From: Falsirhodobacter sp. 20TX0035
GTDB lineage: Bacteria; Pseudomonadota; Alphaproteobacteria; Rhodobacterales; Rhodobacteraceae
Assembly (NCBI RefSeq): GCF_028307215.1
Contig: NZ_JAQMHV010000015.1
Location: 1 to 62,504, forward strand
Direction: 5' to 3'
Length of the DNA stretch: 62,504 nucleotides
In this document: positions 1-62,504 of the stretch, in pieces
How positions within the stretch are numbered: position 1 is the stretch's first letter
How the letters are laid out: the number at the start of each line of letters is the position of its first letter
Notes under the pieces: generated by a model
Told to the model about the DNA's origin: nothing
The model's database searches: none
What the model saw: only the letters and a program-made list of their open reading frames with translations
Position numbers and translations under genes: made by a program

Positions 1-113
<113 letters not shown>

Positions 114-2969
114 TCAGAAGAAGTCCACGAGGCTGTCGGTCAGCGTTCCGCGGAAGTTGTCGATGAAGATCGATTCCCCGTCCGCGAAGGTGATCGACGT
201 TCCGGTGCTCGTCACCACGGCCCTTTCCTGCAGGGCCGCGATCGTGCCGACCCCGTTCAGCAGGGCGGCATCGATGCGCAGCACGTCGCCCTGCCCGGTG
301 TTGAAGTCCGTGATGCCCAGACGCTGGTCGCCGAAGCTGAAGACAAAGGTGTCCGCGCCCTTGCCGCCGCTGGCCACGTCCTGACCCGGACCACCATAGA
401 TCCAGTCGTTGCCGGCGTCCCCGTAAAGGAAGTCGTTGCCCGCACCGCCATAGATCTTGTCGTTCATGTCGCCGCCGCGCACGATGTCGTCGCCGTCGTC
501 GCCATAGACGACATCCTCGCCCGCGTCGCCGTTCACGTCGTCATTGCCAAGGCCACCATACAGGCTGTCACCGCCGGCCCCGCCATACAGGGTGTCGTTG
601 CCGCTGTCGCCATAAAGCCGGTCCGTCCCCTCGTTCCCGTAGAGGAGGTCATTCTCGGTCCCGCCATAGAGGTCGTCGGTGTTGGCGCCGCCATAGAGCG
701 TGTCGTTGTCCTTGTCGCCATACAGGACGTCGTTGGACTCGTTCCCGTACAGGACGTCGGCCCCGTTCCCGCCATACAGCGTGTCGAACCCGAGCCCGCC
801 CGACAGGGAATCGTTGCCCCCGTCGCCCGACAGCAGATCGTTGCTGTCGCCGCCGTCCAGCGTGTCGTTGCCGCCCCCGCCATACAGCGTGTCGTTGCCC
901 AGACCGCCGCTCATGACATCGGAACCGTTGTCGCCATACATCAGGTCGTTGCTGCCGCCGCCGTCCATGGTGTCGTTGTGCAGGCCGCCATACATCAGGT
1001 CGTTGCCTTCGCCGCCATACATCAGGTCGAAGTCGTCGCCGCCTTCCATCCGGTCTGCGGCCCCGCCGCCATACAGGATATCGTTGCCGGAACCGCCGTA
1101 AAGCTGGTCGTCGCCCACCGCGTCCGCCGGATCGCCATAGATGGTGTCATTGCCGACACCGCCATACAGGATGTCCACGCCCGGACGGCCTTGCAGCAGG
1201 TCATGGATCGACACGGGATCCACCGGATCCACATTTCCTTCGGCCGGAAGAAGCGAGGCGATCACCTCGTCCAGACGGTCGCCCATGCCGAGGATGATGA
1301 GCTCACCCCCGCCCGGAAGGGCGACACGCAGGTCGCGGGGGCCCGAACGGTCCCAGTCGACCGAGGTGGCTTGGGCACGGAAGTTCGCGGCGGTGAAGCC
1401 GGCCTCATTCACGATCAGCAGATCGCCTTCGGAGGGGGAATAGTCCACGAGGATCGTCCGCCCGCGCGGATGCGCCACGAAGGTGTCGCCCCCCGCCCCG
1501 CCATACATCTGGGTGACGCCGGCGCCGCCGATGATCCGGTCCGTTCCGCGCCCGCCGAACAGAAGGTCATGCCCGCCCGTGCCGCCATTGATTAGATCGT
1601 CGCCATCCTGCCCGAACAGGAAGTCGTCACGCAGGTTGCCGAAGACCTGATCGTTCCCCGTGCCGCCATAAAGGAAGTTGTTCGCCTCGGCGCTGCCGTT
1701 CAGCGTGTCGTTGCCGGCATGGCCAACGCCCAGCCCAAGGTTCTGCGCGATGTCGAATTCATTGGTGGCGTCGTAATCCGGATCGTTGGTCTGGTTGCGC
1801 AGCCGTCCCTTGATCAGCTGGATCTCCACGACCTCGCCCGTCGCATGGGCCGGATCCTCGCCCCCCAGCGTGAAGGCGTCCATGGCCGCGGCATAGCTGC
1901 CTTGCTGCACGAAGCGCAGCGTGCCGTCCGGGTCCATCCGCGACAGGTTGGATTCGCCGTACTGGCTGCCGGTGAACCAGCTGACCGCGACCCCGTGATC
2001 GGCGAACCAGTCATAGGCCTGGGTGAAGCCCTGCACCTCCTTGCGGTCCGAGATCAGGTTGTAAGCCTCGTTCCCCTGCGCGTTCGTTTCCGTCAGGATG
2101 AGGGAGTCGTTCAGGATGGGGCCGTAGATCTGGTCCAGCATGGCGCGGACGTCGTCGGGATCGGACAGGCCCGTGGTCCCCAGCCAGCCGGGATACAGGT
2201 GGGCCGACCACACGAGGCTGTCGCCCAGACCCGCGCGGATGTAGTCCAGCGCGCTGACAGTCCCGATCTTGATGTCCGCCAGCTGCTGGAAGTTGGCCGA
2301 ATAGTTCCATCCCCCCACCATGATCTTGGCGTCGCCCGACCGTTCGTCGATCATCTGGCCCAGTTGCACCATGTGCTGGGCGTAGAGCGTCACGAACTCC
2401 TGCAGGCCCGCCGAACGCTTGTCGGCGTAAAAGGTCGCGGTGTTGTAGGCGGCGGGCTCGTTCACCACCTCGTAGGCATAGACCGCGTCGCTGACGGCGG
2501 GATGGGCGTCCATCCAGTCCAGCATCTGGGTCCAGGCCTGCTCCATATTGTCATAGACTTCGCCTGTCAGCTCGGTCCGCATCTCTTGCAACGCGCCTGT
2601 GCCGCTGGCGGTCAGGGTCTGCGCGTCCCCGTCCATCTGGACCATGATGAAGCTGAAGCCCTCCTTCGCGGCGGCCTCGAGGAAGCGTTCGTATTGCGGA
2701 TGAAGCGAGCCGTCGGCGTTGAAGCTGTTCGCGTTGAACGGGAGCCGCAGCGTCGTCACCTCGGGCAGCGCGTCGCGCAGGCGCGCGGCATACAGCTCCG
2801 GATCGCCCCACATGCTGACGGGGATCGTCTGGAAGTCGCTCTGCCACAGGTAGTACTTGTCGTTCGCCCTCAGATTGGCTTCGTAGGTGCCATTGGCCTT
2901 GTCGATCGCGATCTGGTCTTCGGCCTGAACCTGAAGGTTGATGATGTTCAGTTGGGATGTGCTTGTCAT
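114..2969 (-). CDS. Secreted glycoside hydrolase (GH-A clan-like) with RTX calcium-binding repeats
   Basis: The product is 951 aa. Residues ~1-400 look like a (beta/alpha)8 glycosidase: a VVNEP segment carries the putative acid/base Glu (~171), and LTETN carries a putative nucleophile Glu (~294). From ~430 to ~900 the protein is a long array of GGxGxDxLYGG nonapeptides, the RTX type that folds on Ca2+ after type I secretion. There is no Sec signal peptide, as expected for RTX export. I chose the ATG at 2969 because GGAAGAG lies six bases upstream and a promoter candidate lies at 3103-3131; a GTG at 3113 would add 48 low-complexity residues. It sits at the edge of the EPS locus, so cleavage or remodelling of the polysaccharide is the likely role. 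The substrate and GH family are not determined, and no type I exporter is in the window. Confidence 0.8.
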
Positions 2970-3433
2970 GCGCAGCTCTTCCATGCGTTGTCTGAAACTT
3001 GCGATTTTCGGTAGACGCAAGTTCTTTACGATCCACGAAGGCCCCGGCGGCGGGGCGGCTTCTGCTTCATCCTGAGCGCAATCGTAAACAACCTGTGGTT
3101 GCATATATTGCACCCAACAGGCTCGCTACAAGACAAACAACGTATGTTTAAAATTTTATTAATCGGGTCGGCGATACCCGGGCTGACTAGCACGCGGTTC
3201 AACTAAGAATTGTGACACTCGCGGGGATCAGGGTGCCGGAATCCTGCAACGCGCCTGCTGTCCGCCGGCGTGTGAAGATCGTGCGACTTCAGGTATGGGA
3301 GCGGCCCGGTACGAACCTGCGTGGTCCACTCGGCGAGGATGGCGCAGCAGGAAAACCCGCCAACGCTCTTGATGACCATCACAGCGGTTTCGCGTTCTTC
3401 CGGCCAGACGGGCGTCGAGTGCGGCGTCCGAAG
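2970..3433. other. Intergenic region between two minus-strand genes
   Basis: This holds the AT-rich promoter candidate of the RTX gene near 3103-3165. The remainder shows no ORF with family-like composition and no clear hairpin. Confidence 0.5.
3103..3131 (-). promoter_or_regulatory. Candidate promoter of the RTX hydrolase gene
   Basis: On the minus strand TTGTAG is followed after 17 bases by ATATAT, in an AT-rich island next to poly-A/T at 3146-3162. It lies ~135 bases upstream of the chosen ATG (2969) and overlaps the alternative GTG start, which favours the shorter protein. Confidence 0.35.
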
Positions 3434-4429
3434 CTAGCGTGCCGCCCGATCCAGCAGGTCGAGATAAATCTGCGCGCTTTTCTCCGGGCTCAACATCTCG
3501 GCCACGTAGTCACGGGGGCGGAACTCCTTCCGCGCACTCCAGAACCGGTCGAACGCGTCCTCTATCTGAGGCTCGGTGAAGGTCATCCCGCAGCGCGCGT
3601 CGAAATAAGGAACGGACGAAACCACAAGATCGGCCGGCGCCATCTTGCGTTCCGTCGGGTCGATCAGCCGGCCCTCGTCCCATGCGAGGATCGGGATGCC
3701 CGAGGCCATCGCCTCCTGATAGGCAAGGCCCTGCGTCTCGTGTTCGCACAGGAACACCATCGCACGGGAGCGCCCCAGCGCAGCACGAAAATCGCTTCCG
3801 TGATGGGCACCGTAGCGCAGAGTCTGTGAGGTCAGACCCCGCTGGCGCAGGTGGGCTTCAAGACGTCCGTGGATGCGGGGAACCAGTTCCTCGCGCTGCC
3901 AGCGGATCTTGTCATAGATCAGGACATCGTTCGTCTTTGTGCCTTGCGAAACATCCGGCCAGTCCGAAAGGATGATCGGCGCGAACAGGGGCTGCACCCG
4001 GTCGCCCAGCGTCGGGCGCCAGATCTTGCAGGCCCATTCGGAGGGGGCGGTGAAGATCTTGATGTTGCACCGCTCACCGATCGCCTCGATCTCATGCGGC
4101 GGGGGCACGAAACCGGGACCGAAGATGGCGGGATTGGGCAGCCGGACCCGATCATACACGCCGGGATAGCCGGAGATGCCGATGGGCTGCTGTGGGTGGC
4201 GACGCGCATGTGCGAAATCGTTCACATGCACGTCCATACCCAGAGAAGTAAGGCCCTGCCGCAGGTTCTGGAACGCGGTGTAGAAGCCCGTGTAAAGCTG
4301 GCGCCGCCGCAACCCGCGATAGACCGTGCGCGCCTTCAGCCGCAGCTCGGACTGCACACGGCCAAGCGGCCGATCCAGCGCGTGCAGTTCATAACCATGA
4401 TAGATCAGATCTATGCGCCGCCGTGCCAT
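3434..4429 (-). CDS. Glycosyltransferase (GT-B type, GT1/GT4-like)
   Basis: The product is 331 aa. The C-terminal half has the nucleotide-sugar site pattern of GT-B enzymes: a segment reading HETQGLAYQEAMASGIPILAWDEG matches the usual E-x7-E region followed by a small-residue loop. The N-terminal half (IDLIYHGYEL) is a plausible acceptor-side Rossmann strand. I chose the ATG at 4429 because GGGGCG lies just upstream; an in-frame ATG at 4495 would add 22 residues unlike the family. It lies between the RTX hydrolase and the flippase, so it probably adds a sugar to the EPS repeat unit. Donor and linkage cannot be read from sequence. Confidence 0.75.
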   Translation of the reverse strand: MARRRIDLIYHGYELHALDRPLGRVQSELRLKARTVYRGLRRRQLYTGFYTAFQNLRQGLTSLGMDVHVNDFAHARRHPQQPIGISGYPGVYDRVRLPNPAIFGPGFVPPPHEIEAIGERCNIKIFTAPSEWACKIWRPTLGDRVQPLFAPIILSDWPDVSQGTKTNDVLIYDKIRWQREELVPRIHGRLEAHLRQRGLTSQTLRYGAHHGSDFRAALGRSRAMVFLCEHETQGLAYQEAMASGIPILAWDEGRLIDPTERKMAPADLVVSSVPYFDARCGMTFTEPQIEDAFDRFWSARKEFRPRDYVAEMLSPEKSAQIYLDLLDRAAR

Positions 4430-5169
4430 TTTCGCCCCGTCTGAACAAAGAACGGCTGGTCGTCGGCCGCAATATTGATTGAACCGGCAATCCATCCATC
4501 ACCACGATGCCGGCCTGATAACGAAATACATCTCGTTTGTCGATGATTAAGGGAGGGCAACGTTAATGCACAGGTGCAGGCGGCAGGGCGCAAAGAGTGC
4601 GGCCCGCACACCTCGCTGCATCGACTTCGGAACGGACTTTCAATCCTTCTGCCGCATGTGCCGTTGATTGCAGTTCAAACCCGAGTCCACTTGCAAACTC
4701 TGAAAGATTCCACGTCACGCGAACACACTTGCCGGACTGGAATGCGGTGCAACTGTGTCGGCGTTTACCGCGCTGCCGGTTCCGCATCGACAAGCGAAGG
4801 GCATGCCGCTAACAGTTGCCCGGCGCGGGATGTGTTCGCGTTGTTGATCGGTAGCGCCAGGTGACCCATCCTGTCGTCTTTCGTATGTGGGGTGAAGATG
4901 ACGCGGCATCGAACGGACGTGGTCGATCGCGACCAGGCACTGCTTGGCGATGGGCGTTCGGCTGAACATGGGGGACAACGTCGCGGACCGCTTGGACGTG
5001 ATGCCACTGCGACCCTGTACCACGCATTCGCCGCAGCCCAAATCCCGCCCATTCGAAGCGCCTGCACTTCCGCTCCTCCTCCGCTCGTGATGTTGGTTTT
5101 GAAGCCTTTCCGGCCCTCGCCATGGGAGCGACGCGCAAATTCCCAAAATCTGGTTGAAGGGCCTTGATC
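4430..5169. other. 740-base intergenic region between divergent EPS genes
   Basis: Several ORFs of 60-140 codons exist on both strands, but none has a convincing ribosome site, codon pattern or recognisable domain. The region should hold divergent promoters for the genes at 4429 and 5170. No strong palindrome was seen. Confidence 0.45.
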
Positions 5170-6672
5170 ATGGACACCGACAGCAAGCGGTTCGACCCAC
5201 CCGATCAGTCTCTTGGACGCTCCGTAGGCCGCGGTGCGGTGGTCACCGGCGGTGCCCAGATCGTGAAGCTCGGATGCCAGATCATTTCCGTCATCGCGCT
5301 GTCACGGCTGCTTCAGCCCGAAGATTTCGGCATCGTCGCCATGGCCGCCCCGGTCATCGCCTTTGTGGGGCTGTTCCAGGATTTGGGCCTGACGCAGGCA
5401 ACGGTCCAGAAGAAGGGCATCACCCATTCTGAAGTCAACAGCCTGTTCTGGATCAACATGGGCGTCAGCACGCTCCTGGGGGTCGTGATGATCCTGATCG
5501 CGCCACTGGTCGCGCGCTTCTACTCCCAGCCGCAGGTGGCACCGCTTGTGGCGGCGATGAGCTTGCAACTCGTAATCCTGGGCTCGGGGGCGCAGCACTT
5601 CGCCCTCGTCACCCGCCGGATGGAGTTCGGGCGCCTTGCGGTTCTGGAAAGCGTGGCCGCCGTCCTAGGGCTGGCCGTGGCCATCGGCTGGGCCATGATC
5701 TGGCACACCTACTGGGCGCTGTTCATTGGCGGTCTTACAACGATGGCGATCACGACGCTGGGATGCTGGCTCACCTCGCGCTGGCTTCCGGGCCTGCCGC
5801 GCTGGGTCAGCGGGACCGGAGGCATGGTCAGTTTCGGCGCCGGCATTACCGGCTTCAACTTCGCCAACTATTTCGCGCGCAACCTGGACCAGATCCTGAT
5901 CGGGCGCCGCTGGGGCAATCAGGAACTGGGGCTTTACGACCGGGCGAACCGGCTGCTGCTGTTCCCGCTGCAGCAGATCACCAATCCGCTGGGACGGGTG
6001 ATGATCCCGGCCTTGTCCCGGATCGTGGATGAACCCCATCGGTATCGGCGCGCCTACCTTCGCGTGGTCCCGCTCCTGCTGTTCGTGGCCCTGCCGGGGG
6101 TGGCGGTCGCCATCGGTGCGGCCGATTTGCTGATCCCGCTGGCTTTGGGGGAACAATGGCATGGGACCGTGACGATCTTCCAAGCGCTGGGTTTCGCGGG
6201 GCTTTTGCAGCCGCTCAACAACCCGTCGGGCTGGCTGTTCATCAGCCAGGGCCGATCGATGGAGTTCATGCGCTGGGGCATCTTCGGGGCCGCGACCACG
6301 GCTGCGGCGTTGCTGCTCGGCTTGCCCTACGGGGCCTTTGGCGTGGCCATGGCCTATGCGATCAGCGAATATGTCCGGACGCCGCTTCTTTGGCTCTACA
6401 TCGGTCGCAAGGGGCCGGTGCAGCCCCGACACATCCTGCGCACTGCGCTGCCTTTCGTGCTGGGGGCCCATATCTCAGTGGCGGTGCTGTGTACGATCAA
6501 GCAGCATCTGCCTGGCGATCCCGCCGTTGTCCTGGTTCTGGCCACCCTCCTCAGCTATGCGATCGTCGCCGGCGTGGCCGCGTTGTTCCCCGCCGGGCGG
6601 GAAACGCTGGCAGACGTGTGCAGCATGGCGCGCAACGCTCTGTCGGGCCCCATCCGCCGCATGCGGGCCTGA
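5170..6672 (+). CDS. Oligosaccharide flippase, Wzx/MOP superfamily
   Basis: The product is 500 aa and very hydrophobic, with about 12-14 membrane spans, including a QIVKLGCQIISVIALSRLL first span and the LGLTQATVQK loop typical of WzxC-like polysaccharide flippases. Such proteins move the lipid-linked repeat unit across the inner membrane before polymerisation. The ATG at 5170 has GAAGGG eight bases upstream; a TTG at 5164 is possible but less likely. It heads a plus-strand block with a GT4 gene at 6763. No Wzy polymerase was clearly recognised in the window, so polymerisation may be encoded elsewhere. Confidence 0.9.
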   Translation: MDTDSKRFDPPDQSLGRSVGRGAVVTGGAQIVKLGCQIISVIALSRLLQPEDFGIVAMAAPVIAFVGLFQDLGLTQATVQKKGITHSEVNSLFWINMGVSTLLGVVMILIAPLVARFYSQPQVAPLVAAMSLQLVILGSGAQHFALVTRRMEFGRLAVLESVAAVLGLAVAIGWAMIWHTYWALFIGGLTTMAITTLGCWLTSRWLPGLPRWVSGTGGMVSFGAGITGFNFANYFARNLDQILIGRRWGNQELGLYDRANRLLLFPLQQITNPLGRVMIPALSRIVDEPHRYRRAYLRVVPLLLFVALPGVAVAIGAADLLIPLALGEQWHGTVTIFQALGFAGLLQPLNNPSGWLFISQGRSMEFMRWGIFGAATTAAALLLGLPYGAFGVAMAYAISEYVRTPLLWLYIGRKGPVQPRHILRTALPFVLGAHISVAVLCTIKQHLPGDPAVVLVLATLLSYAIVAGVAALFPAGRETLADVCSMARNALSGPIRRMRA

Positions 6673-6762
6673 GCGCCTGCAGCGCTTTGCGCAAGAACAT
6701 CGTGCCGGCGGAAGGTCATCCACGCGCCGGCGCCACCACGGTTTGGTTTTCAGGAGTGTCGC

Positions 6763-7932
6763 ATGCGTGTCGGTTTCGTGGTCAGTCAGTTTCCCCTCCT
6801 GTCGGAAACCTTTGTCATCTCGCAGATGGAGGGACTTCTTGCCCGGGGGTTCGAGGTGGGCGTGATTTGCGACACCGTGATGGACACCCATCCGGATCGG
6901 CAGCGCGAACCCCTATCCTCGCTGATCCGAAACACCCGGCTCTGGTGGTCCTCGGCGCGTCTTCAGCGGGCGGTGGACCGGCTGCCCTATGGCCTGCGCT
7001 ACAAGGTTGCGGCGCTTCTGGACCTTCGTTTTGGCGGAAAGCTGAACGATTACGACGTCATTATCGCCCATTTCGGCAAGAACGGCGCGCGTGTGGCCCG
7101 TGCAAAGCGCATGGGGCGGACCCGCACGCCGGTGGTGACCATCTTCCACGGCTATGACGTCGGCGTTCCGTTCAAGGACAACAAGTGCCGCGAATACGCA
7201 GACCTCTTCCGGAACGGCGACCTTCACCTGACGGTCAACAAGGTCTTCCGCGACATGCTGATCGAGTCCGGGGCCGAAGCGAAGAAGGTTGCGGTGCACC
7301 GGATGGGCGTCGACGTGACAAGGATCCCCTACACGCCCCGGACCCGCACCGAAGGCGCCGTCCGCTTCGTGTCGGTCTGCCGGCTGGTGGAAAAGAAGGG
7401 GATTGAATTCGCCCTGCGCGCCTTTGCGCATGAAACGCTGCGCGGCACGGACTGGCGCTACGACATCATCGGGGGTGGTCCTCTTACTTCGGAACTGGAG
7501 GCGCTTGCGACGAAACTCGGCATCCGCGACCGCGTGACCTTCGCAGGCAGCCTGCCCCATGACGAGGTGAAGCGGCGGCTGCACGACTACCACGCCTTCA
7601 TCCTTCCCAGCATCACCAGCCGCACCGGCGACATGGAAGGCGTACCCGTGGCCCTGATGGAGGCCATGGCCTCGGGCCTTCCGGTCATCAGCTCCTATCA
7701 CTCGGGCATTCCCGAACTGATCACGGATGGAGAAACGGGCTTTCTCGCCCCCGAACGGGACCACGAGGCGCTGGCCGCACGTATCCTGCAAGTCATCGCA
7801 GATCCGGCCAGCTGCGACCGGATCGTGGCCGCTGCGCGCGCAAAGATCGAGGCGGACCACGACAACGCGGCTCTGGACGACCGGATCGCCGCGATCCTCA
7901 ACGACCTGGCGAGGCAACGGGCGGGGCAATGA
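6763..7932 (+). CDS. GT4 glycosyltransferase, colanic-acid WcaL/AmsK-like
   Basis: The product is 389 aa. It begins with a canonical GT-B strand (VGFVVSQFPLLSETFV), where the SETF motif is typical of WcaL/AmsK transferases. The C-terminal donor domain includes RLVEKKGIEFA and EGVPVALMEAMASGLPV, with the conserved E-x7-E. An upstream GGAGTG-type ribosome site supports the ATG. It follows the flippase by 90 bases and is convergent with the GT2 at 7939. The likely role is adding a sugar to the lipid-linked EPS repeat on the cytoplasmic face. The sugar donated is unknown. Confidence 0.88.
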   Translation: MRVGFVVSQFPLLSETFVISQMEGLLARGFEVGVICDTVMDTHPDRQREPLSSLIRNTRLWWSSARLQRAVDRLPYGLRYKVAALLDLRFGGKLNDYDVIIAHFGKNGARVARAKRMGRTRTPVVTIFHGYDVGVPFKDNKCREYADLFRNGDLHLTVNKVFRDMLIESGAEAKKVAVHRMGVDVTRIPYTPRTRTEGAVRFVSVCRLVEKKGIEFALRAFAHETLRGTDWRYDIIGGGPLTSELEALATKLGIRDRVTFAGSLPHDEVKRRLHDYHAFILPSITSRTGDMEGVPVALMEAMASGLPVISSYHSGIPELITDGETGFLAPERDHEALAARILQVIADPASCDRIVAAARAKIEADHDNAALDDRIAAILNDLARQRAGQ

Positions 7933-7938
7933 CCCCGC

Positions 7939-9066
7939 TCACCGCCCCAACAGGAAGCGGGCCCCGTTCAAGCCGCAGCGCCAGTCGCGCGCCTTGATTG
8001 CGGCGCGGACGTGCCAGCGTGCGGCACGGCGCAGGACGGCCACGATTTCAGGCCCCGGCCCGGGCATCCGCGACAAGGCCAGAAGACCGGCACGCACTTC
8101 TGCAGAGGCAAAGAGTTCCGGCGCACCAAGGGCCGAGTTCGGGCTGCGGGCCAGCATGTCGCGCTCCAGCCCCGACAGCGCCGAGGCCTGCATCCCTGCA
8201 GCTTCGCGCCACGCCGCCACTGCTTCGGGCCACATCCGCTGCCGGGCAAGGACGCAGCCGCGCTTGATGCGGGCTGCGCGTGCGTGCAAAGGCTGCGGCA
8301 CCGCATCAAGGTCGGAAGCCGCAATCAATTGCGCATCGGACAAGCCCGCAAGCATCAGTTCAAAGATGATGCGGTTGTAGACCGCCCACATGTCAGAGTT
8401 GCGGGATGCGGCGAAACTCGTCGTCGCCGTCCCCCGCGTGCCCTTGTGCTCCCGGTGCAGGAAAACCGTGTCCGGCAGTTGCAGCCCGCGATGGCTGCGG
8501 GCGATCCGCAGCAGCATCTCGTAATCCTGCGACCGCACCAAGCTCGTGTCAAACGGCCCCACCGCGTCATAGACCCGGCGCCGGACCATCAGCCCGGGCT
8601 GGAAGATGTGGCAGCCCTCCAGAAGATCCGGAAAGATCTGGTCTGGGGCAGAGTCGCGCATGTAGCCAGGGGGACGCGTCACCTTTTGCCCGCTGGCCGG
8701 ATCGACCTCGAAGTCGATATGGCGCCCGGCGCAAAATCCTAAATCTTCGTCCGCCTCAAGCGGCGCGGACAGGGCCGCGCACGCCTCGGGGAGAAGCAGA
8801 TCGTCATCGTCCACGATCCAGACGAGATCGCCCGAAATCATCCCCATCGCGAGGTTCAGCGCCGACGCTTTCCCGCCGTTGGGAATTCGCACGACCCTCA
8901 GCCCCTCGTAGCCCGCCAGAACCTCCGCCGTACCATCGGTGGAGCCATCGTCGATGACCAGGATCTCGTCCGGCTTGCGGGTCTGAGCAAGAAGGCTCTC
9001 GATCGTCTCACCGATCAGGCTGGCACGGTTATAGGTAGGGAGGATGACGCTGATGCGCTGTTTCAT
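7939..9066 (-). CDS. GT2 family glycosyltransferase
   Basis: The product is 375 aa. The N-terminal GT-A domain reads ISVILPTYNRASLIGETI, then LVIDDGSTDGT and the metal-binding aspartates in WIVDDDDLL (~residues 95-103). The C-terminal ~100 residues are Ala/Arg-rich and look like a helical tail. The ATG at 9066 has GAAAGAAG just upstream; an in-frame start at 9159 would add 31 unrelated residues. It is encoded convergently with the GT4 gene with only six bases between stops. It is probably an EPS repeat-unit transferase. Confidence 0.87.
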   Translation of the reverse strand: MKQRISVILPTYNRASLIGETIESLLAQTRKPDEILVIDDGSTDGTAEVLAGYEGLRVVRIPNGGKASALNLAMGMISGDLVWIVDDDDLLLPEACAALSAPLEADEDLGFCAGRHIDFEVDPASGQKVTRPPGYMRDSAPDQIFPDLLEGCHIFQPGLMVRRRVYDAVGPFDTSLVRSQDYEMLLRIARSHRGLQLPDTVFLHREHKGTRGTATTSFAASRNSDMWAVYNRIIFELMLAGLSDAQLIAASDLDAVPQPLHARAARIKRGCVLARQRMWPEAVAAWREAAGMQASALSGLERDMLARSPNSALGAPELFASAEVRAGLLALSRMPGPGPEIVAVLRRAARWHVRAAIKARDWRCGLNGARFLLGR

Positions 9067-9933
9067 TCTGCTTCTTTCGCTGAGCTTGGCGAATGTCGAG
9101 GGTAGGCGGTTGCAGATCGGCTGGGCCGGCGCATCATGATTTGCCCCGAATATGCGCATACCGTCTCCGAGTCTTCCGCAGGCCAGAAACGCGAAACGGA
9201 ACCGACGTCACCATCTCCACGCTGCCATCCCGGCAGCTTGTTCCGACCGCGTTCGGCCGCACCGCTGGCTCTCGCGTGGGTGGCAAAGCGAGCGCACCGG
9301 CGGGATGAACTTCCCGGAAGGGCCAAGTCGGGTCCTGAACATTCACAGGAGAATTCCACGACCGCGATCGGGCTTAACGCGTCGATATTGCCGTTCCGCC
9401 CGCAATCCTGCGCAACTGGGGCTTGGCGATAATGTCCTGACAAATCGTTAATCCACCACAAATCGTTTTTCCGTGCCTGGCAGGGGCGGCGTTCCCCAGC
9501 CCCGGTGATGGCATGGGAAGTCTAAGATTATTTGAACGGCCTCAGCCACACCGTCGGCCGGTACAAGAGATGCGGCACAAAGCCAACGCGTCCCAGTGCG
9601 AAGGGCGTAAAATTTTACAGGCTCTTGTCTCGACTCGAGCCGTGTATGCCTTGATTGTTTGCGGGCCCAATGGGCGTCGAGCCGGAAAGGTGATCCTTGT
9701 GATTGCCATTGATCCTGACAATCCTTCGACGGCGCATGCGCCGCGCAGTTCGCCTGCCCCATCGGGCGGACCTGATATCGACGATATCGAGAAAGACGAC
9801 GTGTGCGATTTGACATCAATGCTTCACGACGGCCCTCAGGCCGTATCGTAAAGGCAATCCTCACGGATCGGCCACGGAACCTCGCGCCTCACTCCGACGC
9901 GCCCCATGCCATGCTTCAGGAGGCCAGGACATC
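9067..9933. other. 867-base region without a supported gene
   Basis: Weak ORFs occur on both strands (for example plus 9513-9851), but none has a recognisable domain or good ribosome site. The base composition is somewhat less GC-rich than the neighbours. A short repeat, gatatcgacgatatcga, lies near 9774-9790. It probably carries divergent promoters for the GT2 and the acyltransferase, and may contain remnants of a lost gene. Confidence 0.4.
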
Positions 9934-11109
9934 ATGAAGACGCGCATCCTGGGCATCGACGCCATGAGGAGCATGGCCATCCTGCTGGCCATGGGCTCCC
10001 ACGTCTACTCTGAAACCGGGGTCGGCCGGTACCTGACGCCGGAGGTGTCGATCCCGCTGCGGGTCCTCATGCAAACCGCGACGCCCATCTTTGTGCTGTT
10101 GTTGGGCACAATGCTGGAACTTGTCTACTATCCGCGCTGGATTTCCGGACAGAAGGCCCTCGTCACCTCGCGGCTGTTCAAGCGGGCATTGCAATGCTGG
10201 ATCCTCTACGCCTTGTCGATCTTCTGCCTCTTTCTGGTCGATGATGGCTATTCGTTGAAATTCAGCATCTCCTGCCTGCTGTTCATGGGAAATTCGCCGT
10301 ATACCGAGATCCTGAAGTTCTACGCGTTCATCCTGGCCTTGGCTCCGCTTCTGCTGTGGGTCCGCGAACGGGTGGAACTTTGGCCGCTGGTCGCTTTCGC
10401 CCTCGCCTACCAATTGGCCTGGCCCCTTCTTCATGACCTTCCCGACGTCCGGACCGATCTGGGCTTCCCCCGACAGGTTGCACGGATCGTGAAGTTCCTG
10501 ACCGGCTTTGGCAGCTCGCACCTTGCGGGCCCTTCCGTGCTGCACGGGCTTACCTTGGTGATCGGCGGGCTGTGCCTAGGCCGGTTCATCGCCGCCGGAC
10601 GGCGCGGCCCCACGGACGAGGAAAGGGCGGCGGCTTTTGGGCGCAGGATCTCGTTGGCCCTCTTGCCACTGGTGGCGATGAGCGTCACCGCGCTCCTGAC
10701 GGCGCCCGACTGGGTGTTCCGCGGCCTGTCGAACATGAGCTTGCGGATGAACAGCCACGTGATCTACTTCGCGGCGGGCGCCTTGGCCGCGCTGTGCCTG
10801 ACGCTGGCCTTCATCTGGATCGTGGACGTCCGCGCGCCGGGTCGGGCGTCGATGTGGCGCGGGTTGTCCTTCTTCGGCCGGACGAGCATGTTCACCTTCG
10901 CCTGGGGGAACATGCTTCTCTACCTCGTGGACCATCGGCCGACGACCGAGGTCGGCGCCTTCGGCATGGCCGCGCTTCTTCTGGCCACGATCTGTCTGAT
11001 GAGCCTGCTGTTCGACCTGATCATGCGCCATTCCGACTCGGCCCGCACGCTGCTGGCGGTCGTGAACAGACCGCTCGACCGGCTCACCGGGTTGTCCTTG
11101 GCGAAGTAG
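9934..11109 (+). CDS. Membrane acyltransferase, acyltransferase-3 family
   Basis: The product is 391 aa with about ten predicted membrane spans. The start (RILGIDAMRSMAILLAMGSHVYSE) fits acyltransferase-3 proteins: an Arg/Asp near the first helix and a following His that is usually catalytic. A strong AGGAGG site lies nine bases before the ATG. These proteins transfer acetyl, succinyl or similar groups to extracytoplasmic sugars. In an EPS locus the likely substrate is the repeat unit, comparable to ExoH/ExoZ decoration of succinoglycan, though this assignment is by context only. Confidence 0.82.
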   Translation: MKTRILGIDAMRSMAILLAMGSHVYSETGVGRYLTPEVSIPLRVLMQTATPIFVLLLGTMLELVYYPRWISGQKALVTSRLFKRALQCWILYALSIFCLFLVDDGYSLKFSISCLLFMGNSPYTEILKFYAFILALAPLLLWVRERVELWPLVAFALAYQLAWPLLHDLPDVRTDLGFPRQVARIVKFLTGFGSSHLAGPSVLHGLTLVIGGLCLGRFIAAGRRGPTDEERAAAFGRRISLALLPLVAMSVTALLTAPDWVFRGLSNMSLRMNSHVIYFAAGALAALCLTLAFIWIVDVRAPGRASMWRGLSFFGRTSMFTFAWGNMLLYLVDHRPTTEVGAFGMAALLLATICLMSLLFDLIMRHSDSARTLLAVVNRPLDRLTGLSLAK

Positions 11110-11287
11110 GTGATGTTGCCAATGCTCGCACCCAGCCGGCACGCCTGCAGTGGCGGCCGCCGGCGCGGGTTCAGGTTACCTCAAAGCACGCGCCCCGCCC
11201 AAACGGCAACCTTTCTGGCAGAAAACCATTGGTCCCGCGCCAAGTCCGGCCTAGACACGGTGTGTCAGTTACATACGAGTGCCCTTC

Positions 11288-12286
11288 ATGAACACGGTTT
11301 CGGTCATCATTCCCGCGCACAACTCCCGCAGGACCATCGCGCAGGCCATCCGCTCGGCCCTGGCCGAGCCTGAGGTGGCGGAGGTGCTCGTCGTGGACGA
11401 TGCCTCGGCCGACGACACGGCGGCGGTGGCGCAGGGATGCGAGGATGGCAGTGGCCGTCTGCGCGTGATCCGTCTGGATCGGAACGTGGGCCCCGCCAAG
11501 GCCCGGAACGAGGCGATCGAGATCGCGACCGCCTCTTGGATCGCCATCCTCGATTCTGATGACATCCTTCTGCCCGGACGCTTTGCGCGGCTGTTCGCGG
11601 CAGGCCCGTTCGATCTGGCGGCCGACAACATCGCGCTGGTCCCCGACCACATGCGTGACACCGTGACGCCGCAGGACGTCGCCGTCTTTCCCGACGCCCC
11701 GACGCCGATGTCGCTTTCCGGCTTCGTGGCCGGAAACCTTGGCGGGCGCGCCGGTATGGGCCGGGATGAGACAGGCCTTCTGAAGCCGATCATCCGCCGT
11801 GAATTCCTCCTGCGCAGCGGTCTGCGCTATGACGAAGGTCTTCGGCTGGGCGAGGATTTCATTCTTTACGTCCGCCTGATGGCGCGTGGGGCGCGGTTCA
11901 TCACGATCCGGTCCTGCGGCTATGTCGCCTTCCAGCGCCCGGACTCCCTCAGCGTGAAGCACCGGACGGCGGATCTGAAGGCCTTCGCCGATGCCGCGGC
12001 CGGGATCCTGCGGGACGACGCCCTGCCTGCCGACGCGCAGGAGCTTCTGCGCCAGCAGGAACGGTTCACCCGCAACAAGTTTCACCACCGGCTGTTCCTT
12101 GACCAGAAGTCCGAACAAGGTCTTTTGTCGGCCGCCCGCCGGGCCATGGCCCTGCCCGCGGCACTTTGGCCCATCCTTCGGCTGACCGCGCGGGACAAGC
12201 GGGGCACCTTCCTGCGGAAGATGGGCCTTGTGAAGGTCCCGCACGAATATTCCGGCATCCGCTATCTGCTGCAGGCAGACCGCTGA
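11288..12286 (+). CDS. GT2 family glycosyltransferase
   Basis: The product is 332 aa. The GT-A signature is clear: TVSVIIPAHNSRRTIAQAI, VLVVDDASADDT, then WIAILDSDDILLPGRF with the DxDD metal site near residues 85-95. It lacks membrane spans, so it probably acts at the inner face of the membrane. The ATG at 11288 follows a weak GAGTG; a GTG at 11279 would add three residues. It is closely similar in layout to the GT2 at 25507, including SLxxGEDFxLxxRxL and YxxxRPDS/YRRHASS segments, suggesting paralogy. A terminator candidate lies at 12406-12430. Confidence 0.87.
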   Translation: MNTVSVIIPAHNSRRTIAQAIRSALAEPEVAEVLVVDDASADDTAAVAQGCEDGSGRLRVIRLDRNVGPAKARNEAIEIATASWIAILDSDDILLPGRFARLFAAGPFDLAADNIALVPDHMRDTVTPQDVAVFPDAPTPMSLSGFVAGNLGGRAGMGRDETGLLKPIIRREFLLRSGLRYDEGLRLGEDFILYVRLMARGARFITIRSCGYVAFQRPDSLSVKHRTADLKAFADAAAGILRDDALPADAQELLRQQERFTRNKFHHRLFLDQKSEQGLLSAARRAMALPAALWPILRLTARDKRGTFLRKMGLVKVPHEYSGIRYLLQADR

Positions 12287-12405
12287 GCCCGCGCCTTGTT
12301 TACCAACAATACCGTTCCTTTCCGGCCTCTCTGGACCGTTTGGCCGCAATCGGGTAAAGGCTGAGAGTGAACGGGTCGCACCTTTCCCTTTGTTTTCACG
12401 TGTCC

Positions 12406-12430
12406 TGCCCTGATGAACGGGCATTTTTTT
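12406..12430 (+). terminator. Rho-independent terminator candidate
   Basis: TGCCC and GGGCA enclose an eight-base loop and are followed by seven T. The stem is short (5 bp), but the T-tract is clear and it lies 120 bases after the GT2 stop. Confidence 0.5.
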
Positions 12431-12453
12431 AAAGATTTCGGAAGGTTGTCCGC

Positions 12454-13554
12454 GTGCTTGTGACGTATTTGGCACATGATCTTGACGATCCCGCCATCTC
12501 CCGCCGGGTCGAGATGCTTCGCCGGGGCGGGGCCGAGGTTCGCCTGGCCGGTTTCCGGCGCGGTTCCGGGGCTTTGGCGCCCGATGTTACCGTGCTTGGT
12601 CAGACCGAGAATGGCCGGATGAAGCAGCGGCTGGCGTCGATTCTTCGGGCTTTGCCGCGAATCGGCCGCATGGTGCCGCCCGCGGCCCGTCCGGAAACCA
12701 TCCTTGCACGCAATCTGGAAACGCTGGTTCTGGGGGCATGGCTGGCCCGCGGCGGCCGCGCCCGGCTGTGCTACGAACTGCTTGATATTCACGGCATGAT
12801 GCTGGGCCAGGGAAAGACCGCCCGCGCTCTGCGGCAGGTGGAGGCGACGCTGATGCGCCGCTGCGCCGCCGTCGTCACCTCCTCCCCCGCCTTTGCCCGG
12901 AACTACCTGCGGGCCTACGGGCAGCCGGACATTCCGGTCATCCTGGCCGAGAACAAGCCCTTCGACGGCCCCGCTACCAAACCGGCCACGGCCCCTGCCC
13001 GCGCGCCGGTCACCATTGGCTGGTTCGGCATCCTGCGCTGCCGCTTCTCGCTCGACGCGCTGGACCGACTGACGCGCCGCCACCCCGGCCAGTTCCAAGT
13101 GATCCTTCGAGGCCGCCCGGCGCTGGACGTGCTGGGTGATTTTCAGGCGGTGGTCGATGCGAACCCCGACCTGCACTTCCTCGGCCCTTATCGCTGGCCC
13201 GACGACCTGCCCGCCATCTATGGCGAGGTGGACTATGCGTGGCTGATCGACCGCTATCAGGCGGGGGAGAATTCGGACTGGCTGCTGCCGAACCGCCTGT
13301 ACGAAGGCTGCCTGAACGGCGCCGTTCCCATCGTGCTGGAGGGGACGGAGGTCGCGCGCAAGGCGGCCGGCTGGGGCTGCACGCTGACAATCCGTGCGCC
13401 GAAGGATGACGCGATCGCCGAGGGCCTTGCCAACGCCGCCGGGGACCTGCCCGCCCTGCAACAGGCGCTGGCCGCCGTGCCCCGGGATGCCCTGCGGATG
13501 GACGATGCGGAATGCCGTTCCCTGACGGCCGCAATCTGCGGAGGTGCCGCATGA
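12454..13554 (+). CDS. Glycosyltransferase (GT-B type), first gene of an exoA/exoM/exoP-like operon
   Basis: The product is 366 aa. It starts at GTG with GGAAGG eight bases upstream, and begins LVTYLAHDLDDPAISRRVEML, a pattern of GT4-like sugar transferases with an N-terminal Rossmann fold. A central CYELLDIHGMML segment and a C-terminal LLPNRLYEGCLNGAVPIVLEG segment correspond to the donor-binding E-containing motif. Its stop overlaps the next start (ATGA at 13551), so it is translationally coupled to the ExoA-like gene. The exact donor and acceptor are unknown. Confidence 0.78.
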   Translation: MLVTYLAHDLDDPAISRRVEMLRRGGAEVRLAGFRRGSGALAPDVTVLGQTENGRMKQRLASILRALPRIGRMVPPAARPETILARNLETLVLGAWLARGGRARLCYELLDIHGMMLGQGKTARALRQVEATLMRRCAAVVTSSPAFARNYLRAYGQPDIPVILAENKPFDGPATKPATAPARAPVTIGWFGILRCRFSLDALDRLTRRHPGQFQVILRGRPALDVLGDFQAVVDANPDLHFLGPYRWPDDLPAIYGEVDYAWLIDRYQAGENSDWLLPNRLYEGCLNGAVPIVLEGTEVARKAAGWGCTLTIRAPKDDAIAEGLANAAGDLPALQQALAAVPRDALRMDDAECRSLTAAICGGAA

Positions 13555-14540
13555 CCCCTTCCCTCCTGATCGTCATCCCCACCTTGAACGAGGCCAAACA
13601 CATCGCCCAGGTTCTGGCGTCGGTGCTGGCCTTTCCGGCGGCACGGGACGCCCGGATCGTGGTGGCCGATGGCGGCTCCACCGACGGCACCCCCGACATC
13701 GTGCGTCGGATCGCGGGGACGGAACCGCGGGTCCACCTGATGCACAATCCGCAGCGCCTTCAATCCGCCGCTGTCAACCGCGCGGTCGAGGAGTTCGGCG
13801 CGGATCATGAATGGCTGCTGCGGCTGGACGCGCACAGCGCCTATCCCGCCGATTTCGCCGACGTCGTCCTCCACGAGGCGCAGCAGCAGGGGGCGGACAG
13901 CGTTGTCGTCTCCATGGTGGCCGAAGGGGAAGGTTTCTGGCAGCAGGCGGTCGCGCTGGCGCAGAACTCCCGCCTCGGCAATGGTGGGTCGGCGCACCGG
14001 CTGGACGGGCCGGGAAAATGGGTGGATCACGGCCACCACGCCCTGATGCGGATGGCGGCCTTCCGCGCCGCCGGGGGCTACGATCCCGGCTTCAGCCACA
14101 ACGAGGATGCCGAACTGGACCATCGTCTGCGCGCGGCCGGGTTCCGCATCTGGCTGACGCAGCGCACGCGGCTGACCTATTTCCCCCGCCGCACGGTGGC
14201 GTCGCTGTGGCGGCAATATCAGAACTTCGGGCGCGGCCGGCGCCGCAACCTGACCAAGCACGGTATGCGGCCCGCCACGCGGCAGGCCGTCGTGGCGGCG
14301 CTGGCCCCGGCTCTGGCCTGCGCGGTTCTGGCCCCGCTGAACGCGATCTTCGCCTTGCCCCTGCTGCTGTGGATCGCGGGCTGTCTGGCAGGCGGCGTCG
14401 CGATCGCGCTTTCCGAACGCCATGTGGCGGGGCTGTTCGCAGGTTTCTTCGCGGGCATCATGCATTTGGCATGGTCCGTGGGATATTGGCGTGAATGGAT
14501 CTCGGCACGGCCGAAACAGGAAAGGGTCCGTCATGCCTGA
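13551..14540 (+). CDS. exoA: ExoA-like GT2 glycosyltransferase
   Basis: The product is 329 aa. The GT-A domain reads LLIVIPTLNEAKHIAQVL, then IVVADGGSTDGTPDIV, with an LRLDAHSAYP metal-site region. A hydrophobic C-terminal stretch (~245-300) gives two to three membrane spans. This architecture, including GxxDxGFSHNEDAELDHRLR, is that of succinoglycan ExoA, which adds a glucose to the lipid-linked repeat unit. The start overlaps the preceding stop (ATGA), and the next gene overlaps its 3' end by eight bases, so it is mid-operon. The symbol rests on pattern recognition; the polysaccharide made here need not be succinoglycan. Confidence 0.75.
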   Translation: MTPSLLIVIPTLNEAKHIAQVLASVLAFPAARDARIVVADGGSTDGTPDIVRRIAGTEPRVHLMHNPQRLQSAAVNRAVEEFGADHEWLLRLDAHSAYPADFADVVLHEAQQQGADSVVVSMVAEGEGFWQQAVALAQNSRLGNGGSAHRLDGPGKWVDHGHHALMRMAAFRAAGGYDPGFSHNEDAELDHRLRAAGFRIWLTQRTRLTYFPRRTVASLWRQYQNFGRGRRRNLTKHGMRPATRQAVVAALAPALACAVLAPLNAIFALPLLLWIAGCLAGGVAIALSERHVAGLFAGFFAGIMHLAWSVGYWREWISARPKQERVRHA

Positions 14541-15465
14541 GCGGCTGATCGTCGGAATTTGCACCTATCGCCGGCCCGAACTGGCGCGGACACTGGAATC
14601 GCTGCGCGACATGCTGCCCTGTGGGGCCCAGGTCAGCGTGGCCGTGGCCGACAACGACAACGAACCCTCGGCGATGAAGCTGGTGACGGGGATCGCGAAC
14701 GGCTTTCCCCTGCCGATCACCTATCTGCACGCGCCGGCGGGCAACATCTCCATCGCGCGGAACGCGCTGCTGGATCACGCGCGGGCGCAGGGGGCGCGGT
14801 TCTTCGTCTATGTCGACGATGACCAGACCCTGCGTCCCGACACCCTGCAGGCCCTGATGCAGGCGCGGGCTGACAGCGGCGCGGGGGCGGTTCTGGGCGT
14901 CGTCCACGGCGCTTATTCTCCGGACGCGCCGCGCTGGATGCTGTCCGCGCGCCCGCATGACACGCACCCGGTCCTGTCGCCCGACGGGTCCTGCCGCGCG
15001 GGCTACACCGGCAACAACCTTGTCGATCTGGCCGATCCGGCTTGGCAGGGTCTGGACTTCGATCTGTCGCGCGGCCGCAGCGGGGGCGAGGACACCGAGT
15101 GGTTTGCCCGCTATCTTGCCGCCGGTGGACGCATCGCGCCCGCCCCCCGCGCCATCGTCGATGAAACGGTGCCAAGCGACCGCACCTCGCTGCGCTGGCT
15201 TTTGCGCCGGCGGTATCGCATGGGCCAGACCCATGCCGAAACCGCAACGCTGGGCCGGGGCAATCCGGCCCGGTGGAAGCTGGGCGCGGTGGCCGCCGCG
15301 AAATGCGCGGCCTGCCTGACCATGGCCGTGGCGTCGGGAACGTCGTCACGCCGCAATCCGCAATTGATGCGCGCCGGACTTCACGCCGGTGTCGTCGCCC
15401 GCATCCTGGGCGCAGGCCCCGTCGAGCTTTATGGCCCGGCAGCCACCAAGAAAAGGCAAGCATGA
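14533..15465 (+). CDS. exoM: ExoM-like GT2 glycosyltransferase
   Basis: The product is 310 aa. It opens LIVGICTYRRPELARTLESL, continues with VSVAVADNDNEPSA and FFVYVDDDQTLRPD (the metal-binding DDD), and has SGGEDTEWFARYL in the acceptor half, a layout typical of ExoM. In Sinorhizobium ExoM adds a later glucose of the succinoglycan octasaccharide. It overlaps the ExoA-like gene by eight bases, and its stop overlaps the ATG of the ExoP-like gene. Residues ~255-280 are hydrophobic and may bind the membrane peripherally. The symbol is by analogy. Confidence 0.72.
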   Translation: MPERLIVGICTYRRPELARTLESLRDMLPCGAQVSVAVADNDNEPSAMKLVTGIANGFPLPITYLHAPAGNISIARNALLDHARAQGARFFVYVDDDQTLRPDTLQALMQARADSGAGAVLGVVHGAYSPDAPRWMLSARPHDTHPVLSPDGSCRAGYTGNNLVDLADPAWQGLDFDLSRGRSGGEDTEWFARYLAAGGRIAPAPRAIVDETVPSDRTSLRWLLRRRYRMGQTHAETATLGRGNPARWKLGAVAAAKCAACLTMAVASGTSSRRNPQLMRAGLHAGVVARILGAGPVELYGPAATKKRQA

Positions 15466-17795
15466 ACATGCGCGAACTCCGCTCCTACGTCCCGCCCGTG
15501 TCCGTCGATCACCCGGCCGAGCCGTCGCAGACCATCGAACTGCAGCGCCTTCTGGCCGGCGCCCGCCGCCAGCGCCTGCACATCCTTCTTCCGGCCCTAG
15601 GGCTGGGGATTTTCGGTCTGGCCTATGGCATGTCGAAGCCCGACACCTACAGCGCCACCGCCACGATGCTGCTGGACGACACGCTGAACACCGCCACGCG
15701 GCAGGCGGGGGGCCTGGGCGCGCCCAGCCTGACGCCCACCGCCGCGATCGAGGATGCGCGGATCGTCATGGCCTCGAACAAGCTGGCCTATGACGTGCTG
15801 AACACGACGGGGCTGACGGAGAACGCGACGTTCCTTGACGTGCCGAGCTCGCCGATCTCCACCGCCATCGGCCGCACGATTGCCTTTGTCCTGACGCCGG
15901 TCACCTGGCTGAAAAGCCTGGTGACACCAGCCGAGGAGCCGGTGAGCGCAGCCGTTGCCACCGCGTCGGACGAAACGACGACGGACCCCCAGCAACGCTT
16001 TGCGGCCTATCTGCTGCAACGGGACCTGAACGTTTCACGGCTGAGCCAGAGCAGCGCCATCGGCATCACCTACACCTCGCACGATCCGGCCATCGCGTCC
16101 ACGGTTGCGAACGCCTATGCCGACGCCTATCGCCAGGACCTTCTGGGCGCCAACGCGCAGGCCGTCACGGCCACCGAAGGCTGGATGGCGGAACGCCTGC
16201 AACAACTGCGCCAGCAGTCGCAAGAGGCTGCCCAGGCGGCCGAGAAGTTCGCCGCCGACAACCGCCTTGCGATCTCGCAGGACGGCACGCTGCTAAGCGA
16301 GCAGGCCCAGGCGGAACTGAACGCGAGCCTGACCGCCGCCATCGGCGACCGCGCCAAGGCGCAGGCCATCCTCAGCACCTATGATGATGTGCTGGCGGGG
16401 GGCGTGGAAGGTCTTCTGGACGGCAACTCGATCAGCTTCGGCTCGGACCAGTTGCCGGAACAGCTTCTCAGCCGGCTCGACAACTTCAACGGGTTGCAGT
16501 CGCGCCTGCGCGAACTGACGATCAATGCCGGACCGAACCACCCCCAGATCGCGGGGCTTAAGGAAGCGTTGCAGACGTCGGCCGGACGGCTGTTCGTGGA
16601 ATTGCAGGCCCGTCGCCAGACGGCGGCCAGCGATCTGAACGTCGCCAAGGCCCGCGTGGACGCCCTGCGCGCCACCTTGGACGAGATGACCGCCCAGAAC
16701 GCCGGTCAGGCGGCGGCCCTTGTCCGCCTGAAATCGATGCAGCAGGAAGCGCAAACCCTGTCGACGCTGTACCAGCAGACGCTGGCCGGCTCGCAGGAGA
16801 TTCGCCAGCAAAGCTCGTTCCCCGTCGCCAATGTGCGCGTTCTGTCCTATGCCGAAACGCCGCGGCAGCCCTCGGGGCCGGCCACACTGCGTTATGCCAT
16901 CGCCGCCGGGATGCTGGGCCTGTTCTTCGGCCTGTGCTGGGCCATCCGGCGCGAAACGCGCCAAAGCGTGCTGCGCACGGCCAACGACCTGACGGCCTAT
17001 TCGCCGCTGCGCTTCCTCGGACACCTGCCGCCCCTGCGGTCCTTCCGCGGGTCCCACGCGCCGCAGATCCGCGCCGCGTCGCACGAGGCGAACATGCCCA
17101 TCCAGCGCCCGCTGGCGCCTTCCGTCCAGATCCCCGTGCTGCAGCAGCCGAACTCCATCTACGCCGAAACGCTGCGCCACGTGCGGCTGGCGGCGCAAGG
17201 GCAAAGCGACGGCGCCGCCGTTGTGGCCGTGACCTCGTTCAACCCTTACCACGGCCGTGCCTCGGTCACGCTGAACCTGGCCGGTCAGATCGCCGCCACG
17301 TCGAAGAAGCGTGTGCTGGTCATCGACACAGACAGCCGGGAAGGCACCCTCACCCGCCTGCTGCGCCTGGACAGCAAGCCCGGCTTCGCAGAGGGTGCGT
17401 CCTCTGACGACCACTGGCAGTCGATGCTGCTGGATGTCGAAGACGCCAATCTGACCGTGCTTCCCGCCGGCAAGGGCATCCCGGACGATCTGCAATCCGC
17501 CCAGCTGATCCGCCGCATCCTGAACGAGGTTCGGGGCGAGTTCGCTGCCATCGTCGTGGATGTTCCGGCGCTGTATCCGACGGCGCAGGGCCTTGCGATG
17601 CTCTACGAACTGCCAAGCTTTGCCGTGGTCGGAGAATGGGGCGAGACGCCGCGCGACGTCGCGGAAGCCGCGCTCCTGAACCATCCGCTGTTGGAAAGCC
17701 TTTGCCTGGGCGTGGTCTACGACCGTGTGAACCTGCGCAAGCTTCGCAGCTTCACGACCCCGAATTCGGTGGAACGGATGCTGGTGGAGGCCTGA
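15462..17795 (+). CDS. ExoP/Wzc-like polysaccharide co-polymerase with a degenerate nucleotide-binding domain
   Basis: The product is 777 aa. Residues ~20-130 carry a Wzz-type chain-length domain with a first membrane span (ILLPALGLGIFGLAYGM). A long coiled-coil periplasmic region spans ~250-450, and a second span lies near 475-495. The C-terminal ~180 residues are a BY-kinase-like domain: Walker A' (RVLVIDTDS) and Walker B-like (FAAIVVDVP) strands are present. However, the P-loop position (~586-600) reads VTSFNPYHGRAS, lacking the GK[ST] of active kinases, and there is no terminal Tyr cluster. It is coupled to the ExoM-like gene by ATGA. It should control EPS chain length and export, possibly without autokinase activity. 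Confidence 0.87.
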   Translation: MNMRELRSYVPPVSVDHPAEPSQTIELQRLLAGARRQRLHILLPALGLGIFGLAYGMSKPDTYSATATMLLDDTLNTATRQAGGLGAPSLTPTAAIEDARIVMASNKLAYDVLNTTGLTENATFLDVPSSPISTAIGRTIAFVLTPVTWLKSLVTPAEEPVSAAVATASDETTTDPQQRFAAYLLQRDLNVSRLSQSSAIGITYTSHDPAIASTVANAYADAYRQDLLGANAQAVTATEGWMAERLQQLRQQSQEAAQAAEKFAADNRLAISQDGTLLSEQAQAELNASLTAAIGDRAKAQAILSTYDDVLAGGVEGLLDGNSISFGSDQLPEQLLSRLDNFNGLQSRLRELTINAGPNHPQIAGLKEALQTSAGRLFVELQARRQTAASDLNVAKARVDALRATLDEMTAQNAGQAAALVRLKSMQQEAQTLSTLYQQTLAGSQEIRQQSSFPVANVRVLSYAETPRQPSGPATLRYAIAAGMLGLFFGLCWAIRRETRQSVLRTANDLTAYSPLRFLGHLPPLRSFRGSHAPQIRAASHEANMPIQRPLAPSVQIPVLQQPNSIYAETLRHVRLAAQGQSDGAAVVAVTSFNPYHGRASVTLNLAGQIAATSKKRVLVIDTDSREGTLTRLLRLDSKPGFAEGASSDDHWQSMLLDVEDANLTVLPAGKGIPDDLQSAQLIRRILNEVRGEFAAIVVDVPALYPTAQGLAMLYELPSFAVVGEWGETPRDVAEAALLNHPLLESLCLGVVYDRVNLRKLRSFTTPNSVERMLVEA

Positions 17796-17855
17796 TCCAG
17801 GCCTCTACAACCTAAGAGTGACGAACCTGTTAACCTTTCCTTTCCTTTTTTTCGG

Positions 17856-17871
17856 CTATGGTGCACCATAG
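17856..17871. promoter_or_regulatory. Perfect 16-bp palindrome, candidate operator
   Basis: CTATGGTGCACCATAG reads identically on both strands. It lies 41 bases before the small ExoX-like ORF and follows a pyrimidine tract (TTTCCTTTCCTTTTTTT) after the ExoP-like stop. No spacer and no T-tract follow, so an operator for a dimeric regulator is more likely than a terminator. Confidence 0.45.
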
Positions 17872-17912
17872 GTTGTCACAACCGGATGCGCCTAGGCCGT
17901 TAAGGGACACAG

Positions 17913-18176
17913 ATGTTCGTCACTTGCTACATCGCCGTCATGCTGGCCGCCGTTGTGGCGGCGATCCTCGCGGCCTTGTCCGCGGGATGGTCAGGATGGC
18001 AGACTATTGGCGCCGCCGCGGCGGTGCTGGTGATCGGGCAGCTGGCCCTGCTGGCCTATATCGCGATCCGGTCCACGGTCACGCTCCCTGCGTCCGCAGA
18101 CCGGAGAGATAGCCATCGGGCTGACCGGGACCATCACCCGGTTGCTCACTCTGAACGATCCGGCCATCATCCATGA
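17913..18176 (+). CDS. Small two-TM membrane protein, ExoX/SyrA-like (putative EPS regulator)
   Basis: The product is 87 aa. The first ~55 residues form two membrane spans (VTCYIAVMLAAVVAAILAAL, and AAAAVLVIGQLALLAYIAI) joined by a SGWSGWQTIG turn. The layout, with a Trp-x-Thr turn and a Gln early in TM2, resembles the rhizobial ExoX/SyrA EPS-production-repressor family. AAGGGA lies six bases before the ATG. The last ~30 residues are His/Arg-rich and overlap the convergent lasso exporter gene by 98 bases, so the real end is uncertain. Its position after the ExoP-like gene supports an EPS role. Without a search I cannot exclude a chance ORF. Confidence 0.5.
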   Translation: MFVTCYIAVMLAAVVAAILAALSAGWSGWQTIGAAAAVLVIGQLALLAYIAIRSTVTLPASADRRDSHRADRDHHPVAHSERSGHHP

Positions 18177-19860
18177 CATGAACGACGTCCGCCACGGCCA
18201 GCAAAGCCGGGCGGTGCGTGATGACCAGAACAGTAACGCTGCCCTTCAGCTTTCCGATCGTCTCGGCCAGGGCGAGCTCGTTTTCCCAGTCCAGCGCGCT
18301 CGTCGCCTCATCCAGGATGAGGATGTCCGGATCACGCATCAGCGCACGGGCCAGCGCGATCCGCTGGCGTTCCCCGCCCGAGAGCAGGCCGCCGCGCTCT
18401 CCCACCGGGCTGTCGATTCCATCGGGCAGCGCCGCCACGAAATTCGCCGAGGCGCGTGAGAGGGCCAGCTGCATGGCACCCTCATCCCCCGGGCCGGGCT
18501 CGGCCACGGCCAGCATCAGGTTGGCGCGGATGGTGCCGTCGATCAGATGCGGATCCTGCGTGACATAAGCGGTGCGATCCCGCCACGCGCGCAACTGCCC
18601 GGCCTCCAACGGCTGCCCATCCACCAGAAGCCGCCCCTGATCGGCCTGCAACAAGCCGATCACCAGATCGGCGATCGTGCTTTTCCCCGCACCGGACGGG
18701 CCGGTGATCACCGAGATGCGGTTGGCCGGAATGCGCAGCGTCAGGTCGGTCAGCACGTTTCGCGTGGCCCCCGGGAAGCGCCAGGTGACGCGGTCCAGAC
18801 AAATCTCATGCTGCGGCGCCGGGGCGGGCAGAGTGCCATCCGCCGCCGGATCGCGCCATTCGTCCAGCTGATCCTGAAGCGTGCGGATGTCACGCCAAGC
18901 GGGCAGATCGACCAGCAACTGCTGGACCGACGCTTGCAGACCCAGGAACCGCGGCCCGGCCCGCATGAACAGGATCAGAAGCACGGCGATGCGCGCAAGG
19001 TCCATACCGAGGCCGGACCGTGCCACCCAGATGAACAATGCCGCCCCGGCCACGGCCGACACCTGGAACAGCCCCGACCCGACGCTGGACTGGCGGACAT
19101 ATTGGACCGCATCGATCCGCGTCTGGTGCAGAATGTCCGAGAAGACGCCCTGATACCGCCGCTCCAGGTTCATGCTGCGGGCGACCTTCAGCCCGCCCAC
19201 GAATTCGCTGACGGCATGGCTTTGCCGTTTTCGCTTTTCCTGCAACCGGGTGCCATGACGTCCCGCTGCCTTGCGGAACGGCCGCATCAGCGACAGCGCC
19301 ACAAGCCCGAAACCAAAGGACAGCAGCGTCATGGGAACCGAGACGAGAAGGCTGAGCACCAGATACAGCCCCAGACCGATCGCCCCTTGCAGGATGGTCA
19401 GCAGGTTGAAGGTCGCCATATAAAGACGCTCGATCTCGCCGGTCAGGGCGTGCTCGATCCGCGATCGCGGCAGGCGCACCAGGCTGTCCCAGCGCGCGGC
19501 GGCGATGTCGCGGAACAGCGACAGGCGGAAACGATCGGTGAAGTCGTGGACCAGCTCTGTCAGGTAGATGCCCTTGGAGCGGTTGAAGGCTGCCTGCGCC
19601 GCCGTCAGCAGCACGATGAACACCAGAAGCACCCAAAGAGGGATGGCGTCGGGCACAAAGGCCGGAAGGTTCAGGCGCGCCAGATCCACCACATTTTCGC
19701 CATTGCCGACCAGTTGCAGGATCGGCAGGAACAAGAGGATGGAGATGCCTTCGGTCAGCGTGCCCAGCACCAGAAGCGTGGTGCCGATCGTCAGACGGCG
19801 CCGCTCCATCCGGGCGAGCGCGGTGAAGAACGACGACAGTTCCGTCCGGGAGCCGGTCAT
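18079..19860 (-). CDS. Lasso peptide ABC exporter (D protein)
   Basis: The product is 593 aa. An N-terminal six-span transmembrane domain (~20-300) is fused to one ATPase domain: Walker A GPSGAGKST (~385), signature LSGGERQR (~488) and Walker B ILILDEATSALD (~510). This is the homodimeric type I exporter layout of lasso D proteins, which export the mature peptide and often give self-immunity. Its ATG overlaps the kinase stop (ATGA). It is the last gene of the A-B1-B2-C-K-D operon. On family alone it could be any lipid or peptide exporter; the operon context gives the assignment. Confidence 0.88.
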   Translation of the reverse strand: MTGSRTELSSFFTALARMERRRLTIGTTLLVLGTLTEGISILLFLPILQLVGNGENVVDLARLNLPAFVPDAIPLWVLLVFIVLLTAAQAAFNRSKGIYLTELVHDFTDRFRLSLFRDIAAARWDSLVRLPRSRIEHALTGEIERLYMATFNLLTILQGAIGLGLYLVLSLLVSVPMTLLSFGFGLVALSLMRPFRKAAGRHGTRLQEKRKRQSHAVSEFVGGLKVARSMNLERRYQGVFSDILHQTRIDAVQYVRQSSVGSGLFQVSAVAGAALFIWVARSGLGMDLARIAVLLILFMRAGPRFLGLQASVQQLLVDLPAWRDIRTLQDQLDEWRDPAADGTLPAPAPQHEICLDRVTWRFPGATRNVLTDLTLRIPANRISVITGPSGAGKSTIADLVIGLLQADQGRLLVDGQPLEAGQLRAWRDRTAYVTQDPHLIDGTIRANLMLAVAEPGPGDEGAMQLALSRASANFVAALPDGIDSPVGERGGLLSGGERQRIALARALMRDPDILILDEATSALDWENELALAETIGKLKGSVTVLVITHRPALLAVADVVHVMDDGRIVQSEQPGDGPGQPDGYLSGLRTQGA

Positions 19861-20777
19861 GCGGGAACGCGGGACAGATCGGCCGCGATGGTGTCCGCAA
19901 TCTCATCCGCGCGGTCGAGGCCTTCGGCGATCCCAAGGACCTGTGGCGGATGTGACGCGGCCAGCGCCGCGGCCGCGCGGAAGTGCTGGGCCGCCGCCTG
20001 CCCCTTCAGCAGCGCATCGCCGAACCGCGTGGCGTATGAAAAGCGCAAGAGCGTCGGAAGGGAAAGTGCCGGATCAGGCGGCAGAACGCGCGACGCCTCC
20101 CCCGGTGCCAGCCGCTGCAACGTGTAAAGACGTGCCACCGGAACCGGCTCCTTCGCCAGCATCTCGGGCGGCAGCAGAACGCGGGTCTTGTCGATCAGGT
20201 CGTGGACGTGCCCCCGCAGGGTGGCCCCACCCGGCGCGAAACGGCGCGCCTCGTCCGAGAGCTTGAGCTGGGCGAAGCCCGGCTGGATGCGTCCGGCGGG
20301 ATCGATCGCGACCAGATCGTCGGCCAGAAGCCGGCCGCCGCGCGCGATAAGGGCGGTGGCCGTGGTCGATTTGCCAGTGCCCTTGTCGGCCAGAAACGCC
20401 ACCGCCCCACCTTGGAACAGCACCGCGCTGGCGTGCAGCACGAAATAGCCGCGGCGACGCAGAACCTCGAACAGGATCGGCCCCAGCAGCGGGAAGGCCA
20501 GAAGATCGTCCGACGCCTCCGCCGCCCGGGTGATCCGGATCGCGTCTCCGGCTTGCGACACCCGGAAGTTGCCGACCGCCGGCCAGAACAGGGCGGTCCC
20601 GTCCTCGGCAAATCCGATCTCCGGCACGGCATCGGCGGGCATGGGGGCCGGATCAAGGGTGATCGTCAGGTCCGGCTGCCCCCCGGCCTCGATGGAAGCG
20701 AGTTCGGGAAGGCGCAGGTCGGATCGGATCACCAGACCGTAAGCCATGTACGAAAACGGGGCAGACTGGCTCATCAT
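19857..20777 (-). CDS. HPr kinase-like protein of the lasso peptide operon
   Basis: The product is 306 aa. A P-loop GTGKSTT (~residue 130, within FLADKGTGKSTTATAL) is followed by RLLADDLVAID, the Asp pair of HprK/P-type kinases. HprK itself is ~310 aa with a different N-domain; here ~110 leading residues (PFSYMAYGLVIRSDLRLPEL) match the lasso/RiPP-associated subfamily. Known members phosphorylate the C-terminal Ser of the lasso precursor (paeninodin PadeK, ThcoK). The precursor here also ends in Ser. The start overlaps the cyclase stop and its own stop overlaps the exporter start, so it is firmly part of the operon. Confidence 0.85.
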   Translation of the reverse strand: MMSQSAPFSYMAYGLVIRSDLRLPELASIEAGGQPDLTITLDPAPMPADAVPEIGFAEDGTALFWPAVGNFRVSQAGDAIRITRAAEASDDLLAFPLLGPILFEVLRRRGYFVLHASAVLFQGGAVAFLADKGTGKSTTATALIARGGRLLADDLVAIDPAGRIQPGFAQLKLSDEARRFAPGGATLRGHVHDLIDKTRVLLPPEMLAKEPVPVARLYTLQRLAPGEASRVLPPDPALSLPTLLRFSYATRFGDALLKGQAAAQHFRAAAALAASHPPQVLGIAEGLDRADEIADTIAADLSRVPA

Positions 20778-22594
20778 GACGCCTTGTGTTGAAGAAGGGG
20801 GGCCGCCTCGCGCAGGTCGAACCAGGTGGCCAGCGCCAGCGCGCGGGCGATCCGGAAGGCGGCGCCGGGATCCGGGCTGTCGGACTGCAGAAGGGTGCCA
20901 TCGGCCCGCAGGGTGTCGATGTTCACCCAGCCCTGCAACGGTTGCGGATCCACCAGAAGCCGGCGCAGGTCGGGATCGCGTTGAAGGCGGGCCCAAAAGT
21001 TGGGGAGGAAGTCGATCTTGTCGCGCCGTTGACGGACCTTCTCGGGCAGGACGTCCCGCATCGCCCGCCGCAAAAGGCTGCGCGGCTGGCCTTGGGCAAT
21101 AAGGGCATGGTCGGGTTGGGCGACGCAAAGCTCAACCACGCGGTGATCGTAGAAGGGGTAATGGGGCGTGACCCCGGCGCTGCGGGCGGCCACATCCAGA
21201 ACCTCCAATGCGCCGCTGAGCAGCGGGGCCGTCATCGTGTCCAGATGCGCCCGCACGCCTTCGGGCAGATCCCCGCCCACCGGGGAATGAAGGGCCTGCA
21301 CACGTGCCACAAGGTCCGTGTCGGCCACCAAGGCCGGATCCAGCAGCGCCCGCCATTCCAGACGGTCATGGTGCGGCGCCCGGGACGCACGGCGCGCCAA
21401 GGCCGCCAACAGCCGCGGGCCGCGCGCCGCGACCAGTTGCATCCAGACACTTGTGGGCGAGACGCCGGTGAAACGCGCATGCTGCCATGCCAGTCCCAGC
21501 GCCGGCCCCCAGGCACCGCGACCCGCGATATGCATCAGGCTCCGCAAGCCGCCGTCGATCACTTCATCGCCCCCATGGCCGTCTAGGACGTCGCGATATC
21601 CCATTCGTCTTGACGCGAGGTAAAGATGACGGTTTCCCGGAAGTCCGGGCGCAAAAAGGGGCTGGTCGTTGTCGGTCAACAGGGCCCGCAGGTCCGGGGC
21701 GACATCAGCGGCCGGGATGTTTTCGGGAATGAGCGCGCCTCTGGACTTCGCCAGCACCGCGTCGATATACACGCCCTCGTCCAGCGCGGGATTGTCATAG
21801 CGCAGCGAAAGAGCGGCCCGTTCTTCCCCCGGACCCACCGACAGCAGGGACAGGGTGCTGGAATCCAGTCCACCGCTGAGGAAGGTGGCGATGCTGCGGC
21901 CCGCGCAGGCTTCCCGCGTCGCATGTCGAAGGGCCTCATGCAGCGCCTCGGCCCCGTCGGCCTCGCTCGGGACGATCCGTTCGTGCAGGCTGTACCAGCC
22001 CCGCGTGGTCAGCGTGCCGTTTGCGGAAAGGCGGAGCAGGTGGCCCGGCGGAAGACGGCGGATCTGCGCGTGCGCGGTGCGTTCGTGGCTCGTGTCCTGC
22101 CCGCATAGGAAGTCGGCCATCCACGCCCGGTCGATGTCGGTCGCACCCGACAGGCCAAGCCGCACCAGGCGGATCGTGGAGGCGACGACGATGCGGTCCG
22201 CCTCCACCGCATAGGCCAGCGGTCGGACGCCCATGCGATCCCGCACGGCCCAGGTTTCGCCCGTCCGGGCGTCATGGATGGTGAAGGCAAAGCAGCCGTT
22301 CAGCCGATGCAGCGCACCTTCCTGATGCCGCGCCCACAAGGATAGGACCATCTGCGCCGGATCGGCATCCGTTCCATGCCCTGAATCAGCCCGCAACTGC
22401 GGAATGTCCGTCAGCCCCAGATCGCCGCACAGCGACAGCGGCCCCTGTTGTGCCAGGCATCCCCATTGCAGAAGACGATCACCCGGCGAACGGCTTTCCG
22501 CCGAGTCGGGGCACCCCGCCCGCATCCGCATCGCGGCAGAGGCAAGGCCGAGGATCGGCCGCCCGATCCCGCCCAGAACGGCAAAATGGCTCAT
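20774..22594 (-). CDS. Lasso peptide macrolactam synthetase (C protein, asparagine synthetase-like)
   Basis: The product is 606 aa. An N-terminal glutaminase-like domain (MSHFAVLGGIGRP, later WAVRDRMGVRPLAY) lacks the catalytic Cys at position 2, as in lasso cyclases that do not use glutamine. The ATP-pyrophosphatase signature FLSGGLDSSTLS is near residue 240, and DGHGGDEVIDGG follows. These enzymes adenylate the side-chain carboxylate (here predicted Asp9 of the core) and close the ring on the N-terminal amine. The ATG at 22594 overlaps the B2 stop (ATGA). A longer in-frame reading to 22999 is an antisense-like extension over B2 and is rejected. Confidence 0.92.
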   Translation of the reverse strand: MSHFAVLGGIGRPILGLASAAMRMRAGCPDSAESRSPGDRLLQWGCLAQQGPLSLCGDLGLTDIPQLRADSGHGTDADPAQMVLSLWARHQEGALHRLNGCFAFTIHDARTGETWAVRDRMGVRPLAYAVEADRIVVASTIRLVRLGLSGATDIDRAWMADFLCGQDTSHERTAHAQIRRLPPGHLLRLSANGTLTTRGWYSLHERIVPSEADGAEALHEALRHATREACAGRSIATFLSGGLDSSTLSLLSVGPGEERAALSLRYDNPALDEGVYIDAVLAKSRGALIPENIPAADVAPDLRALLTDNDQPLFAPGLPGNRHLYLASRRMGYRDVLDGHGGDEVIDGGLRSLMHIAGRGAWGPALGLAWQHARFTGVSPTSVWMQLVAARGPRLLAALARRASRAPHHDRLEWRALLDPALVADTDLVARVQALHSPVGGDLPEGVRAHLDTMTAPLLSGALEVLDVAARSAGVTPHYPFYDHRVVELCVAQPDHALIAQGQPRSLLRRAMRDVLPEKVRQRRDKIDFLPNFWARLQRDPDLRRLLVDPQPLQGWVNIDTLRADGTLLQSDSPDPGAAFRIARALALATWFDLREAAPLLQHKAS

Positions 22595-23034
22595 CGCGCC
22601 ACCGACGGGGCGCGCACCGGGTAGTCGTGCAGCATTCGGTGACGTTGATAAAGATCGACGGTTCCGCCAAGCACCACCGTATCGCCCGCCATCAGCCAGG
22701 CATGGGGCGCGATCCGCCCTTGGGCGTCCGCCAGCGGCGGCACCGAGATCCGGACGATCGAATCGAAACCGCGGCGCGCCAGAATCCACTGCCCCGCGGT
22801 CGCCTGCGTCAGGCAGCTGGCCTTGGGCACAGAGCGTGACACCGCGGCAACCGCCCAGGCGATCTCGGCAAGGCGGTGGTTGGGGGCCATCGAATGAACG
22901 GTAAAGGTGCCGATCCGACGCCGCAGCCAGTCGCTCCGGCGCGACGACAGGGCGCAGCGGACGACCGCCACCGTGAACAGGCACTCCAGCAAAAGGCACA
23001 CCTGCCTTGCCGAAATCCGACGCAGGCGGGCCAT
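22591..23034 (-). CDS. Lasso peptide leader peptidase (B2 protein)
   Basis: The product is 147 aa, the usual size of split-type B2 proteins. The transglutaminase-like catalytic residues are visible: Cys74 in PKASCLTQATAGQW and His111 in APHAWL, with an Asp/Glu expected just after. It should cut the precursor after Gln21 to free Gly1 of the core. AAGGGC precedes the ATG, four bases after the B1 stop; its stop overlaps the cyclase start. The N-terminus (~10-30) is hydrophobic. The tandem B1-B2 order is standard for split lasso systems. Confidence 0.9.
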   Translation of the reverse strand: MARLRRISARQVCLLLECLFTVAVVRCALSSRRSDWLRRRIGTFTVHSMAPNHRLAEIAWAVAAVSRSVPKASCLTQATAGQWILARRGFDSIVRISVPPLADAQGRIAPHAWLMAGDTVVLGGTVDLYQRHRMLHDYPVRAPSVAR

Positions 23035-23038
23035 TGCG

Positions 23039-23299
23039 TCAGGCCCTTACAACGAGGCCGTTTTGCGCCATCTCGTCCAGAAGGCGCGAGATGTCGTTCT
23101 CACATTCGGCCTGCGACACCTCGAAGTTCGAGGCGATGGATTGGGCCAATTCGGGAACCGACGTCGGCTCCTTCAGAAGCCCCCAGACTTCTGCCCCGAC
23201 CTCGTCCAAGCCGAAGTACAGGTTGGTTTTGAGGTTCAGAATCGCGAGACCACCGTCCACGTCGCAAGCGACGCAGTCCGGCGAGACAACATAGGACAT
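23039..23299 (-). CDS. Lasso peptide RiPP recognition element (B1 protein, PqqD-like)
   Basis: The product is 86 aa. It has the PqqD-type winged-helix outline: a strand with DGGLAILNLKTNLYFGLDEVGAEVWGLL, then a helix and a basic/acidic C-terminal helix (ENDISRLLDEMAQNGLV). B1 proteins bind the leader peptide, recognising the Tyr-x2-Pro-x-Leu motif present in the precursor at residues 5-10, and deliver it to B2. GGAAGG lies six bases before the ATG. A hairpin with a T-tract (23316-23340) separates it from the precursor gene, which should make the precursor transcript more abundant than the enzymes. Confidence 0.92.
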   Translation of the reverse strand: MSYVVSPDCVACDVDGGLAILNLKTNLYFGLDEVGAEVWGLLKEPTSVPELAQSIASNFEVSQAECENDISRLLDEMAQNGLVVRA

Positions 23300-23315
23300 G
23301 ATGTGCCTTCCGATG

Positions 23316-23340
23316 AAAAAGGGCGGCGTGACCGCCGCCC
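23316..23340 (-). terminator. Attenuator-like hairpin between lasso precursor and B1
   Basis: An 8-bp perfect GC stem (GGGCGGCG/CGCCGCCC) with a four-base loop at 23321-23340 is followed on the minus strand by TTTTT (23320-23316). It lies 10 bases after the precursor stop. Partial termination here would give high precursor and lower enzyme expression, as in other RiPP operons. Confidence 0.8.
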
Positions 23341-23350
23341 ATTCGCGCTT

Positions 23351-23488
23351 TTACGAGAAGGTCAGTTCACCTTTGGGAGTCCCGACGGGGAACGCCTGGT
23401 CCAGCATGGAGCCGTTGGACGAACCTTGGGTCAGGGCTTCGAGGGTGCCGTGAACGCGGAGGGCGGGCGCGGAGTAAGCTTTTTTCAT
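23351..23488 (-). CDS. Lasso peptide precursor (A protein)
   Basis: The product is 45 aa. The leader (1-21) begins MKKAYSAPALRVHG and shows Y5, P8, L10, G14 and the penultimate T20 of the lasso consensus YxxPxLxxxGxxxxxTx. The core (22-45) starts GSSNGSMLD, so Gly1 and Asp9 can form a nine-residue macrolactam ring; the tail is QAFPVGTPKGELTFS. No other acidic residue lies at positions 7-9. The last residue, Ser24, is the expected substrate of the operon's HPr-kinase-like protein. The ribosome site is weak (GGTT). The gene is divergent from exoY. The hand-summed monoisotopic mass of the cyclised core is about 2408.1 Da, or about 2488.1 with one phosphate. The threaded fold and product are inferred, not shown. 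Confidence 0.9.
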   Translation of the reverse strand: MKKAYSAPALRVHGTLEALTQGSSNGSMLDQAFPVGTPKGELTFS

Positions 23489-23539
23489 CGTACACAACCA
23501 TTACTAAGGGACGCTGCGCGGAAATTCGCCAGCACCTGT

Positions 23540-23568
23540 TGATTCAGCGCAGATGACCAAATTGTCAA
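23540..23568 (-). promoter_or_regulatory. Candidate promoter of the lasso operon
   Basis: A perfect TTGACA (-35, 23568-23563) is followed after 17 bases by GAATCA, a poor -10. It lies 52 bases from the precursor ATG. The weak -10 hints at an activator or an alternative sigma factor. Confidence 0.35.
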
Positions 23569-23589
23569 CATGAAATGACAGAGTATAGA
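23562..23589 (+). promoter_or_regulatory. Candidate promoter of the exoY-like gene
   Basis: TTGTCA (23562-23567), 16 bases, then TATAGA (23584-23589), in an AT-rich tract. Its -35 overlaps the -35 of the divergent lasso promoter candidate, so the two promoters may compete or share a regulator. The 5' leader to the ATG at 23734 would be ~135 bases. Confidence 0.45.
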
Positions 23590-23733
23590 AAAGTTAGGTT
23601 AATAAAATGAAAATTCTTTGTTAACTATCTATTAACGTTGAAAACCGCTCCGGTTTCTGACAACCCTCCATCTGACTCCCGTTCATGGGTCAGTATTCAT
23701 GTTGTTTTAACGATTGTTCAGGAGCTTCTCCCC

Positions 23734-24465
23734 ATGCCCCCTGATGGCACCAGTGTCGGTATTGACGGCAAGTTGGCCGTTTCGCTTTCCTCCTCCTCCC
23801 CGAATCTGGGGACGGCTCCCGGAGCCGCCCCGCAACCCCGTTCCACCAAGCCCGTCGGCGGCCTCGCAAAGCGGTCCCTGGACGTGGCGCTTGTGCTGCT
23901 CAGCCTTCCGCTCTTCGGCATCCTGATTCTTGGCCTGATCGCGCTGATCAAGGCAACGGATCGTGGCCCCCTCCTCTACGGTCACCGCCGCGTCGGCTTC
24001 AACGGGACCGAGTTCAAGTGCTGGAAGTTCCGCACCATGGTCGTGAACGGGGACGAGATCCTTGCCCGTCACCTTGAGTCAAACCCGGCGGACCGGCTCC
24101 AGTGGGAGACGGAGCGCAAGCTGTCGAACGATCCACGGGTCACGCGCGTGGGCGCGATCCTCCGCAAGCTGAGCCTGGATGAACTTCCGCAGCTTCTGAA
24201 CGTGCTCTGCGGTCAGATGAGCATCGTCGGCCCCCGTCCCGTCGTCCGGGCCGAGCTCGACAACTATGCCGCCACCGCGCCGCTTTACCTGATCACGCGC
24301 CCGGGCCTGACCGGTCTTTGGCAGGTCAGCGGTCGCAGCGACACCACCTATGCCGAACGTGTCCGGCTGGACCGCCAATACGTCCAGGGCTGGAGCATGC
24401 TGCTGGACATCAAGATCATCCTGCGCACCATCCCGGCGCTGCTCAGCTCGCGCGGCGCGCGCTGA
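23734..24465 (+). CDS. exoY: ExoY-like undecaprenyl-phosphate sugar phosphotransferase
   Basis: The product is 243 aa. One N-terminal membrane span ([20 protein letters not shown], ~45-70) precedes a bacterial sugar transferase domain with [25 protein letters not shown] and MSIVGPRPV, ending [13 protein letters not shown]. This small PglC/ExoY type lacks the extra spans of WbaP. It primes EPS synthesis by moving a sugar-1-phosphate, usually galactose, to undecaprenyl phosphate. I chose the ATG at 23734 because AGGAG lies nine bases upstream; a TTG at 23638 would add 32 non-homologous residues. It is divergent from the lasso operon and convergent with the GH16 gene. Confidence 0.85.
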
Positions 24466-24472
24466 AGACTTT

Positions 24473-24499
24473 CAGGCGGATGTATCTGACATCCGCCTG
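24473..24499. terminator. Strong hairpin after exoY, likely bidirectional stop
   Basis: An 11-bp perfect stem (CAGGCGGATGT/ACATCCGCCTG) with a five-base loop starts eight bases after the exoY stop, between convergent genes. There is no T-tract, so its efficiency as an intrinsic terminator is uncertain. Confidence 0.55.
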
Positions 24500-24616
24500 C
24501 CTGCATGCCCAAGCGATGAATACGGCGCGACGCCGGAGGAAGAACGTCGGATCTATGCACCGATCACGCTGTTGTGAATGGTGATCACGGATGGATCGTT
24601 GATGCACGTCCCCAGC

Positions 24617-25402
24617 TCAGCACGTGATGGACCCCGCGAACAGGCACGTCTCGCCCAGCGGCGTGTAGGCGATCCAGTCGATCAGATAGTCCAGCTGGCC
24701 GGTCCGCCGTCCCTGTTTGCCCATCCAGTCCGTCAGGGTGGTCGTGCTCCAGAACGACATCATCAGCTTTTGCGGCAGATCCGGCAGGGTCGCGCCGGCC
24801 GGGGTGCGGTGCACCTCCTCGCCATCCACGAACCAGACGATGGCGTCCGGCCCCCATTGGATCGCGACGCGGTGGAAAGCTTCGTCCAGCGGCGGGTCGG
24901 CGGGCGCGTCGTCGCCGTTCATCGCCTTGCCATCGACAAAGGTGTTGAAGGTGATGCGGTCCGTCCGCCGGGTCAGCACTTCGATGTCGATTTCATCATG
25001 CCGCGTGCCCTGCGTGCCCCCCGTATAGGTGAAGATGGAGGCGTTCAGGCCGGACGCGGCCGGCGTGCGGATCTCCGCCTCGATCGTGCCGTAGTGGATG
25101 AGGCCGCGCAACTGAACCTCGCCGCATTCCGAACGCTCGGCTTCCGTGCCCGGAACATGAGCCAGCTTCAGCATCCCGTCCGCCACCGAAACGGCCGACT
25201 TCGCCCAGTAGCAGTCCTGATGCCTGCCGTTCGTCCAGCCGTCGGACACATACCACCGGCGCGTGTTCAGCATGGGCGCCGTGAAGTCATCACGGAAGCC
25301 TTGGGTGATCATGGGCTCGGCCGTCTGCGCAAGCGATGCATTGGCCGGGAGGGATGCGGCGGCGACCGTCATGGCCACCCGGAAAGGGGAAACTTTTAAC
25401 AT
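24617..25402 (-). CDS. exoK: ExoK-like GH16 endo-beta-glycanase, secreted
   Basis: The product is 261 aa. A Sec signal peptide (MTVAAASLPANASLAQ, cleavage near residue 25) precedes a GH16 jelly-roll domain. The active-site motif HDEIDIE (~135-141) carries both catalytic Glu residues, and SFWSTTTLTDWMG near the C-terminus is typical of the ExoK/laminarinase branch. ExoK trims succinoglycan-type EPS outside the cell. The ATG at 25402 is preceded by a weak GGATG; a start at 25465 would add 21 residues before the signal. It is convergent with exoY and divergent from the GT2 at 25507. Confidence 0.85.
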   Translation of the reverse strand: MLKVSPFRVAMTVAAASLPANASLAQTAEPMITQGFRDDFTAPMLNTRRWYVSDGWTNGRHQDCYWAKSAVSVADGMLKLAHVPGTEAERSECGEVQLRGLIHYGTIEAEIRTPAASGLNASIFTYTGGTQGTRHDEIDIEVLTRRTDRITFNTFVDGKAMNGDDAPADPPLDEAFHRVAIQWGPDAIVWFVDGEEVHRTPAGATLPDLPQKLMMSFWSTTTLTDWMGKQGRRTGQLDYLIDWIAYTPLGETCLFAGSITC

Positions 25403-25506
25403 CAAACATCCAAACAAATGAACACCCGACCGGATGTTGCCACGATTTCCACCGGTGGTTATCAAGCCGGCATGCGTTGGGTCAACGGAAAGGCGTCGTG
25501 GAGTCT

Positions 25507-26607
25507 ATGGAAGCACCCCTTGTGTCGGAAACGCCGCCGCTTGTCAGCGTGATCATGGCGAACTTCCGGGGGGCGCGGTGGCTGGAAGCCTCGATGCGCT
25601 CTGTCCTCTCGCAAAGCCATGCGAAGCTTGAGCTGATCGTGGCGGACGATGCCTCGGACGATGACAGCGTCGCGATCGCGAAGGCGGTGTCCGCAGGGGA
25701 TGAGCGTGTGCGGGTCCTGCCCTCGTCCGAAAACGGCGGTCCGGCCGCCACGCGCAACCGCGCGCTGGACGCGGCGCGGGGGGAGTGGATCGCCATCGTC
25801 GACAGCGACGACCTGATCCACCCCGACCGTCTGCAACGCCTTCTGGCCGTGGCACGGGACACGGGGGCCGATCTTGTGGCCGATGATCTGGTGCATTTCG
25901 GCGCGAACGAACGGCGGACCCTGCTGCAGCCCTTGCACCTGACCCGGCCAATGCCCCTCGATGCCGCGCAGTTCATGCGCAGCAACGGGGCCGAGCCGGG
26001 CCTGCCAAGCTACGGCTATCTCAAACCTCTGATCTCGCGCCGAGCCTTGGGCGGCCGGCGCTACGATACGTCCCTGCACATCGGGGAGGATTTCGACCTC
26101 GTGATGCGGATGCTGATCGACGGGGCGTCCTTTGTGGTCGTTCCCGATCCACTTTACGCCTATCGCCGGCACGCCTCGTCGATCTCGCACCGCATGACGG
26201 CAGAGCGAATGGCGTCGATGCTGGCGGCGCATCGCAGCCTGCCCGCGATGCCCGACGCCGCCTCGGCCCGCGCGGCGGCGGGGGTGGAGCGGCATCTGGA
26301 ACGCGCCCTGCGCTTTGAACGCCTGGTGCTGGACATCAAGGCGCGCCGGCTGCGTCAGGTCCTGCCGCGCTTGGCCGAACCCGCGATGCTGGCGCGGCTG
26401 GCGGACAGCCTGCGCGACCGGCGGCGCCGCAAGACCGCCGTGATCCGCCCGGCCGCTCAAGCGGTCGACTGCCCTCCCCTGCCCCAAGCCGGACACGCCT
26501 GGGCCCACCCCCCGGCCGGGGCCGCCGCGTTGATTGGCGCCGGCGCTGCCGTTGCGGCAGACTTGCCGGACTGGGGCCAGTGGCTGGATGCCGCAGTGCG
26601 GAGCTAG
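25507..26607 (+). CDS. GT2 family glycosyltransferase
   Basis: The product is 366 aa. The GT-A motifs are VSVIMANFRGARWLEASM, LIVADDASDDDS and WIAIVDSDDLIHPDR (metal site ~95-105), followed by HIGEDFDLVMRMLIDG. It resembles the GT2 at 11288 over the whole N-terminal domain. The last ~60 residues are Ala/Pro-rich and probably not catalytic. The ATG at 25507 is chosen; a GTG at 25498 with GGAAAGG upstream is also possible. Its TAG stop shares CTAG with the stop of the convergent nucleotidyltransferase gene. Confidence 0.83.
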   Translation: MEAPLVSETPPLVSVIMANFRGARWLEASMRSVLSQSHAKLELIVADDASDDDSVAIAKAVSAGDERVRVLPSSENGGPAATRNRALDAARGEWIAIVDSDDLIHPDRLQRLLAVARDTGADLVADDLVHFGANERRTLLQPLHLTRPMPLDAAQFMRSNGAEPGLPSYGYLKPLISRRALGGRRYDTSLHIGEDFDLVMRMLIDGASFVVVPDPLYAYRRHASSISHRMTAERMASMLAAHRSLPAMPDAASARAAAGVERHLERALRFERLVLDIKARRLRQVLPRLAEPAMLARLADSLRDRRRRKTAVIRPAAQAVDCPPLPQAGHAWAHPPAGAAALIGAGAAVAADLPDWGQWLDAAVRS

Positions 26608-27641
26608 GCCTTCCCCTCGCGCCGCTTCAACACGGACAGCACCACCGGAGACAGCACGGACATGACCCCCTGCTGCGCCACGGCGACCGGCCGTCCCTTG
26701 CCCAGCGCGCGCAGCAGATGCCGGCGGCGCGGCGCAAGCTGCGGGTGGTGCCACGGCTGGTAGACGATCGACCGCAGCTCTTCCTTCGTCCGCGCGGGTC
26801 CGGGCAACACTGATTGGGCCGCCGAACCACCATAACACGCTTCGACCAATTGCAGGGCCAGCCTCAGGCTGCGCGTCTGGCCGGCACGGCGTGCGACGCG
26901 GTCCAGTGCGCGACGCTCCTCCACCGACAAGCGGGCCAGCCACAGCGACAGGTCGCGCACGGCCCAGCCGCAGGGTTCGCTTCCCAGCAGGGCCTTTGCG
27001 ATGGTGATCGCCAGAAGCAGGCAGCCCGTCGCGGGATCGGGCACGGGCACGCGGTCATCCCCTTCCCCTTGCAGGACGGAACGGGCCAGCACGTCCTCGG
27101 CATGGCGCCAGCTGGGCAGGCCGACCTGCAGCAGACGATGGTGCAGATCCACCACCGCACCGTCCGCTTCGCGGTGGAAGTGCTGCTCGCCCAGAAAACG
27201 CAGCCACCAGATCGTCTGGCCGTGCTCGAAGACGCGATAGTCGAGCGTCCCAACGACCTCCGCCGCCCGGACGCGGTCCTTGGGCGCCACGAACAAATCC
27301 ACATCGCCCGACGGGCGCAGGAAGCCCGTGTCGTGAACCGAGACCTGCTGCCACGGCCCCTTCATCACGACGTGCCGCACCTGCGCGGCCGCCAACGCCT
27401 TCGAGATCTCTGCCCCCGCGCGGATCGCCCGGCCGTTCATGCCCACGGTCGCGATGCGGGCCTCCAGCAGCCGCGGCGCAAGGGTGGGGTGCGCGGTCAT
27501 CGGGATCAGGTGCAACATCTTGTTGTAGCGGGCGAGGTGGAACAGCCGATGCGGGTCCGTCCCCTCGAAACCGACCTCACCCAGCAACGCCCGGATTTCC
27601 AACGCGCCGTCGCCGTCGATCTCCGCACCAAGCTGAACCAT
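26604..27641 (-). CDS. Nucleotidyltransferase-family protein (NTP_transf_5-like)
   Basis: The product is 345 aa. VVMKGPWQQ and SGDVDLFVAPKDRV (~105-118, the G-x-D-x-D metal site) match the uncharacterised nucleotidyltransferase family often found in EPS/exosortase and lasso-peptide loci. In the pseudomycoidin lasso system a protein of this class modifies the phosphorylated C-terminus. Here it is 3.1 kb from the lasso precursor, separated by exoY, exoK and a GT2, so a role in EPS is equally likely. GGGAG lies eight bases before the ATG at 27641. It overlaps the convergent GT2 stop by four bases. Confidence 0.75.
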   Translation of the reverse strand: MVQLGAEIDGDGALEIRALLGEVGFEGTDPHRLFHLARYNKMLHLIPMTAHPTLAPRLLEARIATVGMNGRAIRAGAEISKALAAAQVRHVVMKGPWQQVSVHDTGFLRPSGDVDLFVAPKDRVRAAEVVGTLDYRVFEHGQTIWWLRFLGEQHFHREADGAVVDLHHRLLQVGLPSWRHAEDVLARSVLQGEGDDRVPVPDPATGCLLLAITIAKALLGSEPCGWAVRDLSLWLARLSVEERRALDRVARRAGQTRSLRLALQLVEACYGGSAAQSVLPGPARTKEELRSIVYQPWHHPQLAPRRRHLLRALGKGRPVAVAQQGVMSVLSPVVLSVLKRREGKA

Positions 27642-27996
27642 GCTCGGCACTCCCGGCAAATGTTGTCATCCGCCGCAGAGCGTAGCGGGCAGGCGTGGGC
27701 ACCGCAAGCGGCACGCTTCGAACATGGCGAATTTGGCGAGCAGCCGATGCGCGGCGCTGGGCAGCTTTGCCAGCCCCTCCTGCCCCCAAAGCGGCTCGCA
27801 TCACGGGCATCGTCATCCCCCGCCGTCTCCCCAGTATCCAACAGCTTGGAGATCCGGCAAAGCGTGCAAGACCCACGCACCCGCTCCGCTTGTGTCGAAC
27901 GGACCGTGAGCATGTTTTAATTGTCTTGTGAGAACCACAATAGTCATACAATATGATTCAGCGGGGTGAGGAGGATCCCGCTTCAGGGAGGATTGA
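27642..27996. other. Intergenic region upstream of the sugar importer operon
   Basis: This holds divergent promoters for the nucleotidyltransferase gene and ytfQ. Near ytfQ are TACAAT (27947-27952, a candidate -10) and the imperfect palindrome TTGTG-N5-CACAA (27926-27940), a plausible operator for the GntR/FCD regulator encoded at the operon's end. No gene is seen. Confidence 0.5.
27926..27940. promoter_or_regulatory. Candidate operator of the sugar importer operon
   Basis: TTGTG and CACAA arms flank five bases, just upstream of a TACAAT -10 candidate. The size and TTGT/ACAA ends suit a GntR/FCD dimer. The link to the regulator at 32469 is inferred from position only. Confidence 0.35.
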
Positions 27997-28959
27997 ATGA
28001 CACGTATGTTTGCAACCGCCACGGCGGTGGCCTGCCTCGCCTTGTCCATGGGACAGGCATCGGCGCAGGATCTGACCATCGGCTTTTCCCAGATCGGATC
28101 CGAATCCGGCTGGCGCGCCGCCGAGACGACCGTCACCCAGCAGCAGGCGAAGGACCGGGGCATCGACCTCAAGTTCGCGGACGCCCAGCAGAAGCAGGAA
28201 AACCAGATCAAGGCCGTGCGCGGCTTCATCGCGCAGGGCGTGGACGCCATCCTGATCGCCCCGGTGGTGGAAACCGGCTGGGACGGCGTGCTGGAGGAAG
28301 CCAAGGACGCCGAGATCCCGGTCGTCCTTCTGGACCGCGGCATCAACGCGCCGGACGACCTGTACCTGACGGCGGTGACCTCCGATCAGGTGCATGAAGG
28401 CAAGGTCGCGGGCGACTGGCTGGTGCAGGATGTGGGCGACGCCGACTGCAAGGTGGTGGAGTTGCAGGGCACGACCGGCTCCTCCCCCGCCATCAACCGC
28501 AAGAAAGGCTTCGAGGAGGCGATCGCTGGCCACGACAACATCCAGATCGTGCGGTCCCAGACCGGCGACTTCACCCGCGCCAAGGGCAAGGAGGTGATGG
28601 AAAGCTTCCTGAAGGCCGAAGGCGGCGGGGCCGACATCTGCGCCGTCTACGCCCACAACGACGACATGGCCGTGGGCGCGATCCAGGCGATCAAGGAAGC
28701 TGGCCTGAAACCGGGCGAGGATGTGAAGGTCGTCTCCATCGACGCGGTGCCGGACATCTTCCTTGCAATGGCCGCCGGAGAGGCGAACGCCACGGTGGAA
28801 CTGACCCCGAACATGGCCGGGCCCGCCCTGGACGCGATCGAGGCCTATCTGGCCGACGGGACGGAGCCCGAGAAGTGGATCCAGACGGAATCGAAACTGT
28901 ACACGCAGGCCGATGATCCGCAGGCGGTCTATGAACAGAAGAAAGACCTCGGATACTGA
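27997..28959 (+). CDS. ytfQ: Sugar ABC transporter periplasmic binding protein, YtfQ-like
   Basis: The product is 320 aa. A Sec signal peptide (MFATATAVACLALSMGQASA) precedes a periplasmic-binding-protein type I fold: TIGFSQIGSESGWRAAE, then LIAPVVETGWDGVLEEAK and YAHNDDMAVGAIQAIKEAG. The near-full YtfQ pattern points to galactofuranose-type or a related pentose/hexose substrate. GGAGG lies five bases before the ATG. It heads an operon with the ATPase, two permeases and a GntR regulator. The exact ligand is uncertain; furanose sugars released from the EPS are one possibility. Confidence 0.87.
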   Translation: MTRMFATATAVACLALSMGQASAQDLTIGFSQIGSESGWRAAETTVTQQQAKDRGIDLKFADAQQKQENQIKAVRGFIAQGVDAILIAPVVETGWDGVLEEAKDAEIPVVLLDRGINAPDDLYLTAVTSDQVHEGKVAGDWLVQDVGDADCKVVELQGTTGSSPAINRKKGFEEAIAGHDNIQIVRSQTGDFTRAKGKEVMESFLKAEGGGADICAVYAHNDDMAVGAIQAIKEAGLKPGEDVKVVSIDAVPDIFLAMAAGEANATVELTPNMAGPALDAIEAYLADGTEPEKWIQTESKLYTQADDPQAVYEQKKDLGY

Positions 28960-28968
28960 GGGAGCATC

Positions 28969-30489
28969 ATGGATCACGACCTTCAGGGGGCCCCGGATCT
29001 TCTGGCTGCCAAGAGCATCCGGAAGGCCTTTCTCGGCGTGACCGTGCTGGAAGACGTGGATTTCACCCTTCGCGCGGGTGAGATCCACGCCCTTCTGGGC
29101 GAGAACGGAGCCGGGAAATCGACGCTGGTGAAGATCCTGACCGGCGCCTATCGCCGCGACGGGGGCACGATCCGGCTGAACGGGGCGGAGGTGTCGCCCC
29201 GCGACGTGGGCGAGGCGCAGGCCTTGGGCATCGGCACCGTCTACCAGGAGGTGAACCTGCTGGAAAACCTGTCCGTGGCCGAAAACCTGTATCTGGGCCG
29301 CCAGCCCCGCCACTGGGGCATGGTGCGGGTCCGCCGGATGGAGGCGGAGGCCCGCGCCCTTCTTTCCCGCTACGGCCTGACGCTGGATGTGGGCGAGGCG
29401 CTGTCGGCCCATTCCGTCGCCGTGCGCCAGATCATCGCCATCGCCCGCGCGGTGGACCTGTCGGGCCGCGTGCTGTTTCTGGATGAACCGACCGCCAGCC
29501 TTGATGCGCGCGAGGTGGAGGCAATCTTCGCCATCCTGCGCCAGCTGCGCGACCGCGGGCTGGGCATCGTCATCATCACCCACTTCCTGGATCAGGTGTA
29601 TCAGGTGGCCGACCGCGTCACCGTGCTGCGCAACGGCCGTCTTGTGGGCAGCCGCGACATCGCCTCGCTTCCCCGGCGGGATCTGGTCGGGATGATGCTG
29701 GGGCGGGAACTGGCGGACGAGGTGGATCACCGCACCGCGCCCCCGCCCGACGACGCGCCCGCCCCGATCCGCTTTCGCGACTATGCCAAGGCCGGGAAGG
29801 TCCATCCCTTCGATCTGGACCTGCGCGCGGGCGAGGTCGTGGGCATCGCGGGCCTCCTCGGCTCCGGCCGGTCGGAAACGGCGTTTCTTCTGTTCGGCAT
29901 CGACCGCCCCGATCAGGGCACGGCCGAGATCGACGGCACCCCCGTCACGCTGCACTCCCCCGAACGGGCGATCCGCCACGGCTTCGGCTTCTGCCCGGAG
30001 GAACGCAAGACCGACGGCATCATCGCCGACCTGAGCGTGCGCGAGAACATCATCCTGGCCCTTCAGGCCCGCCGCGGCTGGGCCCGCCCCTTGTCCGGCA
30101 CCGAGGCCGCGCAGATCGCCGAACGCTACATCCGCGCCTTGGACATCCGGCCCGCCGATCCTGACCGGCCGATCAAGTTCCTGTCGGGCGGCAACCAGCA
30201 GAAGGCGATCCTGGCCCGCTGGCTGGCCACGGACCCGCGCCTTTTGATCCTGGATGAACCCACACGCGGCATCGACATCGGCGCCCATGCCGAGATCATC
30301 CGCCTGATCGAGGATCTGTGCGCCAGGGGCATGGCCCTTGTGGTCATCTCGTCGGAACTGGAGGAGCTGGCGAGCTACGCCTCGCGCGTGGTGATCCTGT
30401 CGGACCACCGGCATGTGCGTGAACTGCGCGGGCACGAGGTGACGGTGAGCGGCATGATGAACGCCATGGCGGTGGAGGGGGCGGCATGA
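28969..30489 (+). CDS. ytfR: Sugar ABC transporter ATPase, YtfR-like (double ABC domain)
   Basis: The product is 506 aa. Two tandem ABC domains are present. The first has Walker A GENGAGKST (~44) and Walker B VLFLDEPTAS. The second has a degenerate P-loop (GLLGSGRSE), signature LSGGNQQK (~400) and LLILDEPTRGID. This is the RbsA/YtfR layout for type II monosaccharide importers. It starts nine bases after ytfQ with GAGGGAG upstream, and the next permease overlaps its stop by four bases. It energises uptake of the YtfQ ligand at the inner membrane. Confidence 0.92.
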   Translation: MDHDLQGAPDLLAAKSIRKAFLGVTVLEDVDFTLRAGEIHALLGENGAGKSTLVKILTGAYRRDGGTIRLNGAEVSPRDVGEAQALGIGTVYQEVNLLENLSVAENLYLGRQPRHWGMVRVRRMEAEARALLSRYGLTLDVGEALSAHSVAVRQIIAIARAVDLSGRVLFLDEPTASLDAREVEAIFAILRQLRDRGLGIVIITHFLDQVYQVADRVTVLRNGRLVGSRDIASLPRRDLVGMMLGRELADEVDHRTAPPPDDAPAPIRFRDYAKAGKVHPFDLDLRAGEVVGIAGLLGSGRSETAFLLFGIDRPDQGTAEIDGTPVTLHSPERAIRHGFGFCPEERKTDGIIADLSVRENIILALQARRGWARPLSGTEAAQIAERYIRALDIRPADPDRPIKFLSGGNQQKAILARWLATDPRLLILDEPTRGIDIGAHAEIIRLIEDLCARGMALVVISSELEELASYASRVVILSDHRHVRELRGHEVTVSGMMNAMAVEGAA

Positions 30490-31490
30490 CGAAGGTGAAA
30501 CGTCTGGCCCCGCAGCTGATCGCCCTGGCGCTGATCCTTGCGGCCATCACCCTGATCGCGCCGGGCTTTCTGGACGTCACCCTGCGCAACGGGCGCCTTT
30601 ACGGCAGCCTGATCGACATCCTTGTCCGCGCGGCGCCCGTGGCGCTGCTGGCCATCGGCATGACGCTGGTCATCGCCTCGCGCGGGATCGACCTGTCGGT
30701 GGGCGCCGTCATGGCGATCTGCGGCGCCACCGCCGCCACGCTGGTGGACGAACCGCTGCCGGTGGTGATCGGGACGGTGCTGGTCATCGGCCTTCTGTGC
30801 GGGCTGTGGAACGGGATGCTGGTCGCCTTTCTGGACATCCAGCCGATCATCGCCACGCTGATCCTGATGGTGGCCGGGCGCGGCATCGCCCAGCTGATCA
30901 CCGAAGGCGCGATCCTGACCTTCAACAACCCCGCCTTTTCCTTCATCGGGTCGGGGGCGTTCCTGGGCCTCCCCATGCCGGTGCTGATCTGGGTGGCCGC
31001 CGGCCTTGCCATCGGGCTGACCGTCCGCCGCACCGCCCTTGGCCTGCTGATCGAGGCCGTGGGCATCAACCGCCGCGCGTCCACCCTTGCCGGCATCCAG
31101 GCGCGCTTCCTTCTGGTCGCGGTCTATGTCGTCTCGGGCCTGTGCGCCGCGACCGCCGGCATGATCGTCACGGCCGATATCCGCGGCGCCGACGCCAACA
31201 ACGCCGGCCTGTGGCTGGAACTGGACGCGATCCTGGCCGTGGTCATCGGCGGCACGGCCCTGTCGGGCGGGCGCTTTTCCATCACCGCCTCGCTTCTGGG
31301 GGCGCTGATCCTTCAGGCGGTGAACACGGGCACGCTGATCTCGGGCTGGCCGCCGCAGTTCAACCTCATCATCAAGGCGGTGATCATCGTGCTGATCCTG
31401 ACCCTGCAATCCCCGGCGCTGGCCGACTGGGGCAGCGCCCTGCGCGCCGCCCGCCGCGACTGGCGCAAGACGAGGGAGGCGAAATCGTGA
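30486..31490 (+). CDS. ytfT: Sugar ABC transporter permease, YtfT-like
   Basis: The product is 334 aa with about eight to ten membrane spans. The RbsC-type signature is seen in GMTLVIASRGIDLSVGAVMAI and in LELDAILAVVIGGTALSGG near the C-terminus. It overlaps ytfR by four bases (ATGA) and its TGA overlaps the GTG of the second permease. The two permeases should form a heterodimer for the YtfQ-bound sugar. The C-terminal tail (RAARRDWRKTREAK) is cytosolic and basic. Confidence 0.9.
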   Translation: MTKVKRLAPQLIALALILAAITLIAPGFLDVTLRNGRLYGSLIDILVRAAPVALLAIGMTLVIASRGIDLSVGAVMAICGATAATLVDEPLPVVIGTVLVIGLLCGLWNGMLVAFLDIQPIIATLILMVAGRGIAQLITEGAILTFNNPAFSFIGSGAFLGLPMPVLIWVAAGLAIGLTVRRTALGLLIEAVGINRRASTLAGIQARFLLVAVYVVSGLCAATAGMIVTADIRGADANNAGLWLELDAILAVVIGGTALSGGRFSITASLLGALILQAVNTGTLISGWPPQFNLIIKAVIIVLILTLQSPALADWGSALRAARRDWRKTREAKS

Positions 31491-32467
31491 CCGCCCTGCC
31501 CATGATCCGCACGCGCACCCTGCCTTTCGTGGCCACGGTCGCGATCTTTCTGGCGGCCTATGCCCTGTGCGTGGCGCAGTTCCCGAACATGCTGTCCACC
31601 CGTGTGTTGGGCAACCTACTGACCGACAACGCCTTTCTTGGCATCGCCGCCGTGGGCATGACCTTCGTGATCCTGTCGGGCGGGATCGACCTGTCGGTGG
31701 GCGCGGTCATCGCCTTCACCTCGGTCTTCGTGGCCGTGACGGTGCGGGCGGGGGTGCATCCGGCGTTGGCCTTCGTGCTGGCGCTGGCGCTGGCCACAGC
31801 CTTCGGCGCCGCGATGGGGCTGATGATCGACCTGCTGGCGATGCCGCCCTTTGTCGTGACGCTGGCCGGGATGTTCCTGGCGCGCGGGGCCGCGTTCCTC
31901 ATCACCACGGATTCGGTCCCGATCTCTCATCCCTTCCTCGATACGCTGGGAGATCTGTTCGTCCGCCTGCCGGGCAAGGGGCGGCTAACCTTCATCGCGA
32001 TGGTGATGCTGGCGGTCTTCGCGTGCGGCGCGCTTCTGGCCCACCGCACGCGCTTTGGCGCCAACGTCATGGCGCTGGGTGGCAATCGCGCCTCGGCCGC
32101 GCTGATGGGGGTGCCCCTGCGCGGCACGACGATCCGCATCTACGCGCTGTCGGGGGCGCTGGCCGGCCTCGCGGGCATCGTCTACACGCTCTACACCTCG
32201 GCGGGATATTCGCTGGCGACCGTGGGGATGGAGCTGGACGCCATCGCGGCCGTGGTCATCGGGGGCACGCTTCTGACCGGGGGGTCGGGCCTCGTCCTCG
32301 GGACGCTGTTCGGCGTGTTGATTCAGGGCCTTATCCAGACCTATATCGTCTTTGACGGCACGCTGTCCTCGTGGTGGACGAAGATCGTGGTCGGGGTGCT
32401 GCTGTTCGCCTTCATCGTGATGCAACGGCTGATCCTGATCCTTCCGCGGGGTCGGCTGAAAGGATGA
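31487..32467 (+). CDS. yjfF: Sugar ABC transporter permease, YjfF-like
   Basis: The product is 326 aa. It starts at GTG (31487), overlapping the ytfT stop, with GGGAGG seven bases upstream. Spans resemble YtfT: GMTFVILSGGIDLSVGAVIAF and MELDAIAAVVIGGTLLTGGSG. Having two different permeases is characteristic of the ytfQRT-yjfF system and distinguishes it from ribose or xylose importers with one permease. A much longer in-frame extension upstream (to 30797) is antisense-like overlap with ytfT and is rejected. Confidence 0.9.
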   Translation: MTALPMIRTRTLPFVATVAIFLAAYALCVAQFPNMLSTRVLGNLLTDNAFLGIAAVGMTFVILSGGIDLSVGAVIAFTSVFVAVTVRAGVHPALAFVLALALATAFGAAMGLMIDLLAMPPFVVTLAGMFLARGAAFLITTDSVPISHPFLDTLGDLFVRLPGKGRLTFIAMVMLAVFACGALLAHRTRFGANVMALGGNRASAALMGVPLRGTTIRIYALSGALAGLAGIVYTLYTSAGYSLATVGMELDAIAAVVIGGTLLTGGSGLVLGTLFGVLIQGLIQTYIVFDGTLSSWWTKIVVGVLLFAFIVMQRLILILPRGRLKG

Positions 32468-32468
32468 C

Positions 32469-33209
32469 ATGGGGCTTCTGGAAAACAGGCTGCGCAACAC
32501 GCGCCCGCGCGGCAGCCACGGGCATGTGGTGGACGCGCTGGGATTTGCGATCCTTGCGGGCGAATGGCCCGAGGGGACGATCCTGCCGGGCGACGCCGAA
32601 CTGATCGAACGCTTCGGCGTGTCCCGGACGGTTCTGCGCGAGGCGATGAAGACTCTCGCGGCCAAGCGCCTGATCCAGGCGAAGTCCCGCGTCGGCACCC
32701 GCGTCCTGCCGCGCGACGCCTGGAACTTCATGGACGCTGACGTGATCGGCTGGCGTCTGCGCGTCGGCGTGGATCTGGCCTTCGTGACCCATCTGGTGGA
32801 GATGCGGCTGGCGCTGGAGCCGGCCTGCGCCGCCCTTGCCGCCCGCCGCGCAACTGAGGAGGACCTTGAATCCCTGCGTGGCATCGTCGCACGCATGCGC
32901 GATCCCGCCCACAGCCGCACCACCATCGCGCAGGTGGATCTGGAGTTTCACGTCGCGGTCGCCTGCATGTCGGGCAATCCGCTCATGCGCTCCGTCACAG
33001 CGCTGATCGAGGCGTTCCTGGCCTTGGCGTTCGAGATGTCCTCCCCTGCCCTGTCGCCCGAAGGGATCGAAAGGCTGGCGCAGGATCACGCCGCGATCCT
33101 GGCCGCGATCGAGGCGCGCGAGGAGGATCAGGCAGCCGACATGACCCGCCACGTGATCGAGGTCGGCATGGCCCGGCTGCGCAACGCGCTGGTCGAGGAC
33201 GGGCGCTGA
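32469..33209 (+). CDS. GntR-family regulator with FCD domain
   Basis: The product is 246 aa. A winged helix-turn-helix at ~20-85 (LPGDAELIERFGVSRTVLREAMKTLAAKRLI) is followed by an all-helical FCD ligand domain with the metal-site pattern EMRLALEP, HVAVACMSGN and HAAILAAIEARE. It begins two bases after the yjfF stop, so it is cotranscribed with the importer and probably represses it until the sugar or a metabolite binds. The candidate operator is at 27926-27940. Its true effector is not known. Confidence 0.88.
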   Translation: MGLLENRLRNTRPRGSHGHVVDALGFAILAGEWPEGTILPGDAELIERFGVSRTVLREAMKTLAAKRLIQAKSRVGTRVLPRDAWNFMDADVIGWRLRVGVDLAFVTHLVEMRLALEPACAALAARRATEEDLESLRGIVARMRDPAHSRTTIAQVDLEFHVAVACMSGNPLMRSVTALIEAFLALAFEMSSPALSPEGIERLAQDHAAILAAIEAREEDQAADMTRHVIEVGMARLRNALVEDGR

Positions 33210-33528
33210 ACCGCGTTTAGGCGGCGGCGCAGGGTCGTTGGGCCTGAGGGTGAACGCCCCGGGCATCCGTAATCGTGAAGCAGTGGTATGAGCCAGCCGC
33301 AAAGGCTTTGCGGCCCCTTTCCGGCCCATCCTGCTTGATGCCGGACCCGAAGCGGGGACAAATGCAGATGATTCACTTCTTTGGACCCGGCAGATCGAAA
33401 TGGCTGTCATCCCCTGCCCCTGCCACGATCCAGCCTTTGCGCAGATGCATGACCCTGAACATTACCCGCGCAATGACCAACGGCACGCACATCGTGCCCG
33501 ATCGCGATCCGCATTCCAACCGACCGGT
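33210..33528. other. Intergenic region between convergent genes
   Basis: This holds a perfect hairpin at 33296-33314 (GCCGCAAA, 3-base loop, TTTGCGGC), which may terminate the importer operon, though no T-tract follows. No gene is seen. Confidence 0.5.
33296..33314. terminator. Hairpin, possible operon end
   Basis: An 8-bp perfect stem with loop GGC, 87 bases after the GntR gene. It lacks a T-tract, so it could equally be a structured 3' end or protein-binding site. Confidence 0.35.
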
Positions 33529-34005
33529 TCAGCCAAACGATGCGAGCAGCGCCCGAAGGCTGGGATTGTCAACCAACTGAGCGGCGTCCCGGGGTGCCAC
33601 CCACATCTTCTCACGCTCCCCGCGCTCGGGAAAGTCGTCATGCTCCTCATGCACATGCAGAGGGAAGACCGTCACCTCCACCTCTGTCGCGGCGAGGCTG
33701 CGGGGCCGCTTGACGTAGCGGAAGCGGCCGACCGAGGTCGAATGCACAACGCCCCTGACACCCGCCTCCTCCCACGCCTCCTGCGCCGCCGCTTCCGCGA
33801 GGGTCTTGCCCTTCATGGGCCAGCCTTTCGGGATGATCCATCGGCCGGACTCGCGGCTGGTTATCAGCAGAACCTCCTTGCGACCTCCCACCTCCCGCCA
33901 GCAGAGCGCACCGCATTGGGACGGAAGTCCGCGCTTCTGTTTGGAAACAAGCCGCCGGGTCAAGAAACCCCACAGGCGGCCGGCTTTTGCAGAATAACTC
34001 GGCAT
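33529..34005 (-). CDS. NUDIX hydrolase
   Basis: The product is 158 aa. A NUDIX box is visible in GKTLAEAAAQEAWEEAGV (~65-82), preceded by RWIIPKGWPMK; the usual Arg of REUxEE is Gln here. The PKGW..KGKT form is that of the small alphaproteobacterial NUDIX group related to diphosphoinositol-polyphosphate phosphatases. The substrate (a nucleoside diphosphate derivative) is unknown. The ATG at 34005 has AGGA six bases upstream; the ATG at 34029 has a ribosome site too close. Confidence 0.83.
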   Translation of the reverse strand: MPSYSAKAGRLWGFLTRRLVSKQKRGLPSQCGALCWREVGGRKEVLLITSRESGRWIIPKGWPMKGKTLAEAAAQEAWEEAGVRGVVHSTSVGRFRYVKRPRSLAATEVEVTVFPLHVHEEHDDFPERGEREKMWVAPRDAAQLVDNPSLRALLASFG

Positions 34006-34873
34006 CTTTGATCCTGACAGGCGGGACATCCTTCAGCTCATCTAGAGCCCGCAGCGCGCTCGACATGGGCTGGGTGACCCTTTCATGGCCGGCGACTGCG
34101 CCCGGTTTGCGCCCATTCTGACCTTGCCTGCCTTTCTCCCGGCGGCGTTCAGGGCAGAGCGCTTTCGGTTGACGGATGGACATTCCAGCGCTCCTGCCAG
34201 CCTGAAGGGGCATAGGCGCGAACCGTCATGCCCCCTTCGCAAAGCGGGCGGTCTGACGCGCGACGGCCCCGCCCAAGTCGATCGCAGGCTTCGGGAAAGC
34301 CGCCCGGACCCGCAGTCCAAGCTTCCCATGGACAGTCGGACGTCCCGTTTCAGGACGTGGCCCCCGGTGCCTCGGCGCCGCAAGGGCGGAGAAGCGCGAT
34401 CTTCCAGCCACGCTGCGGCGGAACGGGTTTCTGCCCAAGCCTCTGTTCGTCGTCGCCCCGTCGAAACCGCCCAGGATGACGCAAGTCGACGACCAGAAAG
34501 CCTACCCCGGCATCCAGTTGCGCCGCAGTGCCGCTTGCACACCCCGTCGACAGCAAAGCGGCCCAAACGAACGAGATCGCATAGATCGATACCCTGTTCG
34601 CCATGACCTCCCATGCGGCAAAGGGTCAGACGGGCTTGTCGTCCCGAACATCGTCCTTGCGGAATGCCCTGCCCTTATCGTCGTCACGCGGCAGATCGGC
34701 CCCATCCAAAGGCGGGGGAATCCGCGCGGTCATCGCCGCACAGCTTCCGAGCAACCTTCGCGACGCGTTGTTCCGCGCGGCCGCCCTGTCGCAAGGCGTT
34801 AGCCCGCGAACGCGAAGATGGACGGCGGCTGTTCGTGCCGCATATCTCTCCTTGGATCCACGGAGGGCGGGAC
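34006..34873. other. Region with one doubtful small ORF
   Basis: Between the NUDIX gene and mscS there is no gene with clear domain support. A minus-strand ORF at 34350-34604 has a lipoprotein-like start (listed separately). The rest carries only overlapping low-quality ORFs. Promoters for NUDIX (minus) and mscS (plus) are expected. Confidence 0.4.
34350..34604 (-). CDS. Possible small lipoprotein
   Basis: The product is 84 aa. The start MANRVSIYAISFVWAALLSTGCASG is a plausible type II signal with lipobox LSTGC (Cys22). GGGAGG occurs only two bases before the ATG, which is close. The rest (Gly/Arg/Pro-rich) has no recognisable domain and may be out-of-frame with a decayed original. It may be a real orphan gene, a frameshifted remnant or chance. 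Confidence 0.3.
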   Translation of the reverse strand: MANRVSIYAISFVWAALLSTGCASGTAAQLDAGVGFLVVDLRHPGRFRRGDDEQRLGQKPVPPQRGWKIALLRPCGAEAPGATS

Positions 34874-35854
34874 ATGGAGGAGACGATCGCCGGTGCGCCC
34901 GACACGATGGAGGAGGCCGTCACCGTCGATCCGGCCTTCGTGTTCTCCAAGATCGAGGACTGGATCATCGGCCTTCAGACGATGCTGCCGAACATCGTCG
35001 TCGCGTCCGTTCTGATCGCGTTCTTTGTCATCGTCGGGTTCGTCGTGTCGCGCGGCGTGCGCAACTGGGCCGCGCATGGGCATCGCGAAAATCTGGGCGA
35101 TGTCCTCGGCTCGTTCCTCAAATGGGTGATCATCCTGCTGGGCGTGCTTCTGGGGCTGACGATCGTCATCCCGTCGCTGCGACCGGGGGACCTGATCGCC
35201 GGCCTGGGCATCGGGTCGGTGGCCATCGGTTTCGCGTTCAAGGACATCCTGCAGAACTGGCTGGCGGGCCTGCTGCTCCTGCTCGGTCAGCCCTTCCGCC
35301 CGGGCGACCAGATCATCGTCAATGGCTATGAAGGCACCGTGAAGCGGATCGAGACGCGGGCCACCATCCTGACCACCTATGACGGGCGGGACGCGATCAT
35401 CCCCAACTCGGACGTCTATTCGACCGCCGTCACCGTCAACACCGCCCATGAAACGCGGCGCAGCGACTACGATGTGGGGATCGGATACGGCGACGACATC
35501 GTGCACGCGCGCGAGGTGATCCTGAAGTGTTTCGAGGGGCTTGAGACGGTGGAGGCAAAGCCCGCGCCGGAGGTTCTAGTGTGGGATCTGGCATCCTCCA
35601 CCGTGAACCTGCGGGTGCGCTGGTGGACGCATTCGAAGCGCACGGATGTGGTGCATGTGAAGGCCGTCCTGCTGGAACGGATCAAGTATGCGCTGGACGA
35701 GGCCGGGATCGACATGGCCTTCCCCACGCAAGTGGTCCTGTTCCACAACCAGACGGACGAGGCCGACGGCAACCGCGGGCGCCAGCGCGAAGGCTGGCCT
35801 GCACCGGCGGAAGGCGAGCCGCCGAAACCGGCACGCAAGGTTGACAAAGACTGA
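34874..35854 (+). CDS. Mechanosensitive channel, MscS family
   Basis: The product is 326 aa. Three N-terminal spans are followed by the Gly/Ala-rich pore helix AGLGIGSVAIGFAFKDILQNWLAG (~110-135) and the beta domain PFRPGDQIIVNGYEGTVKRIETRAT. This is MscS-like in size (E. coli MscS is 286 aa), with a longer acidic/basic tail (EGEPPKPARKVDKD). The channel opens under membrane tension to relieve hypo-osmotic stress. The ATG at 34874 has GGAGGG upstream; an in-frame extension to 34613 is not supported. Confidence 0.9.
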   Translation: MEETIAGAPDTMEEAVTVDPAFVFSKIEDWIIGLQTMLPNIVVASVLIAFFVIVGFVVSRGVRNWAAHGHRENLGDVLGSFLKWVIILLGVLLGLTIVIPSLRPGDLIAGLGIGSVAIGFAFKDILQNWLAGLLLLLGQPFRPGDQIIVNGYEGTVKRIETRATILTTYDGRDAIIPNSDVYSTAVTVNTAHETRRSDYDVGIGYGDDIVHAREVILKCFEGLETVEAKPAPEVLVWDLASSTVNLRVRWWTHSKRTDVVHVKAVLLERIKYALDEAGIDMAFPTQVVLFHNQTDEADGNRGRQREGWPAPAEGEPPKPARKVDKD

Positions 35855-36036
35855 TCGCGCTCTCGTCGAACCGGCTGAGAATGATGGATTGGCGCGCCAG
35901 CGGGCCTGAGAGGATCGGAGGGTCGTCCCGGCCAAGTTGAAGACGCGCAGAGCAGACTCTGACTGCGGATGTGTGGTCCAAGGAGTCCGAAGCGTGCTTC
36001 GGCGTATTCCTTGATCGTGGAATATCGCGAAGATTC

Positions 36037-36064
36037 TTGACGGTTTTTGTAGCTAATGTATAGC
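36037..36064 (+). promoter_or_regulatory. Candidate promoter of the iron-siderophore importer
   Basis: TTGACG, 16 bases, then TATAGC, in an AT-rich patch 47-74 bases before the ATG at 36111. No clear Fur box palindrome was identified by eye, though iron control is likely for the family. Confidence 0.45.
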
Positions 36065-36110
36065 GTTCCGTCACGCCTTTGCATGCGCCCCTTTCTCACA
36101 GGATCGACCG

Positions 36111-37232
36111 ATGAGCCTTCGCTTCGCCGCTTCCGCTGCCACCGTGCTCCTTGCGTCGGCCCTTCCGGCCCTTGCCGATCCCGTCACGCTGACCGACATC
36201 GCCGGGCGCGAGGTGACGGTGGAGGCGCCTGTTCAGCGCGTCATTCTGGGCGAGGGTCGCCAGATCTACCTTCTGGGCGTGCTGGAGCGTGAGGCGCCCT
36301 TTGCCCATGTCGTCGGATGGCGCGAGGATCTGCTTCAGGCCGATCCCGACGGCTATGCCGCCTATGCCGAAAAGTTTCCCGATTTGAAGGACCTGCCGAC
36401 CTTCGGCGGCTTCAAGGACGGGACCTTCGACGTGGAGCAGGCCGCTGCTCTGAAGCCCGACGTCGTGCTGATGAACCTCGAAGCCCGCGCTGCGACCGAG
36501 GATGCGGGCTATGACGACAAGCTGGCCGAATTGGGCGTCCCCATCGTCTATGTCGACTTCCGCGAAGACCCGATGGCGCACAGCGTCGAATCCATGCGCA
36601 TCATGGGCAAGCTGACCGGGCAGGAACAGCGGGCCGACGACTACATCGCCTTTGCCGAGGCGCAGATGAAACGCGTGACCGACCGCATCGCCGGGGACGA
36701 CATCGTCCGGCCCAAGGTCTTCATCGACCGCGCCGGCGGCTACAGCGACGATTGCTGCATGAGCTTCGGCAACGGCAACTTCGGCGAATACGTGGAGATC
36801 GCGGGCGGCACCAACATCGCCAAGGACATCATCCCCGGCACGTTCGGCACGCTGAACCCCGAACAGATCATCGCGTCGAACCCGGATCAGGTGATCGTCA
36901 CGGGCGGCAACTGGGACGCCTACGTGCCCGGCGGCGCGTGGGTGGGCCTGGGCCCCGGCGCGGACATGCAGGCCGCGAAGACCAAGCTTCAGGCCCTGAC
37001 CGAACGCACGGCGATGACCGGCATCACTGCGGTCAAAACGGGACAGTTCCACGCCATCTGGCACCAGTTCTACGACAACCCCTACTACTTCGTCGCCGTG
37101 CAGCAGCTTGCGAAGTGGCAGCAGCCCGCCCTGTTCGCCGATCTGGACCCCGAAGCGACGCTGAAGGAGCTGCACGAGCGTTTCCTGCCGGTGCCCTATC
37201 AGCCGGGCTACTGGGTGTCTCTGAATGACTGA
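36111..37232 (+). CDS. Ferric siderophore-type ABC periplasmic binding protein
   Basis: The product is 373 aa. A signal peptide (MSLRFAASAATVLLASALPALA) precedes a FecB/FhuD-type domain starting VTLTDIAGREVTVEAPVQRVILG. The central LKPDVVLMN and ASNPDQVIVTGG segments are typical of TroA-fold metal-chelate binders. AGGA lies seven bases before the ATG. It overlaps the permease start by eight bases. Likely ligands are ferric siderophores or heme; the exact one cannot be told from sequence. The long insertion containing GYSDDCCMSFGN has two adjacent Cys, unusual for this fold. Confidence 0.85.
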   Translation: MSLRFAASAATVLLASALPALADPVTLTDIAGREVTVEAPVQRVILGEGRQIYLLGVLEREAPFAHVVGWREDLLQADPDGYAAYAEKFPDLKDLPTFGGFKDGTFDVEQAAALKPDVVLMNLEARAATEDAGYDDKLAELGVPIVYVDFREDPMAHSVESMRIMGKLTGQEQRADDYIAFAEAQMKRVTDRIAGDDIVRPKVFIDRAGGYSDDCCMSFGNGNFGEYVEIAGGTNIAKDIIPGTFGTLNPEQIIASNPDQVIVTGGNWDAYVPGGAWVGLGPGADMQAAKTKLQALTERTAMTGITAVKTGQFHAIWHQFYDNPYYFVAVQQLAKWQQPALFADLDPEATLKELHERFLPVPYQPGYWVSLND

Positions 37233-38283
37233 CGCCGCGCTGGCCGAGGGGCGGCGCGGGTTCTACCGCGCCCTTGTGCTGCGCCGGCAGCTGATCCTTG
37301 GGGGGCTGGCGCTGGCGCTGGCCCTCAGCGTCTGCGTGGACCTCGCGCTCGGCCCCGCGCGCTACACCCTTGGTCAGGTGGTGGAGGCGCTGCTGTGGCC
37401 CGGCGCAGTGGACGATCAGGTCCGCGTCATCCTGTGGGAAATCCGCATGCCCGTGGCGCTGATGGCCGTCGTGGTGGGCGCCAGCCTGTCGATTGCGGGC
37501 GTGCAGATGCAGACGATCCTGAACAACCCGTTGGCCAGCCCCTTCACGCTCGGCATTTCCGCCGGGGCGGGCTTCGGGGCGGCGCTGGCGCTGGCCTTCG
37601 GCGTGGCCCTTGTGCCCTTTTCGGTAGAATACATCATTCCCGTCAACGCCTTCGCGATGGCGATGCTCACCTCGCTCGCGATCTACGGCCTCAGCCTGCG
37701 GCAGGGCGTGGGAAGCGAGACGATCGTGCTTCTGGGCATCGCGCTGGTCTTCATCTTCAACGCGCTGATGTCGCTGATCCAGTTCTTTGCCAGCCAGCAG
37801 GCGGTGGCGGCCGTCGTGTTCTGGACCATGGGCAGCCTGACAAAGGCGACATGGCCGAAGCTGTGGATCGCGCTGACGGTGCTGATCATCGCCACCCCGC
37901 TGCTGGCCCGGCGGGGCTGGGCGCTGACCGCGATGCGGCTAGGCGACGCCAAGGCCGAAAGCATGGGCGTGCGTCCCCGCGCCCTTCGGCTGGAGGTGCT
38001 GGTGATCGTCAGCCTCCTCGCCTCCATCTCGGTGTCGTTCGTGGGCACCATCGGCTTCATCGGGCTGGTCGGCCCCCACATCGCGCGGATGCTGCTGGGC
38101 GAGGATCAGCGCTTCCTTCTGCCGGGCGCCGCGTTGTCGGGGGCGCTGATCCTGTCTCTGGGCTCCATCCTGTCCAAGACGGTGATCCCGGGCACGATCA
38201 TTCCCATCGGCATCGTCACCTCTCTCGTGGGGATTCCGTTCTTCCTCTACCTCATCCTGAACCGTCGGGTGGCGTCATGGTAA
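37225..38283 (+). CDS. FecCD-family iron-chelate ABC permease
   Basis: The product is 352 aa with about ten membrane spans. Signature segments include GASLSIAGVQMQTILNNPLASPFTLGISAGAGFGAALAL and ATIGFIGLVGPHIARML-like FVGTIGFIGLVGPHIARML, both diagnostic of the BtuC/FecCD family. It should work as a homodimer, since only one permease gene is present. It overlaps the binding-protein gene by eight bases and the ATPase gene by seven, forming a tight three-gene importer. Confidence 0.9.
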   Translation: MTDAALAEGRRGFYRALVLRRQLILGGLALALALSVCVDLALGPARYTLGQVVEALLWPGAVDDQVRVILWEIRMPVALMAVVVGASLSIAGVQMQTILNNPLASPFTLGISAGAGFGAALALAFGVALVPFSVEYIIPVNAFAMAMLTSLAIYGLSLRQGVGSETIVLLGIALVFIFNALMSLIQFFASQQAVAAVVFWTMGSLTKATWPKLWIALTVLIIATPLLARRGWALTAMRLGDAKAESMGVRPRALRLEVLVIVSLLASISVSFVGTIGFIGLVGPHIARMLLGEDQRFLLPGAALSGALILSLGSILSKTVIPGTIIPIGIVTSLVGIPFFLYLILNRRVASW

Positions 38284-39038
38284 GCCTGACCCTCCGCGAT
38301 GTTTCCGCCGCCTACGGGGGGCGCGAGGTGCTGTCGGGAATCACGACGCCGCCCTTGCAAGGCGGGCAGCTGGTCGCGCTGCTGGGGCCGAACGGCGCCG
38401 GGAAGTCCACGCTGTTCCGCCGCATCTTCGGCCTGCTGCGCGGCCAGGGCGACATTCGTGTCGAAGGGGCCACCGTGCCTCGCCCCATCGCCTACATGCC
38501 GCAGGACAACGGCGCCCGGCCGGTGCTGTCCGTCTACGAATCGATCCTGCTGGCCCGGATGCAGGGCCGCCGCCTGCGCGTCCTGCCCGAAGATCACGCC
38601 GAGGTGGAGCGGATCCTGCGGCTTCTGAACATCGGCAGCCTTCGCGCGCGCAATGTGGGCGATCTGTCGGGCGGTCAGCGCCAGATGGTCGGCGCGGCGC
38701 AGACGCTGGTGCAGAACCCGCAGATCCTCCTGATGGATGAGCCGACCTCTGCACTGGACCTGTCGCGGCAGATCGACCTTCTGGCGCTGCTGCATCGCCT
38801 GACCCGGGAGGAAGGGCTGCTGATCGTCGTCGCCCTGCACGACCTGGGCCACGCCTTGCGCTTTGCCGATGCGGCGATGGTGATCGGCAATGGAGGCCTT
38901 GTCGCCTGCGGCGCGACGCAGGACGTCATCACCCCCCACCTCCTCCGGAACGTCTTCGACGTGGAGGCGCGGATCGAGCCGTGCACGATGGGCCGCCCGC
39001 ATCTGATCGTGGACGGGCGCGCAGGCCACCGGGCCTGA
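38277..39038 (+). CDS. Iron-chelate ABC transporter ATPase (FecE/FhuC-like)
   Basis: The product is 253 aa. Walker A GPNGAGKST (~37), the signature LSGGQRQM (~130) and Walker B ILLMDEPTSALD are all present, with the His of VVALHDLGHAL in the switch loop. The ATG at 38277 overlaps the permease stop. It powers uptake by the two genes upstream. The first ~25 residues (VSLTLRDVSAAYGGREVL) are the usual FhuC start, so a longer reading into the permease gene is rejected. Confidence 0.92.
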   Translation: MVSLTLRDVSAAYGGREVLSGITTPPLQGGQLVALLGPNGAGKSTLFRRIFGLLRGQGDIRVEGATVPRPIAYMPQDNGARPVLSVYESILLARMQGRRLRVLPEDHAEVERILRLLNIGSLRARNVGDLSGGQRQMVGAAQTLVQNPQILLMDEPTSALDLSRQIDLLALLHRLTREEGLLIVVALHDLGHALRFADAAMVIGNGGLVACGATQDVITPHLLRNVFDVEARIEPCTMGRPHLIVDGRAGHRA

Positions 39039-39236
39039 GGGGCGGGGATTGCACGACGAAGCGGCTTCACGGGCTTGTCAGGGTTGTTGGCCAACATCCT
39101 CCCCGCCCGCTGCTTCCCGGCTTCGCGGAAACACGCAATGAAAGCGCCTGCGGTGGCTGGCCTACTCACGCTTGCACCCACCGGGCAGGATCATCCGCAT
39201 TCAGTCCCCGATGGAGGGTACGTAGGGGCCCGAAAC

Positions 39237-39259
39237 GAAAAAAGCCCCGCAAGGGGCTT
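39237..39259 (-). terminator. Terminator after tRNA-Asn
   Basis: The stem AAGCCCC/GGGGCTT with a four-base loop (39242-39259) is followed on the minus strand by a T-run (plus-strand A at 39237-39243). It lies 31 bases after the tRNA 3' end. Confidence 0.75.
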
Positions 39260-39290
39260 CATCGTAGGTAGCAGAAATCTGGAAGATTTC

Positions 39291-39365
39291 TGGCTCCGGC
39301 GGTAGGGATCGAACCTACGACCAATTGATTAACAGTCAACTGCTCTACCGCTGAGCTACGCCGGA
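39291..39365 (-). tRNA. tRNA-Asn (GUU)
   Basis: Read on the minus strand the molecule starts TCCGGCGTAGCTCAGCGG and has anticodon GTT in CTGTTAATC, the T-loop GGTTCGATCC, a 7-bp acceptor stem TCCGGCG/CGCCGGA, discriminator G and an encoded CCA. The cloverleaf is complete at 75 nt. It stands alone with its own terminator (39237-39259). Confidence 0.97.
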
Positions 39366-39516
39366 ACACGAGGGGTGTAATAGCCACCTCCCCCGGGGGT
39401 GTCCAGAGGCTTCGAGCAGAAAAAACGCGTTCCGGTCACTTTTTTACGACGGCCTTCGGCAAGCGCCTTGCGCCGGGGACGGCATCGCCTACCCTCCTCA
39501 AAACACAGGAGCTTTC

Positions 39517-40182
39517 ATGACCCCCACATCCAGCCTGACCTTCGACCGCATCGCGCCCGTGTCTGGCGTGGCCGACAGCATGGTGGTGTTCGTGCATGGC
39601 TACGGCGCGAACGGCGCGGATCTTCTGGATCTGGCGCGCCCCTTGGGCGAACAGCTGCCCCGCACGATCTTCATCGCCCCCGACGCGCCCGAGCGCTGCC
39701 GCAACAACCCCATGGGCTGTCAGTGGTTTCCCATCCCCCGGCTGGACGGTTCGACCGAGGAGGAGATGCGGACCGGCTTCGCTCACGCGTCCGGCCAGCT
39801 TCAGGCGTTCCTAGACGACCGGCTGGCGGCGGAAGGGCTGACGCCCGACCGGCTGGTTCTTGTCGGGTTCTCGCAAGGCACGATGATGAGCCTGCACATC
39901 GCCCCGCGCCGGCCGCTGCCGATCGGCGGCGTGGTCGGCTTCTCGGGCCGCCTCGTGGTGCCGGAACGGCTGGAGGCGGAAACGCTGTCCCGCCCACCCG
40001 TCTTGCTGGTGCATGGCGACCAGGACGCCATGGTCCCGTTCGAGGAGATGGGGCTGGCCGGCAACGTACTGGTCGCCGCCGGGTTCGACACCTATGGCCA
40101 CGTGATGAAGAACACGGGCCACGGGATCGCACCTGACGGGGTGGCGGTGGCCTTGTCCTTCCTGCGCGACCGGCTGGGCTGA
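39517..40182 (+). CDS. Phospholipase/carboxylesterase-type alpha/beta hydrolase
   Basis: The product is 221 aa. The family motifs are VVFVHGYGANGADLLDLA, the nucleophile elbow GFSQG (~111-115), Asp in LVHGDQDAMVP and His in NTGHGIAPDGV. This matches the ~220 aa cytosolic acyl-protein thioesterase/carboxylesterase family, which hydrolyses short-chain esters. A GGAGCT-type site precedes the ATG. It is a single gene between tRNA-Asn and an HNH gene, with no operon context; the physiological substrate is unknown. Confidence 0.9.
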   Translation: MTPTSSLTFDRIAPVSGVADSMVVFVHGYGANGADLLDLARPLGEQLPRTIFIAPDAPERCRNNPMGCQWFPIPRLDGSTEEEMRTGFAHASGQLQAFLDDRLAAEGLTPDRLVLVGFSQGTMMSLHIAPRRPLPIGGVVGFSGRLVVPERLEAETLSRPPVLLVHGDQDAMVPFEEMGLAGNVLVAAGFDTYGHVMKNTGHGIAPDGVAVALSFLRDRLG

Positions 40183-40323
40183 CACGAAATCGTCACCTGC
40201 ACCGGCTACACCTACCGAAAGAAGGGGCTTGCGTGGTGCGGGACGCCACATATAGTGGGCCTCAGGCGATGGGGCGGTTCCCCGCCCCTTGACCTTGCGG
40301 TACGGGGCGGAGGGGAGTGCGGG

Positions 40324-40908
40324 ATGAGCGTCGATTTCAGAACCCAGTTCGTGCGTGAACCTGCTGTGTTGAAACAGTTTCCCGCCCTTGTGCTGAATGC
40401 GGACTATCGCCCCTTGTCCTATTACCCCCTGTCCCTTTGGCCGTGGCAGGAGGCGATCAAGGCGGCCTTTCTGGACCGGGTCACCATCGTGGCCGAATAC
40501 GACCAGACGGTCCGAAGCCAGCGGGCCGAGATACGGATACCCTCCGTCGTCGTGCTGAAAGATTTCGTCAAACCCCAGAAGCGCGTGGCTTTCACGCGCT
40601 TCAATCTTTTTCTGAGGGACGAATTCTGCTGCCAGTATTGCGGCGCGCGGGGCGATCTGACCTTCGACCACGTCCTGCCCCGCTGCCGCGGCGGCATCAC
40701 CAGCTGGGAAAACGTAGTGGCCGCCTGTTCGCCCTGCAACCTGCACAAGGGCTCGCGCACCCTGCGCCAGTCGGGCCTTGCGCTGGGCCGCCCGCCCCGC
40801 CGCCCCACGGCCGAGGAAATGCAGAACCACGGCCGCCGCTTCCCGCCGAACCACCTGCACGAAAGCTGGATCGACTTCCTCTACTGGGACAGCGAACTGG
40901 ACGCCTGA
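40324..40908 (+). CDS. HNH endonuclease-domain protein
   Basis: The product is 194 aa. A C-terminal HNH fold has CQYCG, then FDHVLPRCRGG (metal-binding DH) and NVVAACSPCNLHKG, with paired CxxC. The N-terminal ~80 residues (LNADYRPLSYYPLSLWPWQEAI) form the conserved non-catalytic part of this bacterial family, common as a housekeeping gene in alphaproteobacteria. GGAGTG lies close to the ATG at 40324. It could process DNA or RNA; no phage or restriction genes adjoin it, so the target is not known. Confidence 0.87.
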   Translation: MSVDFRTQFVREPAVLKQFPALVLNADYRPLSYYPLSLWPWQEAIKAAFLDRVTIVAEYDQTVRSQRAEIRIPSVVVLKDFVKPQKRVAFTRFNLFLRDEFCCQYCGARGDLTFDHVLPRCRGGITSWENVVAACSPCNLHKGSRTLRQSGLALGRPPRRPTAEEMQNHGRRFPPNHLHESWIDFLYWDSELDA

Positions 40909-41009
40909 GGTCCTCGCGATAGATTGATCGGACAGGGACGCGTGGGCCTTTGGCGGGCCGCGCGGCGTTCCCATGTGGATGATCATTACATTCTGCCGAA
41001 AGGGCTGAC

Positions 41010-42272
41010 ATGGGCGAACCTCAAGTGCGGGCCGGTGACCGTTACGCGCGCGAACTGGAACGGCATCTGACCTGGCTGGACACCTTCACCACCACCGCAC
41101 TTGGCGTTCTGGCCGCCGCCTCGGGGATCTACACCTATCTGGGCGTCCGGGCGCTGCTGGACGATCCCGGCATCTGGACCACCTTCGCGGCGCTGGCCTA
41201 TTCCATCGCGGTGTCGGTCGGCATCTTCGTCTTCTGGTCTTACATGATGCGGCTTCTGCCGGCGGTGCGCAGCGGCGCCTCGCGCATCGGGCTTCTCCTG
41301 ACGATGGCGCTGGGCTGCGTCGCGATCATCGCCATGTCGTCCTGGCTGAACGCGGCGGCGCTGGCCGGCTCGGCGGCCGTGGAACAGCACATGGCCACGA
41401 CCACGCAACGCTATCAGGCCGCGCTGGAACGCGCGAACGCCAACGCCGTCGCAGGGCAGTCCCTGGCCCGCGACGTGGCCCGGGTGCGGCAAAGCTTCAC
41501 CGACCTGTCGGAACAGGAAGCGGGCGGCAACCTGTCGGGCTTTTCCGGCCGCGGCGCGGTGTTCCGCGTCCTGACCCAGAAGGGATCGGAGCTGCAGGCG
41601 CTGGAGGATCAGCTGAACGGCGTGGCCGAACCCATCGCCCGCGCTTTTGCCGACGGCAACGCCACCCTGTCGCGGATGCGCGATCTGGGCGTGGCGGCGG
41701 GTCCGATCGGCGACCGGACGGTCAGCTTCTCCGAAGAAGCGGTGAACCTGTCCGGCCTGATCGCGCAGCTGCGTCAGCTGAACCCGGCCCCGCTGGTGGA
41801 CCGGGCGGCGCAGGATCTGCGCGACGCCGTTCTTGTGCCCGAACTGGACGGAAGCAGCGCCGAAACCCGCGCCGGTCAATCCTCCACCATCACCTCGGTG
41901 CTGGACCTCGTGGACCAGCGGGCGAACACGCTGGCCGAGGCCGCCGCCGCCGTGATCGCCCTGCCCCAGCCCGAGGAGACGGTCTACACCCCCGTCTCCG
42001 CCGCCGACGCCATCATCATGTATCGCGGCAACTTCATCCCCGCCTGGGCGGGCGCCATCGCGATCGACCTTCTGCCCGCCGTGCTGGTGTTCATCCTGAT
42101 GGTGGTGCAGGCCGCCATCCGGTCGGGCCGGGGCGAGGACATCACCGACGACACCATGACCGTGGGCGAACTGCGCGCCGCCCTGGCCGCGGCCGAGGTG
42201 CTGCGCGCGGCGGACCGCCCCGCCCCCCCGGTGTCCGAGGCGCGGGCCGTCCTGATCCGGCCCACCGAATGA
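41010..42272 (+). CDS. Uncharacterised four-TM membrane protein
   Basis: The product is 420 aa and not recognised as a named family. Three membrane spans lie at ~25-45, 55-80 and 90-115, then a long Ala/Gln-rich, coiled-coil-prone extracytoplasmic domain (~120-335) and a fourth span at ~348-372. A short cytosolic tail follows, ending ARAVLIRPTE. The ClpP-like gene overlaps its stop by four bases, which argues for a joint function such as envelope proteolysis or stress sensing, but this is inference from context. Confidence 0.7.
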   Translation: MGEPQVRAGDRYARELERHLTWLDTFTTTALGVLAAASGIYTYLGVRALLDDPGIWTTFAALAYSIAVSVGIFVFWSYMMRLLPAVRSGASRIGLLLTMALGCVAIIAMSSWLNAAALAGSAAVEQHMATTTQRYQAALERANANAVAGQSLARDVARVRQSFTDLSEQEAGGNLSGFSGRGAVFRVLTQKGSELQALEDQLNGVAEPIARAFADGNATLSRMRDLGVAAGPIGDRTVSFSEEAVNLSGLIAQLRQLNPAPLVDRAAQDLRDAVLVPELDGSSAETRAGQSSTITSVLDLVDQRANTLAEAAAAVIALPQPEETVYTPVSAADAIIMYRGNFIPAWAGAIAIDLLPAVLVFILMVVQAAIRSGRGEDITDDTMTVGELRAALAAAEVLRAADRPAPPVSEARAVLIRPTE

Positions 42273-42985
42273 TGCGGGGCCTGTCCACGCCGCAAGGCGC
42301 GATGAAGGCCGTTCTTCTGTCGCAGATGGTGATCGGGGTGGCGCTGGTCGCCCTTGATCTGCGCGGAACGCCTTCGGCCGCCGCGCCGGGCCTGTTCGTG
42401 CCGCCGGCCGAAGGGCCCAGCGTCCGCCCCTACCGCCCCGACCTGCGCCCCGGCACGCCGGGCGCCCCCGCCATGCGCCCCATGCCCGAACAGCTGCTGT
42501 TCGAGGCGGAGGGCGACACCCTGAGCATCACCGGACAGATCGCTCCGGGCGACGCCGACCGCTTCGTCGCCTGGCTGGAGGAGAACCGGCCCGAAACAGC
42601 CACGGTGACGCTGGACAGTTCCGGCGGCTCCGTGTCGGACGCCCTGGCCATCGGGCGCACGATCCGCGCAGCGGGATACGCGACGACCATTGGCGACGGT
42701 GCCGTCTGCATGTCCGCCTGCCCCTACCTGTTCGCGGGCGGGACCGAACGGACCGTGGCCGAAGGTGGCGTCGTCGGCGTGCATCAAAGCTATTTCGGCG
42801 AAAACACCCTTCTTCCGGCCTTCATGGCGGTGAAGGATGTCCAGCGCGGTCAGGCCGCCGTTCTGGATTACCTGACCGAGATGGGGGTGGACCTGCGCCT
42901 GATGGGTCAGGCCCTGAAAACCCCGCCCGAGGAGATCAACATCCTGACGCCCGAGCAGATGACGGATTTCAAGCTGACAACCTGA
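42269..42985 (+). CDS. ClpP-like serine protease, membrane-anchored or secreted
   Basis: The product is 238 aa. A hydrophobic segment (~15-35) is followed by a Pro-rich linker and a ClpP/crotonase fold: VTLDSSGGSVSDALAIGRTIR, then a putative nucleophile Ser in CMSACPYLF (~150) and His in VGVHQSYF (~170). This is the layout of the periplasmic ClpP-like family, not cytosolic ClpP (which lacks the N-terminal anchor). It overlaps the four-TM gene by four bases and is convergent with the serine hydrolase, overlapping it by 17 bases. Confidence 0.8.
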   Translation: MMRGLSTPQGAMKAVLLSQMVIGVALVALDLRGTPSAAAPGLFVPPAEGPSVRPYRPDLRPGTPGAPAMRPMPEQLLFEAEGDTLSITGQIAPGDADRFVAWLEENRPETATVTLDSSGGSVSDALAIGRTIRAAGYATTIGDGAVCMSACPYLFAGGTERTVAEGGVVGVHQSYFGENTLLPAFMAVKDVQRGQAAVLDYLTEMGVDLRLMGQALKTPPEEINILTPEQMTDFKLTT

Positions 42986-44429
42986 CATACTCGACCACGC
43001 GGGCGCGTGAGAGGGAGAGTTCCACCCGGTCAGCACCCAGCCGGCGCAGGCAGATGCGGCGGCCCAACGCCTGGAACAGCCAGCGTCCGTTCCCCAGCGC
43101 CACCAGATCAGAACGTTCGGCGCGTGGGCCGGCGCCCCAATGTACCTGGCCCTTCGCAATGCGGAACGTGGCGCCGTCGCACTCCCACCAGCCGTCCAGC
43201 ATTTCGTCCAAGGGTTCCGCCTGGGCCGGATGCAGGCACACAGGCAGATGCCCGATCTCCCCCTCCAGCGCCTTTCCGGTCCAGCGCAGCCGGATCTCCG
43301 ACTGCGGCGCGTGGGAGATGGCCTCGTCCCCCGCAGCGAACAGCTTTTCCTCGGCGTCGCGGACCACGATGCTGGCGGGGCGCACCTCGGCCCAGAGGTT
43401 CCCCTCCTCGGCCACATAAAGCCCCGGCGGCGCCCAGTCCCGGGCAGGTTCGGCGTCGGGCAATACGCCCAGAAGAACGGTCATGACCGCCTCGGCCGCC
43501 GCCGTCGCTTCCCCGTCGTCGCGGTTGGTGACGACGCAGATGCCGGCCCCCAGCGCCGGATCCAGAAGGAAGCCCGAACGGTATCCCGACTGTGCCCCGC
43601 CATGCCCCGGCACCAGCCGGTCGCCGATGCGGGTCAGACGCAGGCCAAGGCCGTAGCCTGTCGGCCGGCCGTCCCGCAGCGGCACGGGCTGCGCCAAGCT
43701 CGCGAACGCGTCGCGGTCCATCAGGTCCGCCAGCCACGACGCCAGCTGCGTGGCCGATCCCGCCAGCGCGCCCGCCGCCGACAGGTGCATCCCCTGCCCG
43801 CCCTGCACCCAGACGCCATCCCGCATCACGTGGCCCGGCACCAGCCCCGTCACCGGCTCGTTCCAGTAATCGGGTGCGGCGATGCCGTGGCCCTGCGCCG
43901 CGACCCACTCAGTAAAACGCAGCCCCCGCGCCTCCAGCGCCGCCTCCACCAGACGATAGCCGGCGTTGGAATAGGCAACCTCGGTCCCCGGCTCGGCGTT
44001 CAGTCGCCCGATCCCGGCGGACCAAGCCAGGAGGTCCGGCGCGCGAGTGTCCACCTCGCCGCCCAAACCCAGAAGGGTCAGCATCTCGCGCGTGTCGGGA
44101 AGGCCGCCCTGCATCGCCAGCGCCTGCCGCACCGTGACGGCACCCGGCACCGGATGCATCGGCAACAGCGATCCCAGCATCGCGTCCAGGGGCAACCCGC
44201 TGTCCAGAACGAAGGCGGCAAAGACATGCTTGGTGACGGACGCCCAGCGCACCACCGTGTCGGGCGTGAAGGCCTTGTGCTCCCCCACACGCTCCACCCC
44301 GCCCGTGATGGCGAAATGCAGCCCGTTGCGGTCGAAGCCGAGGATAGCGCCGCCCGGACCATCCGCCGGCCACGCGTCGCAAAGGGCTTGCGCCTGTTCG
44401 GCGGCGGCGGACCAGTGAAGAAATATCAT
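42969..44429 (-). CDS. Serine hydrolase, class C beta-lactamase / D-aminopeptidase-like
   Basis: The product is 486 aa. The beta-lactamase fold motifs are SVTK (~64-67, the S-x-x-K), YSNAGY (~153) and PGHGGAQSG (~275, the KTG equivalent). The C-terminal ~140 residues form beta-rich domains as in Brucella (Ochrobactrum) D-aminopeptidase DAP, which removes N-terminal D-amino acids. There is no signal peptide, so it is probably cytosolic. The gene overlaps the convergent ClpP-like gene by 17 bases. An esterase activity is also possible. Confidence 0.82.
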   Translation of the reverse strand: MIFLHWSAAAEQAQALCDAWPADGPGGAILGFDRNGLHFAITGGVERVGEHKAFTPDTVVRWASVTKHVFAAFVLDSGLPLDAMLGSLLPMHPVPGAVTVRQALAMQGGLPDTREMLTLLGLGGEVDTRAPDLLAWSAGIGRLNAEPGTEVAYSNAGYRLVEAALEARGLRFTEWVAAQGHGIAAPDYWNEPVTGLVPGHVMRDGVWVQGGQGMHLSAAGALAGSATQLASWLADLMDRDAFASLAQPVPLRDGRPTGYGLGLRLTRIGDRLVPGHGGAQSGYRSGFLLDPALGAGICVVTNRDDGEATAAAEAVMTVLLGVLPDAEPARDWAPPGLYVAEEGNLWAEVRPASIVVRDAEEKLFAAGDEAISHAPQSEIRLRWTGKALEGEIGHLPVCLHPAQAEPLDEMLDGWWECDGATFRIAKGQVHWGAGPRAERSDLVALGNGRWLFQALGRRICLRRLGADRVELSLSRARVVEYVRLSA

Positions 44430-44514
44430 GGGGGCGTCCTGTCCTGATTCCCGCGCATCATAGCGGCGGGGCCGTCAGGAAAAACCCCGGCGCGATGCGC
44501 CGGGGCCGGGTCGG

Positions 44515-44676
44515 TCAGTAGTTCGCCGGCGGATCGCTGGCGGGGAAGGATTCGTCGGACTCCTCATCCTCCTTCTTCCACTCCTTCGGCGGGTCCTTCA
44601 TGTTTTCCGTGCCGGCCGGACGCACATCGTCGCCCTGCTCTTGCCCCGGCACCTTTTCCTTGTCCGTGTCGGCCAT
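44515..44676 (-). CDS. Small acidic conserved hypothetical protein
   Basis: The product is 53 aa, highly charged and Glu/Asp/Lys-rich. It ends DESFPASDPPANY, a C-terminal motif I recognise from many short alphaproteobacterial proteins of unknown function. GGAGG lies five bases before the ATG at 44676. It is probably intrinsically disordered. The stop is followed by a GC-rich hairpin (around 44480-44508), a likely terminator. Confidence 0.7.
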   Translation of the reverse strand: MADTDKEKVPGQEQGDDVRPAGTENMKDPPKEWKKEDEESDESFPASDPPANY

Positions 44677-44731
44677 GGAAACCTCCTTCTCCATTACCCC
44701 GAACCAACACGCCGCCGTGGCCAAGGTTCCC

Positions 44732-45028
44732 TCAGCGCCGCCGCCGCGTTCCGCCCGGCACGCGGGACAGGAACCCCGGCGGGCGCTTTGCCACCCAGTC
44801 AACAAAGGCTGCGATGCGGGGATGGGTCAGCAGCGCCTCCACCGTGTTGTAGCGGCGGGCGAGTTCCGTTTCCGACAGCGCCGCATGCACCTCCTTGTGG
44901 CAGATGTGATGCAGCAGCACGGTCGGCCCCTTGGCGCCGCCCTTGGCGCGCGGGATCAGGTGGTGCAGGCTTTGCGGCACGTCGGACGGGATGGGCCGCC
45001 GGCACAGGGGACAGATCGGTTCGCTCAT
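44732..45028 (-). CDS. Small HNH endonuclease-domain protein
   Basis: The product is 98 aa. CPLCRRPIPSD and HHLIPRAKGG (the HNH His pair), then LHHICHKEVHAALSE, form a complete short HNH domain. The start at 45028 gives a clean N-terminus (MSEPICPLC); a longer reading to 45124 adds residues with no similarity. It lies between the small acidic protein and the FUSC exporter, which is divergent. This class is common as a stand-alone chromosomal gene, and its substrate is not known. Confidence 0.8.
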   Translation of the reverse strand: MSEPICPLCRRPIPSDVPQSLHHLIPRAKGGAKGPTVLLHHICHKEVHAALSETELARRYNTVEALLTHPRIAAFVDWVAKRPPGFLSRVPGGTRRRR

Positions 45029-45201
45029 GCCCCCGATATGGGGCGCGCGCGGCAGCGGACCAAGCGGGACGCGCCGCTCACTATCGCGTGCGGTGCCGCC
45101 GCGACCGCCTCCCCGCATTGTCATTCAGCGGCCGGGGGCCTATCACGAAAACGTCCCTTCTTCAGGTCGGGGCGCATTCCACAGGATGAAGGACACGGAA
45201 G

Positions 45202-47265
45202 ATGGCTGACGGGGGCGGCGTGGCGGCGCTATCGCGCATCACATGGCCGGGTCTGTCGCAGTATCAGGCCACCTACGCGCTGAAGGTGGCGCTGACGGTC
45301 GTGCTGACGCTGTTCGTGGCGTTTCTATTCGACCTGAACCACACCTACTGGGCCCTGATGACGGTGCCCCTGATCGTTCGCCCCGAAGCGGGAACCATGG
45401 TCTGGCGCAGCACGGCGCGGATGGCGGGAACCTTTGCCGGGGGGCTGGCGGGCTTTGCCATCGCGCTGTGCTTTGCACAATCCGCCCCGCAGGCGATCGG
45501 CGCCACCGCCGTTCTTCTGTTCCTTGTCGGCTACCTCACCCGGATGGAAAGCGGGATCGACGCCTATGGCTACGCGACCTGCGGCTTCACCGCGCTGGTC
45601 ATCGTGCTGGACGCGCAGGCCGACCCCACCCTGGCCTGGCCGCTGACGCTGGCGCGCCTGACCGAAACGATGATCCCCATCGTCTGCGGGTTCGTGGTGA
45701 TGCTGACCGTGTTCCCGCGCACCGTGTCCGACAACGCGGCCACGGCGATCCAGCGGGCGCGCGGGGCCGTGCGGGGGCTGTCGGATTCCGTCTTGGCCGA
45801 AGGGCCCCTGCCCTCGGCCGCCCCGGAAAAGGACGTCATCGGCGCCATCGGCATGGTGCACACGGAACTGCGCTCGCTCGTCTACGAACGGTCGCGCAAG
45901 GATTGGGGCCGGCCGTGGATGGCCAACGTCGCGCATGAACTCGATCGCGTGTCGGTGTCGCTGACGGCGGTGCGCTTTGCCAGCGAGCACGCGCCGGACG
46001 GCGTCTTCGACCTGGACCGGGTGCAGGCCACACGTGCGCAGTTGCGCGATCTGGCCGGCCGCATCCTGTCAGACGATGACGACGCCCCCACCCTTCTGGA
46101 CATGGGGGACGAGGTGGAGGCGCTGGCCGACCGCATCCATAACCGTGCGATGGAGGACACCAGCGATCTGCCCGTGGCCGTGCTGGAACAGGCGCTGGCC
46201 GACCTTGCCGGCCGGCTTGCCGCGCTGGCCCGCGCCACAGCCTTCCTGAAGGACGCAAACCTGGCGCAGCAGCGCCGCCCGAACGCCCCGCGCCATACCC
46301 CGTCCTCGCGCCGCTACCGCGATCATCTCGCGGCGGTGCAGTTCGGCCTGCGCCCGGCCATCATGCTGGTCGTCGTCTCCACCCTCTGGCTTTCCACGGG
46401 GTGGAACGGGGGGAACTCCCTCGCCATGATCGTCGCGGCGCTGTCGCTGCTGCTGCCCACCATCGTGCCGCGCCCGGTGAGGGTCATGGCGGGCAAGGCG
46501 CTGGCGTTGGGGCTGTTCGCGGGCCTTTGCATTGCCGCCGGGCTGATGACCGCGCTGACGCATGTAGAAGGGTTTCCGGCGCTCGCGATCCTGATGGGCA
46601 CCACCGTCTTCGTGATCTTCTACCTGTGCGGTGCGATCCAGCTTCTGCCGCTGGCGATCGGCAGCATGATCATGATCTCCATCGGGTTGCAGCCCTCGAA
46701 CACCCCGAACTTCCACCCGGCCACCCTGTTCAACGTGGCCGCCACCATGGCGCTGCTGCCGCCCGCATTCATTGTCGCGATCACGGTGGTGTTTCCCGAA
46801 AACCACGCTTGGCTGTCGCGGCACCTGCGGCGCGGCACGACCCGGCTTTTGCGGCGGACCGCGGCCGAACGGCGCCACATGCCGCGCTTTGCCTTCTTTG
46901 ACGAGATCATCGACATGTTCACCGACTACGCCTCCGGCCTCAGCGCGGAAAAGCCGGAGGATGCCCGGCTGATCCGCCGGACCCGCGCCGCGCTTGTGGC
47001 GGGGCTGGCCTGCGACCGCCTGCGCAATTCGGCGCAAAGGCTGCCGCCCGCCACGGCGGCATTGATCCCGGGGATGCGCGCGGCGCTGCGCGACGCCGTG
47101 TCCGGCCGCACGCCCGACATGACCCCCTTCGACCGCCTGCGCGACGCAGCCCGCCACGATGCCGACCGGCCGACCCGCATCTGCCTTCTGGAAGCCGAAA
47201 CGTTGCGCCCGCTGATCGAAAGCGGCATCCTGTCCCCCGTCCCCCAACCCTCCGGTGCCGCATGA
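45202..47265 (+). CDS. FUSC-family aromatic acid/fusaric acid exporter (AaeB-like)
   Basis: The product is 687 aa. Two halves each carry about five to six spans: first FLFDLNHTYWALMTVPLIVRPEAGTM, then VSTLWLSTGWNGGNSLAMIVAALSLLLPT. They are separated by long cytosolic helical segments, as in AaeB/MdtO. With DUF1656 and HlyD genes just downstream it forms the three-gene efflux set for p-hydroxybenzoic or other aromatic acids. It overlaps the DUF1656 gene by four bases (ATGA). An unusual GGAAG ribosome site is upstream. Confidence 0.9.
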   Translation: MADGGGVAALSRITWPGLSQYQATYALKVALTVVLTLFVAFLFDLNHTYWALMTVPLIVRPEAGTMVWRSTARMAGTFAGGLAGFAIALCFAQSAPQAIGATAVLLFLVGYLTRMESGIDAYGYATCGFTALVIVLDAQADPTLAWPLTLARLTETMIPIVCGFVVMLTVFPRTVSDNAATAIQRARGAVRGLSDSVLAEGPLPSAAPEKDVIGAIGMVHTELRSLVYERSRKDWGRPWMANVAHELDRVSVSLTAVRFASEHAPDGVFDLDRVQATRAQLRDLAGRILSDDDDAPTLLDMGDEVEALADRIHNRAMEDTSDLPVAVLEQALADLAGRLAALARATAFLKDANLAQQRRPNAPRHTPSSRRYRDHLAAVQFGLRPAIMLVVVSTLWLSTGWNGGNSLAMIVAALSLLLPTIVPRPVRVMAGKALALGLFAGLCIAAGLMTALTHVEGFPALAILMGTTVFVIFYLCGAIQLLPLAIGSMIMISIGLQPSNTPNFHPATLFNVAATMALLPPAFIVAITVVFPENHAWLSRHLRRGTTRLLRRTAAERRHMPRFAFFDEIIDMFTDYASGLSAEKPEDARLIRRTRAALVAGLACDRLRNSAQRLPPATAALIPGMRAALRDAVSGRTPDMTPFDRLRDAARHDADRPTRICLLEAETLRPLIESGILSPVPQPSGAA

Positions 47266-47465
47266 GATCCGAGATCGCCATCCTTGGCCTTTACGTTCCC
47301 GGCCTGCTGATCTGCGCCGTCATCGCCTCCGTCCTGTGGTTCGTGATCGACGGGCTGATGCTGCGGGTGGCGGGGTGGACCTGGTTCTGGCATCCCCCGC
47401 TGGCGCGGCTTGCGCTGTATTTCGTCCTTCTCGGCCTTGTCGTCGCGCTTATCCCGGAATTCTGA
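47262..47465 (+). CDS. DUF1656 small membrane protein (AaeX-like)
   Basis: The product is 67 aa with two spans (IAILGLYVPGLLICAVIASVLWFVI and ALYFVLLGLVVALI). This is the usual small middle gene of FUSC/HlyD efflux operons, of unknown molecular function. It overlaps the FUSC stop by four bases and is two bases from the HlyD ATG. Confidence 0.9.
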   Translation: MRSEIAILGLYVPGLLICAVIASVLWFVIDGLMLRVAGWTWFWHPPLARLALYFVLLGLVVALIPEF

Positions 47466-47466
47466 G

Positions 47467-48342
47467 ATGATCCTGATCCGCCTTATCCTCACCACCCTGA
47501 TCGCCATCGCCGCCGCGTTCGGCGGGATCTATGTCTGGAACCAGGTCTTCCGCGATCCGTGGACGCGCGACGCCCATATCCGCGCCGACCTGATCCAGAT
47601 CGCCCCCCTCGTCTCCGGCGCGGTGGTGGAGGTGGAGGTGACCAACAACGCGAACGTGGCGGCGGGCGACCTGCTGATGAAGATCGACCCCAAGAACTAC
47701 GAACTCGCCCTCAGCCAGGCCGAGGCGAGCCTGGCAAGCGCCCGCGCCAACGCCGAAAACAGCCGCCAGCAGGCCGACCGGCTGTTGCAGCAGCAGGAAC
47801 AAAGCCCCCGCTCCGTGGCGGAGGTGGAACTGCGGTCTTCCGTCCTTTCGGCCGATGCGGCGGACGCGCAGGTGCGTTCGGCCGAGGCGGCGCTGGACCG
47901 CGCGCGGCTGGACCTGACCCGGACCGAGGTGCGGGCCCCGCGCGACGGGCAGATCACCAACCTGACGGCCAATGTCGGCGATTACGCCGCAGCCGGCGCC
48001 AACGCCATGGTGCTGGTGGCCGAAGACAGCTTCCGTGTCGATGCCTTCTTCATGGAAACGCAGATCCAACACATCCGCGCGGGCGATCCGGTGCGCGTGC
48101 ATCTCATGGCCTCGGGGTATGAAATGCCGGGCCGCGTTCTCGGCATCTCCTCGGGCATCTCCTATGCCGAGGACATGTCGCAGTCGCTGCTGCAGGCGCC
48201 CACCCCGTCCTTCCAGTGGATCCGGCTGGCCCAGCGCATCCCGGTGGAGATCGCGCTGGACCGCATCCCTGACGGGCACCTTCTGGCCAATGGAATGACA
48301 GCCAGCGTCACCGTCGATGCCTCCGGCGCGGGCGAACGCTGA
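47467..48342 (+). CDS. HlyD-family membrane fusion protein (AaeA-like)
   Basis: The product is 291 aa. One N-terminal span (LILTTLIAIAAAFGGIYVW) is followed by a lipoyl-like half-motif RADLIQIAPLVSGAVVEVEV, a helical hairpin (~90-140), and TEVRAPRDGQITNLTANVGDY. It should link the FUSC pump to an outer-membrane channel. GAG precedes the ATG at 47467, two bases after the DUF1656 stop. The family is typically ~300 aa, so this looks full length. Confidence 0.9.
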   Translation: MILIRLILTTLIAIAAAFGGIYVWNQVFRDPWTRDAHIRADLIQIAPLVSGAVVEVEVTNNANVAAGDLLMKIDPKNYELALSQAEASLASARANAENSRQQADRLLQQQEQSPRSVAEVELRSSVLSADAADAQVRSAEAALDRARLDLTRTEVRAPRDGQITNLTANVGDYAAAGANAMVLVAEDSFRVDAFFMETQIQHIRAGDPVRVHLMASGYEMPGRVLGISSGISYAEDMSQSLLQAPTPSFQWIRLAQRIPVEIALDRIPDGHLLANGMTASVTVDASGAGER

Positions 48343-48411
48343 CCCTGTCCGTTCCGCTTCATCTTGGCGGCGTTTGCTGATAGACGCCGCCCCGAAACCA
48401 AGGAGCACGCC

Positions 48412-49101
48412 ATGCCCGTCCATCCCCCGATCAAGATCGCCCCCTCCATCCTGGCCGCCGATTTCGCCGATTTCGGTGCCGAATGCCGCGCGATCGAGGC
48501 GCAGGGCGCGGACTGGGTGCATGTGGACGTGATGGATGGCCACTTCGTGCCGAACCTGACCTTCGGGCCGGCGATGTGCGCCGCGATCCGCCCGCACATC
48601 AAGGGCGTGATGGACGTCCACCTGATGATCGCGCCGGTGGACCCGTATATCGAGGCGTTCGCCGCCGCGGGGGCCGACATCATCACCGCCCATCTGGAAG
48701 CCGGGCCGCACATCCACCGCACGCTTCAGGCGATCCGCGGCGTGGGCTGCAAGGCGGGCGTCGCCCTGAACCCCGGCACGGGGATCGAGGCGGTGGCCCA
48801 TCTTCTGGACATGATCGACCTGATCTGCGTGATGACGGTGAATCCCGGCTTCGGCGGGCAGAAGTTCATCCATTCGCAGGTGGACAAGACGCGGGCGCTG
48901 CGGGCCATGATCGGCGACCGCCCCATTCACATCGAGATCGACGGCGGCGTGACGGTGGAGACCGCGCCGCTGGTCGCCGCCGCCGGGGCCGATGTGCTGG
49001 TGGCAGGATCGGCCGTGTTCAAGGGCGGCTCGGCCCGCGAACCGGCGGCTTACGGCGACAACATCCGCGCCATTCGCGCCGCGGCCGAGGCCGCCCGCTG
49101 A
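48412..49101 (+). CDS. rpe: Ribulose-phosphate 3-epimerase
   Basis: The product is 229 aa. Diagnostic TIM-barrel segments are IKIAPSILAADFA, HVDVMDGHFVPNLTFGP (metal-binding His/Asp), CVMTVNPGFGGQKF and EIDGGV. It interconverts ribulose-5-P and xylulose-5-P in the pentose phosphate or Calvin pathway. AAGGAG lies eight bases before the ATG at 48412; an in-frame start at 48364 adds non-homologous residues. It precedes ccmI by 28 bases. Confidence 0.95.
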   Translation: MPVHPPIKIAPSILAADFADFGAECRAIEAQGADWVHVDVMDGHFVPNLTFGPAMCAAIRPHIKGVMDVHLMIAPVDPYIEAFAAAGADIITAHLEAGPHIHRTLQAIRGVGCKAGVALNPGTGIEAVAHLLDMIDLICVMTVNPGFGGQKFIHSQVDKTRALRAMIGDRPIHIEIDGGVTVETAPLVAAAGADVLVAGSAVFKGGSAREPAAYGDNIRAIRAAAEAAR

Positions 49102-49129
49102 CCGGCGGCCGGGCCGGGAAAGGAACGTG

Positions 49130-50320
49130 ATGGACAACTGGATCTTCTGGGCGGTGGCGGGGTGCCTGTCGGTCGCGGTGGTGGCCCTTCTGGCGCGGTC
49201 GCTGTTCGTCGCGGGCGCGGCCGCCCCCTCGCCCAACGTGCGCATCTACCGCGACCAGTTGGAGGAGGTGGACCGCGACCTTGCCCGCGGCACCATGGCC
49301 CCGGATGAGGCGGACCGCGCGCGGCTGGAAGTCTCCCGCCGGCTTTTGGAAGCGGATCGTCGGACCGTTCGCGCCACGGGGCGCGGCAGCGTGGTGGCGG
49401 GGGCCCTGCTGGTGATCCTGACGGCGGCGGGCGTGGGGCTTCTGTATCTGCGTCTGGGCGCGCCAGGCTATCCGGACCTGCCCCACGCCGTGCGCCTTGC
49501 GGCGCTGGAGGCGGCACGAAGCGCCCGCCCGACGCAGGCCGAAGCCGAACGTCAGGCCCCGCCCGTGCAGGCGGAAACACCCGATCCCAAGTTCGCCGCC
49601 CTTGTGGGGCAGTTACGTGCTGCGGTGCAGCGCAATCCGCAGGATCTGCGCGGCCAGCAGCTTCTGGCCCGAAATGAAGCGGCCTTGGGCAACTTCCCCG
49701 CCGCGGTGGAGGCGCAGCGTCAGGTGCTGGCCCTGAAAGCCGAACCTTCGGCCGCCGATCACGCGGCGCTGGCCGAACTCATGATCTACGCCGCCGGGGG
49801 ATATGTCTCGCCCGAGGCGGAGGCCGTGCTGACACAATCCCTGCGGCGCGATCCGAAGCAGCCCTTGGCGCTGTATCTGTCGGGCGTGACGATGGCGCAG
49901 GGCGGACGGGACGATCTGGCCTTCCGCGACTGGACCCGTGCGCTGGACGTCGCCGCCCCGGACGCCCCCTGGCGCGCGACCGTGCTGGCGGCGATGCCGG
50001 AGATTGCGGCCCGCGCCGGCGAGCGCTGGACACCGCCCGAAGCCCTGCCCGGCCCCGATGCGGGCGGCGTTGCGGCCCTGCAGGCCCTTCCCGAAGCCGA
50101 CCGCAACGCGGCCATCGCGGGGATGGTCGACGGCCTTGCGACGCGCCTGAAAACCACCGGCGGCAGCGCCGCCGAATGGGCGCGCCTGATCAACGCCTAC
50201 AACGTGCTGGGCCGGGCGGACGAGGCGCAGACCGCCGCTGCCAAGGCCGCCCCCCTCTTCACCGGGGAGGAGCGCGCGGTGATCGAGCGCGCCGCCCGCA
50301 GCGCCGGAGCCGCCCCATGA
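49130..50320 (+). CDS. ccmI: Cytochrome c biogenesis protein CcmI
   Basis: The product is 396 aa. Two N-terminal spans ([23 protein letters not shown] and [19 protein letters not shown]) flank a cytosolic [19 protein letters not shown] leucine-zipper-like loop. A periplasmic TPR-rich domain (~130-396) follows, which holds apocytochrome c for heme attachment. It lies between rpe and ruvX, away from other ccm genes, as in some alphaproteobacteria. AGGA precedes the ATG, and the ruvX start overlaps its stop (ATGA). Confidence 0.9.
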
Positions 50321-50769
50321 TCGAAGATTTCGCACGTGCCCTGCCCCCTTACGGCGCCATCGCCGGGCTGGATCTGGGCGACAAGACCATCGGGGTGGCC
50401 CTGTCCGACACGCTGCGCGGCGTGGCCACTCCGGTCCAGACGATCCGCCGCGTGAAGTTCACCCTGGACGCCGAGGCGCTGCTGACCCTTCTGAAGGGGC
50501 GGCAGGTCGTGGGGATCGTTTTCGGCCTGCCCCTGAACATGGACGGAAGCGAAGGGCCCCGCGTTCAGAAGACACACGCCTTCGCCCGCAACCTGTCCCG
50601 CCTGACCGACCTGCCGATGACCTTCTGGGACGAACGCCTGTCCACCGTCGCCGCCGAACGCGCGCTGCTGGAGGCGGACATGTCGCGCCGCAAGCGGGCC
50701 GAGGTGATCGACCATGTCGCCGCCGCCTATATCCTGCAAGGCGCGCTGGACCGGCTGCGGCACCTTTAG
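50317..50769 (+). CDS. ruvX: RuvX/YqgF putative Holliday junction resolvase
   Basis: The product is 150 aa. The RNase H-fold motifs are [16 protein letters not shown] (first catalytic Asp), [31 protein letters not shown] and [10 protein letters not shown] (last Asp). This essential family resolves recombination intermediates or matures pre-16S rRNA. The start is coupled to ccmI by ATGA, and its TAG stop overlaps the convergent dusA stop within TTAG. Confidence 0.93.
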
Positions 50770-51761
50770 GCCGCTTCGCGCATCTGCTCCTGCGCCTGAT
50801 CCAGCAGTTCCACCCCCACGCCGGGACGGGTCGAATGTTCGGACAGCGTCCGCCGCCACGCCCGCGCGCCCGGCTGTCCGGCGAACAGCCCAAGCATGTG
50901 CCGGGTGATCTGGTTCAGGCGCCCGCCTTCGGCCAGATGCGCCTCGATGTAAGGGCGCATGGAGGCGAGGACGGCAAAGGGATCGGGCGCGAAATCCTCG
51001 CCCCACAGGGCGTCGGCGCCGGACAGAACCTCCATCGGTTCGTGATAGGCGGCACGGCCGACCATGACGCCGTCCAGACCCTGTGCCAGCAAGGCCTTCA
51101 CCTGCGCCAGATCCTTCACCCCGCCGTTCAGCGCGATGGACAGGTCGGGGAACGCCGCCTTCATCCGCAGCACGAGGTCGTAGTCCAGGGGCGGAACCTC
51201 CCGGTTCTCCTTCGGGGACAGTCCTTGCAGCCACGCCTTGCGCGCGTGGATGGTCACGGAGCGCACGCCCGCCTCCTGCACCCGGGACAGGAACTCAGGC
51301 AGCACGACCTCCGGATCCTGATCGTCCACGCCGATCCGGCATTTGACGGTGACCGGCACCTCCGCCACGGCGATCATGGCGCGCAGGGCGCGGGCGACCA
51401 GACCCGGATCCTTCATCAGCACCGCGCCAAAGCATCCCGACTGAACCCGATCCGAGGGGCAGCCGACGTTCAGGTTGACCTCGTCATACCCGAAGGGCGC
51501 CGCGTGCCGCACGGCGTGCGCCAGGGTTTCCGGGTCTGACCCGCCCAGTTGCAGCGCCACAGGATGTTCAGTGGCATGGTGACGCAGAAGCCGGTCGCGC
51601 GGGCCGTGGATGATGGCCCGGTCCACCACCATCTCAGTATACAGCATCGCCCGTCGCGACATCTGCCGGTGAAAGAACCGGCAGTGACGGTCCGTCCAAT
51701 CGATCATCGGTGCAACGGCCAGCTTCGGCATCGTGTAGGACTGGGTTTTGTCAACGCTCAT
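50766..51761 (-). CDS. dusA: tRNA-dihydrouridine synthase A
   Basis: The product is 331 aa. The FMN TIM barrel begins [20 protein letters not shown], with [28 protein letters not shown] (catalytic Cys) and ALNGGV. It reduces uridine at positions 20/20a of tRNA. The 5' end is the known insertion target of a family of dusA-specific integrases, and an integrase gene starts 115 bases upstream. The first ~12 codons ([10 protein letters not shown]) may therefore be replaced or regenerated by the element; a TGTAGGACTG repeat lies within them. Confidence 0.95.
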
Positions 51762-51875
51762 TGGCCAGAAGCCCTTTCATAACACTGCCGACTTGTTCCC
51801 CTTTTTCCCCTGTTCAAACCCATTCGCGGAGGTGTAGTCCTACGAATGTAGGACTGTGAAAGGGCTTGTAGGACC
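51734..51875. repeat. Repeat cluster at the dusA/integrase junction, putative att and arm sites
   Basis: TGTAGGACTG occurs twice (51734-51743 inside the dusA 5' end, 51847-51856 upstream of the integrase). A third variant, TGTAGGACC, is at 51867-51875 and an inverted copy AGTCCTAC at 51836-51843. The pair 51836-51843/51848-51855 makes a perfect 8-bp palindrome with spacer gaat. AAGCCCTTTCA (51769-51779) is inverted as TGAAAGGGCTT (51857-51867). These features fit integrase core or arm sites and a regulatory operator. Confidence 0.65.
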
Positions 51876-52934
51876 GTGGGCACCATCAACAAGCGCAAGC
51901 GCGCGGACGGAAGTTTCGGCTATACAGCGCAGATCGTCATAAAGCGCGGAGGCGTCAAGGTCCACAGCGAGGCGCAGACCTTTGATCGTGAACCCGCCGC
52001 CCGCGCTTGGATGAAACGCCGTGAGGCTGAGATCACGAAAGATGGGTTTGGAAACCCCAAAGGCACCTTGTCCGAGGCGATCGACAAGTATGTGAAGGAG
52101 AGCCGGAAGGAGATCGGCCGCACCAAGGCTCAAGTGCTGCGCTCCATCAGCTCGCACGAGATCGGGGAAAAGCGCTGCGGTGACATCCGCAGTTCCGACA
52201 TCGTCAGCTTTGCCACCACTCTTTCGAAGACGGTGCAGCCCCAGACCGTGCTGAATTACCTAAGCCACCTGTCGGCGGTGTTTGCGATCGCGAAGCCAGC
52301 TTGGGGATATCCGTTGGACAAGACGGAGATGGACGCGGCCATGGCCGTCTGCAAACGGCTAGGGCTGACCACCAAGTCCAACCGCCGCACGCGTCGGCCG
52401 ACATTGGAGGAACTCGACAAGCTGCTTGCCCACTTCGAAGACCGCTCTCATCGACGTCGCGCCCTCCCTATGCATACTGTGGTCCTGTTCGCCTTGTTCT
52501 CCACACGGCGTCAGGAGGAGATCACGCGGATCCGGTGGGACGATTTCGCGGGAACACGTGTGCTTGTGCGCGACATGAAGAACCCGGGCGAGAAGAAGGG
52601 CAATGACATCTGGTGCGATGTCCCTCCCGAGGCCGCGGCTGTCATCGGCCGCATGCCCAAGACCCATGTTGAGATCTTCCCCTATTCCACCGACGCGATC
52701 AGCGCGGCCTTCACCCGCGCCTGCAAGCTGCTGGGGATCGAAGACCTGCGATTTCATGACCTGAGGCACGAGGGTGTCACTAGGCTGTTCGAGATGGGGT
52801 GGACGATACCGCATGTAGCAGCCGTTTCGGGTCATAGGAGCTGGCAGAGCCTACAGCGGTATACGCACGTGCAGCAAACCGGTGACCGCTATACTAAATG
52901 GCCGTGGACGCCGGCACTACAAGGGGACGTGTAG
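51876..52934 (+). CDS. int: Tyrosine recombinase, dusA-targeting phage integrase
   Basis: The product is 352 aa. An N-terminal arm-binding stretch (KKRKRADGSFGYTAQI-type AP2-like) is followed by a SAM-like core-binding region and the catalytic domain: Arg in FSTRRQEEITRIRW (~210), FHDLRHEG (~292, HxLR), GHRSW and the nucleophile Tyr in LQRYTHV (~328). It starts at GTG (51876), right behind repeats that look like attachment or arm sites. Integrases of this kind adjoin the 5' end of dusA in many proteobacterial prophages. A strong hairpin (52937-52957) follows. Confidence 0.93.
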   Translation: MGTINKRKRADGSFGYTAQIVIKRGGVKVHSEAQTFDREPAARAWMKRREAEITKDGFGNPKGTLSEAIDKYVKESRKEIGRTKAQVLRSISSHEIGEKRCGDIRSSDIVSFATTLSKTVQPQTVLNYLSHLSAVFAIAKPAWGYPLDKTEMDAAMAVCKRLGLTTKSNRRTRRPTLEELDKLLAHFEDRSHRRRALPMHTVVLFALFSTRRQEEITRIRWDDFAGTRVLVRDMKNPGEKKGNDIWCDVPPEAAAVIGRMPKTHVEIFPYSTDAISAAFTRACKLLGIEDLRFHDLRHEGVTRLFEMGWTIPHVAAVSGHRSWQSLQRYTHVQQTGDRYTKWPWTPALQGDV

Positions 52935-52936
52935 AG

Positions 52937-52957
52937 GGGGCGGGATGGTCCCGCCCC
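52937..52957 (+). terminator. Hairpin after the integrase gene
   Basis: A 9-bp perfect stem (GGGGCGGGA/TCCCGCCCC) with loop TGG starts three bases after the integrase stop. No T-tract follows. Confidence 0.6.
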
Positions 52958-52974
52958 GCACAGGAGAACAAGGG

Positions 52975-53061
52975 ATGAAAGTTCAACACATCGCCCTCGT
53001 TCTCCAGATCATCACGATGGTGGCGCTGGTGGCCGTTCAAATTGGTAGCCTAAAGGTGTGA
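52975..53061 (+). CDS. Phage micro-ORF with one membrane span
   Basis: The product is 28 aa: a short basic start (MKVQ) then a hydrophobic helix IALVLQIITMVALVAVQIG. AGGAG lies eight bases before the ATG. Such single-span peptides are common beside integrases. I see no known family, and it could be chance. Confidence 0.4.
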   Translation: MKVQHIALVLQIITMVALVAVQIGSLKV

Positions 53062-53086
53062 CCAAATAAGATCCGTGGAGAGTAAT

Positions 53087-54046
53087 ATGACGCTTTGGAC
53101 TGTAAGTGTGGCAAATATGGGTGCGCTATCCCAGTGTTCCGGGGTTGCAAAAATCTTAGACGAAGACTTCCAGAAGAAAATAGTCGTGCCGCGCCAAGGG
53201 CTAGCGAGGTTTTTTCAGAAGCCTGTGTTCAACTCGAATGAAGCCGCACCTGACATCATAGTTTCCTGTGGTTCTGAAGCAGAACCGCATGTGATCAAGA
53301 TGAAATTAGCCTATAGTGGCAGGCCAATTGCGGTTCATCTCCAGCACCCGAGGATCGACGGATATGATATGGTATTCGTATCTCGACATGACTGGAAGAC
53401 GGAATTTGAGGCGCGTCCCAACTACCACCAAATGGTAGGTGTCCCTCATAGATTTATACCTGAAATGTGGCAAGATCTGCGAGAGGCGGCCCGAGCCCGC
53501 TATGCCCCAAATAATGAGCAAGTGGCTGTTGTTCTCATCGGTGGCGCAAACGGCGCCTACGCATACGATCGGCAGAGCCTGACCACCATATTCGAGGCTA
53601 TCCAAAACCAAGTTCAGGCAGGGTGGACGGTACTGCTTTCTGTGTCACGAAGGACGAATAGCGACATAAGAGCCTCCTTTAGAACTCTCCAGTCAGATAG
53701 GGTTATCATCTGGGAAGGTGAGGGTCATAACCCCTACGTGGAATATCTTGCTGCCGCTGATGCATTTTTGATTGCAAAAGACTCGGTCACTATGCCTTCT
53801 GAGGCGCTCTCGACAGGTAAGCCCGTCTATTCTCTAGATTTGAGCAAGGTGCCAGGGCGGAAACTACAAAAGTTCGAGCGGTTCCACACCGACATGCAAG
53901 AGACGCTCCGGTTGACGCGCCCTTATCTGGGTTCACTGGAACACTATGATTACACGGTGCCAAACGAAGCGAAACGCATTGCATCTCTTGTCCGGTCGAA
54001 CTCTCTACATCAGGCTAAATCTAGCTTTCTCTTCAGTAGAAGATGA
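53087..54046 (+). CDS. ELM1-family (mitochondrial fission ELM1-like) putative glycan-related protein, prophage cargo
   Basis: The product is 319 aa. It has the bacterial ELM1/PF06258 pattern: PDIIVSCGSEAEPHVIKMK, AVHLQHPRIDGYDMVFVSRHD and VVLIGGANGAYAYD, with SVTMPSEALSTGKPVYSLDL in the donor-like half. The fold resembles GT-B glycosyltransferases, and bacterial members sit near surface-glycan genes. The base composition is clearly lower in GC than the flanks, with many A/T-ending codons, which signals transfer. GGAG lies six bases before the ATG at 53087. It is convergent with, and overlaps by 14 bases, a GT8 gene. Confidence 0.75.
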   Translation: MTLWTVSVANMGALSQCSGVAKILDEDFQKKIVVPRQGLARFFQKPVFNSNEAAPDIIVSCGSEAEPHVIKMKLAYSGRPIAVHLQHPRIDGYDMVFVSRHDWKTEFEARPNYHQMVGVPHRFIPEMWQDLREAARARYAPNNEQVAVVLIGGANGAYAYDRQSLTTIFEAIQNQVQAGWTVLLSVSRRTNSDIRASFRTLQSDRVIIWEGEGHNPYVEYLAAADAFLIAKDSVTMPSEALSTGKPVYSLDLSKVPGRKLQKFERFHTDMQETLRLTRPYLGSLEHYDYTVPNEAKRIASLVRSNSLHQAKSSFLFSRR

Positions 54047-54929
54047 TGTTCGAATACTGCCTGTCAAAGATCCATTTGTGCATTCTGTACAATGCCACTG
54101 CATGTAAGCTTCGCTTGGCATCTTTATAACCCATCTTTCGCCAAGGCTTGACCTTCCCGTGGTAGTGGATAATCCCACTTCTTTCCTGTTCTGTCTCAGC
54201 GCTAGCGCCATAAAGGCGTTCGGTCCGGGTTCGTTGCAGGACCGCTCTCCCGCGGGAGTCGTTCCAAGCAGGGTTAAGATGTTTTATCCTACCGCGGAAT
54301 AAATGGTTGATGTGATCTTGATCGAAGTTTCGATAGTTAGAAGCCTTATTGAAATCGCTAAGTCCTGAATAGATACATTTATTTCCACGAATGGAAACGC
54401 AGTCTAGCAACAGAACACCAGCATTAACATAATCCGCCGGGGGATATGGTGCCATGATTTGCTCGGTTTCAGCCTGACGATCCCAAGTTTTCCCGTGCGT
54501 CAACAGGTCCAGACGTTTGACCACTCCGAAATCCCTTACGCCACCGATAAGATTTCCCTTGAGATCAATATTATACAAATCGTCCAAATCACGCTTCACC
54601 AAGGTATCACCATCGATATATATGACCCGTTCCTGAACCAAGCTCGGCAACAGCAGCCGCGCTAGTGAGGTTTTCGATAGGTGGCGGACCTTCTCAGGCG
54701 CTGAACCGAAGTGATCGTCCGTAAGCAGGTGAAATTGGATGTTTACCTCTCTCTCGCCCGCAATCCTGCGGAGCACATCCATAGCATGGCTGGTAAGGTT
54801 CAGACTGAGGATGTCGATATGTCGCAGGTTCGGAGTTGATCGCGTTGCAGACCACAGCGACAAGGCGGTTGGACCAAAGAAACCCATGTCCGTGCCAAAA
54901 GCTATCCTTGCCCCTATGATCCCTGCCAA
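54033..54929 (-). CDS. GT8-family glycosyltransferase, prophage cargo
   Basis: The product is 298 aa. The GT8 pattern is RIAFGTDMGFFGPTALSLWS, the DxD in RVIYIDGDTLVKRDLDDLY (~105), VNAGVLLLDC (~170) and IIHYHGKVKPWRKMGY at the C-terminal side. It uses a retaining mechanism and an NDP-sugar donor. An in-frame stop lies just upstream, so the start must be TTG at 54929; GGGGACGGA precedes it. Low GC matches the neighbouring ELM1-like gene. The pair probably alters surface glycan of the lysogen and so may block superinfection. Confidence 0.85.
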   Translation of the reverse strand: MAGIIGARIAFGTDMGFFGPTALSLWSATRSTPNLRHIDILSLNLTSHAMDVLRRIAGEREVNIQFHLLTDDHFGSAPEKVRHLSKTSLARLLLPSLVQERVIYIDGDTLVKRDLDDLYNIDLKGNLIGGVRDFGVVKRLDLLTHGKTWDRQAETEQIMAPYPPADYVNAGVLLLDCVSIRGNKCIYSGLSDFNKASNYRNFDQDHINHLFRGRIKHLNPAWNDSRGRAVLQRTRTERLYGASAETEQERSGIIHYHGKVKPWRKMGYKDAKRSLHAVALYRMHKWIFDRQYSNIIFY

Positions 54930-55133
54930 TTATCCGTCCCCGCGTGCGTTGAAGCGTTAATCACCCTCCGCTTGAGCGTCGGCTAACAGTCCCAAGTATA
55001 CGCAATTCGGCGTTAGATTCACCAGCCTAGAGACCGTCGGGCCTGATCGCGTAGGCGTCACGCAGCCGGTCGGGCTGAGGGAACGACCTTCGATGCAGCC
55101 GAAGCCCCCGCCGAGGGGCGGTGGCGGTTCTCA

Positions 55134-55343
55134 TCAGCGCGAGGCGCGGCACCCCGCATCGATCCTCGCGATCAGCGTCTGGCCCGTAACCACCACCCGA
55201 TCGCTGCCCTCATCCGCCAGCGCTCCTGCATGCGCGGCCCGATCGCCACGGGTGGCATCGCAGATCGCATCACCGCTGGTCGGGATCGCGGTTGCGCAGC
55301 CACTCACGGCCAGCATGGGCATTGCCAGTAACATCTGCCGCAT
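55134..55343 (-). CDS. Rz1-like outer-membrane spanin lipoprotein
   Basis: The product is 69 aa. It starts MRQMLLAMPMLAVSGCATAI, a lipoprotein signal with Cys15 as the likely lipidated residue. GGGAG lies seven bases before the ATG. The gene starts inside the preceding spanin gene in another frame and runs past its end, the usual Rz/Rz1 arrangement. It should pair with the Rz-like protein to fuse inner and outer membranes in the last step of lysis. Confidence 0.75.
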   Translation of the reverse strand: MRQMLLAMPMLAVSGCATAIPTSGDAICDATRGDRAAHAGALADEGSDRVVVTGQTLIARIDAGCRASR

Positions 55344-55503
55344 CGGCGTTCTCCCTCGTGTTGATGTAGGATTGCGTCTGGCGCTGCCGTTCGGCCTGCA
55401 CCTGCTGCGCCTTCCCTTTCGACTTGCCGCGCAGGTAGGCGACCAGAACAGCCGCAATGGCCGTCCCGATCGCTCCGAGGATGGAGATCAGCCCTTCCAT
55501 CAT
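55270..55503 (-). CDS. Rz-like inner-membrane spanin
   Basis: The product is 77 aa (an alternative ATG three bases in gives 76). An N-terminal span (LISILGAIGTAIAAVLVAYL) is followed by a charged helix (GKSKGKAQQVQAERQRQTQSYI), as in Rz-type i-spanins. Its ATGs overlap the holin stop. Rz1 starts within it at 55343 in another frame. It belongs to the endolysin-holin-spanin block. Confidence 0.75.
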   Translation of the reverse strand: MMEGLISILGAIGTAIAAVLVAYLRGKSKGKAQQVQAERQRQTQSYINTRENADAADVTGNAHAGREWLRNRDPDQR

Positions 55504-55709
55504 TCCACCGGGGCGTTTAAGCGATCGGGCACGACATAGCCGATCGCCATGGCGATCAGGATCCCCGCCAGCGTCGACATGCCAGGACCAGAGAACGCGG
55601 GCCACGCCGCGAACACCTCGGACCAGGCGGAGGTGATGACGGCCGCGCTTATGCCTCCCGCCATCAGCTTGTTCGTGGGTGCGAGGGAGGTCTGTTTTGC
55701 AAGGCTCAT
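55500..55709 (-). CDS. Phage holin
   Basis: The product is 69 aa with two spans (LMAGGISAAVITSAWSEVFAAW and GPGMSTLAGILIAMAIGYVV) and a short polar N-terminus. GGAG lies five bases before the ATG, which overlaps the endolysin stop (ATGA). Its place between endolysin and spanins fits a class II holin, which makes the pore that releases or activates the endolysin. Confidence 0.8.
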   Translation of the reverse strand: MSLAKQTSLAPTNKLMAGGISAAVITSAWSEVFAAWPAFSGPGMSTLAGILIAMAIGYVVPDRLNAPVE

Positions 55710-56539
55710 GCTGTCTCCAATTCAGGGGTAAGAACGGCCCACGTTTTCGGGCCAATGATGCCGTCTGGTGTCAGGCCAACGGAGGTCTGGAAGGCGATGG
55801 TGGCGTCGTAGGTGTCCGCGCCGAAGATCCCGTCCACGCCCTCGGGATCGAAGCCGAGCGCGCGGAGGCGCTTCTGCGCCAGCCGCACCGCCTTGCCCCG
55901 CGCCCCGAGGCCGATGTTCGGATGCGCCGCGTCGATCGCGTCCGGGATCCGCTGCCACTTGGCGAAGGCGGCTGCGAGACGGATGTGGTAGCCGTGGGTG
56001 GCATAGCCCGCCCCGTTGTAGCCGCGCGCGAAGCCGGACCAGTCGTGGCGGCGCAGTTCGTCGTCCAGTCCCTCGGACTGGATGAAGCGGATCATGGCCT
56101 CCAGCCCCGCCTTTTCGCTGTCGCAGAAGGCCACCACCAAGTCGCCGGCCGAGGCATAGCCCGCGGCCTTGTGGTTGAAACCCATGATCTGGCCGAGGCC
56201 CCAGCTGCACGACCGCAGCGCCGCGTTCGGGTCCAGCCGCATCGCCTGCGCCAGACGCGGATAGCTGTCGGAGGGATAGCTGCCCGCCTTCCACTTCGGA
56301 TAGGCCAGCCCCTGCTCCTCGGCGGCCATGCGCTTCGGCCCCGCCCCCAACTCGCGCCAGAACACGTGCGGCTCAAACAGCATGCGCGGGCGGCCCTGCC
56401 AATCGAACCCGCCCCCGGCGGTCTCCACCTCGATCACGGCGCGGATCTCGTCTTCGCCCGTACCGATCAGGCGGCCACATCGGGCCACGTCTATATCCGT
56501 CAGCCGCACAGCGCGGCCCTTGAACCCTGCAGGGATCAT
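55706..56539 (-). CDS. Phage endolysin, N-acetylmuramidase with peptidoglycan-binding domain
   Basis: The product is 277 aa. The first ~190 residues match the N-acetylmuramidase (DUF3380-type) domain: AVIEVETAGGGFD (catalytic Glu), RPRMLFEPHVFWRE and SCSWGLGQIMGFNHKAAGY. The C-terminal ~70 residues are PG_binding_1 (GKAVRLAQKRLRALGFDPEGVDGIFGADT). The ATG at 56539 has GGAG six bases upstream; a TTG at 56551 is possible. It degrades peptidoglycan at lysis. A terminator-RBS module lies immediately upstream. Confidence 0.92.
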   Translation of the reverse strand: MIPAGFKGRAVRLTDIDVARCGRLIGTGEDEIRAVIEVETAGGGFDWQGRPRMLFEPHVFWRELGAGPKRMAAEEQGLAYPKWKAGSYPSDSYPRLAQAMRLDPNAALRSCSWGLGQIMGFNHKAAGYASAGDLVVAFCDSEKAGLEAMIRFIQSEGLDDELRRHDWSGFARGYNGAGYATHGYHIRLAAAFAKWQRIPDAIDAAHPNIGLGARGKAVRLAQKRLRALGFDPEGVDGIFGADTYDATIAFQTSVGLTPDGIIGPKTWAVLTPELETA

Positions 56540-56554
56540 TGGTGTCTCCAAATG

Positions 56555-56579
56555 AAAAAGCCCCGCACGATGGCGGGGC
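56555..56579 (-). terminator. Terminator-RBS module upstream of endolysin
   Basis: GCCCCGC/GCGGGGC (7-bp stem, 6-base loop, 56560-56579) is followed on the minus strand by TTTTT, then directly by CATTTGGAGACACC and the endolysin start. The same layout occurs at 59023-59044. Confidence 0.75.
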
Positions 56580-56645
56580 GAATTTAGGGAAAAAAGTCTG
56601 CGAGACTCAGGCTGACGCTTTCTCCATCAACCCTAGGTGAGTGAT

Positions 56646-56909
56646 ATGTTTGCCAGTCGTTGTGAGGTACCAGTGACACCAGCGTGGACTGAGCCTGTCA
56701 TCATCGCCGCAACCGGCGAGAAGATCAGCAACAGCCAGGAAGCGTTGCTTTTTCTGAACCGGCACTGGCAGACGCTTCCCATCCGAGAACGCTCCGCGCT
56801 GTTTCGACGACTTCTGGCGGCAAGGAATGGGCACGGGACACATGCAAGAGCCCGTCTGGCGTTCATCGCGCTTGTAAAAGCCATCCCGCCCGAGCAAGGC
56901 TCGCTGTGA
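56646..56909 (+). CDS. DUF982 family protein
   Basis: The product is 87 aa. The family outline is seen: VPVTPAWTEPVIIAATG, then ISNSQEALLFLNRHWQ, and a C-terminal ARLAFIALVKAIPPE. DUF982 proteins are short, of unknown function, common in alphaproteobacteria and often on mobile DNA. The ATG at 56646 is preceded by AGGTG; a GTG at 56637 is possible. It is on the opposite strand to the surrounding phage genes, so it may be cargo. Confidence 0.7.
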   Translation: MFASRCEVPVTPAWTEPVIIAATGEKISNSQEALLFLNRHWQTLPIRERSALFRRLLAARNGHGTHARARLAFIALVKAIPPEQGSL

Positions 56910-57067
56910 AAAGAAATGACCAGCCCCGTATTGTCCCTATTGACGACGGAATTACTCTCCTTATGGTTGTTTAAGTTGAGGCAGACCAGCTGTCAGAGAA
57001 GGGCCTGGCAGGGCGAAAGCCCCGGAAGCGCAGCAGGTGCCTCAGCGCTCTTCACCACGAAACCCGC

Positions 57068-57373
57068 CTAGGTTCTGCTTTGTTGATATGACGGTAGCAT
57101 TACCGTCTGTCGCATCGCGTCGGCCACGTGGCCTTGGACTATGATTTTATCGCAATGCAATGCAACTTTGACGTTACCTGATCCGTAGGTGCATCGAGTG
57201 GGCAGGGGTAAGTCCTTAAGAGTGTGCCTTTGTGTTTGTGTAAGCCCTGTCCACTCACAACCGGCTTCGACTTCACCGTACGATCCTTGATCGCCAAGCT
57301 TGTGATTATTTGGGGCAGGATTGCCCCTGATGTGTTGTGGGATAAGGACGTTAGCCCGAAGCCGGAATGTCAT
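57068..57373 (-). CDS. Phage hypothetical protein, coupled to tail fibre
   Basis: The product is 101 aa and not recognised. It is short, soluble and rich in His/Thr. Its ATG overlaps the tail-fibre stop (ATGA), so it is translated with it. It could be a fibre chaperone or a fibre-tip fragment. The base composition is lower in GC than the fibre gene. Confidence 0.55.
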   Translation of the reverse strand: MTFRLRANVLIPQHIRGNPAPNNHKLGDQGSYGEVEAGCEWTGLTQTQRHTLKDLPLPTRCTYGSGNVKVALHCDKIIVQGHVADAMRQTVMLPSYQQSRT

Positions 57374-58644
57374 GATCCACGCCCGTAAAGGTGCAGACTG
57401 CGCACGGCTGACCGGCCACGTTGCGTGGTCAGGGTGCAGTCGACCCGGTACCGCTGATGCGGCCGCCCACCCCCGATCCAGATCACCGCCTGCGGGGTGA
57501 TGAAGCCGCTGTCGCCAATCACCAGATCCGCCGGGACCGACCACGTGGCCGAAACCACCGCGTCCCTGTCGTCCGCCAGCGCCTCCAGCCACTCCGACCA
57601 GTCTATGGCATAATCCAGCACCTCGGCCGGGTGGTGGTAGATCCACGCGGGCGACACATCCGTCGCCATGACGGCCGGGACCGTGCGCGCCTCCGTCACC
57701 AGTCGCACCGGCAAGGTCACGCGCGGCCGTGCCAGCATCATCCGCAGCGATAAGGACTGCGCCGCCACCTGCGCGCGGGTGACCAGAGGAAGGCCACCCA
57801 ACACCACCGGCAGGCGCAAGCCCACCGGCATCAACCGCGTGACGGCCGCGAGGACCGGCCGGCCGAGGCGCAGCGGCAGGACAAGCCCCTGCGGCTGCAC
57901 CACGATCGCCTGCACCCGGAAGGTGCCGTCCGCCGTGAAGTCGTGGACCGTGTCGTCGCCCACTTGGGTGATTGTGCCGCCCGTCGCGCGGATCGTGCCT
58001 GTGCGGTAGCGGATGACGATCCGGCCGGACCCGCCCTGGCCCGGCGCGCTGCCGTTGCCATAGGCCCCACCCCCGCCACCCCCGAAGCCGTCCACCGCAT
58101 CCGCGCCGTTCGCCCCGGCGTTAGTGCCACCCGCCGAGGTGCCAGCACGTCGCCCGCCACCACCCCCGGACCCGAAGACCCGGAGCAGCCCGAGGATGTC
58201 CGAACTGATGCCTTCGCCCCCGGTGCTTCCGGCCGAGCCATCCAGACCCGGCCGACGCGCACCGCCACCGCCACCGCCATGGCGTTCGCCGTTGCTGCCT
58301 GATCCGACGCCACCGCCACCAACCTGACCGCCCTGCGCCTGCCCGCCGAGGGTGTTGGCCCCGGTGCTGCCCGCACCGCCCGATCCGCTCCACCCGTCCA
58401 CACCCGATCCGCCCGACGATCCCTTCGGACCGCCCACGGCCGTCAGACCGAAGATCGAGGTGTCGGAGACGGAGGGCGCGGTGGACACGCCCCCTAGGCC
58501 CACCCGGACCGGATAGACCCCGACCTTCAGGTCACGCAGCGCCTCGGTGACCTGACCGCCCGCGCCCCCGCCACCCGAGAACCCGCCCGCAGGCGCGCCA
58601 CCGGCCCCGCCGGGGCCGACCAGCAGAACCCGTGCCTGGCTCAT
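57370..58644 (-). CDS. Phage tail fibre protein, glycine-rich
   Basis: The product is 424 aa. Residues ~10-215 are a Gly/Ser-rich, collagen-like low-complexity shaft (GGAGG, GGGGGG repeats). The rest is beta-rich and ends HQRYRVDCTLTTQRGRSAVRSLHLYGRG, a C-terminal block I recognise from alphaproteobacterial phage tail or host-specificity proteins. It is likely the receptor-binding appendage. It starts one base after the stop of the preceding 120 aa gene and overlaps the next gene by four bases. Confidence 0.72.
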   Translation of the reverse strand: MSQARVLLVGPGGAGGAPAGGFSGGGGAGGQVTEALRDLKVGVYPVRVGLGGVSTAPSVSDTSIFGLTAVGGPKGSSGGSGVDGWSGSGGAGSTGANTLGGQAQGGQVGGGGVGSGSNGERHGGGGGGARRPGLDGSAGSTGGEGISSDILGLLRVFGSGGGGGRRAGTSAGGTNAGANGADAVDGFGGGGGGAYGNGSAPGQGGSGRIVIRYRTGTIRATGGTITQVGDDTVHDFTADGTFRVQAIVVQPQGLVLPLRLGRPVLAAVTRLMPVGLRLPVVLGGLPLVTRAQVAAQSLSLRMMLARPRVTLPVRLVTEARTVPAVMATDVSPAWIYHHPAEVLDYAIDWSEWLEALADDRDAVVSATWSVPADLVIGDSGFITPQAVIWIGGGRPHQRYRVDCTLTTQRGRSAVRSLHLYGRGS

Positions 58645-58645
58645 G

Positions 58646-59008
58646 TCAGGCCACCGGACCGGGCAGCGTTACATCGAAGGTGCTGCTGACGATCGGGTCA
58701 CCGAGGTTGACGGCCTTCGACCCGGCCAGCGGCCCGGACGCCAGCAGCGTATCGCCCTGCACCAGCGCGTAGTGGGTCAGAACTCCCCCCGCCTTGTAGT
58801 TGCTACCTTCCTGCACCGAGGCGACGATCATCCGGCCACCTGCGGGCGCGTCTATCGGCAGGGTAAAGGCCACGGGCGCATCGCCCAGCGACATGGCCTG
58901 CGCAAAGGCCAGGGTGGACGGGGCATCCGTGCAGAACAGGATGGTGCCCGCGCGCGAGATCGCGATCAGCGCCGCGTCCAGCACGGCGTTGTTGACAGTG
59001 GCAGACAT
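58646..59008 (-). CDS. Phage tail-associated hypothetical protein
   Basis: The product is 120 aa with a likely all-beta fold (TLAFAQAMSLGDAPVAFTLPI...). GGAGAG lies three bases before the ATG, and a terminator-RBS module lies upstream (59023-59044). It is directly upstream of the fibre gene and probably a tail or baseplate component. Confidence 0.65.
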   Translation of the reverse strand: MSATVNNAVLDAALIAISRAGTILFCTDAPSTLAFAQAMSLGDAPVAFTLPIDAPAGGRMIVASVQEGSNYKAGGVLTHYALVQGDTLLASGPLAGSKAVNLGDPIVSSTFDVTLPGPVA

Positions 59009-59022
59009 GGTCTCTCCATATG

Positions 59023-59044
59023 AAAAAGCCCGCCAGTGGCGGGC
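59023..59044 (-). terminator. Terminator-RBS module upstream of tail gene
   Basis: GCCCGCC/GGCGGGC (7-bp stem, 3-base loop) is followed on the minus strand by TTTTT and then CATATGGAGAGACC before the start of the 120 aa gene. It is near-identical in layout to 56555-56579. Confidence 0.75.
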
Positions 59045-59209
59045 GGGTTAAGTAGATTGCGGCTCAGTAAAGGGGGCGGTGGCGAAGAGCCCTAACCGGA
59101 CGTTCTTCTCAAACCGCATACGGCATATGCAGCGTAGTCTTCCGGCGACAGCGCTGCATATGCGCATCCTGCGAAGTCGGCCTTGGCCGGGCCCGCAGAA
59201 CGGCGGCCA

Positions 59210-59683
59210 TCACTCGGCCAGGACGGCGGCCCCGGCCTCGGCGATGGCCTGATCGTGGTCCGGCGTATCGGCGGAGACGCCGATTGCCCCCACGACCTGC
59301 CCGTCCACGATCAGCGGCAGGCCGCCCTTCATCATCACGAAGCCGCCCGCCGTCGCCGCCGCCGCGCGCGAGCCGTTGATGGCGGTCTCCAGATCACCGC
59401 TGGGCCGCGCGAAAAGGGCCGCCGTGCGGGCCTTACCGGGCGCGACCGTCACCCCGGCGGGCACGGCCGCATCGTCCATGCGCGCGAAGGCCAGAAGATC
59501 GCCCGCGGGATCGGTAACGGCAACGACCCCCGGCCAGCCTTCGGCGGCGGCCTTTTCCAATGCGGCATCGACCACGTCCTGAGCGGTCTGCAGGGTGATA
59601 ACGGGCTGCATGCGAACCTCCGCGCTCAGCGGCAGCGCAAGGGCGCCGAAGGTTGTCATCGCGACAAGGCAGGTCTTAATCAT
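59210..59683 (-). CDS. HbpS/GlcG-like heme-binding domain protein, secreted
   Basis: The product is 157 aa. A signal peptide (MIKTCLVAMTTFGALALPLSA) precedes a GlcG/HbpS domain: AAAEGWPGVVAVTDPAGDLLAFARMDDA, GKARTAALFARPS and QVVGAIGVSADTPDHDQAIAEAG. Such proteins bind heme or sense redox state, or act in small-molecule catabolism. GGAG lies six bases before the ATG at 59683. It is divergent from a LysR gene with a shared operator candidate. The pair interrupts the phage tail genes and looks like cargo. Confidence 0.82.
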   Translation of the reverse strand: MIKTCLVAMTTFGALALPLSAEVRMQPVITLQTAQDVVDAALEKAAAEGWPGVVAVTDPAGDLLAFARMDDAAVPAGVTVAPGKARTAALFARPSGDLETAINGSRAAAATAGGFVMMKGGLPLIVDGQVVGAIGVSADTPDHDQAIAEAGAAVLAE

Positions 59684-59758
59684 CATCGTCTCCATGTGTT
59701 GTGACGAAGAGGTAGCGCAGCCGTCGCGCGACTTCATTTGCGATATCTTGCCCGATCG

Positions 59759-59773
59759 TTAGCTTGCAGCTAA
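59759..59773. promoter_or_regulatory. LysR-type operator candidate
   Basis: TTAGCT-tgc-AGCTAA is a perfect 6-bp-arm palindrome with the T-N11-A core (59760-59772) of LysR sites. It lies between the divergent HbpS-like and LysR genes, 10 bases before the LysR ATG. Confidence 0.65.
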
Positions 59774-59782
59774 TGACCGGGC

Positions 59783-60661
59783 ATGCTGGAACTTCGCCAT
59801 TACCGCTACCTCGCCGCTATCCGGGACGAACTAAGCTTCGTGCGCGCCGCACAGAGGCTTGGCATCTCAGTCCCGACGCTGTCGGTGCAGGTGCGCCACG
59901 CCGAGGATCACGTGGGCTTCCCGATCTTCGAGAGGACGAGCCGGCGCGTGCGCCCGACCCGCACCGGTGCGCTGTTCCTCCGCTCCGTGGACCAGGTGCT
60001 GCAGGCCGCCGGCCTCGCCGAGGCTGTGGCGGGCGATCTTCTGCGCGGCATGGGCGGAGAGGTCCGGCTGGGTTATGTCGGCTCGGCCGCCTATTCCGGT
60101 GTGCTCCAGCGCCTTGTCCGCGCTTTCGAGGAGGCCTGTCCATCCGCCACACTGATCGCGGAGGAGCATGTGATGGAAGACCTGCCGCGCATGGTGGCGG
60201 AGCATCGCCTCGACCTTGCTCTCGTTCGCGCACCGGTGCGCGTCCGGGCCGGACTGGTCGGGATTGGGATGTCGTCCGATCATTTCGTGGCAGCGATCTC
60301 GACGCGGCTTCCCCTGCCGGAGGGGGATTACGTCCGCTCGCAGGACCTGCACGATCTCCCCTTCATCCTGCCGGAACAGGTGTTCGGCACCGAGGAGGTC
60401 GGCCGCAGGGGGCAGTTTCAGCCGCGCGTCATTCTGACGCCGGGATCGCTTGTGGCCGTCCTCACCCAGGTCGCGCTGCGGAACGCCGTGGCGATCATTC
60501 CCAGCATGCTGCGGAATACGATCCAGCTGGAAGGCGTGACCTTCCGGGAGATCGACGGGCCACAGATTCTCTCCGGCATCACTGGCGTCGGTCGGGCGAA
60601 CGAGGACACGCCCGTCGTCGCGAGACTTCTAGAACTTGCCGCTGCACTGCCGCCCGACTGA
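59783..60661 (+). CDS. LysR-family transcriptional regulator
   Basis: The product is 292 aa. The N-terminal winged HTH (MLELRHYRYLAAIRDELSFVRAAQRLGISVPTLSVQVRHAED) is complete, with a LysR substrate-binding domain from ~90 (GEVRLGYVGSAAYSGVL, DLALVRAPV, PGSLVAVLTQVALRNAVAIIP). Its divergent partner (HbpS-like, 59210-59683) and the T-N11-A palindrome at 59759-59773 suggest it controls that gene and itself. The inducer is unknown. Its location amid phage tail genes marks it as cargo. Confidence 0.92.
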   Translation: MLELRHYRYLAAIRDELSFVRAAQRLGISVPTLSVQVRHAEDHVGFPIFERTSRRVRPTRTGALFLRSVDQVLQAAGLAEAVAGDLLRGMGGEVRLGYVGSAAYSGVLQRLVRAFEEACPSATLIAEEHVMEDLPRMVAEHRLDLALVRAPVRVRAGLVGIGMSSDHFVAAISTRLPLPEGDYVRSQDLHDLPFILPEQVFGTEEVGRRGQFQPRVILTPGSLVAVLTQVALRNAVAIIPSMLRNTIQLEGVTFREIDGPQILSGITGVGRANEDTPVVARLLELAAALPPD

Positions 60662-60763
60662 TGGCAATGCTGTCGGCGCAATCTTCCAGTTGCATGCTGA
60701 TGACAGTGCGCCTCCTCCGCGCTCACCTGCGAATGTCGGGTTTGTCCCAAAAGCAGACTTACC

Positions 60764-61201
60764 TCACCCCGACTTCTTCCGTGACAGAACCGCCACCAGC
60801 GCCTCCAGCCGCCGCGCCACCCAGCCATCGCGCTCGGGATAGAACACCACCCGCCACAGGGGGTAGCGGTGCCGGTGCGCGGCGGGGATGCTGCGCTGCT
60901 GGAACAGCATCTGCATCAGCAGCGCCCAGATCAGCAGATAGTTGAAGAACGTGTTCGGCAGGCCCTGCCCGATCGCGCGCCGCCATTCGTCCGGAGCCAG
61001 CGCCCACCAGGCTGCCCGCAGCGCCATGCAGATCAGAAGCGCCGTCTGGCTCAACACCAGCGCGGCGACGGCCGGGGGAAGCCTGCGACAGCGGAAGGCC
61101 AGCGGCAGATACCACCGCAGCTGGCCCGCGAACAAAAGCCAGACCATGGCGCTGGTCAGCGTCTCCGTCAGGTCGAAGAAGTGTTTCACATGGTCATGCA
61201 T
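60764..61201 (-). CDS. Phage membrane protein of unknown function
   Basis: The product is 145 aa with three spans (~15-32, 45-65 and 85-100) and a basic C-terminal tail. It follows two small coiled-coil phage genes in the same direction. It is unrecognised; an immunity or superinfection role is possible but not shown. Confidence 0.6.
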   Translation of the reverse strand: MHDHVKHFFDLTETLTSAMVWLLFAGQLRWYLPLAFRCRRLPPAVAALVLSQTALLICMALRAAWWALAPDEWRRAIGQGLPNTFFNYLLIWALLMQMLFQQRSIPAAHRHRYPLWRVVFYPERDGWVARRLEALVAVLSRKKSG

Positions 61202-61391
61202 TCCCGCCCCGCTTGGCCTCCGTCATGTCTGATATGGCGTTCTGGATCTGGGCCGTCTTGGCAACGACTTCGCTGGAGGCGCGGTCCAGATCCTGTTGAC
61301 GCGCCGCCCGCTGGGCAAGAAGCGCATGGCATTCGCGCTCAATGGCGCTTTCCACCTCGGCGTAGCGCCGCCGGAACCACCGCCTACCCAT
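61194..61391 (-). CDS. Phage coiled-coil small protein
   Basis: The product is 65 aa, mostly helical (RRRYAEVESAIERECHALL...). It overlaps the upstream 97 aa gene by eight bases and the next gene by eight. It is unrecognised; a structural or regulatory phage protein. Confidence 0.55.
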   Translation of the reverse strand: MGRRWFRRRYAEVESAIERECHALLAQRAARQQDLDRASSEVVAKTAQIQNAISDMTEAKRGGNA

Positions 61392-61677
61392 GACGGCACC
61401 CCGGCTGGCGCTCCAGCATCTTGATGATCGCATCCCCGTTGGCGATCTGCCCGGCCGCCAATTCGGCGTAGCGTTCGACCGTGGCCGCCTGCTGCCGCCC
61501 GGCCTCGCGCAGATCCGCCAGCCGCGCCTCGTTGGCCTCGTGCAGGCGGCGCAGGACATCGTCCCGCTCCCCTTTTACGCTCCACCACATGTAGGCCAGC
61601 CAGCCGACGATGGGGCTGGAGGTGCCCAAGGCTTCCAGCAGCTTCAGGATCGGATCGATGGCCCCCACATCACCCAT
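61384..61677 (-). CDS. Phage single-span protein with helical domain
   Basis: The product is 97 aa. One span (PIVGWLAYMWWSVKG) is followed by a long helix (DDVLRRLHEANEARLADL...). It overlaps the gene upstream by eight bases. The layout resembles small phage proteins near tail genes, sometimes lysis accessories. It is not recognised further. Confidence 0.55.
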   Translation of the reverse strand: MGDVGAIDPILKLLEALGTSSPIVGWLAYMWWSVKGERDDVLRRLHEANEARLADLREAGRQQAATVERYAELAAGQIANGDAIIKMLERQPGCRHG

Positions 61678-62209
61678 CAAACACCCCCACCGCCGCCGCG
61701 ATGGCCGCCTCATCCTCCGCCGCCCCGATAGCCGCGATCGCCGTCAGGCGCACGGTCTCGATCACGGCCAGCGCCTCGCGGTCCAGGCGCGCCCGGTTCA
61801 GGATCACCTGCGCCACCTGATGCCCGTCTTCCCCCGTGATCCCGATCTCCGCCGCGATCAGCGGGAAGTCCGAGAGGTCGGGGGGCGAGGCCGCCACCCA
61901 CGCGGCGGCCTCCGCTTCCTTTTCGCGGTAGACGACATCCTGCCCCGCCACGAGGGTCAGGATGCTGGACCGGCGCAGGCCCGCCCGTTCGTTCACCGCC
62001 GCAACGGCCTCTGCGCGCAGGCGGGGCAGAACCTCGGCCCCGCGATGCATCAGCTGCCCGCCCTCCACCTTCCACAGCTGCGGGTCCGGGGTGTTGTCCG
62101 TCTCCACCTCGATCCGAGTGCCGGGCGGCGGGGCAAACCCCGCCACCCCGGCGCGGAGCGTGTAGCTGATGGCCCCGGTGTCCGGGTCGTAATAGACAAG
62201 CAGGCCCAT
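61670..62209 (-). CDS. Phage tail protein, probable
   Basis: The product is 179 aa. A beta-rich first third (LLVYYDPDTGAISYTLRAG, RIEVETDNTPDPQLWKVEGG) is followed by a helical C-terminus. The ATG (62209) overlaps the upstream TGA (TGATG), so it is coupled to the truncated gene beyond. The pattern is of a tail or fibre component. No family is certain. Confidence 0.55.
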   Translation of the reverse strand: MGLLVYYDPDTGAISYTLRAGVAGFAPPPGTRIEVETDNTPDPQLWKVEGGQLMHRGAEVLPRLRAEAVAAVNERAGLRRSSILTLVAGQDVVYREKEAEAAAWVAASPPDLSDFPLIAAEIGITGEDGHQVAQVILNRARLDREALAVIETVRLTAIAAIGAAEDEAAIAAAVGVFDG

Positions 62210-62445
62210 CAGCCCCAACTCCCCATGCTGTAGAACTTGTAGTGGATCGTCCGGGACGAGCCGCCCGGCACAAAGGTCGGTGTCTGGGACGACACGAATG
62301 AGCCGTGCTGTGTCTCGCCCAGCCAGATCGTTCGGCCTGGGGCGACCGTCACAGTGTCCAACCCGAGAGGGTTGTTGCTGTTCGTGTCAACCACCCAGAA
62401 GCCGGCCCCGAGGTCAGGGAAGCTCATCTGGGTGTGCTTCGGCAT
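62209..62445 (-). pseudogene. Truncated phage tail gene (3' part)
   Basis: The reading frame gives 78 aa, ending SSRTIHYKFYSMGSWG. Its apparent ATG (62443-62445) lies right on the junction with IS-like terminal repeats, and no ribosome site precedes it. The frame most likely belonged to a longer tail gene whose 5' part was cut off. It is coupled to the next gene by TGATG. Confidence 0.6.
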
Positions 62446-62504
62446 GCAATCTTGACCCCTTAGACGGGGGTATCGGCGCCCAATTTTGACCCCCCTGATG
62501 TTTT
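62445..62504. mobile_element. End of an IS21-type insertion sequence, partial
   Basis: TGCAATCTTGACCCC (62445-62459) and CCAATTTTGACCCC (62480-62493) match at 12 of the 14 compared bases. Tandem TTGACCCC-bearing repeats beginning with TG are characteristic of IS21-family ends. Only the terminus is in the window, so the family call needs the adjacent sequence. Confidence 0.6.

Follow-up and report, generated by a model that had tools for sequence, protein, structure and literature searches.

The window, i.e. the whole stretch of 62,504 nucleotides of Falsirhodobacter sp. 20TX0035 DNA analyzed here, carries on its minus strand (18079-23488) an intact lasso peptide operon of six open frames in the order A-B1-B2-C-K-D. 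The reading that we favor, with a probability of roughly 70%, is that this operon makes a 24-residue phospho-lasso-type peptide as an accessory of the surrounding exopolysaccharide (EPS) locus. The threaded lasso product is a prediction from the genes.

The lasso operon

All six frames are open and as given in the preliminary description of this DNA, with family matches beyond chance, and the ATGA overlaps reported there from B2 to D lie at 22594-22591, 20777-20774 and 19860-19857; the gap between B1 and B2 is 4 bases (Table 1). The 45-codon precursor was confirmed. It shows the lasso precursor pattern of a YxxP leader, Thr at position -2, Gly/Ala at core position 1 and Asp/Glu at core positions 7-9; the leader contains Y5-P8-L10-G14-T20, and the core, GSSNGSMLDQAFPVGTPKGELTFS, divides into a predicted G1-D9 ring and the tail QAFPVGTPKGELTFS. 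The leader domain scores 24.7 bits against NF033521 (cut-off 19) and A scores 32.1 bits against NF033528, slightly below the cut-off of 33; a Pfam search with A gave no match. A mass of 2408.13 Da was calculated for the unmodified lasso, with which the earlier hand-summed value of about 2408.1 Da agrees. The terminator-like hairpin between A and B1 is only partly a conserved feature, a perfect stem of at least 6 pairs being present in 12 of the 23 relatives checked, often without the T run.

Table 1. Features of the lasso operon and its EPS neighborhood in the window
Feature	Position	Strand	Basis
GT2b, GT4, GT2c, GT2d, four EPS glycosyltransferase genes	11279..15465	+	domain scan
Wzc/ExoP-like EPS co-polymerase	15462..17795	+	PF13807 above cut-off, PF02706 below; start chosen by analyst
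D, ABC exporter, permease fused to ATPase, 593 aa	18079..19860	-	PF00005 8.3e-30
K, HPr-kinase-like kinase, 306 aa; H115, K136, D153, D154	19857..20777	-	motif and fold
C, Asn-synthetase-like macrolactam synthetase, 606 aa	20774..22594	-	PF00733 4.9e-31
B2, leader-cleaving cysteine peptidase with Cys74/His111, 147 aa	22591..23034	-	NF033537
B1, PqqD-like leader-binding protein, 86 aa	23039..23299	-	PF05402 2.6e-17 (Pfam)
Terminator-like hairpin, T tail, 8 G-C pairs, between A and B1	23321..23340	-	sequence
A, lasso precursor, 45 aa	23354..23488	-	leader 21 aa and core 24 aa; stop 23351-23353
WbaP-like sugar-phosphate transferase	23638..24465	+	PF02397 1.3e-58; WbaP model 291 bits, below cut-off 403
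GH16 ExoK-like endoglycanase	24617..25465	-	PF00722 1.3e-28; ExoK model 239 bits, below cut-off 350
GT2a, GT2 glycosyltransferase	25474..26607	+	PF00535 1.1e-31; start chosen by analyst
NTP5, nucleotidyltransferase-fold protein, 345 aa	26607..27641	-	PF14907; start codon chosen by analyst

The split B1 and B2 arrangement of lasso biosynthesis is present. B1, PqqD-like as claimed, passes the Pfam cut-off, has the solved relatives TbiB1 (3.2e-10) and TfuB1 (7e-06) and reaches 60.4 bits against NF033536 (cut-off 80), whereas B2 scores 52.7 bits against NF033537 (lasso_biosyn_B2; cut-off 33) and matches Transglut_core3 (2.3e-15); a sequence search for a solved relative of B2 found none. Its Cys74 and His111, both named earlier, are conserved in 78 of 78 and 77 of 78 aligned relatives, respectively, with a single gap at the latter (relatives from the best 80 of 166 loci described below). 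In C, the SGGLDSS motif was verified; SGGLD occurs in 79 of 79 rows and the full motif in 77 (best 80 of 166 loci). C is above the cut-off for PF00733 though below those of the lasso cyclase subfamily models (231 bits against NF033535, cut-off 525). The comparison with lasso models thus bore out the earlier assignment for B2 and the A leader, which exceed curated cut-offs, and in part for B1 and C, which have lasso models as their nearest matches but fall below them. D, an ABC exporter as proposed, just passes PF00664 (28.7 bits, cut-off 28), and its top NCBIfam models, HepA and then MsbA, are both below cut-off.

The HPr-kinase-like nature of K is upheld by its predicted fold, which matches PEP carboxykinase and HPrK chains, and by the presence of four motif residues, although K is below the curated cut-offs of HprK models and scores 25.1 bits against PF07475 (cut-off 33.3). 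A review states that lasso kinases require a His-Lys-Asp-Asp motif (PMC9266682, in its passages on these enzymes), and by our own matching H115, K136, D153 and D154 fit it. These residues are conserved in 80 of 80 homologues (best 80 of 166), the conservation of K136 being partly by construction because the loci were fetched via the kinase, partly by a pattern containing its GKST stretch. The C-terminal residue of the precursors is Ser in 76 of 78 and Thr in 2 (best 80 of 166 loci), and Ser in the window. Given the K motif and this Ser, the product is probably C-terminally phosphorylated on Ser, so that the expected mass would be 2488.10 Da or more; the earlier mass is correct for the unmodified lasso rather than for the predicted phospho-product.

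The preliminary description had the six genes right but omitted NTP5, which probably forms part of the lasso module as a candidate tailoring enzyme. NTP5 scores 68.7 bits against PF14907 (cut-off 31.2; longer frame 26607-27659 scanned) and is found in 74 of the 80 related lasso loci (best 80 of 166), with residues K, G, Q, DxD and DxH conserved in 74 of 74, and in 16 of 18 genus-level units into which the 80 loci were collapsed by hand. A profile search over 13 EPS loci lacking the lasso genes detected no NTP5 except for two short fragments in one of them (L224). NTP5 is not an exclusive mark of the family: with the window protein as query, which detects close homologues only, it was found in 0 of 19 other lasso loci, but by profile search 8 of these 19 contain distant NTP5-like frames and 12 have kinase-like ones, and both therefore mark a wider lasso class.

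Related loci

A scan of a genome collection with the K sequence alone confirmed no relatives, while a scan with a kinase alignment yielded 166 loci, the best 80 of which were kept; 55 of these are titled Mesorhizobium, and the 80 are not independent. All of B1 to D are present in 76, and a recognizable precursor relative in 78 (best 80 of 166), which rules out that A is a chance or mis-called precursor. The two loci without one are L085, a kinase gene without other lasso genes, and L114, which starts inside C at a contig end; one precursor (L097) was read by hand, its frame being too long for the automatic step. The 78 precursors comprise 44 distinct cores; LTFS is the ending in 73 of the 78 precursors, with Thr at -2 in 78 and Asp at core position 9 in 77 (best 80 of 166 loci). 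By these comparisons the A core is no lone oddity and belongs to a wider precursor family located mostly in EPS loci, the LTFS-tailed members occurring in Paracoccus, Mesorhizobium and Thioclava, among others. The earlier suggestion that the product may be undescribed is compatible with these observations. Among 55 Mesorhizobium-type sequences (L152, which contains an N, being excluded), pN/pS was 0.26 for the core and 0.02 for the leader, indicating purifying selection on the core. A slowly changing core with a prevalent LTFS ending differs from what we would expect of diversifying toxins. An even spread over the class was ruled out: of 385 genomes drawn evenly, the precursor profile hit 2, one being the source of the window and the other matching weakly and in part (E 8.5e-5).

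The exopolysaccharide neighborhood

The claimed EPS setting is correct, WbaP-like, GH16, glycosyltransferase and Wzc/ExoP-like genes lying around the operon; the Wzc/ExoP-like protein scores 247.6 bits against TIGR01005 (cut-off 411.7). At least 3 of 11 EPS markers occur in 75 of the 80 related loci (best 80 of 166). By comparison, of 19 further lasso loci in the host family 2 reach that number and 17 have fewer than 2; the markers are window proteins, so that other kinds of EPS genes beside the 19 controls would escape, and 8 of the controls span less than 19 kb. By contrast, in Salinarimonas there are two loci, both on long contigs, that show 2 and 0 of the markers. In both Rhodobacterales and Mesorhizobium the operon is flanked by WbaP-like, GH16 or glycosyltransferase genes. 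Judged from these neighborhoods, the EPS setting of the operon is not incidental. In 20 host-family genomes there is a GT2c with an identity of at least 50%, and 13 of these genomes lack the present operon (two of these, G068 and G166, are 76% and 71% complete, and a third, G116, carries a lasso B2 of another class elsewhere in the genome). The operon would thus be dispensable for EPS synthesis and, in terms of gene content, is an accessory module of the EPS locus. Since the lasso family lies inside EPS clusters of related bacteria, linkage alone suggests that the peptide is in the service of the exopolysaccharide coat and not an antibiotic standing on its own. Linkage by itself is no proof of joint function.

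Discussion

Homology and conservation among the related loci establish the gene set, the core pattern, the catalytic residues and the EPS linkage. By analogy with characterized relatives, B1 would bind the A leader via YxxP, K would phosphorylate the still linear precursor at its C-terminal Ser, B2 would cleave the leader after Thr-Gln, C would close the ring between Gly1 and Asp9 with the tail threaded through it, NTP5 may attach a sugar or nucleotidyl group to the phosphate, and D would export the finished product, which may then act in or on the exopolysaccharide, be it in the matrix, at the surface or in its regulation.

There are proteobacterial lasso clusters with an isopeptidase E gene beside the operon; no peptidase domain was found in 30 analyst-chosen frames of the window including the immediate neighbors (Pfam, E 0.001). 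The Firmicutes clusters for paeninodin-type phospho-lasso peptides (PadeK, ThcoK), as described in the passages on them and compared by description rather than sequence, share A, B1, B2, C, an HPr-kinase-like K and an exporter with the window, as well as the C-terminal Ser and residues fitting His-Lys-Asp-Asp. They differ from it in that the window has a Gram-negative host and an NTP5 gene apart from the operon, and in that paeninodin-like leaders of Bacillota are described as having a nearly invariant W in WxxP (PMC13381572), where the window leader has YxxP. The product therefore probably works like a paeninodin but is not filed as one. Pseudomycoidin, made with the PsmK kinase and the PsmN nucleotidyltransferase, bears a hexose on its phosphoserine according to the descriptions used; as in the window, a kinase and a nucleotidyltransferase-like gene (here a PF14907 gene with the nucleotidyltransferase fold, likened to PsmN by description) accompany the lasso set, in a different gene order. 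SyanK of Sphingobium yanoikuyae is described in reviews as a proteobacterial lasso kinase targeting the C-terminal Ser; the cluster, again likened by description, is kinase-bearing like that of the window, and, unlike here, the review passages concerned mention no EPS setting.

Phospho-lasso peptides and, in Bacilli, their linkage to capsule loci are known already: the relevant sections of PMC13381572 place paeninodin-like and LPP clusters, with RiPP genes, an HprK-like kinase, an NTP transferase and an MsbA-like exporter, inside polysaccharide loci, as here, and state their role, like the biological role of paeninodins, as unknown. Those clusters are from Bacillota, and neither "Proteobacteria" nor "Pseudomonadota" occurs in the text of that source. 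Within the literature searched, and with known lasso systems compared by description, two things are new, the alphaproteobacterial family with the LTFS tail and the linkage of this family to EPS loci. The capsule linkage in Bacilli raises the likelihood of a common role in surface polysaccharides, and because a conserved LTFS-tailed family occurs in the EPS loci of Gram-negative genera that can be cultivated, the question of its role is open to simple genetics.

It seems rather unlikely that the product is instead an antibacterial lasso (bacteriocin), the EPS genes merely traveling with it in shared mobile or variable surface islands. The locus is indeed variable, since C and the Wzc neighbor are absent from all 6 other genomes searched in the genus (E 1e-20); one 41.8-kb Paracoccus plasmid bears the entire locus, which fits the favored reading as well, and lasso exporters frequently double as immunity. 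However, the low core pN/pS, the prevalence of LTFS among precursors and the similar flanks in Rhodobacterales and Mesorhizobium, together with the marker-poor surroundings of most other lasso loci, argue against it. We also consider it unlikely that a surface peptide (signal, metal-binding or phage-receptor-blocking) is phosphorylated, exported and co-regulated with EPS without being bound to it. A phosphate tail could chelate metals and D accompanies the operon beside EPS genes in the 76 loci mentioned (best 80 of 166), but the frames scanned beside the operon included neither a receptor nor a regulator.

Conversely, the lasso peptide might become covalent in the polysaccharide through a phosphoserine-sugar phosphodiester made via NTP5, giving a lasso-capped exopolysaccharide. 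The nucleotidyltransferase fold of NTP5 and its weak likeness (E about 0.01) to FKRP, through which sugar-alcohol phosphate is transferred to glycans, point this way, and we regard it as quite improbable. A sugar joined by NTP5 would start, cap or anchor EPS chains. Decay or silence of the operon, finally, is very improbable: decay seems to occur elsewhere, in L085 and in L224, the latter with only fragments matching D and NTP5, but in the window all six frames are intact and the checked residues of B2, C and K are present.

The lasso operon and its predicted product

The window is one complete contig of a genome that comprises 54 contigs in total, and the features considered are collected in the table. 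The preliminary description of six minus-strand genes, encoding the lasso precursor (A), leader-binding protein (B1), leader peptidase (B2), macrolactam synthetase (C), HPr-kinase-like kinase (K) and ABC exporter (D), was borne out, every frame being intact and the ATGA overlaps from B2 through D being present in the sequence. That the set is the established lasso toolkit was upheld by NCBIfam models for the A leader (24.7 bits, lasso cut-off 19) and B2 (52.7 bits, cut-off 33) but not for B1 (60.4 bits, cut-off 80) and C (231 bits, cut-off 525), although lasso models were the nearest for both. B1 is similar to solved lasso B1 proteins (TbiB1, 3.2e-10), and the Pfam matches above cut-off in the operon included PqqD, Transglut_core3, Asn_synthase and ABC_tran.

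Features of the window
Feature	Position	Strand	Family
Lasso operon (A to D)	18079-23488	minus	
NTP5	26607-27641	minus	PF14907
RTX-repeat frame	117-3113	minus	
Muramidase- and tail adaptor-like genes	55709-58644		

The core, GSSNGSMLDQAFPVGTPKGELTFS, has 24 residues and a computed mass of 2408.13 Da with a Gly1-Asp9 ring, or 2488.10 Da with one phosphate added. Phospho-lasso peptides are already known, Proteobacteria included. In excerpted reviews (PMC9266682, PMC8498205), such kinases are described as acting on the linear precursor, whose C-terminal Ser they phosphorylate, and as requiring a His-Lys-Asp-Asp motif, and in the case of pseudomycoidin PsmN puts hexoses onto the phosphate. The top NCBIfam model for K, HprK_rel_A, scored 32.8 bits, below its cut-off of 200; the best fold matches of the AlphaFold model (pLDDT 93.1) were PEP carboxykinases (4.5e-9), and HPrK chains were also matched (3.2e-5). 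Residues H115, K136, D153 and D154 are kept in 80/80 aligned homologues, K136 lying within one of the two patterns used to fetch the loci, and they would correspond to the published motif.

Relatives and precursor conservation

Within the Rhodobacteraceae, a lasso B2 was found in 27 of 394 genomes (E 0.001) and any match to K in 55 of 394 (1e-5), the majority short or weak; K at 38-52% identity is common to seven genomes besides that of the window. A kinase-alignment scan of the genome collection gave 166 loci, of which the best 80 were kept; 55 of these are titled Mesorhizobium, and Paracoccus, Thioclava, Salipiger, Palleronia, Cognatishimia, Cereibacter, Salinarimonas, Aurantiacibacter and others are also included. 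Among these best 80, a precursor is present in 78, with 44 distinct cores. Position -2 is Thr in all 78, core position 1 is Gly in 76 and Ala in two, core position 9 is Asp in 77, the C-terminal residue is Ser in 76 and Thr in two, the core has 24 residues in 75, and 73 end in LTFS. In an uncorrected all-pairs comparison of the 55 Mesorhizobium-type genes, pN/pS was 0.023 in the leader and 0.26 in the core. The LTFS family is rare over the Alphaproteobacteria, turning up in two genomes of an evenly drawn set of 385, that of the window being one of the two. Variant precursors were seen in L149 (near 7210), with a longer, Cys-containing tail ending in GLS, and in L090 (near 7229) and L093 (near 7123), with Thr replacing the C-terminal Ser.

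Association with exopolysaccharide loci

The operon does lie inside an EPS locus, as had been described, surrounded by Wzc/ExoP-like, WbaP-like, ExoK-like GH16 and several glycosyltransferase genes. When the 80 loci were searched with the window proteins (E 1e-6), B1 to D were all present in 76, and Wzc or WbaP in 77 (Wzc by itself in 17); of 11 EPS markers, two or more were found in 76 loci and three or more in 75. Three of the five loci with fewer than three markers lie on contigs of 4.5-12.3 kb; the other two, Salinarimonas loci with long contigs, are genuine exceptions. The controls were the family's 19 remaining lasso B2 sites (28 minus nine of the window's kind; context fetched, 6.8-19.9 kb), and at least two markers were found in two of them (L166 and L176, three each). 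In L085 (near 10001), one of the 80 loci, the kinase gene is flanked by WbaP and Wzc, and none of A, B1, B2, C and D could be recognised. A large frame rich in RTX calcium-binding repeats lies close to the EPS region of the window.

NTP5, a nucleotidyltransferase-fold protein, was found in 74 of the 80 loci with the window protein (E 1e-6), and six likewise lacked it by profile. Its K, G, Q, DxD and DxH residues are kept in 74/74 aligned rows, and the predicted model (pLDDT 92.1) matches nucleotidyltransferases, with MenT1 (2.5e-4) followed more weakly by LnuA, ANT(2'') and FKRP. By profile search, a distant NTP5-like frame occurs in 8/19 other lasso loci and, apart from fragments in L224, in none of 13 lasso-less EPS loci, a distribution that ties NTP5 to lasso systems and not to EPS synthesis. 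Distant kinase-like frames were seen in 12 of the same 19 loci (L161-L179), most of which lie outside EPS loci.

Probable gain and loss of the module

GT2c, one EPS glycosyltransferase of the window, was found at 50% identity or more in 20 genomes of the family, seven with the lasso operon and 13 without it, with completeness below 80% in two of the latter. For six of these 13 genomes, 480-1780 bases (between match edges) separate the last neighbouring EPS match from wzc. In L224, one of the lasso-less loci, short stretches match D and NTP5 (about 11485-12285) and adjoin EPS genes; they look like the remains of a decayed module. Thus, the lasso module seems to behave as an EPS-locus accessory that is acquired and lost. 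Both C and Wzc are absent from six of six other genomes searched in the genus. In Paracoccus sp. MC1862 (L180), the entire lasso-EPS locus is on a 41.8-kb plasmid, adjoining a replication initiator gene.

In Bacilli, capsule loci hold paeninodin-like lasso clusters, according to excerpts of a 2026 paper (PMC13381572) in which a part in biofilm is speculation. For Erythrobacteraceae, a halotolerance paper (PMC10040529) lists under close numbers, with no comment in the excerpts, a lasso B2, a nucleotidyltransferase, a PqqD and an Asn-synthase cluster. Neither the LTFS family nor a link between lasso and EPS genes in Alphaproteobacteria was found described in the openly licensed PMC literature, as represented by listings and excerpts. 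That the linkage now extends to a second phylum is the point deserving follow-up.

Elsewhere in the window, genes resembling a muramidase and a podophage tail adaptor possibly represent a prophage remnant.
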